The notes beneath the pieces were generated by a model, which was not told the origin of the DNA, searched no databases, and saw only the letters and a program-made list of their open reading frames with translations. The translations under genes and the position numbers were made by a program. Below are positions 1 through 64,000 of a stretch of 64,000 bases of DNA, one piece after another (the stretch's first letter is position 1; every line of letters starts with the position of its first letter). This DNA comes from Actinophytocola algeriensis (GTDB lineage Bacteria > Actinomycetota > Actinomycetes > Mycobacteriales > Pseudonocardiaceae), in contig NZ_JACHJQ010000014.1 of the NCBI RefSeq assembly GCF_014203735.1, positions 1 to 64,000 of the forward strand, read 5' to 3'.

Positions 1-93
1 TGTGACGCCCGGGACCGCGAGTCGACGAAGGAAACGCTCATCACGCTGGTCGAGCACGCCATGACCCAGCGCATGAGCGCACGCGCGGGCTGA
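1..93 (+). CDS. C-terminal end of a conservon-type (CvnD-like) GTP-binding protein, partial
   Basis: Only the last 30 codons are in the window; the frame is open from base 1 and ends in TGA at 91-93. The tail contains CDARDRESTKETLITLVEHA, which resembles the C-terminus of the small Ras/Mgl-like GTPases encoded in actinobacterial conservons (with a sensor kinase, a roadblock protein and a DUF742 protein). The rest of such an operon would lie upstream, outside the window. The call rests on one short motif, so the family is likely but not certain. A strong hairpin follows the stop, so this is the last gene of its transcript. Confidence 0.5.
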   Translation, partial: CDARDRESTKETLITLVEHAMTQRMSARAG

Positions 94-108
94 CACGGAA
101 GCGACGTA

Positions 109-134
109 GCCCCGCGGACGGTAATCCGCGGGGC
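109..134 (+). terminator. Rho-independent-type hairpin
   Basis: Perfect 10-bp stem, GCCCCGCGGA paired with TCCGCGGGGC, around a 6-nt loop. It lies 15 bases after the stop of the GTPase gene and 39 bases beyond the stop of the convergent helicase-associated gene, so it can serve both strands. No long T-tract is present, as is common in actinobacteria. Confidence 0.75.
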
Positions 135-172
135 CTCGCTGTCGGTCCCGGTCGGGCCTGGCCGGGACCGGC

Positions 173-2485
173 TCAGCTCTCGACCAGCGACGCCGACGTG
201 ATGCGGTGCAGCGGGTACTGCCGCAGCTGGTCCTGCACGGCTCCGTGCGTGACGTCGCGGCCTTCCAGCACGCCGCCACCCACGCGGAACGGATCCACCA
301 CCCGCTGGGCCGCGACCCCGCGTGAGTCGACGAACCCGATCCACACCTGGCGGTTCCGCTCGATGGCCTCCCGCAGCAACGCCAGCGTCGCCGCCGTGTC
401 CGCCGCTCCGGTACCCGCCGACGGCGACACCGTCCGCCCGCGCTTGGTGCCCGCCGCCATATCGCCTGCCCGCAGCTGGTCCACCATCGCCTGCAGCCGC
501 TCCGGCGACGCGGCCGACGGCGCTCCGGCCCGCCGGGACCGGGCGGGCGCGGGCAGCCGCAGCCCCGACGGCCGCAGGTCCAGCACCTGACCGTGCGCGT
601 CCTCCGCGGCTGGCGCGAACCCGGAGTCGCGCAGCTCCGCCAGCACGTCCGCCAGCGCCACCGGGCTGACCAGCACCGTCGGCGCGATCTTCCGCAGCTC
701 CAGCCGGGCCGCGGCCGGGTGCGCGGCCACCTCGGCCAGCAGCACCGGGTCGTCGCAGCGCAGGAACGACGCGGTCGCGCCACCACGCAACCGCCCGTGC
801 CGGCGCGCGACGTCGTCGATGAGGTAGGTCAGCGACTGCGGCACCGGCGTCCGCGACCGCGTCCGGAACAGGTCGTGCAGCTCCTCCGCAGTGCGCCCGA
901 CGTCCAGCGCGCGGCGCACCGAGGCCTCGGTCACCCGGTACACGGTCGCGCTGCCCGCCGACTCGACGTCCGCGACGTGACCCATGTCGACCGCGAGCGC
1001 GGGTTCGAGCGGCCCTGGCGCGACGACCGTCAGGTCGGCCTGCACCAGCACGTGGTCCAGCGGCTCTGGCATCGAGTCGGCCATGCGCTTGGCGGCGGCT
1101 GCCGGACCTTCCGGGCCGCTGTCCAGCAGCGCCCGCCCGGCGCCGGTCAGCGCACCCAGCGCGACCAGCCCCACCGAGGTCGCCTCGGCGAGCGTCCACC
1201 GCACGATCTCGTCCCGCAGCCGCCCGCCGCGCCGCGGTGCCCGCCACGCCAGCACCTCCGCGAGACCGTCCGGCGACGACACCCCGGTACCCGAGCGCAG
1301 CTCCGCCAGCGCAGACAGGATCCGCCGCCGCTCCGCGGGCGCCGGTGGCCGCCGCAGGTCGTCCGACAGCGGCGCGAGCACCTTGTCCTTCGCGTCCCGC
1401 ATGCCCGCGAGCCCCGGCAGGCGTGGCATGTCGAGCCACGCGGCGGCGAGCGTGGCCCACTGGTTCGCCGGGGTCGCGGTGAGCCACGGGTCGACGAGCG
1501 TCGTCGGCAGCCACTCCGGGTTGGTCGCCGCCGCGCTGTCGCCGATCATGCCCGCGGCGAACAGCACCTCGACGATCAGGCCGGCGCCGCGTTCGTCGGT
1601 GTCGATCTCGCGGGCGAGTTTGCGCAGGTCGCGCACGCCGAGGCCGCCCGCCTTGAGCACGGCCGCCGGCTCCTCCGACCACAGCCGCACGACCATCTCG
1701 GTGCGGCGCAGGAACTCCAGCGCCTCACCGGCTGCGGTCGCGTCCACGGTGGCCGACTTCTGCTGCTTGGTGTCCAGCACGGGTTCGTCCAGCTTGACCG
1801 TGCCGAGCGGACTGTCGCCGCGGATCACGAGCGCGACCTGGCGCGGCAGCTCGACGGTCTCGGCGTCGCGCCGCAGGAGCAGTCCCATGGCGAGCAGCCG
1901 CTGCACCGGCGTGGTGGCCTCGTCGAGCGGCACCTCCACGCCCGCGTCCTTGGTGCGGCCGAGCGGAGAGCCGGTCGCGAGCGTGGTCAGCAGCCGCCGA
2001 TCGGCCTCCGGCAGGTCCGCGAGCAGACCCGCGATGTCCACCCCGTCCAGCGCCTTGGACGGCCTGCCGAGCCCGGCGGGGAACATCCCGCCCGCCTCCC
2101 GCGCGGCGGGCACGACGGACAGCTCGTCGGCACCCCACGCGAGCCCGAGCCGCACCAGCGTGTCCAGTGACTCCCGCACCCGCACCGGGTTCGCGTCCGG
2201 CCCGACGGTGTCCCGCACCCGCTCCTCGGAAACGGGCTCCTTGTCGGCTTCGGCCACGACCAGCGCGTCCAGCACGGCGAGGGTGAACGTGTCGAGTCCT
2301 TCGCAGGCCCTGGTCACCGAGGCCCGCGCGGCCGCCCGCGCCGCCAGCACCGCCGACTCGGACGGTGGGGGAGTCGCGAGGTCGGGGCGCGCGGCGAGGA
2401 GGGCAGCCAGCGTGTGGTCGTCCTGGGCGCGCAGCCAGTCGACGAGCGTGAGACCAGGCACCGGACCACGGTATACGCTCCACAC
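173..2485 (-). CDS. Helicase-associated (XPB/Ssl2 N-terminal-like) domain protein, Rv0862c family
   Basis: About 770 residues. The protein matches in length and layout the actinobacterial family of M. tuberculosis Rv0862c, which carries a domain like the N-terminus of XPB/Ssl2 helicases but no helicase motor; none of the Walker motifs is visible here. The last ~60 residues (RQVWIGFVDSRGV ... VDPFRV) look like a WYL-type beta fold. In mycobacteria the gene sits beside the XPB helicase gene; that partner is not in view. I chose GTG at 2485 over GTG at 2491 because GAGG (about 2495-2492) would be a usable ribosome-binding site only for the former. The region just upstream is a dispersed repeat. 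Molecular role unknown; DNA repair or transcription is an inference from the domain. Confidence 0.8.
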   Translation of the reverse strand: MWSVYRGPVPGLTLVDWLRAQDDHTLAALLAARPDLATPPPSESAVLAARAAARASVTRACEGLDTFTLAVLDALVVAEADKEPVSEERVRDTVGPDANPVRVRESLDTLVRLGLAWGADELSVVPAAREAGGMFPAGLGRPSKALDGVDIAGLLADLPEADRRLLTTLATGSPLGRTKDAGVEVPLDEATTPVQRLLAMGLLLRRDAETVELPRQVALVIRGDSPLGTVKLDEPVLDTKQQKSATVDATAAGEALEFLRRTEMVVRLWSEEPAAVLKAGGLGVRDLRKLAREIDTDERGAGLIVEVLFAAGMIGDSAAATNPEWLPTTLVDPWLTATPANQWATLAAAWLDMPRLPGLAGMRDAKDKVLAPLSDDLRRPPAPAERRRILSALAELRSGTGVSSPDGLAEVLAWRAPRRGGRLRDEIVRWTLAEATSVGLVALGALTGAGRALLDSGPEGPAAAAKRMADSMPEPLDHVLVQADLTVVAPGPLEPALAVDMGHVADVESAGSATVYRVTEASVRRALDVGRTAEELHDLFRTRSRTPVPQSLTYLIDDVARRHGRLRGGATASFLRCDDPVLLAEVAAHPAAARLELRKIAPTVLVSPVALADVLAELRDSGFAPAAEDAHGQVLDLRPSGLRLPAPARSRRAGAPSAASPERLQAMVDQLRAGDMAAGTKRGRTVSPSAGTGAADTAATLALLREAIERNRQVWIGFVDSRGVAAQRVVDPFRVGGGVLEGRDVTHGAVQDQLRQYPLHRITSASLVES

Positions 2486-2490
2486 CGCCA

Positions 2491-2556
2491 CCTCGCAGGC
2501 TCGGTGGCGCCGCTCCGCGGACGCCCTGTGTTCATCGTTCGCTCCGCAAGCTCCGC
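2491..2556 (-). repeat. 66-bp dispersed repeat, copy A (see 35504-35569)
   Basis: This stretch is closely related to 35504-35569. Both begin CCTCGCAGGCTC and end GTTCGCTCCGCAAGCTCCGC on the plus strand, share CGCCCTGTGT in the middle, and are equal in length after compensating one-base gaps. In both places the repeat lies directly upstream of a minus-strand GTG-started gene, and its end supplies the GAGG ribosome-binding site. Confidence 0.7.
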
Positions 2557-2613
2557 GAATCTGTCTGTACCGCGCTCCGGTAATCTCTGGTCACCCGAGC
2601 TGAAGGAGGACGC

Positions 2614-2799
2614 GTGGCCAAGAAGGGCGCCAACGACGGCCGTATCGATCCGCACTGGCCCGCGGACGACGACCACGGCAACCACCCCGTCAGCGAGCTG
2701 GTCGCGGACCGCCAGGGTGCGATGGCGCCCTGGGGTGACCTGGTCTTCCCGCTCGACGCCGTGCCGTACGTACACCCGCAGACCGAGATCAACAAGTAG
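2614..2799 (+). CDS. Small conserved actinobacterial protein, Rv0863-like
   Basis: A 61-residue acidic protein starting at GTG, with a strong ribosome-binding site AAGGAGGA at 2603-2610. Near its C-terminus it has GAMAPWGDLVFPLDAVPY. No transmembrane segment, signal peptide or known domain is visible. Position between the Rv0862c-type gene and moaC matches the small gene Rv0863 in M. tuberculosis, so it is probably the ortholog, although the malic enzyme gene has been inserted between it and moaC here. It ends 10 bases before the malic enzyme start, so the two are probably co-transcribed. Function unknown. Confidence 0.75.
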   Translation: MAKKGANDGRIDPHWPADDDHGNHPVSELVADRQGAMAPWGDLVFPLDAVPYVHPQTEINK

Positions 2800-2809
2800 G
2801 TAGCGGACC

Positions 2810-4165
<1,356 letters not shown>

Positions 4166-4192
<27 letters not shown>

Positions 4193-4240
4193 CAGTCCCG
4201 CGCGGCAGCGCCATGGCAGGCCCGCGCGGCACAGCCGTAA
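4166..4240 (+). repeat. About 25-bp imperfect tandem repeat, three copies, over the malic enzyme stop
   Basis: Three successive copies (about 4166-4191, 4192-4215, 4216-4240) share CCCGCGCGGCA and similar ends. Copy 1 is coding for the malic enzyme C-terminus and holds its stop; copies 2 and 3 are non-coding. The end of copy 3 runs into TAACAT at 4238-4243, a TANNNT-type -10 hexamer 7 bases before the moaC GTG. Confidence 0.75.
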
Positions 4241-4250
4241 CATCCAGATC
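4238..4250 (+). promoter_or_regulatory. Putative -10 element for leaderless moaC
   Basis: TAACAT at 4238-4243 fits the actinobacterial TANNNT -10 and is 7 bases from the GTG at 4251, which has no ribosome-binding site. This spacing is that of a leaderless transcript. No convincing -35 was seen. Confidence 0.45.
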
Positions 4251-4730
4251 GTGAGCGATCTGACGCACGTCGACGAGTCGGGCGCCGCGCGGATGGTGGA
4301 CGTGACCGGCAAGGCCGTCACGTCCCGCGTCGCGGTGGCGACCGGCCTGGTCAACACGACGGCCGAGGTCGTCGGCCTGCTGGCGTCGAACGGCCTGAAG
4401 AAGGGCGACGCGCTGGCCGTCGCCCGCATCGCGGGGATCATGGGCGCCAAGAAGACGCCCGACCTGGTCCCGCTGTGCCACCCGCTGGCCATCACGGGCG
4501 TGACCGTGGACTTCGACCTCGGCACCGAGTCGGTGGCCATCACCGCCACGGTCCGCACGAGCGGTCAGACCGGCGTCGAGATGGAGGCCCTGACCGCGGT
4601 GGCGGTCGCGGGCCTCACGCTGCACGACATGATCAAGGCCGTCGATCCCGCGGCCGTGCTGTCCGACGTGCGGGTGGAGCGCAAGGAGGGCGGCAAGACC
4701 GGGGTCTGGAACCGACCGGAGGGCCGATGA
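4251..4730 (+). CDS. moaC: Cyclic pyranopterin monophosphate synthase MoaC
   Basis: 159 residues, the normal MoaC length. It converts 3',8-cyclo-GTP, made by MoaA, into cyclic pyranopterin monophosphate, the second step of molybdenum cofactor synthesis. Hallmark stretches are visible: ARIAGIMGAKKTPDLVPLCH, with the conserved lysine and histidine positions, QTGVEMEALTAVAVA, and LHDMIKAVDP near the C-terminus. GTG 4251 is the first start that gives the usual N-terminus (LTHVDESGAARMVDVT). The stop overlaps the start of the mogA-moaE gene (ATGA). No moaA is in the window. Confidence 0.95.
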   Translation: MSDLTHVDESGAARMVDVTGKAVTSRVAVATGLVNTTAEVVGLLASNGLKKGDALAVARIAGIMGAKKTPDLVPLCHPLAITGVTVDFDLGTESVAITATVRTSGQTGVEMEALTAVAVAGLTLHDMIKAVDPAAVLSDVRVERKEGGKTGVWNRPEGR

Positions 4731-5632
4731 GCACCGCTGTCGTCATCGCTGCGTCCAACCGCGCCGCTGCCGGCGTGTACGAGGACAAGACCGGGCCGGT
4801 GATCGTCGCGTGGCTCCGGTCGCGTGGCTTCGAGGTGCCGGACCCGGTGGTCGTGCCGGACGGTGAGCCGGTGCTGGCCGCGCTGCGGGACGCCGTGGGC
4901 ACCGACGTGGTCATCACGACCGGTGGCACCGGCATCAGCCCGACGGACGCCACCCCGGAGATGACGCGTCGGCTGCTGGACTACGAGGTCCCGGGCCTGG
5001 CCGACGCGATCCGTAGCGCTGGTCTGCCGCAGGTCCCGACGGCTGTGCTGTCCCGCGGCATGGCGGGCGTGGTGGGCCGGACGCTGGTGATCAACCTCCC
5101 CGGCTCGTCCGGCGGGGTGAAGGACGGCCTCGGCGTGCTGGAGGGCGTGCTCTCGCATGCCCTGGACCAGCTGCGTGGCGGTGGCCACGTGCCCGCGTCG
5201 TGGCCGGCCGCGCGGGTCCTGCGGGCCGAGATCAGCGAGTCGCCGATCTCGGTCGAGGAGCACGCGGCCCTGGTCGGCGACGACGCCGCGGGTGCGGTCG
5301 TCACGTTCGCCGGTGTGGTCCGCGACCACGACGGCGGCAAGGGCGTCACCAACCTCGACTACGAGGGCCACCCGTCGGCGAAGGCCGTGATCGAGGAGGT
5401 GGCCGCCGACGTGGCCGCCCGCCACCGGGGTGTGCGGGCGGTCGCCGTCAGCCACCGCATCGGCCCGCTCGCCATCGGTGACGTGGCCCTGGCCTGCGCT
5501 GTCGCGGGCGAACACCGTGCGGAGGCGTTCGCGGCCTGCGCCGACCTGGTGGACGACGTGAAGGCCCGCCTGCCGATCTGGAAGCACCAGAACTTCACCG
5601 ACGGCACCGACCAGTGGGTCAACTGCCCGTAG
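4727..5632 (+). CDS. Molybdenum cofactor protein, fused MogA/MoaB and MoaE domains
   Basis: 301 residues made of two enzymes that are separate genes in M. tuberculosis (mog, moaE2). Residues ~1-150 are a MogA/MoaB molybdopterin adenylyltransferase domain with TTGGTGISPTDATPE and NLPGSSGGVKDGL. After a short linker, residues ~165-301 are MoaE, the large subunit of molybdopterin synthase, with FAGVVRDHDGG, YEGHPSAK and the C-terminal PIWKHQNFTDG holding the catalytic lysine. The small subunit MoaD is encoded separately at 8861-9115. The start overlaps the moaC stop by four bases, so the two are translationally coupled. A perfect hairpin directly follows the stop. Confidence 0.93.
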   Translation: MSTAVVIAASNRAAAGVYEDKTGPVIVAWLRSRGFEVPDPVVVPDGEPVLAALRDAVGTDVVITTGGTGISPTDATPEMTRRLLDYEVPGLADAIRSAGLPQVPTAVLSRGMAGVVGRTLVINLPGSSGGVKDGLGVLEGVLSHALDQLRGGGHVPASWPAARVLRAEISESPISVEEHAALVGDDAAGAVVTFAGVVRDHDGGKGVTNLDYEGHPSAKAVIEEVAADVAARHRGVRAVAVSHRIGPLAIGDVALACAVAGEHRAEAFAACADLVDDVKARLPIWKHQNFTDGTDQWVNCP

Positions 5633-5657
5633 CGGGCCGGGCCCACGGCCCGGCCCG
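5633..5657 (+). terminator. Bidirectional terminator hairpin
   Basis: Perfect 11-bp stem CGGGCCGGGCC / GGCCCGGCCCG with a 3-nt loop, between the convergent ends of the mogA-moaE gene and the VOC protein gene. Confidence 0.75.
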
Positions 5658-5663
5658 GGCAGG

Positions 5664-6020
5664 TCAACGCGCCGGTGGCTGGTAGACGCCGAAGTGGTTG
5701 CCCGCGGGGTCGAGCACGTGCGCGAACGTCAGCCCGTTCGGCGTCGTCCTCGCCGGGTCGACCACCTTCCCGCCGAGCTGCTCGGCCCGCTCGGTGGCCG
5801 CGACGACGTCGTCCACGACGACGAAGAACGCCGCCCTGTTCCGGTCGCCCGCGAACAGCCCGCCCTGTGGCTGGTCCGCGCCCTTCGGCGTCACCAGCCG
5901 GTAGGCGGGGGTGTCGGGGTCGTCGGTGAACGTCCACTCGAACAGCTCGCCGTAGAACCGCTCGGTGCCCTCGGCGTCGTCGGTGTCGATCTGGAACCAC
6001 TCGACCGATCCGTGTGCCAT
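5664..6020 (-). CDS. VOC family (glyoxalase/bleomycin resistance-type) protein
   Basis: 118 residues, a single small VOC protein with two beta-alpha-beta-beta-beta halves (GSVEWFQIDTDDAEGTERFYG near the start; the second half ends FAHVLDPAGNHFGVYQPP). The family binds metals and catalyses varied reactions or sequesters small molecules; the substrate cannot be told from sequence. It lies 72 bases downstream of a WYL regulator on the same strand, a common pairing that suggests the regulator controls it or both respond to the same signal. Confidence 0.85.
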   Translation of the reverse strand: MAHGSVEWFQIDTDDAEGTERFYGELFEWTFTDDPDTPAYRLVTPKGADQPQGGLFAGDRNRAAFFVVVDDVVAATERAEQLGGKVVDPARTTPNGLTFAHVLDPAGNHFGVYQPPAR

Positions 6021-6092
6021 CTGTGGTGCCTCCCTCGTGGATGTGTGGCACCACGATCGGGCCCGTCGGCGACACCGTCCTGTCGGTGTTTC

Positions 6093-6782
6093 CTACGCGA
6101 ACGTCGTGACCTGTGTCACATGGCAGGGTAGTCGGAGGTTCTCGGTCGGCCTGGGCGGTACGACCTCGCCGGTGTCCCGCACGGCGACCACGCGGTCGAG
6201 CCGGAAGGCCCGCAGCTCGTCCCGCAGGCGGCACCACGCGACCAGGTACCAGTACTCCTCCCTGGCGAGGAACATGACGGGCTCGACGACGCGTTCGCTC
6301 GGCGCACCGTGCTTGTCGACGTAGTCCAGCGCCAGCACGTGCCGCGCGGCGAGGGCGTCCTCGATGACGAGCGGGATCGGCGGTGGTTCGGCCGGGTCCA
6401 GGAACCCGATCCGCCCCGCCAGCTCGCGGGCGGCCGACGCCTCGTGGTCGGGCATGGCGGCCAGGATCTTGCGCAACGCGCTGCCCGCCGCCCGTGTGAA
6501 CGGTGAGCCGCCTGCCTGCCGCAGCGCCACCGACATGGCGACCGCCTCGGCGGGGGTGAAGTTGAGGGGCGGCAGCGTGCGGGCCGGGTCGATGGCGTAC
6601 CCGCCGCGTCTGCCGGTGTCCGCGTAGATCGGCACGCCGACCTGCTGCAGCGCGCTGATGTCGCGTTCGATGGTGCGCGTGCTGACCTCGTAGCGCGCCG
6701 CGAGCTGCCGGGCGCTGCGCCGCAGCGGTGCGGCGGCCCGCAGCTCCTCGACGATGCCGTACAGCCGGTCCGTTCTGTTCAC
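6093..6782 (-). CDS. HTH and WYL-domain transcriptional regulator (YafY family)
   Basis: About 229 residues from GTG at 6782. The N-terminus is a winged helix (NRTDRLYGIVEELR ... YEVSTRTIERDISALQQVG), followed by a WYL domain: REEYWYLVAWCRLRDELRAF, with RLDRV after it. WYL domains sense ligands, often nucleic-acid-derived or small metabolites. A start at 6812 is possible but would add residues not typical of the family. It heads a two-gene unit with the VOC protein gene. A second member of the family, frameshifted, is encoded at 7846-8815. Confidence 0.88.
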   Translation of the reverse strand: MNRTDRLYGIVEELRAAAPLRRSARQLAARYEVSTRTIERDISALQQVGVPIYADTGRRGGYAIDPARTLPPLNFTPAEAVAMSVALRQAGGSPFTRAAGSALRKILAAMPDHEASAARELAGRIGFLDPAEPPPIPLVIEDALAARHVLALDYVDKHGAPSERVVEPVMFLAREEYWYLVAWCRLRDELRAFRLDRVVAVRDTGEVVPPRPTENLRLPCHVTQVTTFA

Positions 6783-6813
6783 GCCGCGGACGGTAGACCC
6801 GGGCACCGACAAA

Positions 6814-6854
6814 AGAAGGGCTCCACCGCCGGGGGATCGCGGTGGAGCCCTTCT
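6814..6854 (-). terminator. Terminator of rpfA
   Basis: Perfect 16-bp stem (AGAAGGGCTCCACCGC with its complement at 6839-6854) and 9-nt loop. On the minus strand it is followed by CTTCTTTT, a short T-tract, so it is a classical intrinsic terminator for rpfA. Confidence 0.88.
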
Positions 6855-6871
6855 CGCGTGAACTAGCTAGT

Positions 6872-7845
<974 letters not shown>

Positions 7846-8815
7846 TCACGTTCCGGAAGCAGGAGCGAACCCTGTGGCGGCTGCACGCTGAAATCGCTCA
7901 GCTACATGCTGCAAAGCCGTGGCCAATTCAGGGGAGGACTCGACTTCGAAATCGATCTCCAGGAAGGAGAGCAGGAAGGCAAGCGACTGAGGCGTATCCG
8001 CCCCGATGATCAGGCGGCAACTGCCCTTGTCGATCTCCTCGATAGTGCCCCACGTCACCATTCGCCGCATCTTTTCGTGATCGGCGGGCAGCGGTAGCCG
8101 CACGGAAGCCTGGAACGGCCACATCGCCGCGACCCGGGCCGCCAGGAACACGGCCGGGTCGCCACCCGGGATCTCCCTGGGCGTGAACCGGGCGCCCAGC
8201 GGCACCCGGGGCCGCAGCCGGTCGACCCGGAAGGTGCGCCAGTCGTCCCGGTCGACGTCCCACGCCACCAGGTACCAGCGCTTTTCCCCAGGTCACGAGC
8301 CGGTGCGGCTCGACGTCCCTGACCTGCTCCGCCGCGCCGTATGCCCCCGCGTAGTCGAACCGAAGGCGCTGCCGGTCCCGGCACGCCGACGCCACGGCGG
8401 TCAGCACCTCCAGCGCCACGACCTCGTCGTTCGGCGTGTCGACGGTCGTCACCTGTACCGCGTTCACCCGATGGCGGAGCCTCGAAGGGAGCACCTGTTC
8501 CAGCTTGACGAGCGCCTGAAGTGCGGTTTCCCCGATCGCGACCCCGCCGCCGGCTGCCGTGCGCAGGCTGATCGCGACCGCGACGGCCTCGTCGTCGTCC
8601 AGCAGGAGCGGTGGCAGCGAGGCGCCGGAGCCCAGCTGGTAGCCACCCGCGGTGCCGGAGGTGGCGTGCACCGGGTAGTCGAGCCCGCGCAGCTTGCCGA
8701 CGTCGCGGCGCACGGTCCTGGTGCTCACGCCGAGCCGCTCGGCCAGCTCGGCGCCGGCCCACTCGCGGCGCGTCTGCAGCAGTGTCAGGAGCCGGAGCAG
8801 CCGGGCAGAGGACAT
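7846..8815 (-). pseudogene. HTH and WYL-domain regulator interrupted by a frameshift
   Basis: Two overlapping frames together make one typical ~320-residue WYL regulator. The first (from ATG 8815) gives the winged helix SARLLRLLTLLQTRREW, GVSTRTVRRDVGKLR, then reaches EPHRLVTWGK and goes off frame. The second resumes at WYLVAWDVDRDDW and continues with FRVDRLRPRVPLG to the stop at 7846. The break is in a G4A4 run (minus strand; 8282-8289 on plus): removing one base gives TWGKRWYLVAWD, the expected family sequence. So the defining WYL motif sits on the break. Either a recent inactivating insertion or a sequencing error in the homopolymer. moaD lies 45 bases upstream on the same strand. Confidence 0.8.
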
Positions 8816-8860
8816 GCGCCCGAGTCTCGCACCGGTCGCGGACGGGATCTGTCCGCGAGG

Positions 8861-9115
8861 TCAGCCGCCCGCGAACGGAGGCAGGATGTCGACCCCAGAG
8901 TCGTTCGGCACGGCGATCGACTGGTCCCGGACCGCCACCCCGTCCAGCAGGAAGCTGCACGCGGTCAGCACGCGGGTCAGCTTCTCCCCGTGCCTGGTGC
9001 CCAGCTCGGTCACCAGGTCTCGCACGGTCGCGCCTTCCGGCATGGTCACGGTCTCCTCGGAGAGGCCGACCGCGCCCCTGGCGCCCGCGAAGTAGCGCAC
9101 TCGGACGTTCGTCAC
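8861..9115 (-). CDS. moaD: MoaD/ThiS-family sulfur carrier, molybdopterin synthase small subunit
   Basis: 84 residues, beta-grasp fold: VRVRYFAGARGAVGL at the start, TVTMPEGATVRDLVTEL, and a C-terminal ILPPFAGG. The terminal glycine pair is the site that is adenylated and thiocarboxylated before sulfur transfer to the pterin by MoaE. The partner MoaE is the second half of the fusion protein at 4727-5632. Position after rpfA on the minus strand matches moaD2 (Rv0868c). It is divergent from the HAD phosphatase gene. Confidence 0.9.
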   Translation of the reverse strand: MTNVRVRYFAGARGAVGLSEETVTMPEGATVRDLVTELGTRHGEKLTRVLTACSFLLDGVAVRDQSIAVPNDSGVDILPPFAGG

Positions 9116-9204
9116 GGCTCCAGGTTAGCGGGCGCGGATTTGTCGACATGTCGATGTTCAGGCTGCCTGTCTGCGCGCCGGCCCGAAGCCGCGACAATGG
9201 AGGC

Positions 9205-9999
9205 ATGGCCGAACCTCGCAAGTGGACCTACCTGATGGACATGGACGGGGTGCTGGTGCACGAGGAGCACCTCATCCCGGGGGCGGACAAGCTGATCGAG
9301 GAGCTGCGTGCCAAGGGCAACCAGTTCCTCGTGCTCACCAACAACTCCATCTACACCCCGCGTGACCTGCGGGCACGCCTGCACCGGACCGGTCTGGACG
9401 TGCCGGAGCCGTCGATCTGGACCTCCGCGCTCGCGACGGCGAAATTCCTCGACTCGCAGCGGCCGGACGGCTCGGCGTTCGTCATCGGCGAGGCTGGACT
9501 GACCACCGCGCTGCACGAGATCGGTTACGTCCTCACCGACCGCGACCCCGACTACGTCGTGCTCGGCGAGACCCGCACGTACAGCTTCACGTCGATCACG
9601 ACCGCGATCCGCCTGATCGAGCAGGGCGCACGGTTCATCGCGACCAACCCGGACGCCACCGGGCCGTCCCGCGAGGGCTCGCTCCCCGCCACGGGCTCGG
9701 TCGCCGCGCTGATCGAGAAGGCCACCGGCCACCGCCCGTACTTCGTCGGCAAGCCGAACCCGCTGATGATGCGGTCCGCGCTGAACACGCTGGGTGCGCA
9801 CTCCGAGTCGACGCTCATGATCGGCGACCGCATGGACACGGACGTCCGCTCCGGGTTGGAGGCGGGCCTGCGCACGATTCTGGTGCTGACCGGCATTTCG
9901 ACCCCGGACACGGCCGAGCGTTATCCGTACCGTCCGAGCCGCGTGATCGACTCGGTCGCTGAGCTGGTCGGGAATGTGGACGACCCGTTTCCTGGCTAG
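9205..9999 (+). CDS. HAD-superfamily IIA phosphatase, NagD-like
   Basis: 264 residues. HAD motifs are in order: MDMDGVLVHEE (nucleophile and acid aspartates near residues 11-13), VLTNNSIYTPRDL (motif II), GKPNPLMM (motif III lysine near ~185) and IGDRMDTDVRSGLEAGL (motif IV). The insertion between motifs II and III is the IIA cap, as in NagD and phosphoglycolate or pyridoxal phosphatases. The substrate is unknown. GGAGG lies only one base before the ATG, too close for an ideal site, so initiation may be leaderless or weak. Confidence 0.88.
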   Translation: MAEPRKWTYLMDMDGVLVHEEHLIPGADKLIEELRAKGNQFLVLTNNSIYTPRDLRARLHRTGLDVPEPSIWTSALATAKFLDSQRPDGSAFVIGEAGLTTALHEIGYVLTDRDPDYVVLGETRTYSFTSITTAIRLIEQGARFIATNPDATGPSREGSLPATGSVAALIEKATGHRPYFVGKPNPLMMRSALNTLGAHSESTLMIGDRMDTDVRSGLEAGLRTILVLTGISTPDTAERYPYRPSRVIDSVAELVGNVDDPFPG

Positions 10000-10049
10000 T
10001 TCTTGCCGACTGCGAAGCGAACGATTTCGGCCTGGCATATTGTCGCGGT

Positions 10050-10877
10050 GTGCAGGATGACGGACCGACGACCTATGTGGTCGGTGACGTGCACGGGCAC
10101 CTCGACGAACTGCTCGCCGCACTCGCCGACGCCGGACTGGTCGACGACGAGGCAAACTGGTCGGGCGGCGAGGACCACCTCTGGTTCCTCGGCGACTTCG
10201 TGGACCGGGGCCCGGACGGCATCGGCGTGATCGACCTGGTCATGCGCCTCGCGGACGAGGCGGCGGACGCGGGCGGCCAGGTACAGGCCCTGCTGGGCAA
10301 CCACGAGATCTTGTTGCTCGGCATGCACCGCTTCGGCGAGACCGAGGTCCCGTCGGACTTCGGCCCCCGCAGCTTCGCCCGCAGCTGGGAGATGAACGGC
10401 GGCCAGCTGACCGACCAGGAAGCCGTCACCGACGGCCACATCGAATGGCTGATCAGCAGGCCCGCCGTTGAGCTGGTGGGCCGTCACCTCCTCATGCACT
10501 CGGACACCCTCGAGTACCTGGTGTGGGGCGGCGACATCGAGGAGATCAACGAGAACATCCAGGAGGTCCTGGACTCCGACGACCTCGTCGAGTGGTGGGA
10601 GGTCTGGCGCAGGCTCACCACCCGCCACGCCTTCCGAGGCCCCAACGGCGCCGACGTCGCCACCCAGCTCCTGACCGTCCTGGGCGGCGAACAGGTGGTC
10701 CACGGCCACTCCGTGATCGCCGACCAGCTGGGCATCGCCCCAGCCATGGTCGACAGCCCGTACGAGTACGCGAACGGCAAGGCCCTTGGCGTGGACGGCG
10801 GCGTCTTCGTCGGCGGCCCGTGCCTGGTCGTCAAGCTGCCCTGGTCACCGCACGAGCCCGGCGACGAGACTCCGTAA
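10050..10877 (+). CDS. Calcineurin-like metallophosphoesterase (PPP-type)
   Basis: 275 residues. The two-metal phosphoesterase signature is complete: VGDVHGHLDEL near residue 12, FLGDFVDRGPDG near 48, LLGNHEILLLG near 87, and VVHGHSVI near 217. This resembles serine/threonine or diadenosine-tetraphosphate phosphatases of the PPP branch; the substrate is not known. GTG 10050 has no ribosome-binding site, but TATTGT at 10038-10043 lies 6 bases before it, suggesting leaderless initiation. The last 33 bases overlap the 3' end of the convergent gene. Confidence 0.88.
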   Translation: MQDDGPTTYVVGDVHGHLDELLAALADAGLVDDEANWSGGEDHLWFLGDFVDRGPDGIGVIDLVMRLADEAADAGGQVQALLGNHEILLLGMHRFGETEVPSDFGPRSFARSWEMNGGQLTDQEAVTDGHIEWLISRPAVELVGRHLLMHSDTLEYLVWGGDIEEINENIQEVLDSDDLVEWWEVWRRLTTRHAFRGPNGADVATQLLTVLGGEQVVHGHSVIADQLGIAPAMVDSPYEYANGKALGVDGGVFVGGPCLVVKLPWSPHEPGDETP

Positions 10878-11684
10878 CCAGCTCTCCCGCAGAGCCGGTT
10901 CACCGTCGGTGGCCCGTGCGATCGCACGCCGCCCGCCCCGGCTCCGCCCGTAGGCCACGAGCGCGACCGCCTCGGCGAGCGCCTGCCGCGTGCGCTCGCC
11001 CCGGTCGGGCCCGTCCTCGTCGGCGAACCACGCCGACGGGCGGAACGACCTGGTCAGCTTCGCCTGGTGGTCGGCGACGTGGCTCCACACGACGTCCCGC
11101 ATCGAGACGTTCACGACCGCCCGTGCGGGCAGGCGGCCGGTCCAGTCCGCGTGCTGCTGCCAGCGCCAGGTGTTGGGGCTGGTCTTCCTCGCCCACGTGA
11201 TCCCGACGAAGCGCAGGTGCCGCCGGATCACGTCCCATGGTTCCCGTGTATCCACTATCCAGTTGTCAAACAACGAGAACAGCCTGCTGAACGTGCTGCC
11301 CTGGCTCACCACGTCCACGAAGGTGATGGCTTCGCGGGCCAGTGCCGACGGCGTGAGGCCGTGCTCGATCAGCACCTCGCGAGCCCTGGGGGTGTGCGCC
11401 TCGGTGAGACCGGCCAGCGACAGCGGAAGACGCGTAACCCGGTCCGGCATGGCGCCGCTGAGCAGGTCGAACATCGAGTCCAGCGATCGGCCGACGAACA
11501 CCAGGCGCGCGTCCCCACACCGCGCGAGCACCTTCGCGGCGCAGGCCACCAGCTCGTCGAGGAACCACAGGCGAGGTTCTTCGACGTCGTCGAGCAGCGA
11601 CCCGAGCTGGTCGGGCGTCACGAGATCCCAGCGGAACGGCGGCACGGGCCGAAATTCTCTCCCAGCCGCGCGGCCACCGACCAC
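10845..11684 (-). CDS. Conserved hypothetical protein
   Basis: About 279 residues from GTG 11684; I do not recognise the family with confidence. Notable stretches are RLWFLDELVACAAKVL, ARLVFVGRSLDSMFDLLSG (a beta strand then a G-R-S loop, which could bind a phosphate group), and TWRWQQHADWTG. No signal peptide or membrane helices are seen, so it should be cytosolic. The start is uncertain. It follows the 96-residue gene after 5 bases, so the two form an operon. Its 3' end overlaps the convergent phosphoesterase gene. Confidence 0.65.
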   Translation of the reverse strand: MVGGRAAGREFRPVPPFRWDLVTPDQLGSLLDDVEEPRLWFLDELVACAAKVLARCGDARLVFVGRSLDSMFDLLSGAMPDRVTRLPLSLAGLTEAHTPRAREVLIEHGLTPSALAREAITFVDVVSQGSTFSRLFSLFDNWIVDTREPWDVIRRHLRFVGITWARKTSPNTWRWQQHADWTGRLPARAVVNVSMRDVVWSHVADHQAKLTRSFRPSAWFADEDGPDRGERTRQALAEAVALVAYGRSRGGRRAIARATDGEPALRESWLRSLVAGLVR

Positions 11685-11689
11685 GTGTT

Positions 11690-11980
11690 TCAGTGCTCGC
11701 CGCGGTAGGTGCGCAGTGCGCGGCGGGCCTGGTGACGGTCGCGGCGGCGCTCCTCGCGCCGGAGCTCACTCCACTCGCGGCCGCAGCCGGTGCTGGGGCA
11801 CCCGGTCTGGTGGTAACCGGTGCTGCTCCAGTGGCAACCGCTGGTGAAAATGCTGTCGGGAGTGATCTCGTCAGGCAGGGTGCAGTCCCCGAACCGGTGG
11901 TCGTGCACCGCCACGCTCGTTGTTCCAGGCGTGTCGGCGATCCGCACCCACCAGGGTCGGGTCTTGTCCGTCTTGCTCAT
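11690..11980 (-). CDS. Small hypothetical protein, cysteine-rich centre and basic tail
   Basis: 96 residues from ATG 11980, preceded by GGAAGG. It begins SKTDKTRPWWVRIADTPG, has four cysteines spread through the middle (GDCTLP, SGCHWSS, TGCPSTGCG) and ends in an arginine-rich helix (REERRRDRHQARRAL). The cysteines could bind a metal, but the spacing matches no family I know. It is the first gene of a pair with the 279-residue protein. Function unknown. Confidence 0.6.
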   Translation of the reverse strand: MSKTDKTRPWWVRIADTPGTTSVAVHDHRFGDCTLPDEITPDSIFTSGCHWSSTGYHQTGCPSTGCGREWSELRREERRRDRHQARRALRTYRGEH

Positions 11981-12128
11981 CCGGTCGCCTTCCGGCTCCG
12001 TGACGCCCCGGGCTGGGGCTGTCGCTAGACCGGGTGCACCGTGATCACCTCCGAAGATCCGTGGCTTTCCGTAGCTGATTCGAACGTACGTGAGCATCGC
12101 GAAAAGCGCCGCTGTCCAGCGAGGCGAG

Positions 12129-12155
12129 GCCGAGCGAATGGGACTTTCGCTCGGC
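12129..12155 (-). terminator. Hairpin after the STAS gene
   Basis: GCCGAGCGAA pairs with TTCGCTCGGC around a 7-nt loop, 10 bases beyond the stop of the minus-strand STAS gene. Confidence 0.65.
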
Positions 12156-12165
12156 GAAGAACGAG

Positions 12166-12468
12166 TCAGGCTAGGTCGAGCAGCTCGTCCAGGCCCGTGA
12201 TGGTCAGCATCCGCGTGAGGTGGTCGGGTAGCCCCGTCAGCATCAGCCGCGAGTTCTTCGCCGCGGCCAGGCGGTGCGCGCCCACGAGGGCCGACAACCC
12301 GCTGGAGTCCACAATCGACACGTCGCCGAGATCAACCCGCAGCTCAGCGCCCTGCCCGGCGGCGTTGATCAGCTCCGTCAGCTCGGCACGCAGTGCGGGC
12401 GCGGTCTGCAGGTCGACCGCACCCGCCAGACGCACGTTCGACCCGTGCACAGTGATGGCGAGGCTCAT
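12166..12468 (-). CDS. STAS-domain anti-sigma factor antagonist
   Basis: 100 residues from ATG 12468, with GGGAG 6 bases upstream. It is a single STAS domain: LAITVHGSNVRLAGAVDL at the start and VDLGDVSIVDSSGLSALVGA in the middle, where the serine of DSSG is the position phosphorylated by anti-sigma kinases in this family. Unphosphorylated STAS proteins bind the kinase and free the sigma factor. No kinase or sigma gene is adjacent, so the partner is elsewhere. It is divergent from the acyl-CoA synthetase gene. Confidence 0.87.
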   Translation of the reverse strand: MSLAITVHGSNVRLAGAVDLQTAPALRAELTELINAAGQGAELRVDLGDVSIVDSSGLSALVGAHRLAAAKNSRLMLTGLPDHLTRMLTITGLDELLDLA

Positions 12469-12575
12469 CGACTCCCATCTTTGTCGACAGACGCGAACCT
12501 GTGTTGACGAACGTTGAACGTGACGGTGGGCGCCGGTAGACATACGTTGGTGTCAGTCGTCCCCGGGAGGCTCAC

Positions 12576-14219
12576 ATGAACACCAGCCACGTGTCGGGCA
12601 GCTCCGAGAAACCGCTGCTCGGGGACACTATCGGGGACAACTTCGACCGCGCGGTCGCCGCCTTCGGCGACCGCGAGGCGCTGGTCGAGCACGCCACCGG
12701 GCGCCGCTGGACCTACCGCCAGCTCGCCGACGAGGTCCACGCCGTCGCGCTGGGCCTGGTCGACCTCGGTGTCGGCAAGGGCGACCGCGTCGGCATCTGG
12801 GCGCCGAACTGTGCCGAGTGGACCTTCACGCAGTACGCGACCGCCAAGATCGGCGCCATCCTCGTCAACATCAACCCCGCGTACCGCGTCCACGAGCTGA
12901 AGTACGTCCTCAACCAGGCCGGCATCCGCACGCTCGTCGCCGCCCCCAGCTTCAAGACCTCCGACTACGCCGCCATGATCGACGAGGTCAGCGGCGAGTG
13001 CCCCGACCTGGAGGACGTGCTGCTCATCGGCCGCGAGGAGTGGACCTCGCTCGTCGCCATCGGCCGCGGTGGGTCGGCCGCGCACCTCGACGAGCTGCAG
13101 GCCGAGCTGTCCGCCGACGACCCGATCAACATCCAGTACACGTCCGGCACCACCGGGTTCCCCAAGGGCGCGACCCTCTCGCACCGCAACATCCTCAACA
13201 ACGGCTTCTTCGTCGGCGAGATGTGCGGCTACACCGAAGCGGACCGCATCTGCATCCCCGTGCCCTTCTACCACTGCTTCGGCATGGTCATGGGCAACCT
13301 CGCGGCCACCTCCCACGGCGCCTGCATGGTCATCCCGGCTCCCGGCTTCGACCCGAAGGCCACCCTCGAGACCGTCGCCGCCGAGCGCTGCACCTCGCTC
13401 TACGGCGTCCCCACCATGTTCATCGCCGAGCTTTCCGAGCCCGGTTTCGAGTCCTACGACCTGTCGTCGCTGCGCACCGGCATCATGGCGGGCTCGCCGT
13501 GCCCGGTCGAGGTGATGAAGCAGGTCATCGACCGGATGGGCATGACCGAGGTGACCATCGCCTACGGCATGACCGAGACCTCGCCCGTCTCCACCCAGAC
13601 CAGCAAGGACGACTCGCTGGACCGCCGCGTGTCCACTGTGGGCAGGGTCCTGCCGCACCTCGAGGTCAAGGTCATCGACCCGGAGACCGGCGAAACGGTC
13701 CCGCGCGGCACCCCCGGCGAGTTCTGCACCCGCGGCTACTCGGTGATGCTCGGCTACTGGGAGCAGCCCGACAAGACGGCCGAGGCCATCGACGAGGACC
13801 GCTGGATGCACACCGGCGACCTGGCGGCCATGGACGACGAGGGCTACCTCAACATCACCGGCCGCATCAAGGACATGGTCATCCGCGGCGGCGAGAACGT
13901 GTACCCGCGCGAGGTCGAGGAATTCCTCTACACCCACCCCGACATTCTCGACGCCCAGGTCATCGGCGTGCCGGACGAGAAATACGGTGAGGAACTGATG
14001 GCCTGGATCCGCATGAAGGAAGGCGCCGAGCCGCTCACGGCGGACGCGATCCGCGAATTCTGCACCGGCAAACTCGCGCACTACAAGATTCCCCGTTACG
14101 TGCGCGTCGTCGACGAATTCCCCATGACCGTCACCGGCAAGATCCGCAAGGTCGAAATGCGCGAGGTGTCAGTGGAGCTGCTCGGTCTGCAGAAGGCGGC
14201 CGCCGCTAAGCACGCGTGA
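12576..14219 (+). CDS. AMP-binding acyl-CoA synthetase (FadD-like)
   Basis: 547 residues. It activates a carboxylic acid to acyl-AMP and then acyl-CoA. The P-loop signature [18 protein letters not shown] lies near residue 190, the A5 motif [14 protein letters not shown] near 330, [14 protein letters not shown] near 410, [16 protein letters not shown] near 430, and the C-terminal catalytic lysine in [13 protein letters not shown] near 527. The order and length match medium/long-chain fatty acyl-CoA synthetases; the chain length cannot be fixed. The stop overlaps the end of the convergent 65-residue gene by 14 bases. Confidence 0.93.
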
Positions 14220-14403
14220 GTTCCGCGAGCACCTCCTGCGACGCCTCCACGAACGCCTCCAGCGCGGCGACCTCGAACACGAAGTCGAAGCCGTCGTGCC
14301 GGGAACCGAGCCGGAACTCGATCTCCTCGCCGTTGACGCAGTAGGCGATCGGGCACCCGCGCCGCACGATCACCCACGAGCCAACGTTCAAATCCTGACT
14401 CAT
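14206..14403 (-). CDS. Small hypothetical protein next to a Scr1-type regulator
   Basis: 65 residues from ATG 14403. It has a beta-rich first half ([21 protein letters not shown]) and a helix at the end ([19 protein letters not shown]). It is divergent from the Scr1-type regulator, with a CACAATTGTG palindrome 14 bases before its start. Small proteins of this sort often accompany Scr1/WhiJ-type regulators and DUF397 proteins in actinomycetes, but I cannot place it in a named family. Confidence 0.6.
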
Positions 14404-14417
14404 TTACACTCCCGCGT

Positions 14418-14427
14418 CACAATTGTG
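14418..14427. promoter_or_regulatory. Palindrome in the promoter region of the Scr1-type regulator cluster
   Basis: CACAATTGTG is a perfect 10-bp palindrome in an AT-richer stretch between the divergent 65-residue gene and the XRE regulator. It is a candidate operator for the regulator itself. Confidence 0.35.
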
Positions 14428-14519
14428 TTCTCTTGGTGCAAGTCTGCGTTTGTTCTTTCCGAACGGTAGCTTTGTCGCGGACAGGACAGGGTGTCTTGCG
14501 GTTGCGGAAAGAATGTGAC

Positions 14520-15350
14520 ATGAGTGGGGAACGAAAAGGCCCTCGGGCGCGGGACCGTATCATCGGGGCGCGTTTGCGAGCCATCAGAAAAGAGCGCACC
14601 GAGCTTTCGCTGGAACAGGCGGCGGTGCTGGCCCAGTGGTCGCCGAGCACGATGTCGCGGATCGAGACGGGAAAGCGGCACATCTCGCCAGAGGACGTCG
14701 CCACCATCTCGACCATCTACCAGCTCCCCCTGGCCCAGCGGCAGGAGCTGATCGAGTCGGCACGGGCCGGGAACGCCAGCGGTTGGTGGGACTTGCCGTT
14801 GCCCGGCGTGCCCATGGACATGGGCGCCATCGCCAGCTACGAAGCGGAAGCAATACGCCTGACTGACTGGTCGGTGAACCTGGTCCCAGGCCTGCTCCAG
14901 ACCTATCGCTACGCGGTGGGGCTGATGCGCTCAGGCGGCGTGGCCGCCGATGTCATCGAAGCGCGGTGGATGGCCCGCCTGCGGCGGCAACAGATTCTCG
15001 GGAATCTCGACTACTACGCCTTCATCGGCGAAGCTGCCTTGCGCACTCCCTTCGGCGGCCCGGACGCGCTGCGCGAGCAGTTGCGGCATTTGCTCGGCGC
15101 TCGGGAGAGGGGCATCGGGATTCGGATCGTGCCCGAACACCAGGCTCATTCGCTGGTTCTGCATTCCTGGCTGCTGATGGAGTTCCCGAACACGAGTCCG
15201 GTGGTCAACGTCGAGGCGAGGAACGGCAGTCTCTACCTGCACGACGAGATCGCCGAGACGTACCTCGGGCTGGTCGGCCAGCTCGATAGGATTGCTTTGG
15301 CCGCGCCCGCCACAATGGCGTTGGTGCGCAGGATTCTTGAAGAGGTGTGA
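14520..15350 (+). CDS. XRE-family regulator with Scr1-type effector domain
   Basis: 276 residues. The N-terminal helix-turn-helix covers residues ~18-75 (LRAIRKERTELSLEQAAVLA, SPSTMSRIETGKRH). The C-terminal ~180 residues are the Scr1-type domain of actinobacterial regulators (IRLTDWSVNLVPGLLQTYRY, GEAALRTPFGGPDALREQL, IRIVPEHQAHS). These regulators usually sit beside a DUF397 gene, and one starts 3 bases after this stop. Together they are thought to act as a regulator/antagonist or toxin-antitoxin-like pair in development and antibiotic production. The ATG at 14520 is chosen because the frame upstream lacks family similarity. Confidence 0.9.
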   Translation: MSGERKGPRARDRIIGARLRAIRKERTELSLEQAAVLAQWSPSTMSRIETGKRHISPEDVATISTIYQLPLAQRQELIESARAGNASGWWDLPLPGVPMDMGAIASYEAEAIRLTDWSVNLVPGLLQTYRYAVGLMRSGGVAADVIEARWMARLRRQQILGNLDYYAFIGEAALRTPFGGPDALREQLRHLLGARERGIGIRIVPEHQAHSLVLHSWLLMEFPNTSPVVNVEARNGSLYLHDEIAETYLGLVGQLDRIALAAPATMALVRRILEEV

Positions 15351-15352
15351 GT

Positions 15353-15511
15353 ATGTGGCGTAGGTCCACCCGATCCGGTGAGACGGGCAACTGTGTCGAG
15401 CTGCGTGGCGATCTCGCCGCGATCCGAGACAGCAAGTCCCCACAGGCGATCCTTCCGATCCCCGAGGTGGCGACCCGAAAACTGCTCGGGTTCCTGCGCA
15501 GCCGTCCCTAA
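15353..15511 (+). CDS. DUF397-domain protein
   Basis: 52 residues, ATG 15353 to TAA 15511, three bases after the Scr1-type regulator. It shows the DUF397 pattern: W near the start, then GETGNCVELRGDLAAIRDSK and a proline- and leucine-rich end (KLLGFLRSRP). The DSK signature is typical. It is almost certainly co-translated with the regulator and probably modulates it. The gene is easily overlooked because of its size. Confidence 0.85.
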   Translation: MWRRSTRSGETGNCVELRGDLAAIRDSKSPQAILPIPEVATRKLLGFLRSRP

Positions 15512-15521
15512 ACTCCCCGAT

Positions 15522-16058
15522 GTGAGTTTGATCAACATCGTCGACGTCGAGGCCACCTGCTGGGACGGCCAACCGCCGCCCGGCCAGGTGAGCGAGATCA
15601 TCGAGATCGGCCTGACCGTCGTCGACCTCGCCGAAGGCGCCCGTCTCGGCAAGCACCGGATCCTGGTGCGTCCACAACGTTCGCGCGTCAGCGCCTTCTG
15701 CACGGAACTGACCTCCCTCACGCAGGAAGAGGTCGACGGGGGCGTCTCCTTCGCGGAAGCGTGCCGCCTACTGGTCAAGGACCACGAGAGCAACCGCCGC
15801 CCGTGGGCGAGCTGGGGCGACTACGACCGCAACCAGTTCCTGCGGCAGTGCACGGGCGTCGAGTACCCCTTCAGCAGCGACCACACCAACGCCAAACGCC
15901 GGTTCACCGAGGCGCACGACCTCCGCAGACGTCCCGGCATGGCACAGGCTCTGGAGATCGCGGGTCTGCCGCTCGAAGGCCGTCACCACCGCGGCGACGA
16001 CGACTCGTGGAACATCGCCGCGCTCGTCCTCCACCTGCGGAGCAGGAACGCCTGGTGA
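15522..16058 (+). CDS. DnaQ-like 3'-5' exonuclease (DEDDh)
   Basis: 178 residues from GTG 15522. The DEDDh residues are present: NIVDVEATCW (first D and E), the II region EIIEIGLTVVD, SWGDYDRNQF (third acidic residue) and HHRGDDDSWNIA (H and final D). This arrangement fits short single-domain exonucleases such as the KapD/ERI-1 group, which trim RNA or DNA 3' ends. It follows the DUF397 gene by 10 bases on the same strand, so it may share its transcript. The specific substrate is unknown. Confidence 0.85.
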   Translation: MSLINIVDVEATCWDGQPPPGQVSEIIEIGLTVVDLAEGARLGKHRILVRPQRSRVSAFCTELTSLTQEEVDGGVSFAEACRLLVKDHESNRRPWASWGDYDRNQFLRQCTGVEYPFSSDHTNAKRRFTEAHDLRRRPGMAQALEIAGLPLEGRHHRGDDDSWNIAALVLHLRSRNAW

Positions 16059-16102
16059 CACCCGGTCACCACCCTTCCCAAGGTGCTGACCTGCGGCGCA
16101 GC

Positions 16103-16489
16103 ATGAAATCCATGCTCACGAAAGCCCCGACAACCACGATGCTCCCAGTCTCCGACATGGACCGCGCCGTCCGCTTCTACGGCGGCACCCTCGGCCTCGA
16201 AGAACGCGCCACCACCCCCGACGGTGGTCACGTGTTCGCCGCGGGAAGCGACGCGATCGGCCTGCTGCCCGCCGAACCCGGCGCGCAGAGCGGCCACACC
16301 GTCCTCAGCTTCGAGGTCACCGACATCGAGGCCGAGATCCGCGACCTGGAGGGCCGCGGCGTCACGTTCGCCGACTACGACACGGCCGACCTGAAGACCG
16401 TCGGCCACATCGCCGACATGGGCGGCGAGCGTGCCGCCTGGTTCGCTGACAGCGAAGGCAACATCCTCTGCCTCCACCAGCCCGCATAA
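16103..16489 (+). CDS. VOC family protein
   Basis: About 128 residues from ATG 16103 (ATG 16112 is an alternative). It is one VOC module: TTTMLPVSDMDRAVRFYGGT then LGLEERATTPDGG in the first half, and GGERAAWFADSEGNILCLHQ at the end, with an acidic residue in the usual metal position. Substrate unknown. Unlike the VOC gene at 5664-6020, it has no regulator beside it. Confidence 0.83.
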   Translation: MKSMLTKAPTTTMLPVSDMDRAVRFYGGTLGLEERATTPDGGHVFAAGSDAIGLLPAEPGAQSGHTVLSFEVTDIEAEIRDLEGRGVTFADYDTADLKTVGHIADMGGERAAWFADSEGNILCLHQPA

Positions 16490-16584
16490 CCGGCTACCCC
16501 CTCCGCCACGAAGTGGCCTAGGCTGGAATGACGCGTCCTGGGTACGCCCTGGGGCGCGTTCATTTGTGTGTGGAGGTGACCGTT

Positions 16585-16971
16585 GTGCCGACCGGAAAGG
16601 TCAAGTGGTACGACTCGGAGAAGGGCTTCGGGTTCGTCACACAGGACGGGGGCGAAGACGTCTACGTCCGTTCTTCAGCCCTGCCGGCCGGGGTGCCCGG
16701 CCTGAAAGCCGGTCAACGCATCGAGTTCGGTGTCGCCGACGGTCGTCGGGGTCCGCAAGCGCTTTCCGTGCGACTGCTGGACCCGCCGCCGTCGGTCGTC
16801 GAAGCACGGCGCCGCCCGGCCGAGGAACTGCACGGCCTGATCGAGGACATGATCCAGCTGCTGGAGACCAAGGTGCAGCCGGACCTGCGCCGTGGCCGCT
16901 ACCCGGACCGCAAGAACGTCAAGCGGATCGCTGACGTGGTCCGTGCGGTCGCGCGGGAGCTGGATCCCTAA
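16585..16971 (+). CDS. Cold-shock domain protein with C-terminal extension (CspB-like)
   Basis: 128 residues from GTG 16585, with GGAGGT at 16572-16577. The cold-shock domain (residues 1-66) has [16 protein letters not shown], with RNP1 and RNP2 aromatic residues, and [12 protein letters not shown] ~60-residue helical extension follows ([18 protein letters not shown]). The long form matches M. tuberculosis CspB (Rv0871, 135 residues), and the gene is at the corresponding place. It should bind single-stranded nucleic acid. Its stop overlaps that of the convergent lipoprotein gene by 4 bases. Confidence 0.9.
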
Positions 16972-17444
16972 CCGGCCTGCACCTGCAGCGACCACGCCGC
17001 CCTGGTCACGGCCTCCGGGCCCGCGTCGCCCTGAACCAGAACACCACCGGCCTGCTTGACCTCCAGGGTCTGCAGCTGGTCGCCTTCGCCCGGCGGGAGC
17101 GCCTCGAACGAGGTCTCCTTGCCGGGGGAGAAGGTGGCGACCGTGACCGGGGCTTTCTGCTCACCGGCCGCGGTCCTGTACTGGATCACGACCGACCACG
17201 GGGTGTCGGCGACGTCCTTCGGGACCGTCACCTTCACCGGCGTGCCCGGGGGCACCGGCAGCTTGAGCATGGCGGTGTTGTCGCGCTTGCAGTTCTCGAC
17301 CTTCACGTCGCAGTACAGGAACGGCTTCGCGGCCGTCTTCTTGCCTGCGATGAGAAAGTCGACGTGGGGCGGTGGTGGCTCCTTTTCGGGCGCCGACGAG
17401 CAGCCCGCGAGCACCAGCAGCACCAGGACCAGCAGCTTGCGCAC
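16968..17444 (-). CDS. DUF2771-type lipoprotein
   Basis: 158 residues from GTG 17444. A lipoprotein signal peptide ([14 protein letters not shown]) ends in a lipobox cysteine, so the protein is exported and lipid-anchored. The mature part is beta-rich, with a cysteine pair ([14 protein letters not shown]) that may form a disulfide, and [20 protein letters not shown]. The position beside the MFS gene matches Rv0875c. It starts 10 bases after the MFS gene and is probably the last gene of the glutaminyl cyclase-MFS-lipoprotein transcript. Function unknown. Confidence 0.8.
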
Positions 17445-17454
17445 GCCGGTGAGC

Positions 17455-19440
17455 CTACGTGCGGTCCTGCGGCGGCGGCGGTGGCCCCTCCTGGAACGCG
17501 ACCTGCTGGGGTCCCGTCGACGTGCGCCACGGCCGCACCGGCCGCTCGCCACCGAACCACGGCAGCAGCGACTGGCCCTTGCGCGTCAGCATGGTCTGGA
17601 CCAGGCCGAACGCCAGGATGACTGAGATCACCAGGAAGCCGAGCCAGAACGTCGGCGGCAACAGCACACCCAGTGCGCCACCGAAGACCCAGGCCAGCTG
17701 CAGCACGGTTTCCGACCGTCCGAACGCGGACGCGCGGGACTCCTCCGGCAGATCGTCCTGGATCACGGCGTCGAGGCTGTTCTTGGCGAGCGCGCTCGCG
17801 GTCGCGCCGACGAGCCCGACGATCGCGGCCGTGGCGATGCCCTCCAACAGCATCGCGACGAGGGTCGCGGCGAGGCTGCCGCTGATGCACGTGAGCACGA
17901 TCTGGTCGGGGTGGCCGAGGTGCATGCGCGCGCCGATGCCGTTGCCGATGAAGCTGCCCGCACCCGCGGCGCCCGCGATGATGCCGAGCAGCAGCAACTG
18001 CATGAACGGCTCGCCCTCGGTCTGCGCGCGGACGGCGAACGCGGCGAACATCATGAGGAAGCCGGTGAGCACGCGGATCGTCGCGTTGCCGGAGAGGGCC
18101 ACGACGACGTTGCGGCCCATGGGTTGTCGTCTCGGCTTCTCCGGGTGCGCCGACAGGGACGCGGGCACCTCGCCTTCCGTGACCTCCACCCAGGCGGGGA
18201 TCCGCATGGCCTGCACCGCGCCGAAGACGCAGATGATCGCGGTGAACCACAGCGCGCCTGCCGAGTCGAAGATCTGCAGCACCAGCGTGGCGACCGCGCC
18301 GAACGCGGCACCGCCGACCAGGCCGAACGTGGTGAGGCGGGCGTTGGTCTTGGCGAGCGTGATGTCCGGTGGCACCACTCTCGGGGTGACCGCCGCCTTG
18401 AGCACCGTGAACGACTTGGACAGCACCATCTTCGCGAGGGCCGCCGGGTAGAGCAGCCAGGTGTCGAAGTTGGTGGCCATGACGATGCAGGCGAGGGCTT
18501 GTCCGACCGACGTGACGCACATGGCGAGGCGGCGGCCGCGCTGGATGCGGTCCAGCATCGGCCCGATGACCGGCGCGAGCAGCGCGAACGGCGCGATCGT
18601 GATCAGCAGGTAGAGCGCGACCTTGCCCTTGGACGAGTCGGCGCTGGCGGCGGAGAAGAAGAGCGTGTTGGCGAGCGCGACGGCCATGGCGGCGTCGCTC
18701 GCGTAGTTGAGCATCGTCGCGTAGGTCAGCGCGGTGAGGCCCGACTTGTCGGCACCGTCGGCGTTCACGGCACGCTTGAACGCGGCGGCGGCCTTGCCGC
18801 TGAGCTCCTTGCCGCGGATCGCGGCGACACGCGTGACGGTCAGCTTCTTGGGGAACCCGGGCGCGGCGGCGGACGGCGGCACGGGCGGTCCCGGCGTGAC
18901 CGTTGTCGGTTGTGGACCCTGCGGTTGCGCACCGTGCGGTTGTGGACCGTGCGGTTGTGGACCGTGCGGTTGTGGACCCTGGGGTTGCTGCTGGCTGGGG
19001 TAGCCGTCGGGGCCGTAGGTCTCGGGCGGGCGGCCGTCGTAGTCGTAGTCCATCGGCCGCGTCGACGGGACGGGCGGCAGCTGGCGGCGCGGTGGCGGCA
19101 CGTCGCGCCAGTCCCGGCGCTGCTGCGGTGGCGGTGGCGGTGGCTGGCGGTGGACGGGCCGGGTCTTGCGCAGGTCCTCCGGCGGCGAGTAGTGGCTCGC
19201 GGCGGGGATCGCGCTGGTCAGCGGCTCCACACGGGGCTCTTCGCGTGGCTGCTCGTAGGCCCGCGTCGGCGGGTGCGCTGGGGTCGGCGGGTGCGGCGGG
19301 TTCGCCGGGGGAGGCTGCTGCTGGGGCTGCCAAGTCGGCGCCTGCTGCTTGGTCCAGCTACGGCGACGCTTCTTCTTCCCGGAGCCGCGCCCCCGCTGCT
19401 CCTCAGCGTCTCCAGAACCGGAACGAATCACGCCGTCCAT
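17455..19440 (-). CDS. MFS transporter with long disordered N-terminal extension (Rv0876c-like)
   Basis: About 661 residues from ATG 19440. The first ~210 residues are hydrophilic and low-complexity: a basic patch (GSGKKKRRRSW), proline/glutamine-rich stretches, and a pentapeptide repeat PQPHG. The remaining ~450 residues hold about 12 hydrophobic segments of MFS type (TYATMLNYASDAAMAVALAN, FALLAPVIGPMLDRIQRGRR). The order and neighbours match Rv0876c. The substrate is unknown. A second possible start lies 29 codons further upstream. Confidence 0.85.
   Translation of the reverse strand: MDGVIRSGSGDAEEQRGRGSGKKKRRRSWTKQQAPTWQPQQQPPPANPPHPPTPAHPPTRAYEQPREEPRVEPLTSAIPAASHYSPPEDLRKTRPVHRQPPPPPPQQRRDWRDVPPPRRQLPPVPSTRPMDYDYDGRPPETYGPDGYPSQQQPQGPQPHGPQPHGPQPHGAQPQGPQPTTVTPGPPVPPSAAAPGFPKKLTVTRVAAIRGKELSGKAAAAFKRAVNADGADKSGLTALTYATMLNYASDAAMAVALANTLFFSAASADSSKGKVALYLLITIAPFALLAPVIGPMLDRIQRGRRLAMCVTSVGQALACIVMATNFDTWLLYPAALAKMVLSKSFTVLKAAVTPRVVPPDITLAKTNARLTTFGLVGGAAFGAVATLVLQIFDSAGALWFTAIICVFGAVQAMRIPAWVEVTEGEVPASLSAHPEKPRRQPMGRNVVVALSGNATIRVLTGFLMMFAAFAVRAQTEGEPFMQLLLLGIIAGAAGAGSFIGNGIGARMHLGHPDQIVLTCISGSLAATLVAMLLEGIATAAIVGLVGATASALAKNSLDAVIQDDLPEESRASAFGRSETVLQLAWVFGGALGVLLPPTFWLGFLVISVILAFGLVQTMLTRKGQSLLPWFGGERPVRPWRTSTGPQQVAFQEGPPPPPQDRT
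18908..18982 (-). repeat. 15-bp tandem repeat encoding PQPHG units inside the MFS gene
   Basis: Five in-frame 15-bp units of the form GGTTGTGGACCGTGC (plus strand) encode repeated proline-glutamine-proline-histidine-glycine in the cytoplasmic N-terminal extension. Such units can gain or lose copies without a frameshift. Confidence 0.85.
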
Positions 19441-19507
19441 CCTGCCGTACGAAGTGCCTTGTCGAAGCCGAGACGTACCCACCCGTCGAAGGGATCCCAC
19501 TTCCAGG

Positions 19508-20302
19508 TTACGGACTGGTGGTGACAAACCTCACCCGGAACATCGTCGGCCACAACTTGCCCGTGACCAGGAACTCGTCGGTGCCGGGGATGGCGGCGAT
19601 CCCGTTGAGCACGTCCGTGCCCGCCCGGTCCTCCTCGGGCAGCAGCCCGGAGAGGTCGACGGTGGCGGTGACGCGTCCGTTCTCGGGGTCGATCCGGACG
19701 ATCCGGTCGGTCTGCCACACGTTCGCGTAGACCTGGACACGCCCGTCCCGGCCGGGCACGCACTCCAGTTCGTTGAGCCGGGTCACCGGCCCGTCCGGCC
19801 CTGTGACCTGGACGTTTCCTTCCTGGGTGAAGGTCTCGACGTCCCGGAAGGTCAGCCGGTCGCCGCCGTCGCTCATGATCAGCCGGTCACCGCTCCGGTC
19901 GTGGCAGATGCCCCAGCCCTCACCGTCGTAGCCGGCCCTGCCCTCTTCCGCGAGCGTCGTCCTGTCCCGCCGGATGGCGACCCCGTCCTGCCAGGTGATC
20001 TGCCAGATGACGTCACCCGCGACCGTGATGCCCTCCCCGAAGAGGTCGGCGGGCAGCTCGACCTGCTTGTCCACCTCGCCGGACTCCGGATCGACTGCAC
20101 GGATACTCGACTTCCCCTCCAGTCCGGTGCCCTCGTACAGGACGCCGTCGACCAGTTCGAGGCCCTGCGTGAAGGCGCCGGGGTCGTGGGGAACGGTGGC
20201 GAGCACGTCGACTTTCAAGGTGCCCTCGGCGGGGGCCTCGGTCGGCGCGGCCGAGCACGCGGCGAGAAGGAGAACACCGGAGATAGCGAGAAGCGCCCGC
20301 AC
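19508..20302 (-). CDS. Glutaminyl-peptide cyclotransferase, lipoprotein
   Basis: About 264 residues from GTG 20302 (GTG 20320 possible). A lipobox signal (ALLAISGVLLLAAC) anchors it outside the membrane. The mature protein is the five-bladed beta-propeller glutamine cyclotransferase found in plants and bacteria: VPHDPGAFTQGLELVDG, YEGTGLEGKSSI, RLNELECV and NGIAAIPGTDEF are family hallmarks. It converts N-terminal glutamine to pyroglutamate. It lies upstream of the MFS gene on the same strand and is divergent from the DUF3027 gene. Confidence 0.9.
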   Translation of the reverse strand: MRALLAISGVLLLAACSAAPTEAPAEGTLKVDVLATVPHDPGAFTQGLELVDGVLYEGTGLEGKSSIRAVDPESGEVDKQVELPADLFGEGITVAGDVIWQITWQDGVAIRRDRTTLAEEGRAGYDGEGWGICHDRSGDRLIMSDGGDRLTFRDVETFTQEGNVQVTGPDGPVTRLNELECVPGRDGRVQVYANVWQTDRIVRIDPENGRVTATVDLSGLLPEEDRAGTDVLNGIAAIPGTDEFLVTGKLWPTMFRVRFVTTSP

Positions 20303-20365
20303 AGTTCTCAAGCCTTGCACGACCGGCGTAGGGCCGCGCTGAGCGGTGGGGCACAATCGGTGGCG

Positions 20366-22465
20366 ATGAACGTGCAGCAGTCTGACCTGAACGACCCCGC
20401 CCTCGTGGCGGAGGTCGACCTGGCGCGTGCCGCCGCGCAGGAAGAGGCGGGCGACGAGCGCGTTGGCGACTACGTCGAACACCACATCGAGGACGATGCG
20501 GCGGTAACCCACCTCTTCGAAGCCGACAAGCCTGGCTACCAGGGTTGGCGCTGGGCTGTGACCATCACGTCGGCCGGTCCGTCGTCCGATGTCACGGTGA
20601 GCGAGGTGGTCCTCCTCCCCGGCCCGACCGCGCTGGTGGCGCCCGAGTGGATCCCGTGGCAGTACCGGGTGCAAGCGGGCGACCTGGGTGTGGGCGACCT
20701 GCTCCCCACGTCTCCGGACGACCCTCGGCTCGTCCCGGCGTACCTGGAGTCGGACGACCCGGCGGTGGAAGAGGTGGCGACCGACGCGGGCCTGGGCCGC
20801 GTCCGGGTGATGTCCCGTCCGGCCCGTCTGGACGCCGCGGACAGGTGGCAGCAAAGCGAGTTCGGTCCGCGTTCGGACATGGCCCGCAGCGCCCCGGCCC
20901 ACTGCGGCACGTGCGGCTTCTACCTGCCACTGGCCGGCTCGCTGCGCGCCGCCTTCGGCACGTGCGGCAACGAGATGGCCCCCGCGGACGGCCACGTCGT
21001 GCACATCGAGTACGGCTGCGGCGCCCACTCCGAGGCTGAGGTGGAACAGGTCAGCCCGGTACTGGTAGCCGACCTGATCTACGACGACGCGCTGCTGGAC
21101 GTCGAGCCGCTGGAGATCGTGGACGCGGTCCCAGCGGCCGCGGAGCCGGTGGACGCGGAGCCGGTCGACACGACCGACGCTGAGTCGGTTGGTGTGGTGG
21201 ATGCTCCCGTGGTCCCCGACGCCGAGGCGATCGCCCCGGCTCCGGCTTCGGACGCTCCGGCGGCTGAGTCGGTTGGTGCGGTGGACGCTCCCGCAGTCCC
21301 CGATGCGGAGGCGATCGCTCCCGCTCCCGAGTCGGACGTCTCGGTGGCGGAGCAGGTGGCCGCGGCCGCGGCTCCGGAAGCTGAGCCAACCGCCGCAGAG
21401 TCCGAGTCGAGCGCTCCGACCACGGAGTCGACGGATGCTTCCACCTCAGAGCCGGTTCCGGCTCCCGAGTCGCCTGCCGCGGTGGACGCTCCTGCAGCTC
21501 CCGAGGCCGAGCCGACTCCTGTGGCCGAGTCGGCGGCTTCCGAGGCCGAGCCGATCTTCGAGGCTGAGCCGACAGCTCCCGCGCCTGAGGCCGAGTCCAC
21601 TGCTTCCGCTGTGGAGCCCGAGCTGGCTCCTGTGGCCGAGTCGGCGGCTTCTGCTCCTGAGGCCGAGCCGATCGAGGCTGAGCCGACGGCTTCCGCCGCA
21701 GAGCCCGAGTCGGCACCGGTGGCCGAGTCAATGGCTCCCGTCCTCGATGTCGAGGTGACTTTCGATGTCGAGCCGTTGCCCGTGGCCGAGTCGACGGCTT
21801 CCGCTACCGAGCCCGAACCGAGCGCCCCGGCAGCCGAGCCGGACGCCCCCGTCTCCGAGCCCGAAGCCCATGCGGCTCTCGCGCCCGAGTCGAGCGTCCC
21901 GGCCACCGAGTCGAATGTCCCGGTGACTGCTGCCCCCGAGACCGAGCCGAGCACCCCGGCCATGACGCCGGACGTTGCGGCGGATGCCCCTGCGGCAGAG
22001 TCCGTGCCCGAGCCGGTTGCGGCCGAGGACGCTCCTGCGGCGGAAACCGAGCCGACAGCCGCGGCAGTCGAGTCGGTAGCCGCCCTCGAAGCTCCCGCCG
22101 CTCCCGAAGCCGAGCCGGCTCCCGAGGCCGAGCCGACGGTCCGCGCCGAGGAAGCCGCCGAGCCGCCGGCCGCCGCGGTGGAAGGCCTGGGCGTTACCGG
22201 GTCGGAAGCTCCCTCGGCCGAGCCGGACAGTCCGGTCACCGAGTCGGAGCAGGCTGACCCGACGGCCGCGGCCGTCGAGGCGGTCGCGGCGGTGGAAGCC
22301 CCCACCGTCTCCGCGCCGACTCCCAAGGACACCAGCCCGGAGGCAGCGCCCAAGGTCGACCCGAGTCCTCCCACCGCCGGCACACCGGTCAGCGCCGAGG
22401 CTCCCGCCGACATCGAGCCGGTGGTCACCGCCGAGACGTCCGACGAGTCCACCCGCCGCGAGTGA
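20366..22465 (+). CDS. DUF3027 protein with a ~450-residue acidic Ala/Glu/Pro tail
   Basis: 699 residues. Residues 1-250 are the conserved actinobacterial DUF3027 core (Rv0877-like): LVAEVDLARAAAQEEAGDE, EADKPGYQGWRWAV, APEWIPWQYRVQAGDLGVGD and a cysteine-containing CGTCGFYLPL ... GTCGNEMAPADG, which looks like a zinc site. From about residue 252 to the end the sequence is low-complexity, dominated by A, E, P, V, S and T in loose repeats such as EAEPTASA. This tail is far longer than the ~260-residue mycobacterial relative. The stop overlaps the start of the ATPase gene (GTGA), so the two are translated together. Function unknown; the tail is probably disordered. Confidence 0.85.
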   Translation: MNVQQSDLNDPALVAEVDLARAAAQEEAGDERVGDYVEHHIEDDAAVTHLFEADKPGYQGWRWAVTITSAGPSSDVTVSEVVLLPGPTALVAPEWIPWQYRVQAGDLGVGDLLPTSPDDPRLVPAYLESDDPAVEEVATDAGLGRVRVMSRPARLDAADRWQQSEFGPRSDMARSAPAHCGTCGFYLPLAGSLRAAFGTCGNEMAPADGHVVHIEYGCGAHSEAEVEQVSPVLVADLIYDDALLDVEPLEIVDAVPAAAEPVDAEPVDTTDAESVGVVDAPVVPDAEAIAPAPASDAPAAESVGAVDAPAVPDAEAIAPAPESDVSVAEQVAAAAAPEAEPTAAESESSAPTTESTDASTSEPVPAPESPAAVDAPAAPEAEPTPVAESAASEAEPIFEAEPTAPAPEAESTASAVEPELAPVAESAASAPEAEPIEAEPTASAAEPESAPVAESMAPVLDVEVTFDVEPLPVAESTASATEPEPSAPAAEPDAPVSEPEAHAALAPESSVPATESNVPVTAAPETEPSTPAMTPDVAADAPAAESVPEPVAAEDAPAAETEPTAAAVESVAALEAPAAPEAEPAPEAEPTVRAEEAAEPPAAAVEGLGVTGSEAPSAEPDSPVTESEQADPTAAAVEAVAAVEAPTVSAPTPKDTSPEAAPKVDPSPPTAGTPVSAEAPADIEPVVTAETSDESTRRE

Positions 22466-25233
22466 CCGATCCCTTCGGCACCGCCGCGTTGCGGGAGTCG
22501 GTGCTCGGCTCGTGGCGGTCCTCGCCCACCCGCCTCCGCGAGGACACCAACGCCGAAGAGGACCTCGTCCTCGGCGGCTACCGCGACCGGCTGCTCATCG
22601 AGCTCGCCCAGAACGCCGCCGACGCCGCCGGCAGCGGCGGCACGCTCAAAGTGTCCCTTGTGGACGGCGAGCTGCGCGTTGCCAACACCGGTGAACCCCT
22701 TACGCGCCAAGGAGTTGAGGCCCTCGCCTCGCTCCGTGCCTCCGCCAAGCAACATGGCGTCGGCCGGTTCGGTGTCGGGTTCGCCGCCGTGCTCACGGTC
22801 TGCGACGCGCCCCGCATCGTCTCCACCACCGGCAGCGTCGCGTTCGACGTCGAGCGCACCCGCCGCGAAGCAGGCGCCGACCGCGCTCCCGTGCTCCGCC
22901 TGCCCTGGCCGACCGACGAAACCCCGCCCGACGGCTTCACCACCGAGGTCCGCCTGCCGCTCCGCGAGACCGTCGACCTCGACGAGTTCCGCGGTCAGGC
23001 CGGCGACATCCTCCTCGCCCTCGACGCGCTCACCCGCATCGAGATCGGCGACGACGTCTGGTGGCGCGACGGCGCCGACATCCACGGACCGGACGGCGTC
23101 ACCCGATGGGTCGTCGTGCGCGACCACGGCGAGTTGCCGTCGGATCCCGCACTCGGCGCCGAAGCGCGTCCGCAGTGGACGATCTGCTGGGCGCTCCAGG
23201 TGGACGGTGGCCCGCGACCACGGGACACGGATGTCCTCTACGCGCCCACGCCCACCGACGAGCGACTTTCCCTACCTGCCAGGCTGATCGCGAGCCTTCC
23301 CGTCGAACCGTCCCGTCGGCGGATCCGCCCGGGGGCCGCCACCGACCACGTGCTCGCCGCCGCCGCGCGCGCATACCCGCGCCTGCTTGACGAGCTGGCG
23401 CCCGAAGAGCGACCGAAAGTCGTGCCACTGCCGCGTTTTCCACTGTCCGAAGTGGATGAGAAGCTGCGCGACGGTGTGCTGGAACAGCTCCGCATATCGC
23501 CGTGGCTGCCGTCCGCGCTCGACGACAAGCCGCTCACCCCGGCGGAAGCGCGGCTGCTTCCCGTGCCCAGCAAGGAACTCGCCGAGTCCGTCGCACAGTA
23601 CATCCCGGGGCTGGTGCGCGCGGAGTTCGTGGAGCAGGCCGCCGCTCTTGCCGCGCTGGACGTGGTCCAGTTGCGACTGTCCGATGTAGTCGATGCGCTG
23701 ACCGGAATCATCCGTCCGCCAACGGAATGGCGCGAGCTGTACCAGGCGCTGGACAAAATCGTGGACAACGATCCGTCCGTGGTGGACGACCTCGGCGCAC
23801 TGCCGGTGCCACTCGCCGACGGACGCACCGTGCCCGGCCCGCGCGGCGTGCTCATCGCCGACCTCGATCTGTCCAGTATGGAGGGTGTGCACGTCGTGCA
23901 CCCCGACGCCGTGCACCCGCTGCTCGAACGGCTTGGCGCGCGACATGGTGGTGCGGAAGAACTTCTGGCCGCGATGGCCAGCGAGGTCGAGCACAGTCTC
24001 GAAGACGCCGAGTCCGGTCTGGACATCGGCGCGCTCGTGAACACGGTGCTGCGACTGGTGGCCGAGGCCGGAGTCCGCCCCGGTGACGAGCCGTGGCTCG
24101 GTGCGCTGGCACTCCGGGACGCGGACGGTGAACCCCGCCGCGCGGACGAACTCGCCCTCCCCGGCACGAAGTTCCTCACCGTCCTCGCCGAAGACTCACC
24201 CGTCGGTGTCCTCGCGGACGACATCACCGCGCAGTGGTCACCGCCCGTGCTCGCCGCGGTGGGTGTCCTGGACGGTTTCACGATCGTCGTCGACGAAGCG
24301 CCGGAAGGTCCCGACCACGACCTCGCCGACGAGGCCGACTGGTGGGACGACCAGCCGGAACCGCCGGCCAGGATGGAAGCGATCCGCGACCTGGACCTGG
24401 TCGCCGACGACGCGTGGCCGGCCGCGATCCGCCTGCTGGCAAGCGAGCCCGACACCTGGCGCGCGCTGCGCAGCGGTTACACAGCGTGGTGGATCGCGCA
24501 TCACGCACTGCTGGCCGGCGAACCACCGGCACACTGGCGCCTGCCGGCCGCGAGCGAACTGGCCGGCCTGTACGACACCGCACCGACCGACCTGGAACCA
24601 CATCTCCAGGAGCTGATGGGCGTCCGCGGGGAGCTGGCCGTGGAGTCCACAGAGGACGCCGAGGACCTGCTCGACCGCCTGGCGGACCCGACCAGGACGA
24701 TCACGCGAGGCACCATCCGGCGCGTGTACGTCGCACTGGCCGAGGCCGTCCGCGACGACGTGGTCGACCCGGCCGACCTGGACCCACCTCCGGAGGTCCG
24801 CACGGCGGACGGCGAGGTCACCGACAACGGTGCGGTGCTGGATGTCCCGTGGCTGGCCCCGGTGACGGACGGCTATGTGGCGATCGACGCCGACCTGGCC
24901 ACGCCGCTGGCGGAGCTGCTCGACATCCCACTCGCGTCGGAAGCGGCTCCGGCGGGACCGGACGGTGGCGACCCGGTGGCGTGGTCGGACCTGGGCGCGG
25001 TGGTGGACGCGTGCGACGTGATCGGCCTCCCGGTGCCGGACGGCGGCCCGATCATCCACGATGGACTGGAAGTCGCCGGGCGACGAGTGCCGTGGTGGGT
25101 CGAAGGCGACACGGTCCACTGCGAGGACTCGACGGCGGGGCTGGGCCGGGCGCTGGCGTGGGTGACCGACCGCTGGGAGGACCGCCACCTGCTGGCGGCA
25201 CTGCTGGAAGACCCGTCGAACAGCGACGCGTAG
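22462..25233 (+). CDS. GHKL (HSP90/sacsin-type) ATPase domain protein
   Basis: 923 residues from GTG 22462, overlapping the DUF3027 stop. The N-terminus has the GHKL fold: LLIELAQNAADAAG (N box with the catalytic E and N), LRVANTGEPLTRQG, and the glycine-rich GVGRFGVGFAAVLTVCD. Beyond about residue 200 there is no HSP90 middle domain; the remaining ~700 residues are mixed, with many acidic stretches. Database entries often call such proteins molecular chaperone Hsp90 or sacsin N-terminal ATPase-like. Coupling to DUF3027 suggests they work together. Cellular role unknown. Confidence 0.8.
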   Translation: MTDPFGTAALRESVLGSWRSSPTRLREDTNAEEDLVLGGYRDRLLIELAQNAADAAGSGGTLKVSLVDGELRVANTGEPLTRQGVEALASLRASAKQHGVGRFGVGFAAVLTVCDAPRIVSTTGSVAFDVERTRREAGADRAPVLRLPWPTDETPPDGFTTEVRLPLRETVDLDEFRGQAGDILLALDALTRIEIGDDVWWRDGADIHGPDGVTRWVVVRDHGELPSDPALGAEARPQWTICWALQVDGGPRPRDTDVLYAPTPTDERLSLPARLIASLPVEPSRRRIRPGAATDHVLAAAARAYPRLLDELAPEERPKVVPLPRFPLSEVDEKLRDGVLEQLRISPWLPSALDDKPLTPAEARLLPVPSKELAESVAQYIPGLVRAEFVEQAAALAALDVVQLRLSDVVDALTGIIRPPTEWRELYQALDKIVDNDPSVVDDLGALPVPLADGRTVPGPRGVLIADLDLSSMEGVHVVHPDAVHPLLERLGARHGGAEELLAAMASEVEHSLEDAESGLDIGALVNTVLRLVAEAGVRPGDEPWLGALALRDADGEPRRADELALPGTKFLTVLAEDSPVGVLADDITAQWSPPVLAAVGVLDGFTIVVDEAPEGPDHDLADEADWWDDQPEPPARMEAIRDLDLVADDAWPAAIRLLASEPDTWRALRSGYTAWWIAHHALLAGEPPAHWRLPAASELAGLYDTAPTDLEPHLQELMGVRGELAVESTEDAEDLLDRLADPTRTITRGTIRRVYVALAEAVRDDVVDPADLDPPPEVRTADGEVTDNGAVLDVPWLAPVTDGYVAIDADLATPLAELLDIPLASEAAPAGPDGGDPVAWSDLGAVVDACDVIGLPVPDGGPIIHDGLEVAGRRVPWWVEGDTVHCEDSTAGLGRALAWVTDRWEDRHLLAALLEDPSNSDA

Positions 25234-25296
25234 GCCTCCGGCCCCCGATTCCAGCCTAGCGAGCACCCCCGACACAGAACGCCGACGAAGGCCGAG

Positions 25297-25406
25297 TTGT
25301 CCACAGCACCATGAGTTGTCCACAGACGACCCACGATCACCCCGAAACGTAACCCCCACCTAGTAAGCTGGCATGGCGGGACGCCCCCGGGACAGGGTGG
25401 GGGTTG
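25297..25406 (+). repeat. DnaA-box repeat element, copy 1
   Basis: Two TTGTCCACA boxes (25297-25305, 25316-25324) are 19 bp apart. Exactly 39 bp after the second box begins the 43-bp core (25364-25406): TAAGCTGGCATGGCGGG, then the hairpin arms CCCCC and GGGGG at the end. The core differs from the other copies at only a few positions. Confidence 0.85.
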
Positions 25407-25512
25407 GGTAACGCGCGCGCGAGCCGTCGCGGGATGTGGGGGGCTGCGGAGGGATTCGCGGCGGAGCCGGGTTCTCGGTGCGGTACTTGAGGCTTTCGCC
25501 GGAATTCGCGAG

Positions 25513-25603
25513 TTGTCCACAGGCAAGATCGACAACGGCGCGAATGTCACCGCCCGCCGGTAGAATGGCAAGGCGGGACGCCCCCGGGATCGGGTGGGGG
25601 TTG
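25513..25603 (+). repeat. DnaA-box repeat element, copy 2
   Basis: One TTGTCCACA box (25513-25521), a 39-bp spacer, then the 43-bp core (25561-25603) starting TAGAATGGCAAGGCGGG. The first ~27 bases of the spacer are nearly identical to those of copy 3 (GGCAAGATCGACAACGGCG). Confidence 0.85.
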
Positions 25604-25722
25604 CAACGCGCGCGCGAGCCGCAGGTTGGTGGGGCTCTCGGGCGGCGTGGTGGAGCTTCGCGAGCAACCTGCCCGGACGTGGCGTGGACGACGTTCAGCG
25701 ACGTTCAGCGGCCGTCAGGCCG

Positions 25723-26010
25723 TCAGCGCAGGCGTTGGGCTCCTCGGCTGCCCCGGCGCGAGGCAGCGCGTTGCCAGGCCATGACCGGCACGCCGATCAG
25801 CCCCAGAGCCGTTCCCCACAGCGCGGTCCACACCCAGATCGGCGGGAACACCTCGAACCCGTAATGCCCCACCAGCAGCACGCACGTCAGCACGACCCAC
25901 AGGCCCGTCCCCACGTACACCAGCGGCGCCAGCGCCAGCAGCCGGTCGGGCAGCGGGGGAGGTGACTTCTGTGTTTCGATTCCCGGGTCGGGTTTCCCTA
26001 CGTCGGACAC
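25723..26010 (-). CDS. DUF2530 small membrane protein
   Basis: 95 residues from GTG 26010. A short polar N-terminus is followed by two hydrophobic helices (LVYVGTGLWVVLTCVLLVGH and IWVWTALWGTALGLIGVPVM) and a basic C-terminus that should stay in the cytoplasm. Matches the two-helix DUF2530 family and the position of Rv0879c. Divergent from the purine permease gene. No function is known. Confidence 0.82.
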   Translation of the reverse strand: MSDVGKPDPGIETQKSPPPLPDRLLALAPLVYVGTGLWVVLTCVLLVGHYGFEVFPPIWVWTALWGTALGLIGVPVMAWQRAASRRGSRGAQRLR

Positions 26011-26030
26011 ATGCGCGAGGCTACCGGGCC

Positions 26031-27479
26031 ATGGCAAACAGGACAGCCGCCCTCGATCGGTTCTTCAAGATCTCCGAGCGGGACTCCTCCGTCGGCCGGG
26101 AGGTCCGCGGTGGGGTCGTCACGTTCGTGACCATGGCGTACATCGTCGTGTTGAACCCGCTGATCATCGGATCCTTCGCCGACGATCCGGCGCACACGGA
26201 CAAGTTCGGCGGCTTCCTCCCGGTCGACCAGGTGGCCGCCGTCACGGCGCTGGTCGCCGGGGTCATGACGATCCTCTTCGGACTCGTCGCCAACTACCCG
26301 TTCGCCATGGCCACCGGTCTCGGCATCAACGCGTTCGTCGCCGTGTCGATCGCGCCGCAGATGTCCTGGCCCGCCGCCATGGGGCTCGTCCTCGTCAACG
26401 GTGTCATCGTCCTCATCCTCGTCGTCACCGGCGTCCGGACCGCCGTGTTCAACGCGGTCCCGCCGTCGCTCAAGGCCGCGATCGCCGTCGGCATCGGCCT
26501 GTTCATCACGCTCATCGGGCTCGTCGACGCCGGGTTCGTGCGCCGCCTGCCCGACGCGGCCGGGACCACCGTCCCCGTTGGACTCGGCATCAACGGCTCG
26601 ATCGCCTCCTGGCCGACGCTCGTGTTCGTCGTCGGGCTGGTCCTCACCGGCATCCTCGTCGCGCGGCGAATCAAGGGCGCGATCCTCATCGGCGTCATCG
26701 CGACGACCGTGTTCGCGATCATCCTCGAGGCCATCGTCGACGCCGGGCCGTCCATGGGCACCGACCCCAAGGGCTGGAACCTCGGCTACCCGGGCGTCCC
26801 CGACCAGGTCGTCGACACCCCGAACCTGTCGCTGCTCGGCGACGTGAACTTCGACGCCTGGATCCAGGTGCCGATCATCACCGCCGTCCTGCTGGTCTTC
26901 ACGCTCGTCCTCACCGACTTCTTCGACACCATCGGCACCATGACCGGCCTCGGCAAGGAGGCGAACCTCGTCGACAAGGACGGCAAGCTGCCCAACACCG
27001 GCAAGGCGCTGTTCGTCGACGGCCTCGGCGCGGTCGCGGGCGGTGCGGCGTCGTCGTCCTCCAACACGGTGTACATCGAGTCGGCGTCCGGCATCGCGGA
27101 GGGCGCGCGGACCGGGCTCGCCAACGTCGTCACCGGTCTGCTGTTCATCGCGGCGATGTTCTTCACGCCGCTGTACAACTCGGTGCCGGTCGAGGCGGCC
27201 GCGCCCGCGCTGGTGATCGTCGGCGTGCTGATGATGGCGCAGATCAAGGAGATCGACTTCGCCGACTTCACGATCGCGCTGCCCGCGTTCCTGACGATCG
27301 TGGTCATGCCGTTCACGTACTCGATCGCCAACGGCATCGGCGCCGGGTTCGTGAGCTACGTGCTGATCCGCGCCGCCACGGGCAAGATCCGCGGCATCCA
27401 CCCGCTCATGTGGATCGTCGCCGCGGCCTTCGTGGTTTACTTCGCGATCGGCCCAATTCGGGCGGCGTTCGGCGGCTGA
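26031..27479 (+). CDS. NCS2-family nucleobase (xanthine/guanine/hypoxanthine-type) permease
   Basis: 482 residues with about 12-14 membrane helices. The AzgA-like branch of the nucleobase-cation symporter-2 family is indicated by GVVTFVTMAYIVVLNPLI, ATGLGINAFVAVSIAP, LTDFFDTIGTMTGLGKEANL and SSSNTVYIESASGIAEGART. It imports purine bases with protons. The ATG at 26031 begins MANRTAALDRFF, usual for the family. It is followed at short distance by the MarR regulator gene, but the latter has its own promoter-like sequence. Confidence 0.92.
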   Translation: MANRTAALDRFFKISERDSSVGREVRGGVVTFVTMAYIVVLNPLIIGSFADDPAHTDKFGGFLPVDQVAAVTALVAGVMTILFGLVANYPFAMATGLGINAFVAVSIAPQMSWPAAMGLVLVNGVIVLILVVTGVRTAVFNAVPPSLKAAIAVGIGLFITLIGLVDAGFVRRLPDAAGTTVPVGLGINGSIASWPTLVFVVGLVLTGILVARRIKGAILIGVIATTVFAIILEAIVDAGPSMGTDPKGWNLGYPGVPDQVVDTPNLSLLGDVNFDAWIQVPIITAVLLVFTLVLTDFFDTIGTMTGLGKEANLVDKDGKLPNTGKALFVDGLGAVAGGAASSSSNTVYIESASGIAEGARTGLANVVTGLLFIAAMFFTPLYNSVPVEAAAPALVIVGVLMMAQIKEIDFADFTIALPAFLTIVVMPFTYSIANGIGAGFVSYVLIRAATGKIRGIHPLMWIVAAAFVVYFAIGPIRAAFGG

Positions 27480-27525
27480 GCCCGGGCGCAGGCGGATGTT
27501 GAGTGACTGGGGTCAACTCGTGAGG

Positions 27526-27537
27526 TATGCTAACGAT
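27526..27537 (+). promoter_or_regulatory. Putative -10 element for the MarR gene (leaderless)
   Basis: TATGCT at 27526-27531 fits TANNNT, with 6 bases before the GTG at 27538; no ribosome-binding site is present. Confidence 0.5.
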
Positions 27538-27984
27538 GTGTCGAACAAGGAGCTAGACGTAGCCGAGAGCTCCCTGACCAGCCGGTTACGGCTGGCGGTA
27601 GTGCGGCTCAATCGCAGGCTCCGCGCCCAGCGGACCAGCTCCTCGATCACGCTCACCCAGCTGTCAGCACTGTTCTGCCTGTACAAATGTGGCCCCCTCA
27701 CCCCAGGTGAGCTCGCGGCCAAGGAGGTTGTCCAACCCCCGTCGATGACCAGGGTGATCGCTGCTCTCGAGGAACTCGGCTACGTCAGCCGTCGACCGCA
27801 TCCCAGTGACGGCCGGCAGGCCATCGTAGAAATCACCGAGGAGGGGAGCGCGCACATCCGAGCGGACATCTCCGCGCGCGAGGCCTGGCTGGACAAGCGG
27901 CTCGCGGAACTCACCGAGGCGGAACGGGAACTGCTCTCCCGCGCGGCGGAGATCATCGACAGGATGGCGAGCCAACAGGATTAG
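27538..27984 (+). CDS. MarR-family transcriptional regulator (Rv0880-like)
   Basis: 148 residues from GTG 27538, close to the mycobacterial relative's length. The winged helix is typical: TLTQLSALFCLYKCGPLTPG, ELAAKEVVQPPSMTRVIAAL, and the wing RRPHPSDGRQAIVEITEEG. MarR proteins are usually ligand-responsive repressors of an adjacent efflux gene; here the MFS gene overlaps its stop by one base, which makes that transporter the likely target together with itself. Confidence 0.92.
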   Translation: MSNKELDVAESSLTSRLRLAVVRLNRRLRAQRTSSSITLTQLSALFCLYKCGPLTPGELAAKEVVQPPSMTRVIAALEELGYVSRRPHPSDGRQAIVEITEEGSAHIRADISAREAWLDKRLAELTEAERELLSRAAEIIDRMASQQD

Positions 27985-29348
27985 TGGCAGAAAAGAGAGA
28001 ACTGACAACCGATTCGACAACATCTCGAGCCGGACTCGCCGAGGACTCGAAGAAACCCGCCGAACATCGCAGCATGTTGGCGGCGCTCCGGGTACGGAAC
28101 TACCGGCTCTTCGCATCCGGGCAGATCGTCTCGAACGTCGGCACCTGGATGCAACGCATCGCACAGGACTGGCTCGTGCTCGAGCTGTCCGGCTACGACC
28201 CCGTCGCGCTCGGGGTCGCGGCGTCGCTGCAGTTCCTGCCGACGCTGTTCCTGACGCTGTGGGCCGGGGTGCTGGCCGACCGCATCGACAAGCGCAAGCT
28301 GCTGATGGTCGTCCAGGCCGGCATGGCGCTGTGTGCGCTGGCGCTGGGGCTGCTCGACGTCGGCGGGATCGTGCAGCTGTGGCACGTGTACCTGCTGTGC
28401 CTGGTCTTCGGCGTGTTCACCGCGTTCGACCCGCCGGTGCGGCAGAGCTTCGTCGGCGAGATGGTCGGCCGCGAGCACCTGGCGAACGCCGTCGCGCTGA
28501 ACTCGTCGACGTTCAACCTGGCCAGGGTCGTCGGCCCGGCGATCGCGGGTCTGATGATCGTCTGGACCGGCACGGGCTGGGTGTTCCTGGTGAACGCGGT
28601 CACGACGCTGGCGGTGATCTACGGGCTGTTCCGCATGAACCCGGCGGAACTACACCGGACGGCGGTGACCACGTCGCGGCGCGGCCAGCTGATGGCGGGA
28701 CTGCGGTACGTGCGAGGTCGGCCCGACATCATCGCCGTGCTGGTGCTGGTGTTCTGCGTGAGCACGTTCGCGTTCACGTTCTTCACGACCCTGGCGATCG
28801 CGGCGGCGAACGTGTTCCACCGCGATGCCGACGGCTACGGCCTGTTGTCCACGCTGCTGGCGGTGGGCAGTTTCGCCGGCGCGCTGCTGGCCGTGCGGCG
28901 GAGCACGCGTCGCAAGCCGGGCCTGGGCCTGCTCGTCGGGGCGGGTTTCCTGTTCGGGTTGTTCGAGGTCATCGCGGGTCTGATGCCGACATACCTGGCG
29001 TTCGGGCTGGCGCTGATCCCGTGCGGCCTGGCGATGATGACCTTCATGAACACGGCGAACAGCACGATCCAGCTGTCGACGGCGCCGGAGATGCGGGGCC
29101 GCGTGATGGCGCTGTACATGCTGGTGTTCATCGGCGGCAACCCGGTCGGCGCGCCCATGACGGGCTGGATGGCCGCGGAGTTCGGCGGCCGGTCCCCGTT
29201 CATCATCGGCGGGGCGGTCGCCGTGCTGTCGACGGTGGTGTGCGGCTGGGTCCTCGCACGTCGCGGCGGCATTCAGGTCCGCTCGCGCCTGCCGTGGGTA
29301 CGAAGGCCACTGGTGGCTCGAACACCGGAGCTTGCGCACGTTGATTAA
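27984..29348 (+). CDS. MFS efflux transporter
   Basis: 454 residues from GTG 27984, overlapping the MarR stop by one base. About 12 membrane helices follow a polar N-terminus; MFS motifs include LRVRNYRLFASGQIVSNVGT, GVLADRIDKRKLLM (motif A) and MRGRVMALYMLVFIGGNPVG. It belongs to the EntS/DHA3-like group that exports small molecules, drugs or siderophores. Coupling to MarR points to drug or metabolite efflux. An iron-box sequence overlaps the stop codon but lies downstream, so it is more likely to act on what follows. Confidence 0.9.
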   Translation: MAEKRELTTDSTTSRAGLAEDSKKPAEHRSMLAALRVRNYRLFASGQIVSNVGTWMQRIAQDWLVLELSGYDPVALGVAASLQFLPTLFLTLWAGVLADRIDKRKLLMVVQAGMALCALALGLLDVGGIVQLWHVYLLCLVFGVFTAFDPPVRQSFVGEMVGREHLANAVALNSSTFNLARVVGPAIAGLMIVWTGTGWVFLVNAVTTLAVIYGLFRMNPAELHRTAVTTSRRGQLMAGLRYVRGRPDIIAVLVLVFCVSTFAFTFFTTLAIAAANVFHRDADGYGLLSTLLAVGSFAGALLAVRRSTRRKPGLGLLVGAGFLFGLFEVIAGLMPTYLAFGLALIPCGLAMMTFMNTANSTIQLSTAPEMRGRVMALYMLVFIGGNPVGAPMTGWMAAEFGGRSPFIIGGAVAVLSTVVCGWVLARRGGIQVRSRLPWVRRPLVARTPELAHVD

Positions 29349-29363
29349 GTTAGGCTAACCTTA
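29345..29363 (+). promoter_or_regulatory. Iron box (IdeR/DmdR-type)
   Basis: TTAAGTTAGGCTAACCTTA is a 19-bp near-palindrome that differs from the consensus TTAGGTTAGGCTAACCTAA at two positions. DtxR-family iron repressors bind this sequence. TAGGCT inside it is also a TANNNT -10 hexamer, as in many iron-regulated promoters. The next annotated plus-strand gene starts about 2 kb away. Confidence 0.7.
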
Positions 29364-29365
29364 GC

Positions 29366-29462
29366 TCGTCGCTTCGTGGTGGGAGCGGCAGTCAGTTCGG
29401 GAACAGCGAGACCCCCACTCCGGTTCGGCAGACGGCACTGCTCGGAGTGGGGGTCTCGTCTA
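29366..29462 (+). ncRNA. Candidate iron-regulated small RNA
   Basis: The iron box and its embedded -10 would start a plus-strand transcript near 29363-29366. The strong hairpin at 29407-29458 would end it, giving about 95 nt. No gene is encoded; the only small open frame (from GTG 29373) has no ribosome-binding site. Mycobacteria have an IdeR-controlled small RNA (MrsI), but at a different locus. Alternatively the hairpin just terminates the MFS transcript and the iron box is fortuitous. Confidence 0.35.
29407..29458 (+). terminator. Strong terminator hairpin
   Basis: 16-bp perfect stem: CGAGACCCCCACTCCG at 29407-29422 and its complement at 29443-29458, loop 20 nt. Lies 58 bases after the MFS stop. 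Confidence 0.8.
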
Positions 29463-29512
29463 TGAATGGCCAGGTCAAACACGTCGCCCTGAACCCAGGA
29501 CTGTCACGTGGG

Positions 29513-29603
29513 CAGCCCCCACCCGATCCCGGGGGCACCCCGCCTTGCCAGTCTACCGGGTGGGGCCGACATTCTCGCCGTTGTCGATCTTGCCTGTGGA
29601 TAA
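29513..29603 (-). repeat. DnaA-box repeat element, copy 3 (reverse)
   Basis: On the minus strand: TTATCCACA (29603-29595, the E. coli-type variant of the box), a 39-bp spacer, then the 43-bp core (29555-29513) beginning TAGACTGGCAAGGCGGG. It is the only copy in reverse orientation and with a TTATCCACA box. Confidence 0.85.
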
Positions 29604-29698
29604 CTTCCTGGTTCGGGGAAATGTCTCAAGTTCGGTCACCGAACCTGAGTGGAGGTCCGCCGACGACGGCGATGACCAGGGCTGTTGTGAGCTACTTC

Positions 29699-31195
29699 TC
29701 AGGTGACCGCCCACGTGTGGACGGGCGCGTTGGTGTCCGACAGCTCCACGTAGCGGTGCAGCATGCCGACCAGTGCGGCGTCGCGGTCCAGGCCGCGGGC
29801 CTCCAGGGCGGCGACCGTCTCGCGTTGCCACGTCGAGCCCGTTCGTTGTGCGAGGCAGCGTTGCTCGATCACACCCAGGTAGCGTTCCCGCACCGCGTCC
29901 GACACGCCGCACTCGCGCAGCCCGTCGTGGGCCATCGGCAGCAGGCGGCGCAGCACCAGCTCGTCCGGTGGGACCCAGCCGATGCCCGGCCAGTACAGCT
30001 GCGCGTCGAACGCGTGCCGGGCGCCCGCGTACAGGTTCTCCTCCGCCGCCTGGAACGACATCTGTGTCCACACAGGACGCTCCGCGGTCGCCAGTGCGCG
30101 CTGCGCGCCGTAGAAGAACGCCGCGTTCGCGATCAGGTCGACCACCGTCGGGCCCGCGGGCAGTACCCGGTTCTCGACCCGCAGGTGTGGAATGCCGTCG
30201 ACGACGTCGTACACCGGGCGGTTCCAGCGCCAGATGGTGCCGTTGTGCAACCTCAGTTCCGCGAGTTTCGGGGCGCGGCCCGCGTTGAGCGCCTCGATCG
30301 GGTCCTCGTCGTCGATTTCCGGGAGCAGGCCCGGGAAATAGCGCACGTTTTCCTCGAACAGGTCGAAGATGGACGTGATCCACCGCTCCCCGAACCACAC
30401 GCGCGGGCGCACGCCCTGGTTCTTCAACTCCTGCGGGCGGGTGTCAGTTGCCTGCTGGAAAAGGGGAATCCGGGTCTCGTGCCAGAGTGCCTTGCGGAGA
30501 AGGAAAGGCGAGTTGGCGGCAATTGCCACCTGAACGCCGGCCAGGCACTGCGCCGCGTTCCAGTGGGACGCGAACTCCTCCGGCGGCACCTGGAGGTGCA
30601 GCTGCGCGGACGTGCACGCCGCCTCCGGCAGGATCGAGTCCGCCGAGCTGCGCAACCGTTCGCCCCGCTGACCCGGGATAGCCGGGCCTTCCATGGACAG
30701 CACCATGTCCTCGCCGCGCGCGGCGAAGATCTGGTCGTTCAGCCTGGAATACCTGGCATTGGTCGACAACCAGCGGGCCTTGAAGTGCTCCTCCCGCAAC
30801 GTCGGCAGCGTGCCGATCATCACGAGCGCCGCGCCGGCGTCCTGCGCCTTGACGTTCGCGTCCGTGAGCGACACGCGCAGTTCAGTCTCCAGCTCGCGGG
30901 CCTGGTCGCCGGACAGCGGCCGCGGCAGCACGTTCAGCTCCAGGTTGTGCTGACCCAACTCCGTGGTGAACGACGGGTCGTCGAGCTTCTCCAGCACCAC
31001 GGTGTTGGCCATCGCGGGCTGCAGTAAGTCGTCCACCAGGTTCAGCTCGACCTCGAGCCCGATCGTCGGTGGCGAGGTGGAGAAGCCGCCCTCCGTGAGC
31101 ATTCTCGCGAGGGCGTCCAGACAGCGCTGGACCTTCAAACGGTAATGCTGGCGAGCCGACCGATCGGACGTGCCGGTCGCGACATCCTGTCCCAT
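29699..31195 (-). CDS. Glutamate-cysteine ligase-like (GCS2 family) protein
   Basis: About 498 residues from ATG 31195. The ATP-grasp-like GCS2 fold is suggested by TIGLEVELNLVDDLLQP (metal-binding glutamates), TTELGQHNLELNVLPRPL, TSAQLHLQVPPEEF, and LRVENRVLPAGPTVVDL. True ligases join glutamate and cysteine; the long actinobacterial subgroup is not well characterised and could ligate another amine or acid. The adjacent SpoU gene is divergent. No thiol-pathway gene is nearby, so the substrate cannot be inferred from context. Confidence 0.78.
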   Translation of the reverse strand: MGQDVATGTSDRSARQHYRLKVQRCLDALARMLTEGGFSTSPPTIGLEVELNLVDDLLQPAMANTVVLEKLDDPSFTTELGQHNLELNVLPRPLSGDQARELETELRVSLTDANVKAQDAGAALVMIGTLPTLREEHFKARWLSTNARYSRLNDQIFAARGEDMVLSMEGPAIPGQRGERLRSSADSILPEAACTSAQLHLQVPPEEFASHWNAAQCLAGVQVAIAANSPFLLRKALWHETRIPLFQQATDTRPQELKNQGVRPRVWFGERWITSIFDLFEENVRYFPGLLPEIDDEDPIEALNAGRAPKLAELRLHNGTIWRWNRPVYDVVDGIPHLRVENRVLPAGPTVVDLIANAAFFYGAQRALATAERPVWTQMSFQAAEENLYAGARHAFDAQLYWPGIGWVPPDELVLRRLLPMAHDGLRECGVSDAVRERYLGVIEQRCLAQRTGSTWQRETVAALEARGLDRDAALVGMLHRYVELSDTNAPVHTWAVT

Positions 31196-31248
31196 TCCGC
31201 CCCTCCCAGCCGATCCGAGCAGTCGGCGTGTGCGCGGGAAGTTCAACC

Positions 31249-31344
31249 GTTACACACGGTGGAAGCTGTTACTAGGGGCCAAAAAGGTGCATCGTTACAG
31301 TGTGAATGTTACGCAGAGCAAGGCATGTGTGTGGCTCACGTAAC
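31249..31344. promoter_or_regulatory. Cluster of GTTAC motifs in a divergent promoter region
   Basis: GTTAC occurs at 31249, 31268, 31294 and 31308, and its inverse GTAAC at 31340, all within 96 bases between the GCS2 ligase and SpoU genes. The density is higher than expected in such a GC-rich region, but spacing is uneven (19, 26, 14). Possible operator half-sites. Confidence 0.35.
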
Positions 31345-31346
31345 AT

Positions 31347-32132
31347 ATGCGCGTGATCGAGGTGACCGACCCGGACGACCCGCGGCTCGACGAGTACCGC
31401 TTTCTCCGCACTGCCGACCGCAGACCTGACCGGCCCGGCGGGCTGGGGCTGGTGATCGCCGAGGGGACGATCGCCGTGAGCCGCATGCTCGCCTCACGGT
31501 ACCCGGTGCGGTCGATGCTCGGCGTGCGGCGCAAGCTCGAGACCCTGCCGCCGGTCGACGCGCCGGTGTACGTGACGACCGCCGAGGTGATGGCCGAGGT
31601 GATCGGCTTCCACCTGAACCGCGGCGTGCTCGCGATGGCCGACCGGCCCGAACCGCTGTCCGTTTCGTCCGTGATAGACGGTGCCCGCAGGCTGGTCGTG
31701 CTGGAGGGCGTCGGCGACCACGAGAACCTCGGCGCGCTGTTCCGCAACGCGGCCGGGCTCGGCGTCGACGGCGTGCTGCTCGGCGCCGGCTGCAGCGACC
31801 CGCTGTACCGGCGCAGCGTCCGTGTCTCGATGGGACACGTGCTCGCCGTGCCCTTCACGACGCTGTCGCCGTGGCCGGACGGGCTGAAGCTGTTGCAGGA
31901 CAACGGCTTCACTGTGATGGCACTCGCGCCAGCTGGTGCGGCTGACCTGTCGTCGGTCACGCCGCCCGTGAAGGCGGCGGTGATGCTCGGGTCGGAAGGC
32001 CCCGGGCTCACGGCGGAGGCGATCGCGGCGGCCGACATGGCGGTGAAGATCCCCATGGTGGGCGGGGTCGACTCACTCAATGTGGCGACAGCGGGTGCGG
32101 TCGCCTTCTACGCTCTCGGCCTGGGCCGGTAG
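31347..32132 (+). CDS. TrmH/SpoU-family RNA 2'-O-methyltransferase (Rv0881-like)
   Basis: 261 residues from ATG 31347. The substrate-binding N-terminal domain is followed by a SPOUT knot domain with the three SpoU motifs: ENLGALFRNAAGLGVDGVLL, LGSEGPGLT and IPMVGGVDSLNVATA. It uses SAM to methylate a ribose in rRNA or tRNA; the target nucleotide is unknown. TAACAT at 31341-31346 abuts the ATG, so if it is the -10, the real start could be GTG at 31353 (two residues shorter) on a leaderless transcript. Confidence 0.92.
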   Translation: MRVIEVTDPDDPRLDEYRFLRTADRRPDRPGGLGLVIAEGTIAVSRMLASRYPVRSMLGVRRKLETLPPVDAPVYVTTAEVMAEVIGFHLNRGVLAMADRPEPLSVSSVIDGARRLVVLEGVGDHENLGALFRNAAGLGVDGVLLGAGCSDPLYRRSVRVSMGHVLAVPFTTLSPWPDGLKLLQDNGFTVMALAPAGAADLSSVTPPVKAAVMLGSEGPGLTAEAIAAADMAVKIPMVGGVDSLNVATAGAVAFYALGLGR

Positions 32133-32141
32133 TTTCGGAAG

Positions 32142-32753
32142 GTGTCGATGTCGGGGATACAGCTGCGCGCGAACGGCGAGCGAGCGGTGCTGGTCGGTGA
32201 CGACGGTGCCGGTGGCGTCGACGGTGCCGCGGTCACCGAGCCGGGTCGCCTGCCGCTGGGCACCGAGCTGACCGACGCGCTGCACGAGTGGGCGAAGGTC
32301 GCGGCCGCGGTGGGCCGCGCCGAGCCCGGCACGGCCGCGGGTGCGGTCGTGTCACGGCGCGGGCTGCAGCTGGCCGGGCGCGTGGCGACGGCGCTGGGTG
32401 TGGTCGTCCGGTACGTGGATCCCTTGTCGGGCACCGAGTCCGTGGTCGAGCCGGTGCGGGCGCCCGCACCGCCACCCGCGCCACCTCGGCCGCCGGAGCC
32501 GGTGCCGTGGCTGACCGGGCTGACCGTGTCGGCGGCGAGCGCGGTGCTGGTGGTCGTGACGGTGGTGACGCTGGCGGTCACGCTGGCGGAGACGTACTCG
32601 CTGCTGGCGCTCGCGTCGAACGCGGTGGTGACGGCGGGGCTGCTGCCGTCGCTGTGGCTCATCCACCGGCAGCCGATCTGGCGCTGGGTCGCGTACGGGG
32701 TGGCGGTGGGCATCGGCGTCGCGTGGCTGGCGCTGCCGTTCGTGCTCTTCTAG
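32142..32753 (+). CDS. DUF2537-type membrane protein
   Basis: 203 residues. A soluble N-terminal half (residues 1-110) ends in a proline-rich linker (APAPPPAPPRPPEPVPW), followed by about three hydrophobic segments (ASAVLVVVTVVTLAVTLAET, LLALASNAVVTAGLLPSLWL, YGVAVGIGVAWLALPFVLF). Starts 9 bases after the SpoU gene and corresponds in position to Rv0882, which is only ~94 residues, so the N-terminal half is an addition. Probably co-transcribed with the methyltransferase. Function unknown. Confidence 0.75.
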   Translation: MSMSGIQLRANGERAVLVGDDGAGGVDGAAVTEPGRLPLGTELTDALHEWAKVAAAVGRAEPGTAAGAVVSRRGLQLAGRVATALGVVVRYVDPLSGTESVVEPVRAPAPPPAPPRPPEPVPWLTGLTVSAASAVLVVVTVVTLAVTLAETYSLLALASNAVVTAGLLPSLWLIHRQPIWRWVAYGVAVGIGVAWLALPFVLF

Positions 32754-32781
32754 GCGGAGGTCGTGCTTCGCCCAGGACCTG

Positions 32782-33195
32782 CTAGTCCACCGGCCAGGTC
32801 TTCAGCGTGAGGTCGAGGCGTCCGTAGGCGTCGTCGAACCACTCGTCGGGCAGGGGGACGGTGACCGTCACGGTCGTCGCCGCGCCGCCGTCGTCGTCCT
32901 TGATCGTGACGAGCGCCTGGTCCCCGGCGCGTTCGATGATCATCGACGCGCCGCGGGTGTGCTCGCGCCAGCCGATGTCGTGGCCTGCGTCGAGCCCGTC
33001 GAGCGCGTCGCGCCACTCCCAGAGGTCCGCCGGGACGACCGTGGCCCTCAGGGTGCCGCGCACGAACGGGGTGTCGACCAGGAACTCGCCGTTCAGCACC
33101 CGGGTCGACACGACTTCCTGCGCGCCGGTGATGCGGAGGACGACGCTGTTGCCGTGCCCTTCGAAGCGGATCAGATCGATGGGTTCATCAGCCAC
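32782..33195 (-). CDS. DUF5959-like hypothetical protein
   Basis: 137 residues from GTG 33195. Predicted all-beta, beginning DEPIDLIRFEGHGNSVVLRI, with WEWRDALDGLDAGHDIGWRE in the middle and DEWFDDAYGRLDLTLKTWP at the end. It resembles small actinomycete proteins of the DUF5959 type, though I am not certain of the number. No signal peptide or membrane segment. Convergent with the DUF2537 gene. Function unknown. Confidence 0.65.
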   Translation of the reverse strand: MADEPIDLIRFEGHGNSVVLRITGAQEVVSTRVLNGEFLVDTPFVRGTLRATVVPADLWEWRDALDGLDAGHDIGWREHTRGASMIIERAGDQALVTIKDDDGGAATTVTVTVPLPDEWFDDAYGRLDLTLKTWPVD

Positions 33196-33300
33196 GTGCG
33201 CTCCTTTTGCCCTGTTCGAGGCGCCGCCTCCGGCCCCGGTCGACCATTGTCTCAGGGAAGACCGACATCGGGCCGGGGGATGTGAGCCGTGCGAGACAGG

Positions 33301-33448
33301 TTGTCCACAACCTGTCCAGTTGTCCACAACCTGTCCAGTTGTCCACAACCTGTCCAGTTGTCCACAACCGCGCCCCTCCCCCTCGCTTTTTCCGCCACCC
33401 CCTGATAGACTGGCAAGGCGGGACGCCCCCGGGACAGGGTGGGGGTTG
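33301..33448 (+). repeat. DnaA-box repeat element, copy 4, with a four-box tandem array
   Basis: TTGTCCACA occurs at 33301, 33320, 33339 and 33358, an exact 19-bp period; the unit is TTGTCCACAACCTGTCCAG. From the end of the last box there are 39 bp to the 43-bp core (33406-33448), which starts TAGACTGGCAAGGCGGG. The spacer itself is pyrimidine-rich and unlike that of the other copies. Confidence 0.9.
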
Positions 33449-33596
33449 CGTTCCGGGCGGTGCGCCGTTCTGGTGGGCTGATCGCGGTGGGGTCGGCCTG
33501 GTCAGTCTGCGTTTCTTCGCCTGGTGGCTGCGTTGAACGTGCCGCCTCCGGACTCCAGGTGCCAGCCCCGGCTCGACGAGCGCACGGACCACGCGA

Positions 33597-33640
33597 GGGC
33601 CGGACACGCGGCGGATCTCCGCCCGCCACGTGTCCGGCCC
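33597..33640 (-). terminator. Terminator of the ABC exporter operon
   Basis: 12-bp outer stem GGGCCGGACACG / CGTGTCCGGCCC with further pairing inside, 20 bases beyond the stop of the minus-strand ABC gene. Confidence 0.6.
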
Positions 33641-33660
33641 TGCGCGTGACCGCTCCCGCA

Positions 33661-35496
33661 TCAGGCCAGCGACTCCAGCCACGTGCGGTGCAGTGCCGCG
33701 AACCGGCCGCCCCTGCCCTCGATCAGTTCCACCGGTGAACCGTCCTCCACGATCCGGCCGCCCTCGACCACCAGTACGCGGTCGGCGATCAGGACCGTCG
33801 ACAGGCGGTGCGCGATGATCAGCGCCGTCCGGTCCGCCAGTACCGACTCCAGCGCGCGTTGCACCGCCCGCTCCGTCGGCACGTCCAGGCTCGACGTCGC
33901 CTCGTCCAGCACCAGCACCGACGGGTCCGCCAGGAACGCCCGCGCGAACGCCACCATCTGCCGCTGGCCCGCGGACAGCCTGCCGCCGCGTTTGCGCACG
34001 TCCGTGTCGTAGCCGTCGGGCAGTGCCGCGATGAACTCGTGTGCGCCCACCGCTGCCGCCGCCGACTCCACCTCCGCGCGCGACGCCGCGGGCCTGCCCA
34101 GCGCGATGTTGTCCGCCACCGAGCCCGCGAACAGGAAGTTCTCCTGCGTCACCGTGACCACCTCGTGCCGCAGTTCGGCGTCCGCCACCTCGCGCAGGGA
34201 CACGCCGTCGAGTCGCACCGCGCCCGTCGACGGGTCGTAGAACCGGCCCACCAGCTTCGCCAGCGTCGACTTGCCCGCGCCCGTCGCACCCACCAGCGCG
34301 ACCGTCTGACCAGCCGGGATCTGCAGGTCAAAGCGCGGGAGCACCACCGGTGTGGTGGGGGAGTAGCGGAACTCGACCTGGTCGAAGTCGATCGCCCGGC
34401 CCGTGTCGCGGGACGGCAGCGGCCGAGGCGAGGACGGCTCGACCACCATCGGCTCCTCCTCCAGCACACCCGAGATCTTCTCCAGTGCCGCGATCGCCGA
34501 CGTGTACGAGTTCGCGAACATCGCCAGCTCGTCCAGCGGGTCGTAGAACCGGCGCAGGTACAGGGTGAACGCCGTCAGCACGCCAAGCGCGAGGTCGCCG
34601 TCGACGACCCTGACCGCGCCGATCGCCAGCACGGTCGCCAGCGTCAGGTTGCCGACCCACCGCACGGTCATCGTGAAGCGCGCGACCACGATCAGCGCTT
34701 CCTTGTTGGCCGCGCGGAAGCGGTCGTTCAGCCCCGCCATGATCGTCTCGTTGCGGTCCTCGCGGCGGAACGCCTGCACCGCGCGCATGCCGTTCATGGT
34801 CTCCACGAACTGCACGATGATCTTCGCGATGGCGCCGCGGGTGTCGCGGTACGCGTGCCGCGACCGGAGGTAGAACCAGCGGGTCACCCAGATCAGCGGG
34901 ATCAGGCCTGCCAGCACGATCAGCGCCAGTGGCACGTCCATCACCAGCAGCATGATCGCGATGCCGACCACCGAAAGGACCGCCGTGAGCAGGCCGTCGA
35001 GGCCGTCCTCCAGCAGGTCGTGCAGGGAGTCGATGTCGCTGGTCATGCGGGAGATGACCTTGCCGGACGTGTACTTCTCGTGGAACGAGATCGACAACCG
35101 CTGGGCGTGCTCGAACACCCGCTCCCGCAGGTCCAGCAGCACGTCCTGCCCGAACCGCCCCGAGACCTTCAGGAACGCGAACCGCATGCCCGCCGCGCCG
35201 AGGCCCGACACCAGGTACGCACCGACGCACCACGCCAGCGCGGTCGTGTCACCGTCGATCGCGTCCGGGATGCCGGTGTCGATCGCGACCGCGATCACCA
35301 GCGGGCCGACCAGCGTCAGCACGTTCTCCAGCACGACCAGCCCGAACGCCAGCAGCGCGGTGGCCAGGCGCGGGCGCACCAGCGAGGCCAGCAGCCGCCG
35401 CGACCTGGCCTGCAGGCGGCTGCCGACCAGCGCGTCGATCTCCTCGTTGTCCTCCGCGGCCACCCCGCGCCACTGTTCCTCGGTCGGCGAGCTCAC
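33661..35496 (-). CDS. Heterodimeric ABC exporter subunit with canonical catalytic site
   Basis: 611 residues from GTG 35496, with GAGGAG upstream. Six membrane helices (residues ~40-330) precede the ATPase: Walker A VGATGAGKSTLAKL, Q-loop TQENFLFAG, signature RLSAGQRQMVAFARA, Walker B VLVLDEATSSLD with the catalytic glutamate, and H-loop IIAHRLST. The signature has A for the second G. With its neighbour it forms a TM287/288-type exporter for lipids, peptides or drugs. The asymmetry places the competent ATP site at this subunit's Walker motifs and the partner's LSGGQ. Confidence 0.92.
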   Translation of the reverse strand: MSSPTEEQWRGVAAEDNEEIDALVGSRLQARSRRLLASLVRPRLATALLAFGLVVLENVLTLVGPLVIAVAIDTGIPDAIDGDTTALAWCVGAYLVSGLGAAGMRFAFLKVSGRFGQDVLLDLRERVFEHAQRLSISFHEKYTSGKVISRMTSDIDSLHDLLEDGLDGLLTAVLSVVGIAIMLLVMDVPLALIVLAGLIPLIWVTRWFYLRSRHAYRDTRGAIAKIIVQFVETMNGMRAVQAFRREDRNETIMAGLNDRFRAANKEALIVVARFTMTVRWVGNLTLATVLAIGAVRVVDGDLALGVLTAFTLYLRRFYDPLDELAMFANSYTSAIAALEKISGVLEEEPMVVEPSSPRPLPSRDTGRAIDFDQVEFRYSPTTPVVLPRFDLQIPAGQTVALVGATGAGKSTLAKLVGRFYDPSTGAVRLDGVSLREVADAELRHEVVTVTQENFLFAGSVADNIALGRPAASRAEVESAAAAVGAHEFIAALPDGYDTDVRKRGGRLSAGQRQMVAFARAFLADPSVLVLDEATSSLDVPTERAVQRALESVLADRTALIIAHRLSTVLIADRVLVVEGGRIVEDGSPVELIEGRGGRFAALHRTWLESLA

Positions 35497-35503
35497 GACC
35501 GCT

Positions 35504-35569
35504 CCTCGCAGGCTCCGAGCGGCCGCTCGCGGCCGCCCTGTGTCCAATGGTTCGCTCCGCAAGCTCCGC
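35504..35569 (-). repeat. 66-bp dispersed repeat, copy B (see 2491-2556)
   Basis: Related to 2491-2556. It fills the gap between the two ABC genes and supplies the GAGG of the downstream gene's ribosome-binding site. The centre GCGGCCGCTCGCGGCCGC is highly self-complementary. Confidence 0.7.
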
Positions 35570-37354
35570 TCATGCGACCACCTCGCTCGGTTCCTCGTCC
35601 ATGGTGGACAGCAGGGCGCGGTACTTCTCGTTCGTGGCAAGGAGTTCCGAGTGACTGCCCACCGCGGTGATGCGGCCGTCGGCGAGCATCGCGACCCGGT
35701 CGGCGAGCTGCACGGTGCTCGGCCGGTGCGCGACCACGAGCGCGGTGACGTCGGTCAGCACGTTGCGCAGGGCGTGCTCGACCTCGGCCTCGGTGTGGAC
35801 GTCCAGCGCGGACAGCGGGTCGTCCAGCACCAGCACCGACGGCTTGCCGACGACCGCGCGGGCCAGTGCCAGCCGCTGCCGCTGCCCGCCGGACAGCGAC
35901 AGGCCCTGCTCGCCGATCCGCGTGTCCACGCCCCACGGCAGGTCGTGGACGAAGTCGGCCGACGCGACCTGAAGTGCCTGGCGCACATCGTCTTCCGTCG
36001 CCCCGGTCGTGCCCAGCGCCACGTTCTCCCGCACGCTCGCGGAGAACAGCACCGGTTCCTCGAACGCGGTCGCGACCACCGAGCGCAGGTCCGCGAGGGC
36101 CAGGTCGCGCACGTCGACGCCGTCGACGGTGACCCGGCCGCCCGTGACGTCGGCGAGCCTGCCGACCAGTGCGGTCAGCGTCGTCTTGCCGGAGCCGGTG
36201 GCGCCGACCAGCGCGATCGTCTCACCGGGCCGCAGGTCCAGCGTGACGCCGCGGAGCACCTCCTCGTCGGTGCCGGGGTAGGCGAAGCGGACGTTCTCGA
36301 ACCGCACGTGACCGCGGGCGTGCGCGGGCAGCGTCCGAGGGGCGGGCGGGTCGGTGATCGTCACCGGTGCGTCGCGCACCTCCCAGTAGCGGGTGGAGGC
36401 GGTCGCGGCCTGGTTGGTCTCGGCGAGCAGCCAGCCGATCGAGTCGGTCGGCCAGCGCAGATAGGTGGCGACGGCGACGCCCGCGACCAGGGTGCCGACG
36501 GTCATGGTGCCGTCGACGATCGCGAACGCGCCGAACAGCAACTGCCCGGCGATCGCGATCTCCGGCAGCACGATGATCGCCGCCCAGAGCAGGCCGACGG
36601 TGTGGACCTTGCGCAGCTCGGTGGCGCGGAGGGCCTTCGCCTCGCGGGTGAACCGGTCGGCGAGGTGACGGCCGCGGCCGAAGGCCTTCAGGACGCGCAC
36701 GCCCAGCACCGACTCCTCGACGATGGTGGCGAGGTCACCGTTCTGGTCCTGCGCACGGCGGGCGAGGACGGCGTACTTCGACTCGTACAGCGTCGAGATC
36801 AGGATCAGCGGCGCCGCGCACGCGAGCGAGATGATCCCGAGGACCGGCGACAGGACGAAGAGCACGACCAGGCCGACCACCAGCGTCAAGGTGTTCACGA
36901 TCAGGAAGATGAACGCGAACGCGATGAAGCGGCGCAGTGTCGAGAGGTCCGACACGGCGCGGGACAGCAGCTGGCCGGACTGCCACCGGTCATGGAAGGC
37001 GATCGGCAGGCGCTGCAGGTGGTGGTACAGGTCGTCGCGGAGCTGTGCCTCGATGGAGGTGCTGGGACCGGCGATGAGACGCCGCCGCGTGTAGAACAGC
37101 ACGGCCTCGCCGGTGCCCAGCGCGGCGATGGTGATGATCAGCCAGGTGAGCTGGGTCGTGTCTCGGTGGGCGACCGGGCCGTCCAGGATCCGCTGGATGA
37201 GCAGCGGGATGGTGAGCCCGCAGATCATCGACCCGAAGACGGCCGTGCCGGAGCCGATCATGCGGCCGCGGACCGGTCGGAGGTAGGCGCCGAGACGCCG
37301 CAGAGCTGCGATGTTCGTGCTGCGGGCAGGTTGATGTGACTGAGTTTTGCTCAT
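35570..37354 (-). CDS. Heterodimeric ABC exporter subunit with degenerate catalytic site
   Basis: 594 residues from ATG 37354. Membrane domain in residues ~25-310, then Walker A VGATGSGKTTLTAL, signature SLSGGQRQRLALARA, and Walker B VLVLDDPLSALD. The residue after the Walker B aspartate is D in place of the catalytic E, and the H-loop reads VVAHRPST. The D replacement is the hallmark of the non-hydrolysing site in heterodimeric exporters. First gene of the two-gene operon, separated from the second by the 66-bp repeat. Confidence 0.92.
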   Translation of the reverse strand: MSKTQSHQPARSTNIAALRRLGAYLRPVRGRMIGSGTAVFGSMICGLTIPLLIQRILDGPVAHRDTTQLTWLIITIAALGTGEAVLFYTRRRLIAGPSTSIEAQLRDDLYHHLQRLPIAFHDRWQSGQLLSRAVSDLSTLRRFIAFAFIFLIVNTLTLVVGLVVLFVLSPVLGIISLACAAPLILISTLYESKYAVLARRAQDQNGDLATIVEESVLGVRVLKAFGRGRHLADRFTREAKALRATELRKVHTVGLLWAAIIVLPEIAIAGQLLFGAFAIVDGTMTVGTLVAGVAVATYLRWPTDSIGWLLAETNQAATASTRYWEVRDAPVTITDPPAPRTLPAHARGHVRFENVRFAYPGTDEEVLRGVTLDLRPGETIALVGATGSGKTTLTALVGRLADVTGGRVTVDGVDVRDLALADLRSVVATAFEEPVLFSASVRENVALGTTGATEDDVRQALQVASADFVHDLPWGVDTRIGEQGLSLSGGQRQRLALARAVVGKPSVLVLDDPLSALDVHTEAEVEHALRNVLTDVTALVVAHRPSTVQLADRVAMLADGRITAVGSHSELLATNEKYRALLSTMDEEPSEVVA

Positions 37355-37494
37355 GATCTCCCCACGGTGCCGCTCTCGACCGTATGCGAGACGCCCCGGC
37401 GCGGCATCCGTTTTTCGCGGAGGAACACTGAGGCTGTCGGCTCAGAGTGCGACCTCCAGTGCGGTGGAGGTCAAGACTGCGGGATCATTCGGAC

Positions 37495-37740
37495 ATGACG
37501 CGACCGGAAGAGGTGCGCTTCCTGCGCACCCAGTCGACGATGGCGTACTCCGAAGGTCGGCTGCTCGCGCTGCGGGAGGGGGCGTTGCACGTCCTCGCCC
37601 CGGACGGCTGGACCCGTCTGCGCACCGAACGCCCCCGTGGGACGACGTGGCTCACCCGTGAGCAGGCCGAGGACTGGTGCGAGCGGGAAGGGTGGCCACT
37701 GCAGCTGCTGAATCAGGTGCCGCACGCGGGCCGGGTCTGA
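37495..37740 (+). CDS. Small hypothetical protein
   Basis: 81 residues from ATG 37495: TRPEEVRFLRTQSTMAYSEG at the start, and WLTREQAEDWCEREGWP near the end. No signal or membrane segment. It is divergent from the ABC exporter and stands alone before the convergent sepH. A small hairpin CCTCCA-N6-TGGAGG lies at 37453-37470 in its upstream region. Not assigned to a family. Confidence 0.6.
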   Translation: MTRPEEVRFLRTQSTMAYSEGRLLALREGALHVLAPDGWTRLRTERPRGTTWLTREQAEDWCEREGWPLQLLNQVPHAGRV

Positions 37741-37830
37741 GTGGTCGACAGCGGAGGCCCGCCCCGGGAACGGTCAGTGCCCTGAAAGACGCTTGCAGGG
37801 CATCGAGCCAGGCAGGGTGCCGCTGGTCGA

Positions 37831-37859
37831 CACGCGAGCCCGGTCAGCGGGCCCGCGTG
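37831..37859 (-). terminator. Terminator of sepH
   Basis: ACGCGAGCCCG pairs with CGGGCCCGCGT (one mismatch) with a 5-nt loop, 10 bases after the sepH stop. A second hairpin GCCCTG / CAGGGC lies further at 37785-37801. Confidence 0.65.
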
Positions 37860-37868
37860 CCGACTGTG

Positions 37869-39554
37869 TCAGCGGTTGCTGCGGGTGCCGAGAAGGACGT
37901 CTTCCCAGCTGGGGACGCTCGGGCGGGCCTTGCGGCCCTTCTTGCGGGCCGGCGCGGCTGGCGCGGGCGGTGGGGTTGGTTCGGTCTTCGCTGCCGGGGT
38001 GTCTTCCGGGGCGGCTTCGTCGATCGCGGGCATGGTTGTGCTCGCGGACTCCTCTTCTTCTGCTGGTGCGGCCGGGCTCGCTGCTGGCGAGGCGGTGCTC
38101 GCCGCGGCCGCGGGGGCCGGCTGTTCCGCCGGGCGCGAGGAGGTGCGCGCGGCAGGAGCTGCCTGCTCCTCGGGGATGGCTGGCATGGTCGGGCGCGCTG
38201 AGCGCGGCTGGGCGGGTTCCTTCACCGGTGGGGACGGCGGGGAAGCAGGGGTGGCAGGCGCCGCCGTGGCAGCGGCCGGTTCCGGCGCGGGCGCGGGTTC
38301 CGGCTCCGGTGTGGGCTCCGGTTCCGGCGCGGGCTCGGCGCGGGCGGGTTCCGGCTGGGCCGGTTCCTGGACGGGCTCCGGAGCAGGTTCCGGACGCGCG
38401 GGTGCCACGGGGCGTGGCGGCTCGGCCGGGCGTTCGGCCTGCTGAACCGGCTCCACCGGAAGCTCTTCTTGCCGGGCGGCCTCCGCCGGACGCTCTTCTT
38501 GCCGGACCGGCTCCGCCGGACGTTCTTCCTGGTAAACCGGCTCCGCGGGACGCTCTGCCTGGCGAACCGGCTCTGCCGGGCGCTCGGCCAGGCGTTCTGC
38601 CTGCTGGACCGGCTCGGCCGGGCGCTCCGCTGGCCGCTCAGCCGGACGCTCTGCCTGCCGGGCCGGCTCCGTGCGGTGTTCCGCGGGCCGGTGGTATGGC
38701 TCGGGCTCAGGGCGGTAGGACTCCGGCTCGCGGTAGGAATCCGGGCGGTAGTCACGCGGAAAACCGCGGCCGTACGGTTCCTCGACCGGCAGTGCCGGCT
38801 GCTCGACCAGGCCGACCGGCGCCGCGTCGTCCGTCAGTTCGAAGTCCTGTACGTAGTCCTGTTCCTCGACCCGGCGCGGCGGCTCGCCACCGTTGACCGC
38901 CTGGCGCCGTACGTCCGCCACCTGCAGGGCCTGCGCCGCCAGCTCCGTCACCGGGCGAACAGTGCGCAGGCCGCGGTTCGGGTTCGGGTCCAGCAGGTCG
39001 AGGGCGTGGTCGTCGAGAGGAGTGACCGTCCCGCCGTGGGCGCCGGGGTGGAAGGACCAGTGGGCGTGGTTGTTCGACCGGCCCGCCGTCCAGGTGAGCT
39101 GGACGACCCACTTGCCGTCCTCGCCCTTCCAGGAGTCCCAGACCGCGGCGGTGTAGTCCTGGCCGCGGGCGGCGAACGCCTGCGCGACGACCTCACCGAG
39201 CTCCTGGACATCCGGCCCGTCCTCACGCACGGGGTGCGCCCGCTGGGCCAGCTCAGCAGTGCGGGATCGCTCGAGCAGCACCGGGTACGCGAACCGCTCG
39301 ACCCGCTCGGGCGGCACGCCGGCCGCTGCCGCGACCTGCTCGACTGACTCTCCCGCACGGATGCGGGACTGGATCTCACGAGGACGCATCTGGCTCTCCA
39401 GCTCGATGGCGATCTGGCCGAGTCGGGTGATGTCTCCTCTGGCCGCCGCACGCAAACGTTCGTCCGCGGGGATCTGAAAGCGCTCGCCGCGGTCGGACTC
39501 GAGAATGACGATCTTGCCATCCTCTCCGAGTCCGACGACCCGCAGCGCACGCAT
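37869..39554 (-). CDS. sepH: Cell division protein SepH
   Basis: 561 residues from ATG 39554, with GAGGAGG upstream. Residues 1-170 are the conserved DUF3071/SepH N-terminus: RALRVVGLGEDGKIVILESD, RLRAAARGDITRLGQIAIEL, and a helix-turn-helix ESVEQVAAAAGVPPERVERF. The rest is a long disordered region rich in E, P, A and R, with repeats of AERPAEPVRQ between about residues 290 and 390, and a short conserved basic C-terminus (KGRKARPSVPSWEDVLLG). SepH binds FtsZ and promotes its assembly in Streptomyces and Mycobacterium (Rv0883c). It should act in the cytosol at division sites. Confidence 0.92.
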   Translation of the reverse strand: MRALRVVGLGEDGKIVILESDRGERFQIPADERLRAAARGDITRLGQIAIELESQMRPREIQSRIRAGESVEQVAAAAGVPPERVERFAYPVLLERSRTAELAQRAHPVREDGPDVQELGEVVAQAFAARGQDYTAAVWDSWKGEDGKWVVQLTWTAGRSNNHAHWSFHPGAHGGTVTPLDDHALDLLDPNPNRGLRTVRPVTELAAQALQVADVRRQAVNGGEPPRRVEEQDYVQDFELTDDAAPVGLVEQPALPVEEPYGRGFPRDYRPDSYREPESYRPEPEPYHRPAEHRTEPARQAERPAERPAERPAEPVQQAERLAERPAEPVRQAERPAEPVYQEERPAEPVRQEERPAEAARQEELPVEPVQQAERPAEPPRPVAPARPEPAPEPVQEPAQPEPARAEPAPEPEPTPEPEPAPAPEPAAATAAPATPASPPSPPVKEPAQPRSARPTMPAIPEEQAAPAARTSSRPAEQPAPAAAASTASPAASPAAPAEEEESASTTMPAIDEAAPEDTPAAKTEPTPPPAPAAPARKKGRKARPSVPSWEDVLLGTRSNR

Positions 39555-39683
39555 CGCGGCCTCCTCGAGCGTCAGAAAAGACTTCACCTCGCCAGCTGCC
39601 CACGTTAGATCGGCGGGTCGCCTTGACGGGCTAGGCGCGCCGAGTAACGTGCCTCTGTTCCCACCGATCTTGCCGGTTCGGGT

Positions 39684-40520
39684 TCAGATACGCCAGGTCA
39701 GACCGGTGATCTTCTCGTACGCGTCCACGTACCTGGCGTGCGTGGCCTCGACCACGTCGGCCGGGATCTCCGGTGCGGGCGGGTTCTTGTCCCACCCGGT
39801 GCCCGCCGCCCAGTCGCGCACGAACTGCTTGTCGTACGCGTGTTGCGCGCGGCCGGGCTCCCAAGAGGACAGCGGCCAGAAGCGGGACGAGTCCGGGGTC
39901 AGCACCTCGTCGGCCAGCGTCAGCTCGCCGTCGGGAGCCGTGCCGAACTCGAGCTTCGTGTCCGCCACGATGATCCCGTTCGCCGCCGCCCTGGCCGCCC
40001 CGCGCTCGTAGACCTCCAGCGTCAGGTCCCGCAGGCGGGTCGCGGTGGACAGGCCGACGACCGCGGCCACGTCGTCGAACGTGGCCGGGGCGTCGTGGCC
40101 GCCGTCGGAGACCTTGGTGGTCGGCGTGAAGATCGGTGCCGGGAGCTTGGCGCCCTCGACCAGGCCGCGTGGCAGCGGCACACCGGAGATCGCGCCAGTG
40201 GCCTGGTACTCCTTCAGCCCGGAACCCGCGAGGTAGCCGCGGGCGATGCACTCGAACGGCACCATCTCGAGGCGGCGGCAGCGGATGGCCCGGCCCGCGA
40301 ACTCGGCCGGCACGTCCGTCGCCGACACGAGGTGGTTCGGCACGATGTCCGTGAGCTGGCCGAACCACCAGACGGACAGCTGCGTGAGCAGCGCGCCCTT
40401 GTCCGGGATCGGGGTCGGCAGCACGACGTCGTACACCGACACGCGGTCCGAGGCCACCAGCAGCAGGTCGCCGCCGTCGGAGTAGATCTCCCGGACCTTC
40501 CCGCTGTAGACGTGCTGCAC
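39684..40520 (-). CDS. purC: Phosphoribosylaminoimidazole-succinocarboxamide synthase
   Basis: 278 residues from GTG 40520, directly abutting the serC stop. The SAICAR synthetase fold is evident: YSGKVREIYSDGGDLLLVAS, VYDVVLPTPIPDKGALL, IARGYLAGSGLKEY, IFTPTTKVSDGGHD, ADTKLEFGTAPDGELTL and DEVLTPDSSRFW. It joins CAIR and aspartate with ATP in purine synthesis. Because there is no gap after serC, the pair is translated as a unit. No other purine gene is in the window. Confidence 0.96.
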   Translation of the reverse strand: MQHVYSGKVREIYSDGGDLLLVASDRVSVYDVVLPTPIPDKGALLTQLSVWWFGQLTDIVPNHLVSATDVPAEFAGRAIRCRRLEMVPFECIARGYLAGSGLKEYQATGAISGVPLPRGLVEGAKLPAPIFTPTTKVSDGGHDAPATFDDVAAVVGLSTATRLRDLTLEVYERGAARAAANGIIVADTKLEFGTAPDGELTLADEVLTPDSSRFWPLSSWEPGRAQHAYDKQFVRDWAAGTGWDKNPPAPEIPADVVEATHARYVDAYEKITGLTWRI

Positions 40521-41699
<1,179 letters not shown>

Positions 41700-42929
41700 T
41701 CAGTCTCCTCCATGCGCCCGGAGCGCCACTCGGGGGTCGGTTACTCCCACCTGCTGGAATGGCAGTGTCACGCTAATGCGCAGGCCGCCGCCGGGATTCG
41801 GCACCGCCGCGACCTCGCCGCCGTGTGCGGCGACCACCGACCGCACGATCGACAGGCCCAGCCCGGCGCCCGCCCGGTGCGAGGTGCGGTCGGCGTCGAG
41901 CCTGCGGAACGGCTCGAACAGGCCGGCGACCGCCTCGGCCGGCACGCGCGGGCCGGTGTTGGTGACCACCAGCGCGGGCCACTCGCCGACCTCCACCAGC
42001 ACCGAACCGCCCGGCTCGTTGTAGTGGATCCCGTTGTGCACGAGGTTCGTGACCAGGCGTTCCAGCAGCACCGGGTCACCGGCGGCGACCCGCGGCCCCA
42101 GCCGGGACGCGACCGTCACCGCGGCCTCGTCGGCGAGCCGGCGCGTCCCGTCGAGGACGGTCGCGACGACGTGGTCGAGGCGGACGAGCTGGTGGCTCGC
42201 CAGCCCGCGGTCACTGCGCGCGAGCAGGAGGAGTCCGTCGATCAGGCGCTCGGTTCGCTCGTTCGTGTGGAGCAGGTGCTCGCCCAGTCGCTTCAGTTCG
42301 GGGCTCGCGGCCGGATCGGCCATCGCGACCTCCACGATCGTGCGTTGCACGGCGAGCGGGGTGCGCAGTTCGTGGGAGGCGTTCGCGACGAAGCGGCGCT
42401 GACTGTCGAACGAGGCGGCGAGCCGGTCGAGCATGCCGTCGAACGTGTCGGCCAGCTCCTTCAGCTCGTCGTGCGGGCCGTCGAGGTTGATCCGCCGGTC
42501 CATCCGCCCGGCCTCGAGGCGCCGGGCGGTCGCGGTGATCCGCTCGACCGGGCGCATCACGCGGCCTGCCATGAGCCAGCCGAGCAGCGCCGCCATGGCG
42601 CCGACCAGCAGGAGCGCGATGCCGGAGATCAGCAGGATGGTCTGGATCGCCGACTCGCGGTAGCCGGCCACCGCGCCGTCCACGGCCTGGTAGGTGACGG
42701 TCAGGCCACCCTCGTCGCGGCCCTCGACCACGCTGGACGCGTAGGCGGAAGGCTGCGGCAGGGCCTGGCTGACCAGCACGTAGTTGACGAACAGCAGGAT
42801 CACGCCCGCCAGCAGGAACAGCCCGCCGAAGGCCAGTGCGAGACGGGTGCGCACGGACAGCACGACGGCGGCTCCGCGCAGGCCCCGGGCGGTCCCGGCA
42901 CCGTGGTTCGCGCCGAGGGCTCCGCTCAC
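41700..42929 (-). CDS. Sensor histidine kinase (HisKA/HATPase type)
   Basis: 409 residues from GTG 42929, whose GTGA overlaps the regulator stop. Two membrane helices (LALAFGGLFLLAGVILLFVN and TILLISGIALLLVGAMAALL) flank a short extracellular loop of ~50 residues. A HAMP segment follows (GRVMRPVERITATARRLEAG), then the H box FVANASHELRTPLAV, N box LVTNLVHNGIHYNEP, and G boxes VTNTGPRVP and RAGAGLGLSIV. The small sensor loop suggests sensing within or at the membrane. Pairs with the OmpR-type regulator; the divergent export operon is the likely target. Confidence 0.93.
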   Translation of the reverse strand: MSGALGANHGAGTARGLRGAAVVLSVRTRLALAFGGLFLLAGVILLFVNYVLVSQALPQPSAYASSVVEGRDEGGLTVTYQAVDGAVAGYRESAIQTILLISGIALLLVGAMAALLGWLMAGRVMRPVERITATARRLEAGRMDRRINLDGPHDELKELADTFDGMLDRLAASFDSQRRFVANASHELRTPLAVQRTIVEVAMADPAASPELKRLGEHLLHTNERTERLIDGLLLLARSDRGLASHQLVRLDHVVATVLDGTRRLADEAAVTVASRLGPRVAAGDPVLLERLVTNLVHNGIHYNEPGGSVLVEVGEWPALVVTNTGPRVPAEAVAGLFEPFRRLDADRTSHRAGAGLGLSIVRSVVAAHGGEVAAVPNPGGGLRISVTLPFQQVGVTDPRVALRAHGGD

Positions 42930-43585
42930 GACGTCATCCGGTAACCGGCGCCGGGCACGGTCTCGATGACCGGTGGGTCGCCGAGCTTGCGGCGCAGCGT
43001 CATGACCGCGACGCGGACGGCGTTGGTGAACGGGTCGGCGTGCTCGTCCCACGCCTTCTCGAGCAGGTCCTCGGCGCTGACCACCGCGCCGTCGGCCCGC
43101 ATGAGCACCTCGAGCACGGCGAACTCCTTCCGCGACAGCGGCAGGTGCCGCCCGTCCCGCGACGCCTGGTGCCGCGGCCGGTCCAGCCGCACGCCGCCGC
43201 GTGCCAGCACCGGCGGCAGCGCGGGCATGGCCCGGCGACCGAGTGCCTGCACCCGCGCTACCAGCTCGGCGAACGCGAACGGTTTCGTGAGGTAGTCGTC
43301 GGCGCCGAGCGCGAGGCCCGCGACCCGGTCGATGACCTCGGTGGCGGCGGTCAGCATCAGCACCTTCGCCTCGCCGCCGGCCCGCACCAGCGCACGGCAC
43401 ACGTCGTCGCCGTGCACACCGGGCAGGTCCCGGTCGAGCACGACCACGTCGTAGGCGTGCACACCGACCCGCTCCAGCGCGGCGTCGCCGTCGTAGCAGA
43501 CGTCGACGGCCATCGACAACCTGCGCAGTCCCTCGGCGACGGAGTCCGCGAGGAGCTGTTCGTCCTCCACGACCAGCACCCGCAT
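42926..43585 (-). CDS. OmpR-family response regulator
   Basis: 219 residues from ATG 43585. Receiver: RVLVVEDEQLLADSVAEGL with the acidic pocket, DVVVLDRDLPGVHGD with the phosphoacceptor aspartate, VLMLTAATE and LTKPFAFAELV with the conserved lysine. The C-terminal winged helix has LSRKEFAVLEVLM and NAVRVAVMTLRRKLGD. First gene of a two-gene operon with the kinase. An inverted repeat lies 37 bases before its start, between it and the lipoprotein gene. Confidence 0.94.
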   Translation of the reverse strand: MRVLVVEDEQLLADSVAEGLRRLSMAVDVCYDGDAALERVGVHAYDVVVLDRDLPGVHGDDVCRALVRAGGEAKVLMLTAATEVIDRVAGLALGADDYLTKPFAFAELVARVQALGRRAMPALPPVLARGGVRLDRPRHQASRDGRHLPLSRKEFAVLEVLMRADGAVVSAEDLLEKAWDEHADPFTNAVRVAVMTLRRKLGDPPVIETVPGAGYRMTS

Positions 43586-43621
43586 GGCGTCAGTGTGCGC
43601 CGCCGGGGCATAAGGCCCGGA

Positions 43622-43637
43622 TAAGCGGTTTCGCTTA
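43622..43637. promoter_or_regulatory. Inverted repeat between the two-component and export operons
   Basis: TAAGCG-N4-CGCTTA, preceded by a related ATAAGG 11 bp to the left. The ATAAG direct repeat and the palindrome together look like an OmpR-type operator controlling both divergent operons. Confidence 0.5.
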
Positions 43638-43696
43638 ACGGCGCCGAATCCGCCGCCTCGTAGAACTGGCTGCCAGCAAGCGGAGGGAGAAACGAC

Positions 43697-44242
43697 ATGG
43701 GCCCACGATGGCGGATCGCGGTGCTGGCCGGCCTGTTCGCGCTGGTCACGGCATGCGGTGGCGGCGGAGGGCAACCCGACGGGGTCGCGTCGCTGTCCGA
43801 GGGGAACACGCCTTCCTCGTCGGACAAGGCCGACCCTGACGAACCCGACGACCCCGACGAGGCCGCGGACCAGATGCGGGCGTACGCGAAGTGCATGCGG
43901 GAGCACGGCGTCGACATGCCGGACCCCGAGGTGTCGCAGGACGGCGGGATCTCGATGTCGATCGAGGGCGGCGACAGGGCGAAGGTCGACAAGGCGGACC
44001 AGGAGTGCAAGCACCTCATGCCCAACGGCGGTGAGCCCGAGAAGCCGTCGCCGGAGGACCTGGACCGGATGCGTGCGGAAGCGCAGTGCCTGCGCGACCA
44101 CGGCATCGACGTCAAGGACCCGACCATGGACAACCCCGGCATCCAGATCGAGGGCGCGGGCCCGGACGACGAGAAGTTCCGCAAGGCCATGGAGGAGTGC
44201 TCCGACGGCAAGGGCACGGTCTCGTCGGGTGGTGGGAAGTGA
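43697..44242 (+). CDS. Exported lipoprotein of the export operon
   Basis: 181 residues with a lipobox (AVLAGLFALVTAC) and ribosome-binding site GGAGGGAG. The mature part starts with a glycine stretch and an acidic linker (DKADPDEPDDPDEAAD), then two related cysteine-containing segments: YAKCMREHGVDMPDPEV and AQCLRDHGIDVKDPT, each with a C..C pattern, so it is an internal duplication. This type of lipoprotein regularly precedes HlyD/MacB-type genes in actinobacteria. Overlaps the adaptor gene by four bases. Binding partner unknown. Confidence 0.85.
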   Translation: MGPRWRIAVLAGLFALVTACGGGGGQPDGVASLSEGNTPSSSDKADPDEPDDPDEAADQMRAYAKCMREHGVDMPDPEVSQDGGISMSIEGGDRAKVDKADQECKHLMPNGGEPEKPSPEDLDRMRAEAQCLRDHGIDVKDPTMDNPGIQIEGAGPDDEKFRKAMEECSDGKGTVSSGGGK

Positions 44243-45299
44243 CCGGGCCGCACGCGACGCGCGGGCGGCGGCGCGTGCGCTGGCTGGTGGCCGGCGTGAC
44301 CGTACTGGCATTACTGGGGGTCGGCACGGCGGTCGCGGTGACCCGCCTTGGCAACCGGCCGGTCGCCGCCGCCGAGGCGCCGGACCCACCCGCGACCGCG
44401 GTCGTCGAGAAGACGGACCTGGCCGAACGGGAGACCCTGACCGGCGAGCTGGGCTACGGCCCGGCGCAGACGCTGACCGGCCGCCGCCCCGGCACCGTGA
44501 CCGCGCTGCCCGCGCAGGACGCCGTGCTCGACCGCGGCGCGGTGCTCTACGAGGTCGACGCGCGCCCGGTCGTGCTGTTCCTCGGCGGGCTGCCGCTGTA
44601 CCGGACGGTCGGCGCGGGCATGACCGACGGCCCGGACGTGCGGCTGATCGAGGAGAACCTGCGTGACCTGGGCTTCCGCGGGTTCGGCACGCCGGACGAG
44701 GAGTTCACCGCGGGCACGGCGGCCGCGATCGGGAAGTGGCAGAAGAAGCTCGGCGTGGACCGGACGGGCGCGATCGAGCTGGGTGACGTGGTGGTGGCGC
44801 CGGGCCCGATCCGGATGGCGACGCTGACCGCCGCGCTGGGAGCCGACGCGGGCGGTCCGATCTACGACTACACCGGCACGCTGCGTTCGGTGACCGTGGC
44901 ACTGGAGTCCACGCAGGAGGACCTCGCGCCGGTCGGCACGAAGGTGGCGCTGACGGTCGACGGCAAGCAGGTGCCGGGCACCGTCACCGCCGTGAACCCG
45001 ACGCCCGCCGGGGACGCGCCGGGCGCGGAGGCCGGGTTCGCGGCGACGATCGCGATCGGTGACCTGGGTGCCATCGGCGCCGCGGACTCCGGGTCGGTCG
45101 ACGTCGTGGTCACCTCGGGTGCGCGGCAGGGGGTGCTGGCCGTGCCGGTCGGGGCGCTGCTGGCGCTGGCCGAGGGCGGGTACGCCGTCGAGCTGCCGTC
45201 GGGGGAGTTGGTCGCGGTCACGACCGGGCTGTTCGCGGACGGGCTGGTCGAGGTGTCCGGCGAGGGCCTCGCCGAGGGCATGACGGTGGTGACCACGTC

Positions 45300-45303
<4 letters not shown>
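44239..45303 (+). CDS. Periplasmic adaptor-like protein with peptidoglycan-binding domain
   Basis: 354 residues from GTG 44239. One N-terminal membrane anchor ([20 protein letters not shown]), then a lipoyl/HlyD-like region ([20 protein letters not shown]), a peptidoglycan-binding type 1 domain at residues ~130-175 ([15 protein letters not shown] ... [17 protein letters not shown]), and a C-terminal adaptor barrel ([33 protein letters not shown]). It links the ABC transporter to the cell wall. Start and stop both overlap neighbours by four bases. Confidence 0.88.
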
Positions 45304-45970
<667 letters not shown>

Positions 45971-45974
<4 letters not shown>

Positions 45975-47155
45975 CGACGATGTTGCCCAGACCCCGGCGG
46001 CTCGGCCCGGCCGACGTCGGCAGGCTCGGTGCGCACGGGATGCGGACCCGGCCCCTGCGGGCGGTGCTGTCCGCGCTCGGGATCGGGATCGGCATCGCCG
46101 CCATGGTGGCCGTGATCTCGATCCCGGCGTCCAGCCAGCAGGCGCTGCGGGACCAGCTCGCGACGCTCGGCACGAACCTGCTCACCGCGGCGCCGGGCCA
46201 GACGATCATGGGCGACGACGCGTCACTCCCGCCGACCGCGGTGCCGATGGCCGCGCGGATCGGGCCGGTCACCGCGGTGTCCGCGACGGGGACCGTCGAC
46301 GCCACGATCCGCCGCACCGACCGCGTGCCGGTCGAGGAGACGTCCGGGGTCGCGGTCCTCGCCGCCAGGACCGACCTGCCGCGGGTGCTGCGCGCCACCA
46401 TGCACGATGGCCGTTTCCTGTCCGACGTGACCGAGCACTTCCCGGCCGTCGTGCTGGGTTCGGTGGCCGCGACCCGGCTGGGCGTCGGCGCGGGGGACCA
46501 GGTGTGGCTCGACGGCCGCTGGTTCACGGTGACCGGTGTGCTGGACGCGATGCCGCTGGCGCCGGAGATCGAACGGGCCGCGCTGATCGGCTGGCCCGCC
46601 GCGCGCGACCTCGGCTTCGACGGGCACCCGACGACGATCTACGTGCGGGCCGACGACGCCTCGGTCGAGGACGTCCGCTCGGTCCTCGGCGCGACGATCA
46701 ACCCGTCGGCGCCGGGTGCGGTGCGGGTGTCGCGGCCGTCGGAGGCACTGGCGGCCAAGCGGTTCACGGAGACGTCGTTCAGCGCGCTCTTCCTCGGGCT
46801 CGGCGGGGTGGCGCTGCTGGTCGGCGGTGTCGGGGTGGCCAACACGATGGTGATCTCGGTGCTGGAGCGGCGGCGCGAGATCGGGCTGCGGCGGGCGCTC
46901 GGCGCGTCGCGGCGGCAGGTGCGGGGTCAGTTCCTCGCGGAGTCGGTGCTGTTGTCGCTGCTCGGCGGGGTCGTGGGGGTGCTCGTCGGGGTCGGGGTGA
47001 CCGCGGGGTACGCGCTGGTCCGGGACTGGCCCGCCGTGTTCCCGCCGGTCGCGTTGCTCGGCGGGGTGGCGGTGGCGGCCGTGGTGGGTGCTCTCGCGGG
47101 GGCGTATCCCGCGATGCGTGCCGCGCGCCTGTCGCCGACGGAGGCTTTGGCGTAG
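45971..47155 (+). CDS. MacB/FtsX-family ABC permease
   Basis: 394 residues from GTG 45971. Four membrane helices: one near the N-terminus ([20 protein letters not shown]), then a ~220-residue extracellular domain, then three at the end ([60 protein letters not shown]). The coupling sequence [18 protein letters not shown] is the family hallmark. Last gene of the export operon, followed by a strong terminator. Likely exports an antimicrobial peptide or other envelope-active compound sensed by the two-component system. Confidence 0.93.
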
Positions 47156-47164
47156 GCCATGCCC

Positions 47165-47201
47165 GCGCTGGTGGCCGGAGTTCTCGTCCGGCCACCAGCG
47201 C
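47165..47201 (+). terminator. Terminator of the MacB-like operon
   Basis: Perfect 15-bp stem GCGCTGGTGGCCGGA / TCCGGCCACCAGCGC, 7-nt loop, 10 bases after the permease stop. Confidence 0.85.
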
Positions 47202-47215
47202 ACGTGGTCAAGCCT

Positions 47216-47248
47216 GCTGGCGGCCGGGCTTTCGCGCCGGCCACCAGC
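47216..47248 (-). terminator. Terminator of the thioester protein gene
   Basis: 12-bp stem GCTGGCGGCCGG / CCGGCCACCAGC with one mismatch, 11 bases beyond the minus-strand gene's stop. Its arms are similar in sequence to the neighbouring terminator, so the two may have arisen by duplication. Confidence 0.6.
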
Positions 47249-47258
47249 GGCGGTCTCG

Positions 47259-48431
47259 TCAGGCCCGCTTGCGGCGGCGGACCACGAACATCGCGCCGAT
47301 GCCAGCGCCCACCAGCACCAGACCGATCAGGATCGGCGCGAAGACCGACGCGCCCGTCTCGGCGAGGTCGTCGTTCTTCGGCTGCGGCGCCGGGGTGTCG
47401 GTGGTCGTGGTGGTCGGCGGCACGGTCGTGGTGGTGGTGGTCGTCGTCGTCGTGCTCGTCGGCGGAGTGGTCGGTGCCGCGGTCCACTCGGCACCCGCAC
47501 CCGCGGTGAGCGTGGTCTTCTCCGACTTCGCGACGATCAGCGACTGCGTCGGGTGCTCGTCGTAGTTCTGGCCGACGAACAGGCGGCCGGTGTCGACGGC
47601 CGCGGACGCCTTCAGCTCGAACGAACCGTCACCGTCCGCCGCGCCCGCCGGCACGTCCAGGTACAGCTCGGTGCCGTCGGCGATCGTGGCGGTGGTCAGC
47701 TCGGTGCCGTCCACGTCGGTGAGCTTCACGCCGTCCGGCAGGTTCGCGGACAGCTCCTCGATCGTGCCGGACGTGGTGACGGTGAACGGGCCGATCCGCT
47801 CACCCGAGGCGCCGGACAGCTCCGCCGGGCTCACCGACAGGGTCGGCGTCGGCTGCTCACCGATGCCGGTGTTCTCCGCGCCGGTCAGGTAGTCGTAGAG
47901 CGCGAGCGCGTCCTCGGCGTCCTGCTCGTCGGAGCCGTCACCGCTCAGCGGGTCGTCACGGTTCAGGTCGGTGCCGTCGCTGTAGTGCCAGACGGCGGCC
48001 TGCGTGGCGGCGATCGCCTCGAGGGTGTCGATGCCGTCGTGCGCGTCGGGGAACTGCGCGGTGAGCGCCTCGATGCTCTTCGCCGGGTAACCGTGGTGCA
48101 GGACCCAGTTGATCTTCGCGCGGTTCTCGTTGAAGGGGGAGTCCTCGCTGGGGTAGTCGGCCCAGGGGCGCTCGACCATGTCGTGCTCTTCGTCGATGTC
48201 CGTGTGGACCTCGACGCAGTACATGCCGAGCTGCGTGCCGTCGGACAGCGTGAAGCCGAGCAGGTTCGTGGGGATCGTGGCAAGCCAGTCGTCGCCGACG
48301 TTCACCTGGTAACCGATGACGTTCAGGTCCGAGTCGGCCTTGCCGGTGACCGCGTCGGCGGTGGCGGGGGCCGCGGTCGCGACGAGAAGGGCGGCGGCGC
48401 CGATGACGGCCGCGCCGATTCTGTTGGGCAT
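47259..48431 (-). CDS. Surface-anchored thioester (TQXA-type) domain protein with LAETG sorting signal
   Basis: 390 residues from ATG 48431. Signal peptide GAAVIGAAALLVATAAPATA, then a thioester domain in residues ~30-180: the cysteine in GMYCVEVHTDID and the TQ in IAATQAAVWHYSDGT are the pair that form the internal Cys-Gln thioester in this family. A beta-rich region follows, then a threonine/proline stalk of more than 20 residues near residue 330, and the sorting signal LAETG, a hydrophobic helix and a basic tail (VVRRRKRA). LAXTG-type signals are typical of actinobacterial class E sortases. Such domains bind host or neighbour surfaces covalently; the partner here is unknown. Confidence 0.88.
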   Translation of the reverse strand: MPNRIGAAVIGAAALLVATAAPATADAVTGKADSDLNVIGYQVNVGDDWLATIPTNLLGFTLSDGTQLGMYCVEVHTDIDEEHDMVERPWADYPSEDSPFNENRAKINWVLHHGYPAKSIEALTAQFPDAHDGIDTLEAIAATQAAVWHYSDGTDLNRDDPLSGDGSDEQDAEDALALYDYLTGAENTGIGEQPTPTLSVSPAELSGASGERIGPFTVTTSGTIEELSANLPDGVKLTDVDGTELTTATIADGTELYLDVPAGAADGDGSFELKASAAVDTGRLFVGQNYDEHPTQSLIVAKSEKTTLTAGAGAEWTAAPTTPPTSTTTTTTTTTTVPPTTTTTDTPAPQPKNDDLAETGASVFAPILIGLVLVGAGIGAMFVVRRRKRA

Positions 48432-48531
48432 GACGCTCCTATGAGTCCATCCCCGACAGACGATCACGCGGAGACTACTAGGCACCCCAACGATCTTGTG
48501 AGCCGGGCGGCCGGTGTCGCCGCAATGCCCC

Positions 48532-48666
48532 GAAAGACGCTTTCGTAACGCCCGGTGTGATGAAGGGCTCCTTCGTTGCGCTCACCGTGATGAAGGGCCC
48601 CTTCGTAACGCGCGGTGTGATGAAGGGGCCCTTCATGCCATCGGGCCACGTCCTGAAAGCGCCTTT
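48532..48666. repeat. Tandem array of a 30-bp palindromic unit, array 1
   Basis: Units start at 48532, 48562, 48592 and 48622 (last one partial), each with a palindrome such as GAAGGGCCCCTTC followed by GTAACGC-type sequence and GTGAT; a further related palindrome GAAAGCGCCTTTC is at 48654. Period exactly 30. The same unit recurs at 54036-54108. Because 30 is a multiple of 3 and the core is palindromic, both strands read as decapeptide repeats containing KGPF. Confidence 0.85.
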
Positions 48667-48719
48667 CACGGCACGAAAGCCAACCGAGCACGCGGCGGAA
48701 GCCGACCACCAAGGGGCTC

Positions 48720-48855
48720 CCTGCCATCCCGTCGACCTGGCGAAGCCCGATCACACCGGATCAAGGGGGCACAACCAACGGAACCGGCGGCAAATGCTGG
48801 GACTGCCCCCTTGAGCCGGTGTGATAGCCCGGAGGGAGGTCGACGGGATGGCAGG
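48720..48855. repeat. Long imperfect inverted repeat, arms ~52 bp
   Basis: Left arm 48720-48771 (CCTGCCATCCCGTCGACCT ... ATCAAGGGGGCA) and right arm 48804-48855 (TGCCCCCTTGAGCCGG ... AGGTCGACGGGATGGCAGG) are complementary except for a few mismatches; loop 32 nt. Not adjacent to any transposase. It could fold as a long hairpin in RNA or mark a miniature inverted-repeat element. Confidence 0.8.
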
Positions 48856-48944
48856 CAGACCCGCACCCAACGCAAGAAGAACTGCAAAACCGAGAGGCCA
48901 TCCCAGAGACCTGCCCCTCCGGCGAGGAGCCCCCGGAGGGCACA

Positions 48945-49007
48945 CCCCACCGGCGAACACCCATCGGCGAACACCCCACCGGCGAACCCCACCGGCGAAC
49001 ACCCCAA
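48945..49007. repeat. Short tandem repeat, CACCCCACCGGCGAA units
   Basis: Four copies of 13-15 bp with small length changes, followed by a degenerate fifth. Non-coding. Confidence 0.75.
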
Positions 49008-49067
49008 CACCAACAGCCGAGAGCAGCTCCAGGTCGTGTCCCGAAAGCGTCACGTCCTCATGGGACG

Positions 49068-50435
49068 TCAGTCGCCCGGGCGCCAGCCCCGGTCGTCGAC
49101 GCCGCCCGGGATGGGGGCCTTCGGGTCGTACGGGGTGCGGGTGAAGATGAACGTCGCCAGGTCGAGGTGGCTGACCGTCCCGTCGGCGTGGTGGTGCAGC
49201 CGCAGCGTTTCGCCTGCGTAGTAGCCGTCCAGGCCGACCCACGCGCCGTCCTCGGCCGGGCGGAAGCGGGAACCCCGGCCCGCGCCCGACGCCGGGCGCA
49301 GGTCCACCCACCCGCCGGCCATCAGCTTCAGCACGAACGTCGTCGGGCCCCAGTACCACGTGCCCGTCAGCGCCAGCAGCTCCTGCGACACCTCCGTCAG
49401 CGGGCGCCACTCCGCCGGCATGGCGGGCTCGTAGTCGTCCACCAGCTTCAGCAGGTCCACCGTCAGCGTGGACACGCCCACACCGGACGTCGCGTTGGTC
49501 ATCGCCAGCGCACCGGTCGTCGTCGCCGGGTCCACCACCACGCTCGCCAGGAAGCCGGGCATGGAACCGCCGTGGCCCGCGAACCTGCGGCCGTTGTCGC
49601 GCCACGTCTGGAGGCCGAGGCCGTAGCCGGTGGTCCACACCGGGCCGTCCTCCACAGCGGCCGGGGCACGCATCTCGTCCACAGTGTCCGGGTGCAGCAC
49701 CGTGCCCGAGTCGCCCGCGATGAAACGGGCCCAGCGGGACAGGTCCGTCACCGTCGACCACAGCTGGCCCGCAGGCGCCATCGCGCCCGCGTCCGGGGTC
49801 GGTTCCGGCAGCAGGACATCCGCGTACGGGTGCACCGCCCAGCCCAGCGCGTGCGGCGCCGCGGGCATGGGCGTCGTGCGGGCCATCTCCAGTGGCGCCA
49901 GGATCTCCGTGTTCAGCGCGTCCACCCAGGACATGCCGCGCAGCTCCGACACCAGCCTGCCCAGCGTGCCGTAGCCGATGTTCGAGTAGTGGAACCGTTC
50001 CCCGGCGCGGTGCTTGACGACGTCCTCGTCCGCCCGGTCCAGCAGCGCGTCCCAGTCGCCGCCGACGCTGCGTTCCCACCACGACCCCGGCGACTCCGAC
50101 ATGAGACCGCCCGTGTGCGACAGCAGCTGCGCGATGGTCAGATGACCGAACGGCGTCCCCGCCACGTGCTTGTCCAGCGCGTCGTTCAGGTCGAGCTTGC
50201 CCTCGTCCCGCAACCGCATCACCAGCACCGCGACGAACGTCTTCGTGATCGAGCCGATGCGGTACTGGGTGTCGGTGGTCGGCGTGGCCCCGTCGACCTC
50301 GCCGCGCGCACCGCTCCACAGCACCTCGCCGCCCCGCACGACCGCGGTGACGAGCGACGGCGCCCGGTTCTCCGCCTGTTCGGCGGCGACACGTCGGAGC
50401 AGTGCGAACTCGGTGGTCTGAAGCATGGCTCGCAT
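49068..50435 (-). CDS. Serine hydrolase, beta-lactamase/class C penicillin-binding type
   Basis: 455 residues from ATG 50435 (ATG 50426 possible). Motifs of the class C beta-lactamase/esterase family: IGSITKTFVAVLVM with the SxxK nucleophile near residue 63, HYSNIGYGTLGRL with the YxN motif near 150, and FAGHGGSMPGF replacing the KTG box. A lipocalin-like C-terminal part (TGTWYWGPTTFVLKL) follows. No signal peptide, so it is probably cytosolic and an esterase or peptidase and not a secreted beta-lactamase. The substrate is unknown. Confidence 0.87.
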   Translation of the reverse strand: MRAMLQTTEFALLRRVAAEQAENRAPSLVTAVVRGGEVLWSGARGEVDGATPTTDTQYRIGSITKTFVAVLVMRLRDEGKLDLNDALDKHVAGTPFGHLTIAQLLSHTGGLMSESPGSWWERSVGGDWDALLDRADEDVVKHRAGERFHYSNIGYGTLGRLVSELRGMSWVDALNTEILAPLEMARTTPMPAAPHALGWAVHPYADVLLPEPTPDAGAMAPAGQLWSTVTDLSRWARFIAGDSGTVLHPDTVDEMRAPAAVEDGPVWTTGYGLGLQTWRDNGRRFAGHGGSMPGFLASVVVDPATTTGALAMTNATSGVGVSTLTVDLLKLVDDYEPAMPAEWRPLTEVSQELLALTGTWYWGPTTFVLKLMAGGWVDLRPASGAGRGSRFRPAEDGAWVGLDGYYAGETLRLHHHADGTVSHLDLATFIFTRTPYDPKAPIPGGVDDRGWRPGD

Positions 50436-50507
50436 TCTTACCGAACATTCCTCGCGACCGCGCGCCTGTCAGGGCGTTACCATTTGCCGCTGCCGATTAC
50501 CCGCTGG

Positions 50508-51128
50508 TCATGGCAGCAGGCCCAGCGACATGGCGGTCGTCACGGCCGCGGTCCGGTCGGACACGCCCAGCTTGCCGAACGTGCGCAGCAAATGGGTCTT
50601 CACCGTCGCCTCGGAGATGTGCAGCGACCGGCCGATGTCCGCATTCGTCAGACCTTTCGCCACCAGCCTGAGCACCTCGACCTCGCGGGCGGACAGCGTG
50701 TGCGGCACCGGCCTGCGCACCCGGTCGACCAGCTTCCCCGCTACCGACGGTGCCAGCACGGTCTCGCCGCGTGCCGCGGCGCGGATCGCGTTCGCCAGGT
50801 CCGCGCGGGACGCGTCCTTCAGCAGGTAGCCCGCCGCGCCCGCCTCGACCGCGCGCAGGATGTCGGCGTCGGTCTCGTACGTGGTGAGCACCACGACCTT
50901 CCGCGCCGGGTGCTCGGCGAGGATCTGCTCGGTCGCGCCGACGCCGTCGAGGTCCCGCATCCGCAGGTCCATCAGGATCACGTCCGCCTCGACCGCGCGC
51001 GCCACCGCCACGGCCTCCTCGCCGGAACCCGCTTCGCTGACGACCGTCAGGTCCGGCTCGGCCTCCAGCATGCCCCGCAGTCCTTCCCGGACCACCGGGT
51101 GATCGTCGACGAGCATCACCCGGATCAC
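50508..51128 (-). CDS. NarL/LuxR-family response regulator
   Basis: 206 residues from GTG 51128, overlapping the kinase stop. Receiver: VMLVDDHPVVREGLRGML, DVILMDLRMRDLDGV with the phosphoacceptor aspartate, VLTTYETDADI and YLLKDASRADL. The C-terminal LuxR helix-turn-helix reads LSAREVEVLRLVAKGLTNAD and ISEATVKTHLLRTFGKLG. Last gene of a four-gene overlapping operon with the ABC exporter, which it presumably regulates. Confidence 0.94.
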   Translation of the reverse strand: MIRVMLVDDHPVVREGLRGMLEAEPDLTVVSEAGSGEEAVAVARAVEADVILMDLRMRDLDGVGATEQILAEHPARKVVVLTTYETDADILRAVEAGAAGYLLKDASRADLANAIRAAARGETVLAPSVAGKLVDRVRRPVPHTLSAREVEVLRLVAKGLTNADIGRSLHISEATVKTHLLRTFGKLGVSDRTAAVTTAMSLGLLP

Positions 51129-52312
51129 CTGGGTACCTCCAGTTCCACGGTCGTTCCGTTCTCTCCACTGTGGACCGACAACGTACCGCCGACCTGCGCG
51201 GCGCGGTTGCGCATGCCACGCAGGCCGAAACCGTCCGCGGGCATGGCCTGGTCGAAGCCGGAGCCGTTGTCGCTCACCCGCAGCGTCGCGTGGTTCTCGT
51301 TGACCCGCAACGAGATCGTCACCGCGGTCGCCTCGGCGTGCCTGCGCACGTTGGTGAGCGACTCCTGCACCATCCGCAGCAGCACCACCTCCAGCACCGT
51401 CGGCAGCGCCACGCTGTCACCTTCCGCCTGGTAGGTGACGGCGACCGCGGTCTCCTCGGCGAACCGCTCCAGCTGCCGCCGGATCGCCTGGTCGAGCGAG
51501 CCGGTGCCGAGCGCGGTCGGCATGAGGCCGGCGACGAGCGCCCTGGCCTCCGTCAGGTTCTCCCGCGCGGTGCGGGCCGCCAGCGTCAGGTGCTTGCGCG
51601 CCTTGGCCGTGTCACCGTCCAGTTCGGACTCGGCGGCCTGCACGAGCGTCACCAGGCTCGTGAAGCCCTGTGCGAGGGTGTCGTGGATCTCGGCGGCGAG
51701 CCGGGCCCGCTCCGCGGCGACCCCGGCCTCGCGGGAGAGCCGCCCGATCTCCTCACGGCTCTCCTCCAGCTCCTTGATGAGCGCGGCCCGCTCCTCGCTC
51801 TGCGCCACGATCCTGGTGACCCACGTGCCCAGCAGCACCGAGAACAGCAGGAGGAACACCGTGCTGGGCACGAGGTCGCGCATCATCGCCTCGTAGCCGT
51901 CCTCCACCAGGACCGACAGCGGCGGCAGCAGGTTCGCCGAGATGACGACCACGATCGCCTCGTTCAGGGACAGCGCCATGAACGCCATCGGGCAGAAGGC
52001 GAACAGCAGGTTGAGCATCGACTGCTGGAACACCACGCCGAGCACCAGCAGCGCGGCGGCGCCCGCCATGTAGATCCGGCCACCCGAGACCGACTCGTCC
52101 TCCGCGGTGATGCGCGGCCTGCCGAACGTCAGGTACCACAGGGCGAACGCGGTGAGGGCGCTGACCGCGACGACGTGGTCGGTGTTCGTGGCGTCGTCTT
52201 CCCGGAACAGCAACACCAGCATCGCGGCGTAGCCGAGCGCGAAGAACAGGTCCCACAGCCAGAACCAGCGCCGCCAGGCGTGCGCGGCTATCCCGCGCGA
52301 CGGTTCGTCCAT
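51125..52312 (-). CDS. NarL/DesK-type sensor histidine kinase
   Basis: 395 residues from ATG 52312, which lies 25 bases inside the end of the permease gene. Five or six membrane helices fill the first ~170 residues with little extracellular sequence, then a coiled linker (EERAALIKELEESREEIGRL), HisKA_3 dimerisation box RLAAEIHDTLAQGFTSLV, and an ATPase with LRMVQESLTNVRRHAEAT and VSDNGSGFD. The absence of a sensor domain suggests it senses the membrane or the transporter itself. Confidence 0.93.
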   Translation of the reverse strand: MDEPSRGIAAHAWRRWFWLWDLFFALGYAAMLVLLFREDDATNTDHVVAVSALTAFALWYLTFGRPRITAEDESVSGGRIYMAGAAALLVLGVVFQQSMLNLLFAFCPMAFMALSLNEAIVVVISANLLPPLSVLVEDGYEAMMRDLVPSTVFLLLFSVLLGTWVTRIVAQSEERAALIKELEESREEIGRLSREAGVAAERARLAAEIHDTLAQGFTSLVTLVQAAESELDGDTAKARKHLTLAARTARENLTEARALVAGLMPTALGTGSLDQAIRRQLERFAEETAVAVTYQAEGDSVALPTVLEVVLLRMVQESLTNVRRHAEATAVTISLRVNENHATLRVSDNGSGFDQAMPADGFGLRGMRNRAAQVGGTLSVHSGENGTTVELEVPR

Positions 52313-53097
52313 CGGAACGTGAGCAGGCACAGCACCAGCCCGATCGCGCACCAGCCGCCGAGCACCAGCGCCGTCTTCCCGAGTTCCCATGATCCAGCCG
52401 CCTCCTGAACCATCATGCTGTCGGGAAGGAACACCGAGCGAAAGCCCTGGGCCGCCCACTTGACGGGGAACACGGCGCCGACCGTGAGCATCCAGTCCGG
52501 CAGCTCGCTGATCGGGATGTAGATCCCGGACATGAACTGCAGGCCGACGTAGGGCAGGTTGGTGACCGCCGCCGCGCTCTGCGCCGACTTCGCGAACGAG
52601 CTGATCGCGATGCCCAGCAGTGAGCAGCTGATGATGCTGAGCACGAACACCCACGCGAACGTGAACCAGCGCGCCGCCTCGGTCGGCAGCGTGACGTCGA
52701 AGACGACCATGCCGACGGCCAGCAGCAGCACCACCTCGGCGAGGCTGGCGACCGCCACCAGCACGACCTTGCCGAGGAAGTAGGCCGCGGCGGGCATGGG
52801 TGTGCCACGCAGGCGCTTCAGCGTGCCGTCCTCGCGGTCGAGCGCCACGCCGATGCCGAGGTTGAGGAACGACGTGGCCACGATGCCGGCGCCGACCATG
52901 CTGGCCGCGAACACCTGCCCGACCGTGACCCCGCCCGGGTAGGCGTCGTCGAAGATCGACCCGAGCAGGACCAGGATGAACGCCGGGAAGGTGAACGTGA
53001 AGATCACGTGGTCCTTCTGGCGGAAGAACTGCTTGAGCTCGGCCACACCCCTCGAGAGGCCGAGCCCGGCAGTGGACGGTAAGGCGGCGGTGGTCAT
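52288..53097 (-). CDS. ABC-2 type transporter permease
   Basis: 269 residues from ATG 53097. Six membrane helices in ABC-2 arrangement: FTFTFPAFILVLLGSIFDD first, then VVLVAVASLAEVVLLLAVGM and WVFVLSIISCSLLGIAISSF, with the conserved GTLKRLRGTPMPA loop between helices 2 and 3 and LPYVGLQFMSGIYIPISELP after helix 5. Matches DrrB/YadH-type exporters. Overlaps the ATPase gene by four bases (ATGA). Confidence 0.92.
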   Translation of the reverse strand: MTTAALPSTAGLGLSRGVAELKQFFRQKDHVIFTFTFPAFILVLLGSIFDDAYPGGVTVGQVFAASMVGAGIVATSFLNLGIGVALDREDGTLKRLRGTPMPAAAYFLGKVVLVAVASLAEVVLLLAVGMVVFDVTLPTEAARWFTFAWVFVLSIISCSLLGIAISSFAKSAQSAAAVTNLPYVGLQFMSGIYIPISELPDWMLTVGAVFPVKWAAQGFRSVFLPDSMMVQEAAGSWELGKTALVLGGWCAIGLVLCLLTFRWTNRRAG

Positions 53098-53924
53098 CGG
53101 GGTGCTCCGATCAGGCTGAGGTAGGTGTCCTCGAGGCTGGGACGCGTCACGGTCAGCTCGGGGAGCTCGTGGTCGCCCAGCTCCCGGATCAGCGCGGCCG
53201 GCGTGTCCGTCGTCCGCGTCTCGCGGCCACCCGGGCCCAGCCAGCTGACGGTCGCCTTCGCGGTGGACCGGCCGCCGAGCGTGGCGGGCGTGCCCTCGGC
53301 GACGATCCGTCCGCCCGCGATGACCGCGACCCGGTCCGCGAGCGCTTCCGCCTCGTCGAGGTAGTGGGTGGTGAGCAGGATCGTGGTGCCGCTGGTCGCC
53401 AGGTTGCGGATCAGCTCCCAGAACTGGCGGCGCGCCTCCGGGTCGAACCCGGTGGTCGGCTCGTCGAGGAACACCAGCTCCGGCCGCCCGACCACGCCGA
53501 GCGCCACGTCCAGCCGCCGCCGCTGCCCTCCCGACAGCGACTTGACCCGCGCGTCCGCCTTGGCGGTGAGCCCGACCTGCTCGATCACGTCGTCGGGGCC
53601 CGCCGGGTTCGGGTAGTACGCGGCGTAGTGGCGCACGCTCTCGCGGACGGTCAGCTCGGCGGCGTCATTCGCCGTCTGCAGCACGATCCCGAGCCGCGCG
53701 CGCCAGGCCCGGCCCGCGGTGGCGGGGTCCGCGCCGAGCACGTCGACATCGCCGGCGTCCCGCTTGCGGTGGCCTTCGAGGATCTCCACCGTGGTGGTCT
53801 TGCCCGCCCCGTTGGGGCCGAGCAGGGCGAACACCTCACCCTGCCGGATGTCGAGGTCCACACCGTCGACGGCGGCGTGCCCCCGGTAGGACTTGCGCAG
53901 TCCCCGAACCTGTATGGCGGTCAT
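53094..53924 (-). CDS. ABC transporter ATP-binding protein (DrrA/CcmA type)
   Basis: 276 residues from ATG 53924. Walker A LLGPNGAGKTTTVEILEGH, Q-loop VLQTANDAAELT, signature SLSGGQRRRLDVALG, Walker B LVFLDEPTTGFDPEAR, H-loop TTHYLDEAEAL. A short C-terminal extension follows, as in antibiotic-exporting DrrA proteins. First gene of the operon; substrate not identifiable. The 30-bp palindromic array 2 lies upstream, between it and citA. Confidence 0.94.
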   Translation of the reverse strand: MTAIQVRGLRKSYRGHAAVDGVDLDIRQGEVFALLGPNGAGKTTTVEILEGHRKRDAGDVDVLGADPATAGRAWRARLGIVLQTANDAAELTVRESVRHYAAYYPNPAGPDDVIEQVGLTAKADARVKSLSGGQRRRLDVALGVVGRPELVFLDEPTTGFDPEARRQFWELIRNLATSGTTILLTTHYLDEAEALADRVAVIAGGRIVAEGTPATLGGRSTAKATVSWLGPGGRETRTTDTPAALIRELGDHELPELTVTRPSLEDTYLSLIGAPR

Positions 53925-54035
53925 GGGGACATCGTGTCGCGCGGGCGGGGTGTGCCGGGACGTCCGCGCGACTGATTCCGCGTGTCAACCGAACGATGGA
54001 CAGGCTGTCAGCCGTGTGTCGCGGTGGCGATGCCC

Positions 54036-54108
54036 GAAGGACCCCTTCGTAACGCTCGGTGCGATGAAGGACCCCTTCGTAACGCCCGGCGTGATGAAGG
54101 GCCCCTTC
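54036..54108. repeat. Tandem array of the 30-bp palindromic unit, array 2
   Basis: Units at 54036 and 54066 (GAAGGACCCCTTCGTAACGC then ~10 more bases) and a terminal palindrome GAAGGGCCCCTTC at 54096-54108. Same 30-bp unit as in 48532-48666. It begins 10 bases beyond the citA stop, so here it may work as a multi-hairpin terminator. Confidence 0.85.
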
Positions 54109-54118
54109 ATGACACGAG

Positions 54119-55273
54119 TCAGTACTGGGTGACCGTGTCCCAGCCCTCGACCTCTTCCGGACCGCGCGGACCAGGGCCGATGTACTTCGCCGACGGACGC
54201 ACCAGGCGGCCCGTCTGCTTCTGCTCCAGGATGTGCGCGCACCACCCAGCCGTCCGCGCGCACGTGAACATCGCGGGCATCATGTGCGGCGGCACCTGCG
54301 CGAAGTCGAGGATCACCGCCGCCCAGAACTCGACGTTCGTCTCGATGGCGCGGTCCGGGCGGCGTTCGCGCAGTTCGGCCAGCGCGGCCTGCTCCAGCTC
54401 CGCCGCCACCTCGTACCGCGCGGCGCCCAGTTCCTGGCAGGTCCGCCGCAGTACCCGGGCGCGCGGGTCCTCGGCCCGGTAGACCCGGTGGCCGAAGCCC
54501 ATGAGGCGGTCGCCGCGGTCGAGGATGTTCGCGACCACCTTGCGGGCGTCGCCGACCTTCTCGACCTCCTCGATCATCGGCAGGACGCGGGCCGGGGCAC
54601 CGCCGTGCAGGGGGCCGGACATCGCGCCGATCGCGCCGGACATCGCCGCCGCCACGTCCGCACCCGTGGACGCGATCACGCGGGCGGTGAAGGTGGACGC
54701 GTTCAGGCCGTGTTCCGCCGCCGACACCCAGTAGGCGTCCACCGCGCGCACGTGTGCCGGGTCGGGTTCGCCGCGCCAGCGGGTCATGAAGCGCTCGGTG
54801 ATCGTGCCGCACTCGTCGATCCGCTTCTGCGAGATCGCCGGGCGGCCGATGCCGCGCGCCGACTGCGCCACGTACGACAGCGCCATGACCGACCCGCGCG
54901 CGAGCTGTTCGCGGGCCTCGACGTCGGTGATGTCCAGCAGCGGCTGGTAGTCCCAGATCGGGGCGAGCATCGCGAGCGCGGCCTGCACGTCCACCCGCAC
55001 GTCACCGGTGTGCACGGGAATGGGGAACGGCTCGGCGGGCGGGAGGCCCTGGCCGAAGCGGCCGTCGACCAGCAGGGCCCACACGTCGCCGAAGGTGACT
55101 TTGCCCGCCAGGTCCTCGATGTTCACACCCCGGTAACGCAGTGCGCCACCGTCGCGGTCCGGTTCGGCGATTTCCGTGCGGAAGGCGACGACGCCTTCAA
55201 GACCCGGTCGGAAACCGTCGTCCGGCTCCGCCTTCCCGGGCGTGTTCTCGACCTGCCGCACCGCGCTGTGCAT
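54119..55273 (-). CDS. citA: Citrate synthase (type 2, CitA-like)
   Basis: 384 residues from ATG 55273 (a TTG lies two codons earlier). Condenses acetyl-CoA with oxaloacetate. Catalytic regions are visible: EHGLNASTFTARVIASTGAD (first histidine), GPLHGGAPARVLPMI, MGFGHRVYRAEDPRA (second histidine and arginine) and ETNVEFWAAVILD (aspartate-equivalent region). At ~385 residues it is the short form, matching M. tuberculosis CitA (Rv0889c). Divergent from the urease operon, sharing a 230-bp promoter region. Confidence 0.93.
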   Translation of the reverse strand: MHSAVRQVENTPGKAEPDDGFRPGLEGVVAFRTEIAEPDRDGGALRYRGVNIEDLAGKVTFGDVWALLVDGRFGQGLPPAEPFPIPVHTGDVRVDVQAALAMLAPIWDYQPLLDITDVEAREQLARGSVMALSYVAQSARGIGRPAISQKRIDECGTITERFMTRWRGEPDPAHVRAVDAYWVSAAEHGLNASTFTARVIASTGADVAAAMSGAIGAMSGPLHGGAPARVLPMIEEVEKVGDARKVVANILDRGDRLMGFGHRVYRAEDPRARVLRRTCQELGAARYEVAAELEQAALAELRERRPDRAIETNVEFWAAVILDFAQVPPHMMPAMFTCARTAGWCAHILEQKQTGRLVRPSAKYIGPGPRGPEEVEGWDTVTQY

Positions 55274-55442
55274 CGTCAAATCCAGCCTCTCCGCCAGTCC
55301 CCGACAACCACGCGCGGCGTGCGCAGACAGCGTCCCCCGACGCCGCGCGGTTCACCCACCTTCCTCCTATTTCTACCGCTGTGGCAATTGTCCCGACCGG
55401 TGGTTTCGGTCACGATTAAGGAGAACGATTCAGAACCAGGAC

Positions 55443-55480
55443 GTCTCCAGCGCGTAACGCGTACGTTTCCGGCACGGAAC
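55443..55480 (-). promoter_or_regulatory. GlnR-type box upstream of the urease operon
   Basis: On the minus strand the order is GTTCC-N6-GAAAC-N6-GTTAC-N6-GAGAC, which follows the actinobacterial GlnR pattern (GTNAC-N6-GAAAC twice) with 18 of 20 specified bases and exact 6-bp gaps. It ends 29 bases before the ureA ATG. GlnR, the nitrogen regulator, controls urease genes in Streptomyces, Saccharopolyspora and mycobacteria. Confidence 0.65.
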
Positions 55481-55509
55481 ACGGCGGCAGACGGTGGTAG
55501 ACACCATCC

Positions 55510-55812
55510 ATGCACCTGAGCCCCCAGGAACGCGACAAGCTGCTGGTCCTCTTCGCGGCCGACGTCGCGCGCCGCAGGCTCGAGCGCGGGGTGCTGCTGA
55601 ACCACCCCGAAGCGGTCGCGTTGATCACCGATCACGTGATCGAGGGTGCGCGGGACGGCCGCTCGGTGCGCGACCTGATGGAGAGCGGCCGGTCGGTGCT
55701 CTCGCGGGCGCAGGTCATGGCGGGCGTGCCGGAGATGATCGACTCCGTCCAGGTCGAGGCCACGTTCCCGGACGGCACCAAGCTCGTCACCGTCCACAGT
55801 CCGATCGTCTAG
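55510..55812 (+). CDS. ureA: Urease gamma subunit
   Basis: 100 residues, the normal length. [20 protein letters not shown] starts the protein; [20 protein letters not shown] and [15 protein letters not shown] are diagnostic. First gene of the urease operon ureABCFGD, which hydrolyses urea to ammonia and carbamate. The GlnR-like box just upstream suggests induction under nitrogen limitation. Weak ribosome-binding site; TAGACA at 55498 could place the transcript start close to the ATG. Confidence 0.97.
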
Positions 55813-55824
55813 AGGAGCCGGTCC

Positions 55825-56172
55825 GTGATTCCAGGCGAGATCCTCCCGGCCGCCGAGCCGGTCGAGCTGAACCCCGGACGGCCGCGCGTGACGCTGGTCG
55901 TCCGCAACACCGGCGACCGCCCCGTGCAGGTCGGCTCGCACTACCACTTCGCCGCCACCAACCCGGGTCTGGTGTTCGACCGGGACGCCGCGGAAGGTCA
56001 TCGGTTGGACATCCCCTCGGGTACCTCCGTGCGCTTCGAGCCCGGTGTCGAGCGTGAGGTGTCGCTGGTGCCGCTCGGCGGGCGCCGCGTCGTGCCGGGG
56101 TTGCGCACGAGGGAGCTTGCGACCGAGTCAAGGCAACCGCGACTCGCCGGAACCTGCGAGGGCGAGTCGTGA
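55825..56172 (+). CDS. ureB: Urease beta subunit
   Basis: 115 residues from GTG 55825. Starts [40 protein letters not shown] and [20 protein letters not shown] are the typical central stretches. The C-terminus overlaps ureC by four bases (GTGA). The ribosome-binding site GAGGAG precedes the start by ~8 bases. Confidence 0.97.
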
Positions 56173-57878
56173 CCGGGATCGACCGGGCGCGGTACGCGTC
56201 GCTGCTGGGCCCGACCGTCGGCGACCGCATCCGCCTGGCGGACACCGATCTCCTCATCGAGGTCACCGAGGACCGCGCCATCGGCCCGGCGGGCTCCGGC
56301 GACGAGGTGGTCTTCGGTGGCGGCAAGGTCATCCGCGAGTCCATGGGCCAGTCGGTCGCCACGCGTGCCGACGGCGCGCCCGACCTGGTGATCACCGGCG
56401 TCGTGATCCTCGACCACTGGGGCGTGGTCAAAGCCGACGTCGGTGTGCGGGACGGCCGGATCACCGGCATCGGCAAGGCGGGCAACCCCGACACCATGGA
56501 CGGCGTCGACCCGGCGCTCGTGATCGGCCCGTCCACCGAGGTCATCGGCGGCAACGGGAAGATCCTGACCGCGGGCGGTGTCGACTGCCACGTCCACTTC
56601 ATCTGTCCACAGTTGACGGAGACCGCGCTCGCGGCCGGGCTGACCACGTTGGTCGGCGGCGGCACCGGGCCCGCGGAGGGCAGCAAGGCCACGACCGTCA
56701 CGCCCGGCGCCTGGAACCTCGCCCGCATGCTGGCCGCCATGGACGGCCAGCCGGTCAACGTCCTGTTGCTGGGCAAGGGGAACACGGTCTCGCTCGACGG
56801 CCTGCGCGAACAGGTCGCCGCGGGCGCCGGCGGGTTCAAGCTGCACGAGGACTGGGGCACCACGCCCGCCGCGATCGACGCGTGCCTGCGGATCGCGGAC
56901 GAGACCGGTGTGCAGGTCGCCATCCACACCGACACCCTGAACGAGTCCGGCTTCGTCGAGTCCACTGTGGACGCGATCGCGGGCCGGTCCATCAACGCAT
57001 ACCACACCGAGGGGGCAGGCGGCGGGCACGCGCCGGACATCATCACCGTGGTGGGGCTGCCGAACATCCTGCCGTCGTCGACCAACCCGACCCGTCCGCA
57101 CACGGTGAACACCATCGACGAGCACCTCGACATGCTGATGGTGTGCCACCACCTGAACCCGTCGGTGCCGGAGGACCTCGCGTTCGCGGAGAGCCGCATC
57201 CGGCCGTCCACCATCGCCGCGGAGGACGTGCTGCACGACCTCGGTGCGATCTCGATGATCGGCTCGGACTCCCAGGCGATGGGCCGCATCGGGGAGGTGG
57301 TCATCCGGACGTGGCAGACCGCGCACGTGATGAAACGCCGTCGCGGCGCGCTGCCCGGCGACGGCGCCGCCGACAACATGCGCGCACGTCGCTATGTCGC
57401 CAAATACACGATCAACCCGGCCATCGCGCACGGCATGGCGCACGAGATCGGCTCGGTGGAGGTCGGCAAGCTCGCGGACCTGGTGTTGTGGGAGCCGAAG
57501 TTCTTCGGGGTCAGACCGTCGCTGGTGCTGAAGGGCGGCTTCATCGCGCTGGCGGCGATGGGCGACGCGAACGCGTCCATCCCGACGCCGCAGCCGGTGC
57601 TGGCGCGCCCGATGTACGGCGCGGCGCCGAGGGTGGCGGCGGCGTCGAGCCTGCACTTCGTGGCGCCGTCGGCGGTCGGGCTGGACCTCGGCACGGCGAC
57701 CCCGCTGGCCGCGCTGTCCAACCCGCGCGCGATCACCAAGGCGGACATGATCGGCAACTCGGCCCTGCCGGAGGTGACGGTCGACCCGGACACCTTCGCG
57801 GTGCACGTCGACGGCGAGCTGATCGAGCAGGCACCGGTCGAGGAACTGCCGATGGCGCAACGGTATTTCCTCGTATGA
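56169..57878 (+). CDS. ureC: Urease alpha subunit
   Basis: 569 residues. Carries the dinickel site: [10 protein letters not shown] with two histidines, the carbamylated lysine in [13 protein letters not shown] near residue 224, [12 protein letters not shown], and [13 protein letters not shown]; the mobile-flap histidine is in [14 protein letters not shown]. All catalytic residues appear intact. Overlaps ureB and ureF by four bases on each side. Confidence 0.97.
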
Positions 57879-58519
57879 ACGTCACCGCCCTGCTGCTGGC
57901 CGACTCCCGCTTCCCCGGCGGCGGGCACGTGCACTCCGGCGGCCTGGAGGAGGCCGCGTCGCGGGGGCTGGTGCGCACGGAGGCGGACCTGCCCGCGTTC
58001 CTGCGCAACCGGTTGCGGACCGCGGGTGCGCTGGCGGCGGTGTTCGCTGCCGCGGCGGCGCGACCGGACCCGGACTGGCTGCTGCTGGACGCGGAACTCG
58101 ACGCGCGCACCCCGTCGGAGGCGCAGCGGAAGGCATCGCGCGCGCAGGGCAGAGCGACGTCGAGAGCGGCGAGGTTGATGTCCCCGCTGGTCGACGCGTT
58201 GCTGGCGGCCACGCCACGGCCCCACCACCCCGTCATCCTCGGCGCACTCGTCGGGGTGCCGGTGGACGCGGCGCTCACCGCCGCCTATCTCGCCGTGTCC
58301 GGGCCGGCGAGTGCGAGCGTGCGGCTCCTCGGCCTGGATCCCCTGCGGGTCAACGCGATCGTCGCCGGCCTCGCGTCCGACATCACCTCGGTGGCGCGGG
58401 AAGCCGCCGCCGACCGCCACCCGGCTGATCTGCCCGCGCCCGGGTCCCCGGGCCTGGACGTCCTGGCGGAGGAACACGACCGCCACCACCGAGAAGAGGT
58501 GCGTCTCTTTGTCAGCTGA
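57875..58519 (+). CDS. ureF: Urease accessory protein UreF
   Basis: 214 residues from ATG 57875 (ATGA overlap with ureC). All-helical; [20 protein letters not shown] is the conserved N-terminus and [11 protein letters not shown] is near the end. UreF acts with UreD and UreG in the complex that delivers nickel and closes the active site; it gates the GTPase of UreG. Confidence 0.93.
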
Positions 58520-59189
58520 CCACGAACACCCCGTCAGCTTCGACCCCACGATGCCAGAACCCGACCCGCACCCGCACCTGACGCCCGGCGGCGACCGTCC
58601 GCTGCGCATCGGCATCGGCGGCCCGGTCGGCAGTGGCAAGACCGCGCTCGTCGCCGCGTTGTGCCGGGCGCTCGGACCGGAGCTGGAGCTGGCCGTCGTC
58701 ACCAACGACATCTACACCACCGAGGACGCGGACTTCCTGCGCACGGCGGGTGTCCTGGACCCGGCGCGCATCGAGGCCGTCCAGACCGGCTGCTGCCCGC
58801 ACACGGCGATCCGCGACGACATCACCGCGAACCTCGACGCCGTCGACAACCTCACCGAGCGGTTCCCGGACCTGACGCTCGTCATCATCGAGAGCGGCGG
58901 CGACAACCTCACCGCCGTGTTCAGCCGAGGGCTCGTCGACCGGCAGATCTTCGTCGTCGACGTCGCGGGCGGGGACAAGGTGCCGCGCAAGGGCGGCCCA
59001 GGGGTCACGACCGCCGACCTGCTCGTCATCAACAAGACCGACCTCGCCCCGCTGGTGGGCGCCGACCTGACCGTCATGTCCGGCGACGCGCACCGCGTCC
59101 GCGGTGGGCTGCCGGTGATCGAACAGTCCCTTGTGGACACTCCGGACGCGCCGGAGGTCGCGGACTGGGTGCGGAAGATGCTGGTGTGA
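58509..59189 (+). CDS. ureG: Urease accessory GTPase UreG
   Basis: 226 residues if it starts at TTG 58509, for which AGAGGTG is a suitable ribosome-binding site inside the ureF end; the next start, ATG 58551, has none. The SIMIBI GTPase motifs are [15 protein letters not shown] (P-loop), [25 protein letters not shown] with the nickel-binding CPH, ESGGDNL and [12 protein letters not shown] histidine-containing N-terminus (HEHP, DPHPHL) may bind nickel. No ureE is present, as in mycobacteria. Confidence 0.93.
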
Positions 59190-60085
59190 GGGCGCGAGCG
59201 CGGCTGGAGGTCGAGCGTGGCGGCGTGGTCCGCACGCTCCGCTCCGCGCCCCCGCTCACGCTGATCCCGGTCCGCGGCCGCCCGGTCGTGCACCTGGTCA
59301 ACTCGGCGGCGAGCCCGCTCGGCGGCGACGACCTGACGCTGACCGTCCGCGTCGGCGCGCACGCCTGTCTCACGTTGAGCGGTGTCGCCGCCGCGGTGGC
59401 GCTGCCCGGCCCGCGCGGCCTGCCCAGCCGCATGGCTGTCCACCTGGAACTGTCCGAGGGTGCGCGCGTCGAGTACCTGCCGGAGCCCACGGTGATCACC
59501 CGGCGGGCCCGGCACGAGTCGGTCCTCGTGGTCAGCCTCGCCGGGGACGCGCACCTGCACACGCGGGAGACCGTCGTGCTCGGCCGCGACGGTGAACTAC
59601 CGGGTGAGCTGACCACGACGACGCACGTGACCCGCGACGGCCACCCGGTGCTGCGCCAGACGCTCGTCGTCACCCGGGAAGTCCTGCTGGGCAACCGCGT
59701 CCTGGCCACCGAGCTGTCGACGAGCGACGACCGGGACACGGCGAGCGGCACGTGGTGGTCCAGGACGCGGCTCGCCGCGGGCGGCACCCTGACCACGTCG
59801 CTGGCCGACGACGCGGTGACCGCGTCACGTCAGCTCGCCGCCGCCGCGCTTCTCGGCACGCGACAGCAGGTCCCACGGCACCAGCGGCGCGGTGTCCGGG
59901 TCGGGGCTGAAGTAGGCGAGGTGCAGGACGCGCCCGCACACGAGCCAGTGCGCGGCGTCGCCGTCGTCCATGCGGACCCCGGCGCGGGCGAACACCGTGT
60001 CGACCCAGCGCGAGTAGCCGCCGGGCATGAGCCTGCGCACCCGGCGCGGCCGGGCCGAGGGGAACACGCTGACGACCACCTGTAG
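59186..60085 (+). CDS. ureD: Urease accessory protein UreD/UreH with anomalous C-terminus
   Basis: The open frame from GTG 59186 runs 299 codons. Residues 1-~215 are UreD-like: [60 protein letters not shown] and [12 protein letters not shown]. Family members end near [15 protein letters not shown]. Here no stop occurs at that point, and the frame continues for ~85 residues rich in R, H, V, P that run antisense through the gene on the other strand (59825-60523). This tail is unlikely to be part of the functional protein; a lost stop, a frameshift or a rearrangement at ~59830 may explain it. Confidence 0.85.
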
Positions 60086-60523
60086 CTCCGGGAACCGCCG
60101 CGCGTCCCCGTCCCGGGCGCAACCGAGGAACGAGAGCGCGCCGGAGGTCGCCAGCCGGGCCCACCCCGGCCGCCGCACCACCCCGAACCCGGTGGCCTCG
60201 ACCCGCGCGAGGTGCTCCGGCGCGGTCCGCCACACCCAGGGGCGGACCTCGTCGGCCCACACGGCGACGACCACGCACCGGCCCTTCGCCGCCTCGACCG
60301 TGTAGGTGCTGAGACGGGAGAGCGGCTCGGGCGCCAGCTCGTCGGCGTGCTCGAGGACGAGCGCGTGCGCGAGCAGCTCGTTCGGGTCCGGCGCGGGGTA
60401 GGTGGTGATCCGCACGCCGGCCAGGTCCCGCCCGGACTCCCGCACGACGAGGTCGACCAGCTGCCGGACGTCGTCGGTGCCGAGGTCGCCCGAATGCAGG
60501 ATGAGCAGGCGTTGCGCGGTCAC
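59825..60523 (-). CDS. Hypothetical protein overlapping the ureD end antisense
   Basis: 232 residues from ATG 60523. It begins TAQRLLILHSGDLGTDDVRQ, has WRTAPEHLARVEATGFGVVRRPGW in the middle and ends [18 protein letters not shown]. No membrane segment. I do not recognise the family; the N-terminal strand-loop might suggest a ferredoxin-like or thioredoxin-like fold, but this is weak. It overlaps 261 bases of the ureD frame on the opposite strand. Codon third positions favour G/C in this frame, supporting a real gene here and a false tail in ureD. Confidence 0.6.
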   Translation of the reverse strand: MTAQRLLILHSGDLGTDDVRQLVDLVVRESGRDLAGVRITTYPAPDPNELLAHALVLEHADELAPEPLSRLSTYTVEAAKGRCVVVAVWADEVRPWVWRTAPEHLARVEATGFGVVRRPGWARLATSGALSFLGCARDGDARRFPELQVVVSVFPSARPRRVRRLMPGGYSRWVDTVFARAGVRMDDGDAAHWLVCGRVLHLAYFSPDPDTAPLVPWDLLSRAEKRGGGELT

Positions 60524-60559
60524 GGGCCGAGCAGATCAGGTCCCGCCGGGACCGGTCCC

Positions 60560-61141
60560 TCAGAGTGTGCGCGAGGCGTAGTCCCGCTGGATGAGCCTGC
60601 TGACGTCGACGGCGATCGTCGCAGGTTCGGTCAGCGTGACCGGCCCGGTCGCCTTCTCGGTCACCTCGTACTCGGTCCCGGCGAGCGTGCGGGTGGTGAT
60701 GCTTGCGGGCTCGGTCAGGTCGATGACCCAGTAGTAAGGGATGCCGGCCGCCGCGTACTCGACTGCCTTGAGCACCCGGTCGATCCTGCGTGTTCCTGGC
60801 GAGACGATCTCGACCGCGAGCAGTACCTCCGCCGCGTCGATGCGCGACGGATTGCGGACGAACAAGCTCTCACTCGTCACGACAACGTCGGGGGCTCGCA
60901 CGGTCGTGGGAAATGTCGACTCTATGAGGACCTCGACGTCCTGCGTGGCGGCGAGGGTCGAGGGGAGCTGCCGGTTGAGGTCAACCATGAGGTTCCCTGC
61001 GGCCCTCTGGTGGTGGGGTGCGGGCCGCGGGGCCACGACGAGAACTCCTTCAGCCAGTTCGTAATGACGTGAGAGGTCCTCTGGTAACGCGTCCCACTCC
61101 TCCAGGGTGAGTAGGTGGTCGGGCCACGGCTGCACGCTCAT
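60560..61141 (-). CDS. Uma2-family (DUF820) endonuclease-like protein
   Basis: 193 residues from ATG 61141. A PD-(D/E)XK fold is suggested by RHYELAEGVLVVAPRP, VRAPDVVVTSESLF and LLAVEIVSPGTRRIDRV, giving the conserved E, D, E-x-(S/K) pattern. The family is widespread in actinobacteria and cyanobacteria and of unclear function. A TATGCT hexamer on the minus strand lies 6 bases before this ATG, favouring it over ATG 61159 on a leaderless transcript. Divergent from the TetR gene. Confidence 0.85.
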   Translation of the reverse strand: MSVQPWPDHLLTLEEWDALPEDLSRHYELAEGVLVVAPRPAPHHQRAAGNLMVDLNRQLPSTLAATQDVEVLIESTFPTTVRAPDVVVTSESLFVRNPSRIDAAEVLLAVEIVSPGTRRIDRVLKAVEYAAAGIPYYWVIDLTEPASITTRTLAGTEYEVTEKATGPVTLTEPATIAVDVSRLIQRDYASRTL

Positions 61142-61324
61142 GAGCTCAGCATACGTCATCGTCGCTGCTCACGGCCGTTACCGAACGTCGTGCACGGGAA
61201 TCCGCACAGTACGCATTTACCGACGTCGCCGGATGGTGTCACCGGCACCCCTCGTGACCGTTGAACCGGATGGGTGTAAAACGGGTCGTCCCCGGAGAAC
61301 CACTCCGGGAGAAACGGGCATACT

Positions 61325-61334
61325 GGTAATTACC
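61325..61334. promoter_or_regulatory. GGTAATTACC palindrome before the TetR gene
   Basis: A perfect 10-bp palindrome, 48 bases before the TetR ATG, in an AT-richer stretch of the Uma2-TetR intergenic region. Candidate autoregulatory operator. Confidence 0.4.
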
Positions 61335-61382
61335 GATTTCAGAATCGTGGACCTGTTTGGACAAGGGTCGAGGAGAGGTTCG

Positions 61383-62024
61383 ATGGCTCAGGGCGCGGGA
61401 GCGCACGGCCGGATGTACCGCGGGGTGGACACCGAGCAGCGACGCGCGGAGCGCCGGGAACGGCTCCTCGAAGCAGCGCTCGACGAGTTCACCTCCCGCG
61501 GTTATCACAAGACGAAGATCGCTGACCTGTGCACCAAGGCAGGCGTTTCCACCAGGAATTTCTACGAGAAGTTCGCGAGCAAGGAAGCGTTGCTTCTGGA
61601 ACTGCACGCGCACATCAACACGGTCGCCATGAAGCGCATGCTTCCCGTCCTGGAATCGGTCGCCGACGCGGACGCGCTCACCCGAATCACGACATTGGTT
61701 GACGCTTTCGTCTCGGCTGTCACATCTGATCCGCGTTTTCCGCGACTGAACTACGTCGAAGCGCCGGGAATCAGTCAGGCGATGGAACGGCAGCACCAGG
61801 ACTGGTTCACACGCTATGTCGACTTCATCACCGCTGAGTGTGACCGCGCCGCGTCGGCGGGGCTCGCGCCGGAGCGTGACTACCGGCTCACGGCGATCGC
61901 GTTGGTCGGTGCCGTGACCGGGCTCGTCCGCGAGTGGCAGACGCATGAGCCGCCGCTGCCCTCGTCGGCCGTGGCCACCGAGGTCAGGGAGATCTTCATC
62001 GCCGCGATCACCCGGCCGGCGTAG
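61383..62024 (+). CDS. TetR-family transcriptional regulator
   Basis: 213 residues from ATG 61383, with GAGGAGAGG upstream. N-terminal helix-turn-helix at residues ~20-65: RRERLLEAALDEFTSRGYHK, IADLCTKAGVSTRNFYEKFA, SKEALLLELH. The ligand-binding C-terminal domain is helical with MERQHQDWFTRYVDFI; not assignable to a specific ligand class. No transporter or enzyme lies beside it in the same operon; pdxH follows 150 bases downstream. Confidence 0.92.
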   Translation: MAQGAGAHGRMYRGVDTEQRRAERRERLLEAALDEFTSRGYHKTKIADLCTKAGVSTRNFYEKFASKEALLLELHAHINTVAMKRMLPVLESVADADALTRITTLVDAFVSAVTSDPRFPRLNYVEAPGISQAMERQHQDWFTRYVDFITAECDRAASAGLAPERDYRLTAIALVGAVTGLVREWQTHEPPLPSSAVATEVREIFIAAITRPA

Positions 62025-62174
62025 CTTCGCGCGGCCGGCCCGGAGCGGAGCGCCCGATGGGCGCATCCGCATCGATTCAAGTGCGCGTCGTCACCCGCCG
62101 CGCGGTTTCGCCGCCGGTCACGAACCCGTACCTTCGAAACGTGAGGTGACCCCTACGCGTCGAGGAGAACAAGG

Positions 62175-62849
62175 ATGGCGGACGCCGACATTGCCACGCC
62201 CGACATCGCCGTCGCGCTGCCGACGATGCGCGTGTCGTACGAAGAGGGCACCCTGAGTGAGGCGGAGCTGGCCGACACCTGGCACCAGCAGCTCCAGTCA
62301 TGGCTGGACGACGCCATCCGGGCGGGTGCGCCCGAGCCCAACGCCATGGTCCTGGCCACGGCGAACGCCGAGGGCATGCCGTCGTCACGCACCGTGCTCA
62401 TGAAGGGCCTCGACGAGCGCGGCGTGGTGTTCTTCACCAACTACACGTCCACCAAGAGCCACGACCTGATGGCGACCCGCTTCGCGTCGGCGACGTTCCC
62501 CTGGTACTCGCTGCACCGCCAGGCCACCGTCCGCGGCACCGTGGAGAAGGTAAGCCAGGCGGAGACCAAGACGTACTGGGCGTCGCGGCCGCGCGGCTCG
62601 CAGCTCGGTGCGTGGGCGTCGCCGCAGTCGATCGTCGTCCGTGACCGGGGGACGCTCGAGAACGCACTCGCGAACGTCGAGCGCCGCTTCGCCGACGCCG
62701 AAGAGGTACCGGTACCCCCGCACTGGGGCGGCTGGCGCATCCGGCCGGAGGTCGTGGAGTTCTGGCAGGGCCGCCGCGACCGCATGCACGACCGCCTCCG
62801 CTTCAGGCTGAACCGCGACGGCTGGACCGTCGAGCGCGTCGGTCCGTAG
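62175..62849 (+). CDS. pdxH: Pyridoxine/pyridoxamine 5'-phosphate oxidase
   Basis: 224 residues from ATG 62175 (GAGGAG and AAGG upstream). FMN-dependent oxidase making pyridoxal phosphate, the cofactor used by SerC in this window. Typical stretches: PNAMVLATANAEGMPSSRTV, GVVFFTNYTSTKSHDL, SATFPWYSLHRQATVRGTVE, YWASRPRGSQLGAWASPQS, and the C-terminal FWQGRRDRMHDRLRF. A direct repeat crosses the stop codon. Confidence 0.95.
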   Translation: MADADIATPDIAVALPTMRVSYEEGTLSEAELADTWHQQLQSWLDDAIRAGAPEPNAMVLATANAEGMPSSRTVLMKGLDERGVVFFTNYTSTKSHDLMATRFASATFPWYSLHRQATVRGTVEKVSQAETKTYWASRPRGSQLGAWASPQSIVVRDRGTLENALANVERRFADAEEVPVPPHWGGWRIRPEVVEFWQGRRDRMHDRLRFRLNRDGWTVERVGP

Positions 62850-62871
62850 TACCGCGTCGGTCCGTAGTACA
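62836..62871 (+). repeat. Direct repeat over the pdxH stop
   Basis: CGCGTCGGTCCGTAGTAC occurs twice in tandem. The first copy codes the last residues and the stop of PdxH; the second is non-coding. Confidence 0.85.
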
Positions 62872-62880
62872 CAGCACTCG

Positions 62881-62917
62881 CGAAAGGCGCGTTCGGATGT
62901 CCCGAACGCGCCTTTCG
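62881..62917 (+). terminator. Terminator of pdxH
   Basis: Perfect 16-bp stem CGAAAGGCGCGTTCGG / CCGAACGCGCCTTTCG, 5-nt loop, 31 bases after the pdxH stop. Confidence 0.88.
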
Positions 62918-62979
62918 TGCTGTTCAGGGGTCGCGAAACTCACGCGCGCTCCAGTCGTTAGCGGGCCTAAGCTTTGACG

Positions 62980-64000
62980 TCGTGGGGGTAGCTACAACCA
63001 AACGGTCCAGGGTCGCCATCGACACGAGGCCGTTGCGCATACCCGCGTACCGCCGCCTCTGGGGCTCCACGGCGATCGTCGCGGTCGGGTCGCAGTTCAC
63101 GGTCGTCGCGGTGCCCAAGCAGATCTACGACCTCACCGGGTCCTCCGGCTTCGTCGGGCTCGCCGGGGCGTTCGGTCTCGTGCCCTTGCTGATCTTCGGG
63201 CTGTGGGGCGGGGCGATCGCGGACGCGTTCGACCGGCGCACGGTCATCCTCGTCACCAACGTCGGGGTCGCGGCCACGTCCGTCGCCTTCTGGGTGCAGG
63301 CCGTCGTCGGCGCCAACGTGTGGATCGTGCTGTCGCTGCTGGCCGTCCAGCAGGCGTTCGTCGCGATCAACATGCCCACCCGCACCGCCTCCGTCGCCCG
63401 GCTCGTGCCGCCCGACCTGATCGCCTCCGCGACCGCGCTCACCGCCACCGTCGGCTCGTTCGGCATGGTGTTCGGGCCGCTGCTCGCCGGTGCGCTGATG
63501 CCGTTCACCGGGCTGCCGATCCTCTACCTGGTCGACGCGATCGTGCTGGTCCTCGCGACCGTGATCGTCTCCGGGCTGCCGAAGATGGCGCCGCTCGACG
63601 GGGTCAGGCGCCGCGCAGGGCTCAAGGACATCGCCGACGGGTTCCGGTACGTCGCCGCCAAGAACGTCCTGCTCGCGAGCTTCCTGCTCGACATCATCGC
63701 CATGGTCGCGGGCATGCCGCGCGCGCTGTTCCCGGAGATGGCGGAGCGCACCTTCGGCGACCCGCACGGCGGCGGCATCGCGCTCGGCCTGCTCTACGCG
63801 TCCATCCCGATCGGCGCGCTGCTGTTCGGCCTGTTCTCCGGCTGGCTGTCCAACATCTCCCGGCACGGCGTCGGCGTGACCGCCTCGGTCATCGTGTGGG
63901 GGCTCGCGATCATCGGGTTCGGGCTGGCGGGCCACCTGTGGCTCGCGGTCACCTTCATGGTCATCGCGGGAGCCGCCGACATGGTCAGCATGGTGTACCG
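62980..64000 (+). CDS. MFS transporter (EntS/DHA3-like), 3' end outside the window
   Basis: The frame from GTG 62980 stays open to the end of the window (340 codons). It reads RIPAYRRLWGSTAIVAVGSQ at the start, then GLWGGAIADAFDRRTVILVT (MFS motif A) and INMPTRTASVARLVPPDLIA; about 9 helices are in view. This group exports siderophores or drugs. TAAGCT at 62966-62971 ends 8 bases before the GTG and there is no ribosome-binding site, consistent with a leaderless transcript. Confidence 0.88.

Follow-up and report, generated by a model that had tools for sequence, protein, structure and literature searches.

Background

REP/REPIN, MITE and mobile-promoter repeats occur in many intergenic copies, are biased towards convergent gene ends and contain GC-rich hairpins. 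DnaA-type boxes outside oriC form datA, DARS and DnaA-box clusters. The elements described here, named A and B, resemble the former in copy number, convergent bias and hairpins, and the latter in their boxes. However, the conserved part of A and B is a promoter with a transcript start common to single-copy genes, and no ends or target duplications were found in comparisons with empty sites; relative to datA and DARS, they have promoter geometry and a conserved transcript start, and no oriC-linked placement was detected in three complete genomes. To our knowledge, none of the dispersed bacterial repeats known so far is a promoter of such precise construction, and searches of one open-licence collection of papers gave no description of such elements.

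A further likeness is to DnaA acting as a transcription factor from boxes upstream of promoters (PMC8203912). Compared with the account given there, the elements add a strict direct-repeat pair, a helically phased distance, a set of DNA-uptake genes and about 170 non-coding copies. The mycobacterial DNA-damage promoter RecA-NDp (PafBC/ClgR) is described by the motif tTGTCRgtg-N8-TannnT (PMC5656591, PMC6789036, PMC8223512), which is present at the right offset in B elements and in one of the coding promoters, that of recA. Relative to these descriptions, only the elements considered here have phased upstream DnaA-type boxes, dispersed non-coding copies and a conserved core, and A mostly lacks the motif. 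Finally, the gene set overlaps that of the com promoters of Micrococcus luteus, with comEA/EC and a cpaB-like gene in common (PMC12849477, PMC8467076). The upstream signal and the regulatory cascade of com are still to be identified according to a 2026 paper (PMC12849477), and DnaA is not named in the main text of either publication.

Results

The preliminary description reported four copies of an intergenic element in the window (the whole analysed stretch of 64,000 nucleotides), and all four were confirmed, at 25297-25406, 25513-25603, 29513-29603 (reverse strand) and 33301-33448. The box TTRTCCACA has eight exact matches in the 64-kb window, as compared with 0.24 expected, and all eight are inside these copies. 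The sequence TANNNTGGCAWGGCGGG has four exact matches and two more at two mismatches. The number of boxes varies (two in copy 1, one each in copies 2 and 3, four in copy 4), and the distance from the end of the last box to the TANNNT hexamer is 39 bp in each copy.

Boxes were located by exact search and cores by the core pattern. Copy 1 has two boxes TTGTCCACA on the forward strand, at 25297..25305 and 25316..25324 (19-bp period), followed by the candidate -10 box TAAGCT (25364-25369) and the A core (25364..25406). The predicted transcript start, about 25376 on the same strand, was placed by analogy with the start codons of the coding members considered below. Reverse-strand B arms lie upstream of copies 1 and 4. 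The former, TGTCGGGG-N8-TAGGCT-GG-AATCGGGGGCCGGAGG (25235..25274), is divergent and adjoins the stop codon of a frame ending at 25233. Copy 2 consists of a single forward box TTGTCCACA (25513..25521) and TAGAAT with the A core (25561..25603). Copy 3, on the reverse strand, has a single box TTATCCACA (29595..29603) and TAGACT (29555-29550) with the A core (29513..29555); TGTCGGCC-N8 stands ahead of the -10 box. In copy 4, four forward boxes TTGTCCACA start at 33301, 33320, 33339 and 33358 (33301..33366, 19-bp period), and TAGACT with the A core is at 33406..33448. Its divergent B arm, on the reverse strand (33230..33267), is degenerate, TGTCGGTC-N8-GACAAT-GG-TCGACCGGGGCCGG.

In the whole genome, that of a soil actinomycete (Actinophytocola, Pseudonocardiaceae), we found 54 A elements and 120 matches of the sister element B, together about 170 non-coding copies. 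The 40-base A core pattern gave 53 matches at up to three mismatches, and the reversed control pattern none; the 54th, diverged copy (C1:322492) came from a shorter core pattern with 51 matches, four of them unrelated. At least three additional A-like copies (L205, L208, L221) have a more diverged core. The reversed control for B also gave no matches. The genome contains 108 box pairs; one tally of 57 pairs counts three sites twice at overlapping loci.

The usual layout is two TTRTCCACA boxes at a 19-bp period, a gap of 38-40 bp, the TANNNT hexamer and a conserved G-rich transcript start. After removal of two sequence duplicates, 52 A copies were aligned. An exact box ends 38 or 39 bp from the -10 box in 51 of them, the remaining one having TAATCCACA at 39. 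Thus the invariant gap of 39 bp proposed initially holds in the window only; over the genome 38 and 39 bp are equally common (of 53 A arms, 26 have each value and one lacks an exact box). On the other hand, the possibility that the core occurs mostly without the box is excluded for A, as 52 of the 53 arms have an exact box. A second box stands exactly 19 bp farther upstream in 46 of the 52 aligned copies at up to one mismatch, and the period is 19 bp in all 44 arms with two exact boxes. The T, the A and the final T of the hexamer are invariant (52/52). This, together with start codons at the predicted transcript start in coding members, supports the promoter reading of the preliminary description. 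The spacers have diverged within the genome; the core and the boxes have not.

The first 100 of the 120 B matches were located individually, and the geometry of B was derived from 77 arms of available sequence. In 58 arms the box is no more than 3 bp from the main position, and in 14 it is displaced (27/28 or 48-50 bp); two arms have it at 58 bp and three lack an exact box. The distances cluster near 28, 39 and 49 bp, whole helical turns apart. The 14 displaced arms are phased at 10.5 bp with R=0.94, in a test that excluded the two arms at 58 bp (the second-box position), the three without an exact box and those up to 4 bp from the main position, and in which arms belonging to the same divergent pair use common boxes and are not independent. 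Since the distance shifts by whole turns, the protein bound to the box must face the promoter. The drift of the spacers against persistent boxes and cores, and the helical shifts in B, support the fixed-geometry assembly with RNA polymerase suggested at the outset. B-B pairs stand in inverted arrangement.

At the offset of the DNA-damage motif, GTC is present in all 71 distinct B spacers and TGTC in 56 of them. TGTC occurs at this offset in only eight of 52 A spacers, and so A is not generally a PafBC-type promoter.

The same layout was found upstream of comEA-comEC, yraN-comM and recA, of a cpaB-like gene and of a small number of other genes. The background is 33 positive windows among 796, each of 420 bp. 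Among 24 genomes of the family, 18 have a box pair ahead of comEA, including 12 of the 18 from other genera; outside Pseudonocardiaceae the count is one of six. In each of the 19 paired comEA promoters the second box is followed, after exactly 52 or 53 bp, by a start codon in frame and open to comEA. Upstream of yraN, 22 of the 24 family genomes have an exact box and 20 have a pair; of these 20 paired promoters only six, five of them within the genus, have an in-frame start codon at 51-53 bp. For recA the counts are 16 and 10 of 23 family genomes, and a pair was seen in six of 18 outside the genus. The recA promoter also carries the PafBC/ClgR-type motif, which by inspection is absent from the comEA promoters. 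Some of the other genes behind box pairs (M23 peptidase, DUF4192, unassigned) have no obvious role in DNA uptake. Since the layout is the same upstream of comEA-comEC, yraN-comM, recA and the cpaB-like gene, A and B belong, on sequence grounds, to a promoter family common to genes of DNA uptake and recombination, of which they form the dispersed non-coding branch.

We consider it probable that the copies are small units of non-coding transcription, activated from their boxes. In this model the boxes, as a rule two with centres near -56 and -75, would act from a single side of the helix to activate RNA polymerase at TANNNT, and the transcript would begin 6-8 nt past the -10 box, where the conserved G-rich hairpin core lies. 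This arrangement would also drive the coding members; B and recA carry the PafBC/ClgR-type motif in addition. The geometry, the helical phasing, the link to leaderless competence genes, the conservation across genera and the constraint at four orthologous sites all support the model at the level of sequence. Against it stand the modest counts of recA pairs and of in-frame yraN starts, and the narrow range of the A core pattern itself, which at up to three mismatches is present in only four of 60 relatives, all of them Actinophytocola.

The orthologous sites bear also on a different reading, that A and B are mobile or self-copying intergenic repeats of the REP, MITE or mobile-promoter type, which carry a host promoter by chance and persist where harmless, between convergent genes. 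The number of matches per genome varies from 0 to 58. Closely related copies exist within genomes (L011 and L012 are 90% identical over 217 bp, and spacers are repeated in G259 and G202). Among sites picked by eye from a site listing, and thus not a census, five carry the element in one species but not in another (filled and empty sites), and four are filled in both. The placement of the elements is also as expected for such repeats: A is found between convergent genes in 24 cases, tandem in 23, divergent in three and unclear in four (n=54), and B in 38, 26 and three, respectively (n=67). Gene context came from a home-made codon-model predictor, whose background for B was computed on the window itself together with the A loci; the four unclear A copies are inside predicted genes.

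However, at the four A sites filled in both species the boxes are identical in 67 of 72 positions (93%) and the core in 152 of 172 (88%), as compared with 64 of 153 in the spacer, and the flanks are randomised (37/160 and 41/160, 23-26%), which is unexpected for dead copies. The same layout precedes single-copy competence genes in several genera, spacers diverge within the genome while cores and boxes do not, and the five comparisons with empty sites gave neither clean ends nor target duplications, the intergenic flanks not being alignable by eye. Gene conversion between copies could help to keep boxes and cores alike at orthologous sites. A mobile-repeat component is possible, and a mobile repeat as the whole explanation is unlikely. 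The non-coding branch of the promoter family appears to be under selection between genes.

The protein reading the boxes is probably DnaA. The box TTRTCCACA is the DnaA-box consensus, TTATCCACA (PMC8203912), except that its third base may be G or A. In three family genomes, G000, G224 and G213, dnaA is flanked on either side by exact boxes (4, 4 and 3 in 8 kb). We know of no binder of TTRTCCACA other than DnaA. An alternative is that another regulator, perhaps a competence activator, recognises direct repeats at an 18-19 bp period. Indeed, the strict period and promoter distance resemble those of a dedicated activator, and a screen for com expression in M. luteus gave mutations in a helix-turn-helix gene and the adjacent cpaB-like gene (PMC8467076). 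Nevertheless, the match of all nine bases to the DnaA-box consensus and the boxes flanking dnaA make us doubt this alternative.

A G-quadruplex or a strong RNA fold was considered as the cause of core conservation. In comparison with mononucleotide shuffles (ViennaRNA with the quadruplex option), the folding of the cores is only slightly better, z ranging from -0.7 to -2.7 in nine A cores and being +0.5 and -1.4 in two B cores. Given these z-scores and mixed winners, neither is claimed. Rfam covariance models applied to positions 20000-38000 (E<=5) gave three sub-threshold matches, none of them on an element. The core was also rejected as the start region of a downstream gene: A and B are mostly not upstream of a correctly oriented gene, there is little conservation past about +60, and the next gene is opposite in 36 of the 50 A copies outside predicted genes. 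Termination of the upstream gene was rejected as well, as tandem orientations are balanced (11 same-same, 12 opposite-opposite).

A related suggestion is that the elements separate convergent genes as insulators or as terminators working in both directions, with outward promoters and GC hairpins that would block read-through from both sides. The B core ends 1-14 bp from the facing stop codon in 15 of 38 convergent cases, the end of the A box is often a few bases from a stop codon, and two of five inspected empty sites have another hairpin-like repeat. However, no T tract follows the A core, which typically ends in GGGGGTTG or GGGGGCTG, tandem A sites are about as common as convergent ones, and boxes and helical phasing would be needless. 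Thus this suggestion seems improbable.

The preliminary description had also raised clustering of copies by distance from oriC, and this was not borne out: in three complete family genomes distances to dnaA do not differ from uniform (KS p=0.22, 0.74 and 0.56; pooled p=0.36 for 36 copies). By eye, the copy listings show no clear rule relating orientation to replication direction. The density of A is uneven among the unordered contigs, with none on C2 (1.32 Mb), 13 per Mb on C3, which carries dnaA, and higher values on C9, C11 and C14. This unevenness and the sheer number of box pairs would suit sites that titrate DnaA or organise the chromosome, in the manner of datA or of the box clusters near oriC. 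However, titration does not require that a -10 box stand at a fixed distance or that the transcript start be conserved and, as the distances do not depart from uniform, we regard this reading as very unlikely.

Discussion

Within the favoured model of box-activated transcription units, the boxes would activate rather than repress, and induction would presumably follow replication or DNA stress. As for the A and B transcripts, our best guess is that they are short RNAs with structure, or else antisense starts lying between convergent genes, and that they are fired along with the uptake genes. In its fullest form the model is distinctly more tentative: DnaA may be the direct activator of the competence and recombination regulon of Pseudonocardiaceae through phased -56/-75 pairs, linking replication stress to DNA uptake, and the A and B copies may be new dispersed non-coding promoters, fired genome-wide with this regulon from between convergent genes and making short G-rich structured RNAs.

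Little is known of how high-GC Gram-positive bacteria switch on DNA uptake, M. luteus being the studied actinomycete. A conserved promoter sign common to comEA-comEC, yraN-comM, recA and the cpaB-like gene provides a candidate regulator (DnaA), a candidate link to stress and exact positions that can be mutated. A promoter design standing before genes of DNA uptake and recombination suggests how such bacteria may turn on DNA uptake.

Anatomy and copy number of the A element

The four proposed copies of the A element in the window (25297-25406, 25513-25603, 29513-29603 on the reverse strand, and 33301-33448) were all confirmed. They contain all eight exact matches in the window to the nonamer TTRTCCACA, read from its sequence as a DnaA box, where 0.24 would be expected. 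The genome-wide search that the preliminary description proposed (9.73 Mb, 23 contigs) extended the set well beyond these four: the 40-base core pattern, with at most three mismatches, has 53 matches and its reversed control none. A shorter pattern (51 hits, four of them unrelated) added one diverged copy, giving 54.

Two copies were left out of the alignment as duplicates. In all 52 aligned copies the distance from the end of the box to the TANNNT hexamer, the candidate -10 box, is 38 or 39 bp; thus the geometry is fixed, as had been suggested, but the gap is not always 39 bp. The spacer sequence is variable at this near-constant distance throughout the aligned set, also as suggested from the window. 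The box at this position is exact in 51 copies, the remaining one being TAATCCACA, and a second box (at most one mismatch) lies exactly 19 bp further upstream in 46 of the 52. Every copy has the hexamer's first T, its A and its final T, and the three middle bases vary. The core, from -10 to +43, is nearly invariant among the copies; the spacer is not. In most pairs of copies homology runs from close to the first box as far as roughly +43 to +66, and the flanks outside it are unshared, except where one region contains two copies. The copy at 33301-33448 has four boxes in a 19-bp register with an identical 10-base gap repeated (33301-33366), an arrangement suggestive of a recent duplication in place. 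Where the first box is absent, a CCRYTCGCG-like motif often occupies approximately its place (L108, L114, L120 and L131 in A. xanthii, L107 and L125 in another species).

The gene context of the copies is 24 convergent, 23 tandem, 3 divergent and 4 unclear (n=54). Their density is uneven between contigs of the A. algeriensis genome, and the clustering by distance from oriC that was to be checked was not borne out in three complete family genomes.

Distribution and constraint

Three genomes of the genus contain loci identical to named Actinophytocola records; of 31 named stretches, one is in Kibdelosporangium and all others are in Actinophytocola. The core pattern (at most three mismatches) was found in four of 60 relatives, all Actinophytocola. 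A looser pattern, box-N36..41-TANNNTGGC, occurs in all six genomes of the genus (58, 13, 19, 4, 7 and 20 matches; one reversed-control match in total). Across the family, 57 of 297 genomes have it (seven control matches), some matches being ordinary promoters (e.g. L135, L139, L145). The core varies by species and typically retains GGGG-loop-CCCC followed by G runs. A hairpin-plus-G-run rule fits 60 of the 71 distinct sequences following the -10 box in the retrieved loci; the other 11 are eight near-variants and three unrelated sequences (L145, L153, L154).

Four A. oryzae sites are orthologous to A. algeriensis sites, the DNA on either side being 78-86% identical. Identity is 67 of 72 positions in the boxes and 152 of 172 in the core, against 41 of 160 and 37 of 160 in the 40-base upstream and downstream flanks; thus the boxes and core have been held while neighbouring sequence was randomised. 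The inter-box gap matches at 21 of 40 positions and the spacer at 64 of 153. Gene conversion among copies could contribute to this conservation. In five other site comparisons, the element is present in one species and absent from the other.

Window positions 54002-54119, orthologous to an A. gossypii A site (L098), instead contain a GAAGGACCCCTTC-type hairpin in direct repeat, which may be a further repeat family scattered among convergent gene ends. Several genomes of one genus (g67) each have about one instance of a different promoter, box-N40-TAGTATGGCCGCACCG (L135, L139, L144). At L145, a box-N38-TAGGCT promoter directly precedes a frame beginning MRRIMGTEVEYG, which resembles a Pup ligase or deamidase. 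Loci of this type are linked to pafBC in mycobacteria.

The sister element B

The genome contains 108 box pairs with a gap of 5-30 bp (reversed control, none), about 60% of which lack an A core, among the 100 matches listed. In 60 extracted regions, most such pairs belong to a sister element, B. It has the same box pair, then after about 38-41 bp TGTCGGTG-N8-TANNNT-GG followed by CCGGGGGCCGGAGGCC, and its pattern (at most two mismatches) has 120 matches in the genome and none in the control. B often forms a divergent pair around one common box pair: among 100 of the 120 B matches and the 54 A copies, 22 B-B and three A-B divergent neighbours lie within 400 bp, the B-B spacing being 96-127 bp in 19 of the 22 (106-107 bp in 12). 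The context is 38 convergent, 26 tandem and 3 divergent (n=67; background gene pairs, 53, 146 and 69, respectively), and in 15 of the 38 convergent cases the core ends 1-14 bp from the stop codon at which it points.

For 77 B arms (a -10 box with its core), the nearest exact box is in the same orientation at 38-41 bp (31 arms), 50 bp (2), 28 bp (1) or 58 bp (2), or inverted at 35-38 bp (27), 48-49 bp (9) or 27 bp (2); three arms have none. Fourteen arms lie away from the main position, and their offsets are in helix phase (R=0.94 at 10.5 bp), the significance being indicative only, as arms with common boxes are not independent. Judged from sequence, this is the behaviour of an activator that would need to be confined to one face of the DNA.

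Genes behind box pairs

Scanning for box pairs whose gap is 9-11 bp yielded 57 pairs at 54 distinct sites; a core resembling that of A or B is present at 39 of them and absent from 15. In nine of the 15, ATG or GTG occurs 51-53 bp after the second box, as for a putative leaderless message whose 5' end would be 6-8 nt beyond the -10 box; one of the nine (L190) opens a frame that is not gene-like. The genes at the other eight are recA, a DUF4192 gene, an M23 peptidase gene, two genes without family assignment, comEA with comEC behind it (TIGR00426 and TIGR00361, both over cut-off), yraN (UPF0102) with a short frame of the YifB/ComM type behind it (over cut-off for Pfam ChlI and Mg_chelatase, below it for TIGR00368), and a cpaB-like gene (Pfam SAF over cut-off, TIGR03177 below). 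Some members, among the DUF4192, M23 peptidase and unassigned genes, have no evident tie to uptake or repair. A box pair is likewise present ahead of the tad-pilus gene ssd (TIGR03815 over cut-off), which has a T2SSE ATPase downstream of it; its start is 93 bp away and so departs from the exact layout.

The YifB/ComM frame behind yraN is short-looking (372 aa). Next to it, where dprA might be expected, comes a frame for a UvrD-like helicase (L283:75-2720). Leaderless-looking box-pair promoters precede two seemingly related proteins (L200:787-1449, L224:498-1448) for which neither Pfam nor NCBIfam gave a match at E<=0.001.

Thirty loci were examined per gene, of 40 (comEA), 40 (yraN) and 45 (recA) listed places; the comEA set comprises 24 family loci (six within the genus, including A. 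algeriensis) and six from other families. Upstream of comEA, an exact forward box occurs within 1 kb in 21 of 24 family loci, and a box pair in 18, or in 12 of 18 once the genus is set aside; among the loci from other families 1 of 6 has a pair. Each of the 19 paired promoters has its start codon 52 or 53 bp beyond the second box, in frame and open through the comEA match; the -10 box is mostly TAGCGT. For yraN, an exact box is present within 420 bp in 22 of 24 family genomes (16 of 18 outside the genus; other families, 1 of 6) and a box pair in 20 (15 of 18 outside the genus; other families, 3 of 6, with mismatches). Only six of these 20 have the exact start-codon distance, five of them within the genus; the others presumably have a leader. 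For recA, the exact box is found in 16 of 23 family genomes (11 of 18 outside the genus; other families, 1 of 7) and the pair in 10 (6 of 18; 2 of 7). As background, an exact box turns up in 33 of 796 windows of 420 bp taken from these loci on the downstream side of the starts.

Possible regulatory mechanism

B elements and the recA promoter additionally contain tTGTCRgtg-N8-TannnT, in passages of PMC5656591 the motif of a LexA-independent DNA-damage promoter, which excerpts from mycobacterial studies link to PafBC and ClgR (PMC5656591, PMC6789036, PMC8223512). Unlike B, A elements mostly lack this motif (present in 8 of 52). A RecA-independent stress response of Bacillus subtilis has been tied to DnaA (PMC8203912).

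The titles, abstracts and passages searched describe neither the A and B elements nor any competence promoter of Actinomycetota with DnaA boxes. The word DnaA is absent from the retrieved portions of PMC12849477 and PMC8467076, and the former describes the cascade behind competence in Micrococcus luteus as still to be found. Another study reportedly treats the Flp pilus and transformation in M. luteus (PMC4322843).

Core folding scores are weak. Candidate roles for the A and B transcripts are short structured RNAs, antisense starts and collision-based insulation. Based on promoter layout, we propose that DnaA, or another reader of the nine-mer, would occupy the boxes at -56 and -75 and touch RNA polymerase, and that this contact probably fires leaderless competence messages and, in parallel, the A and B transcripts.
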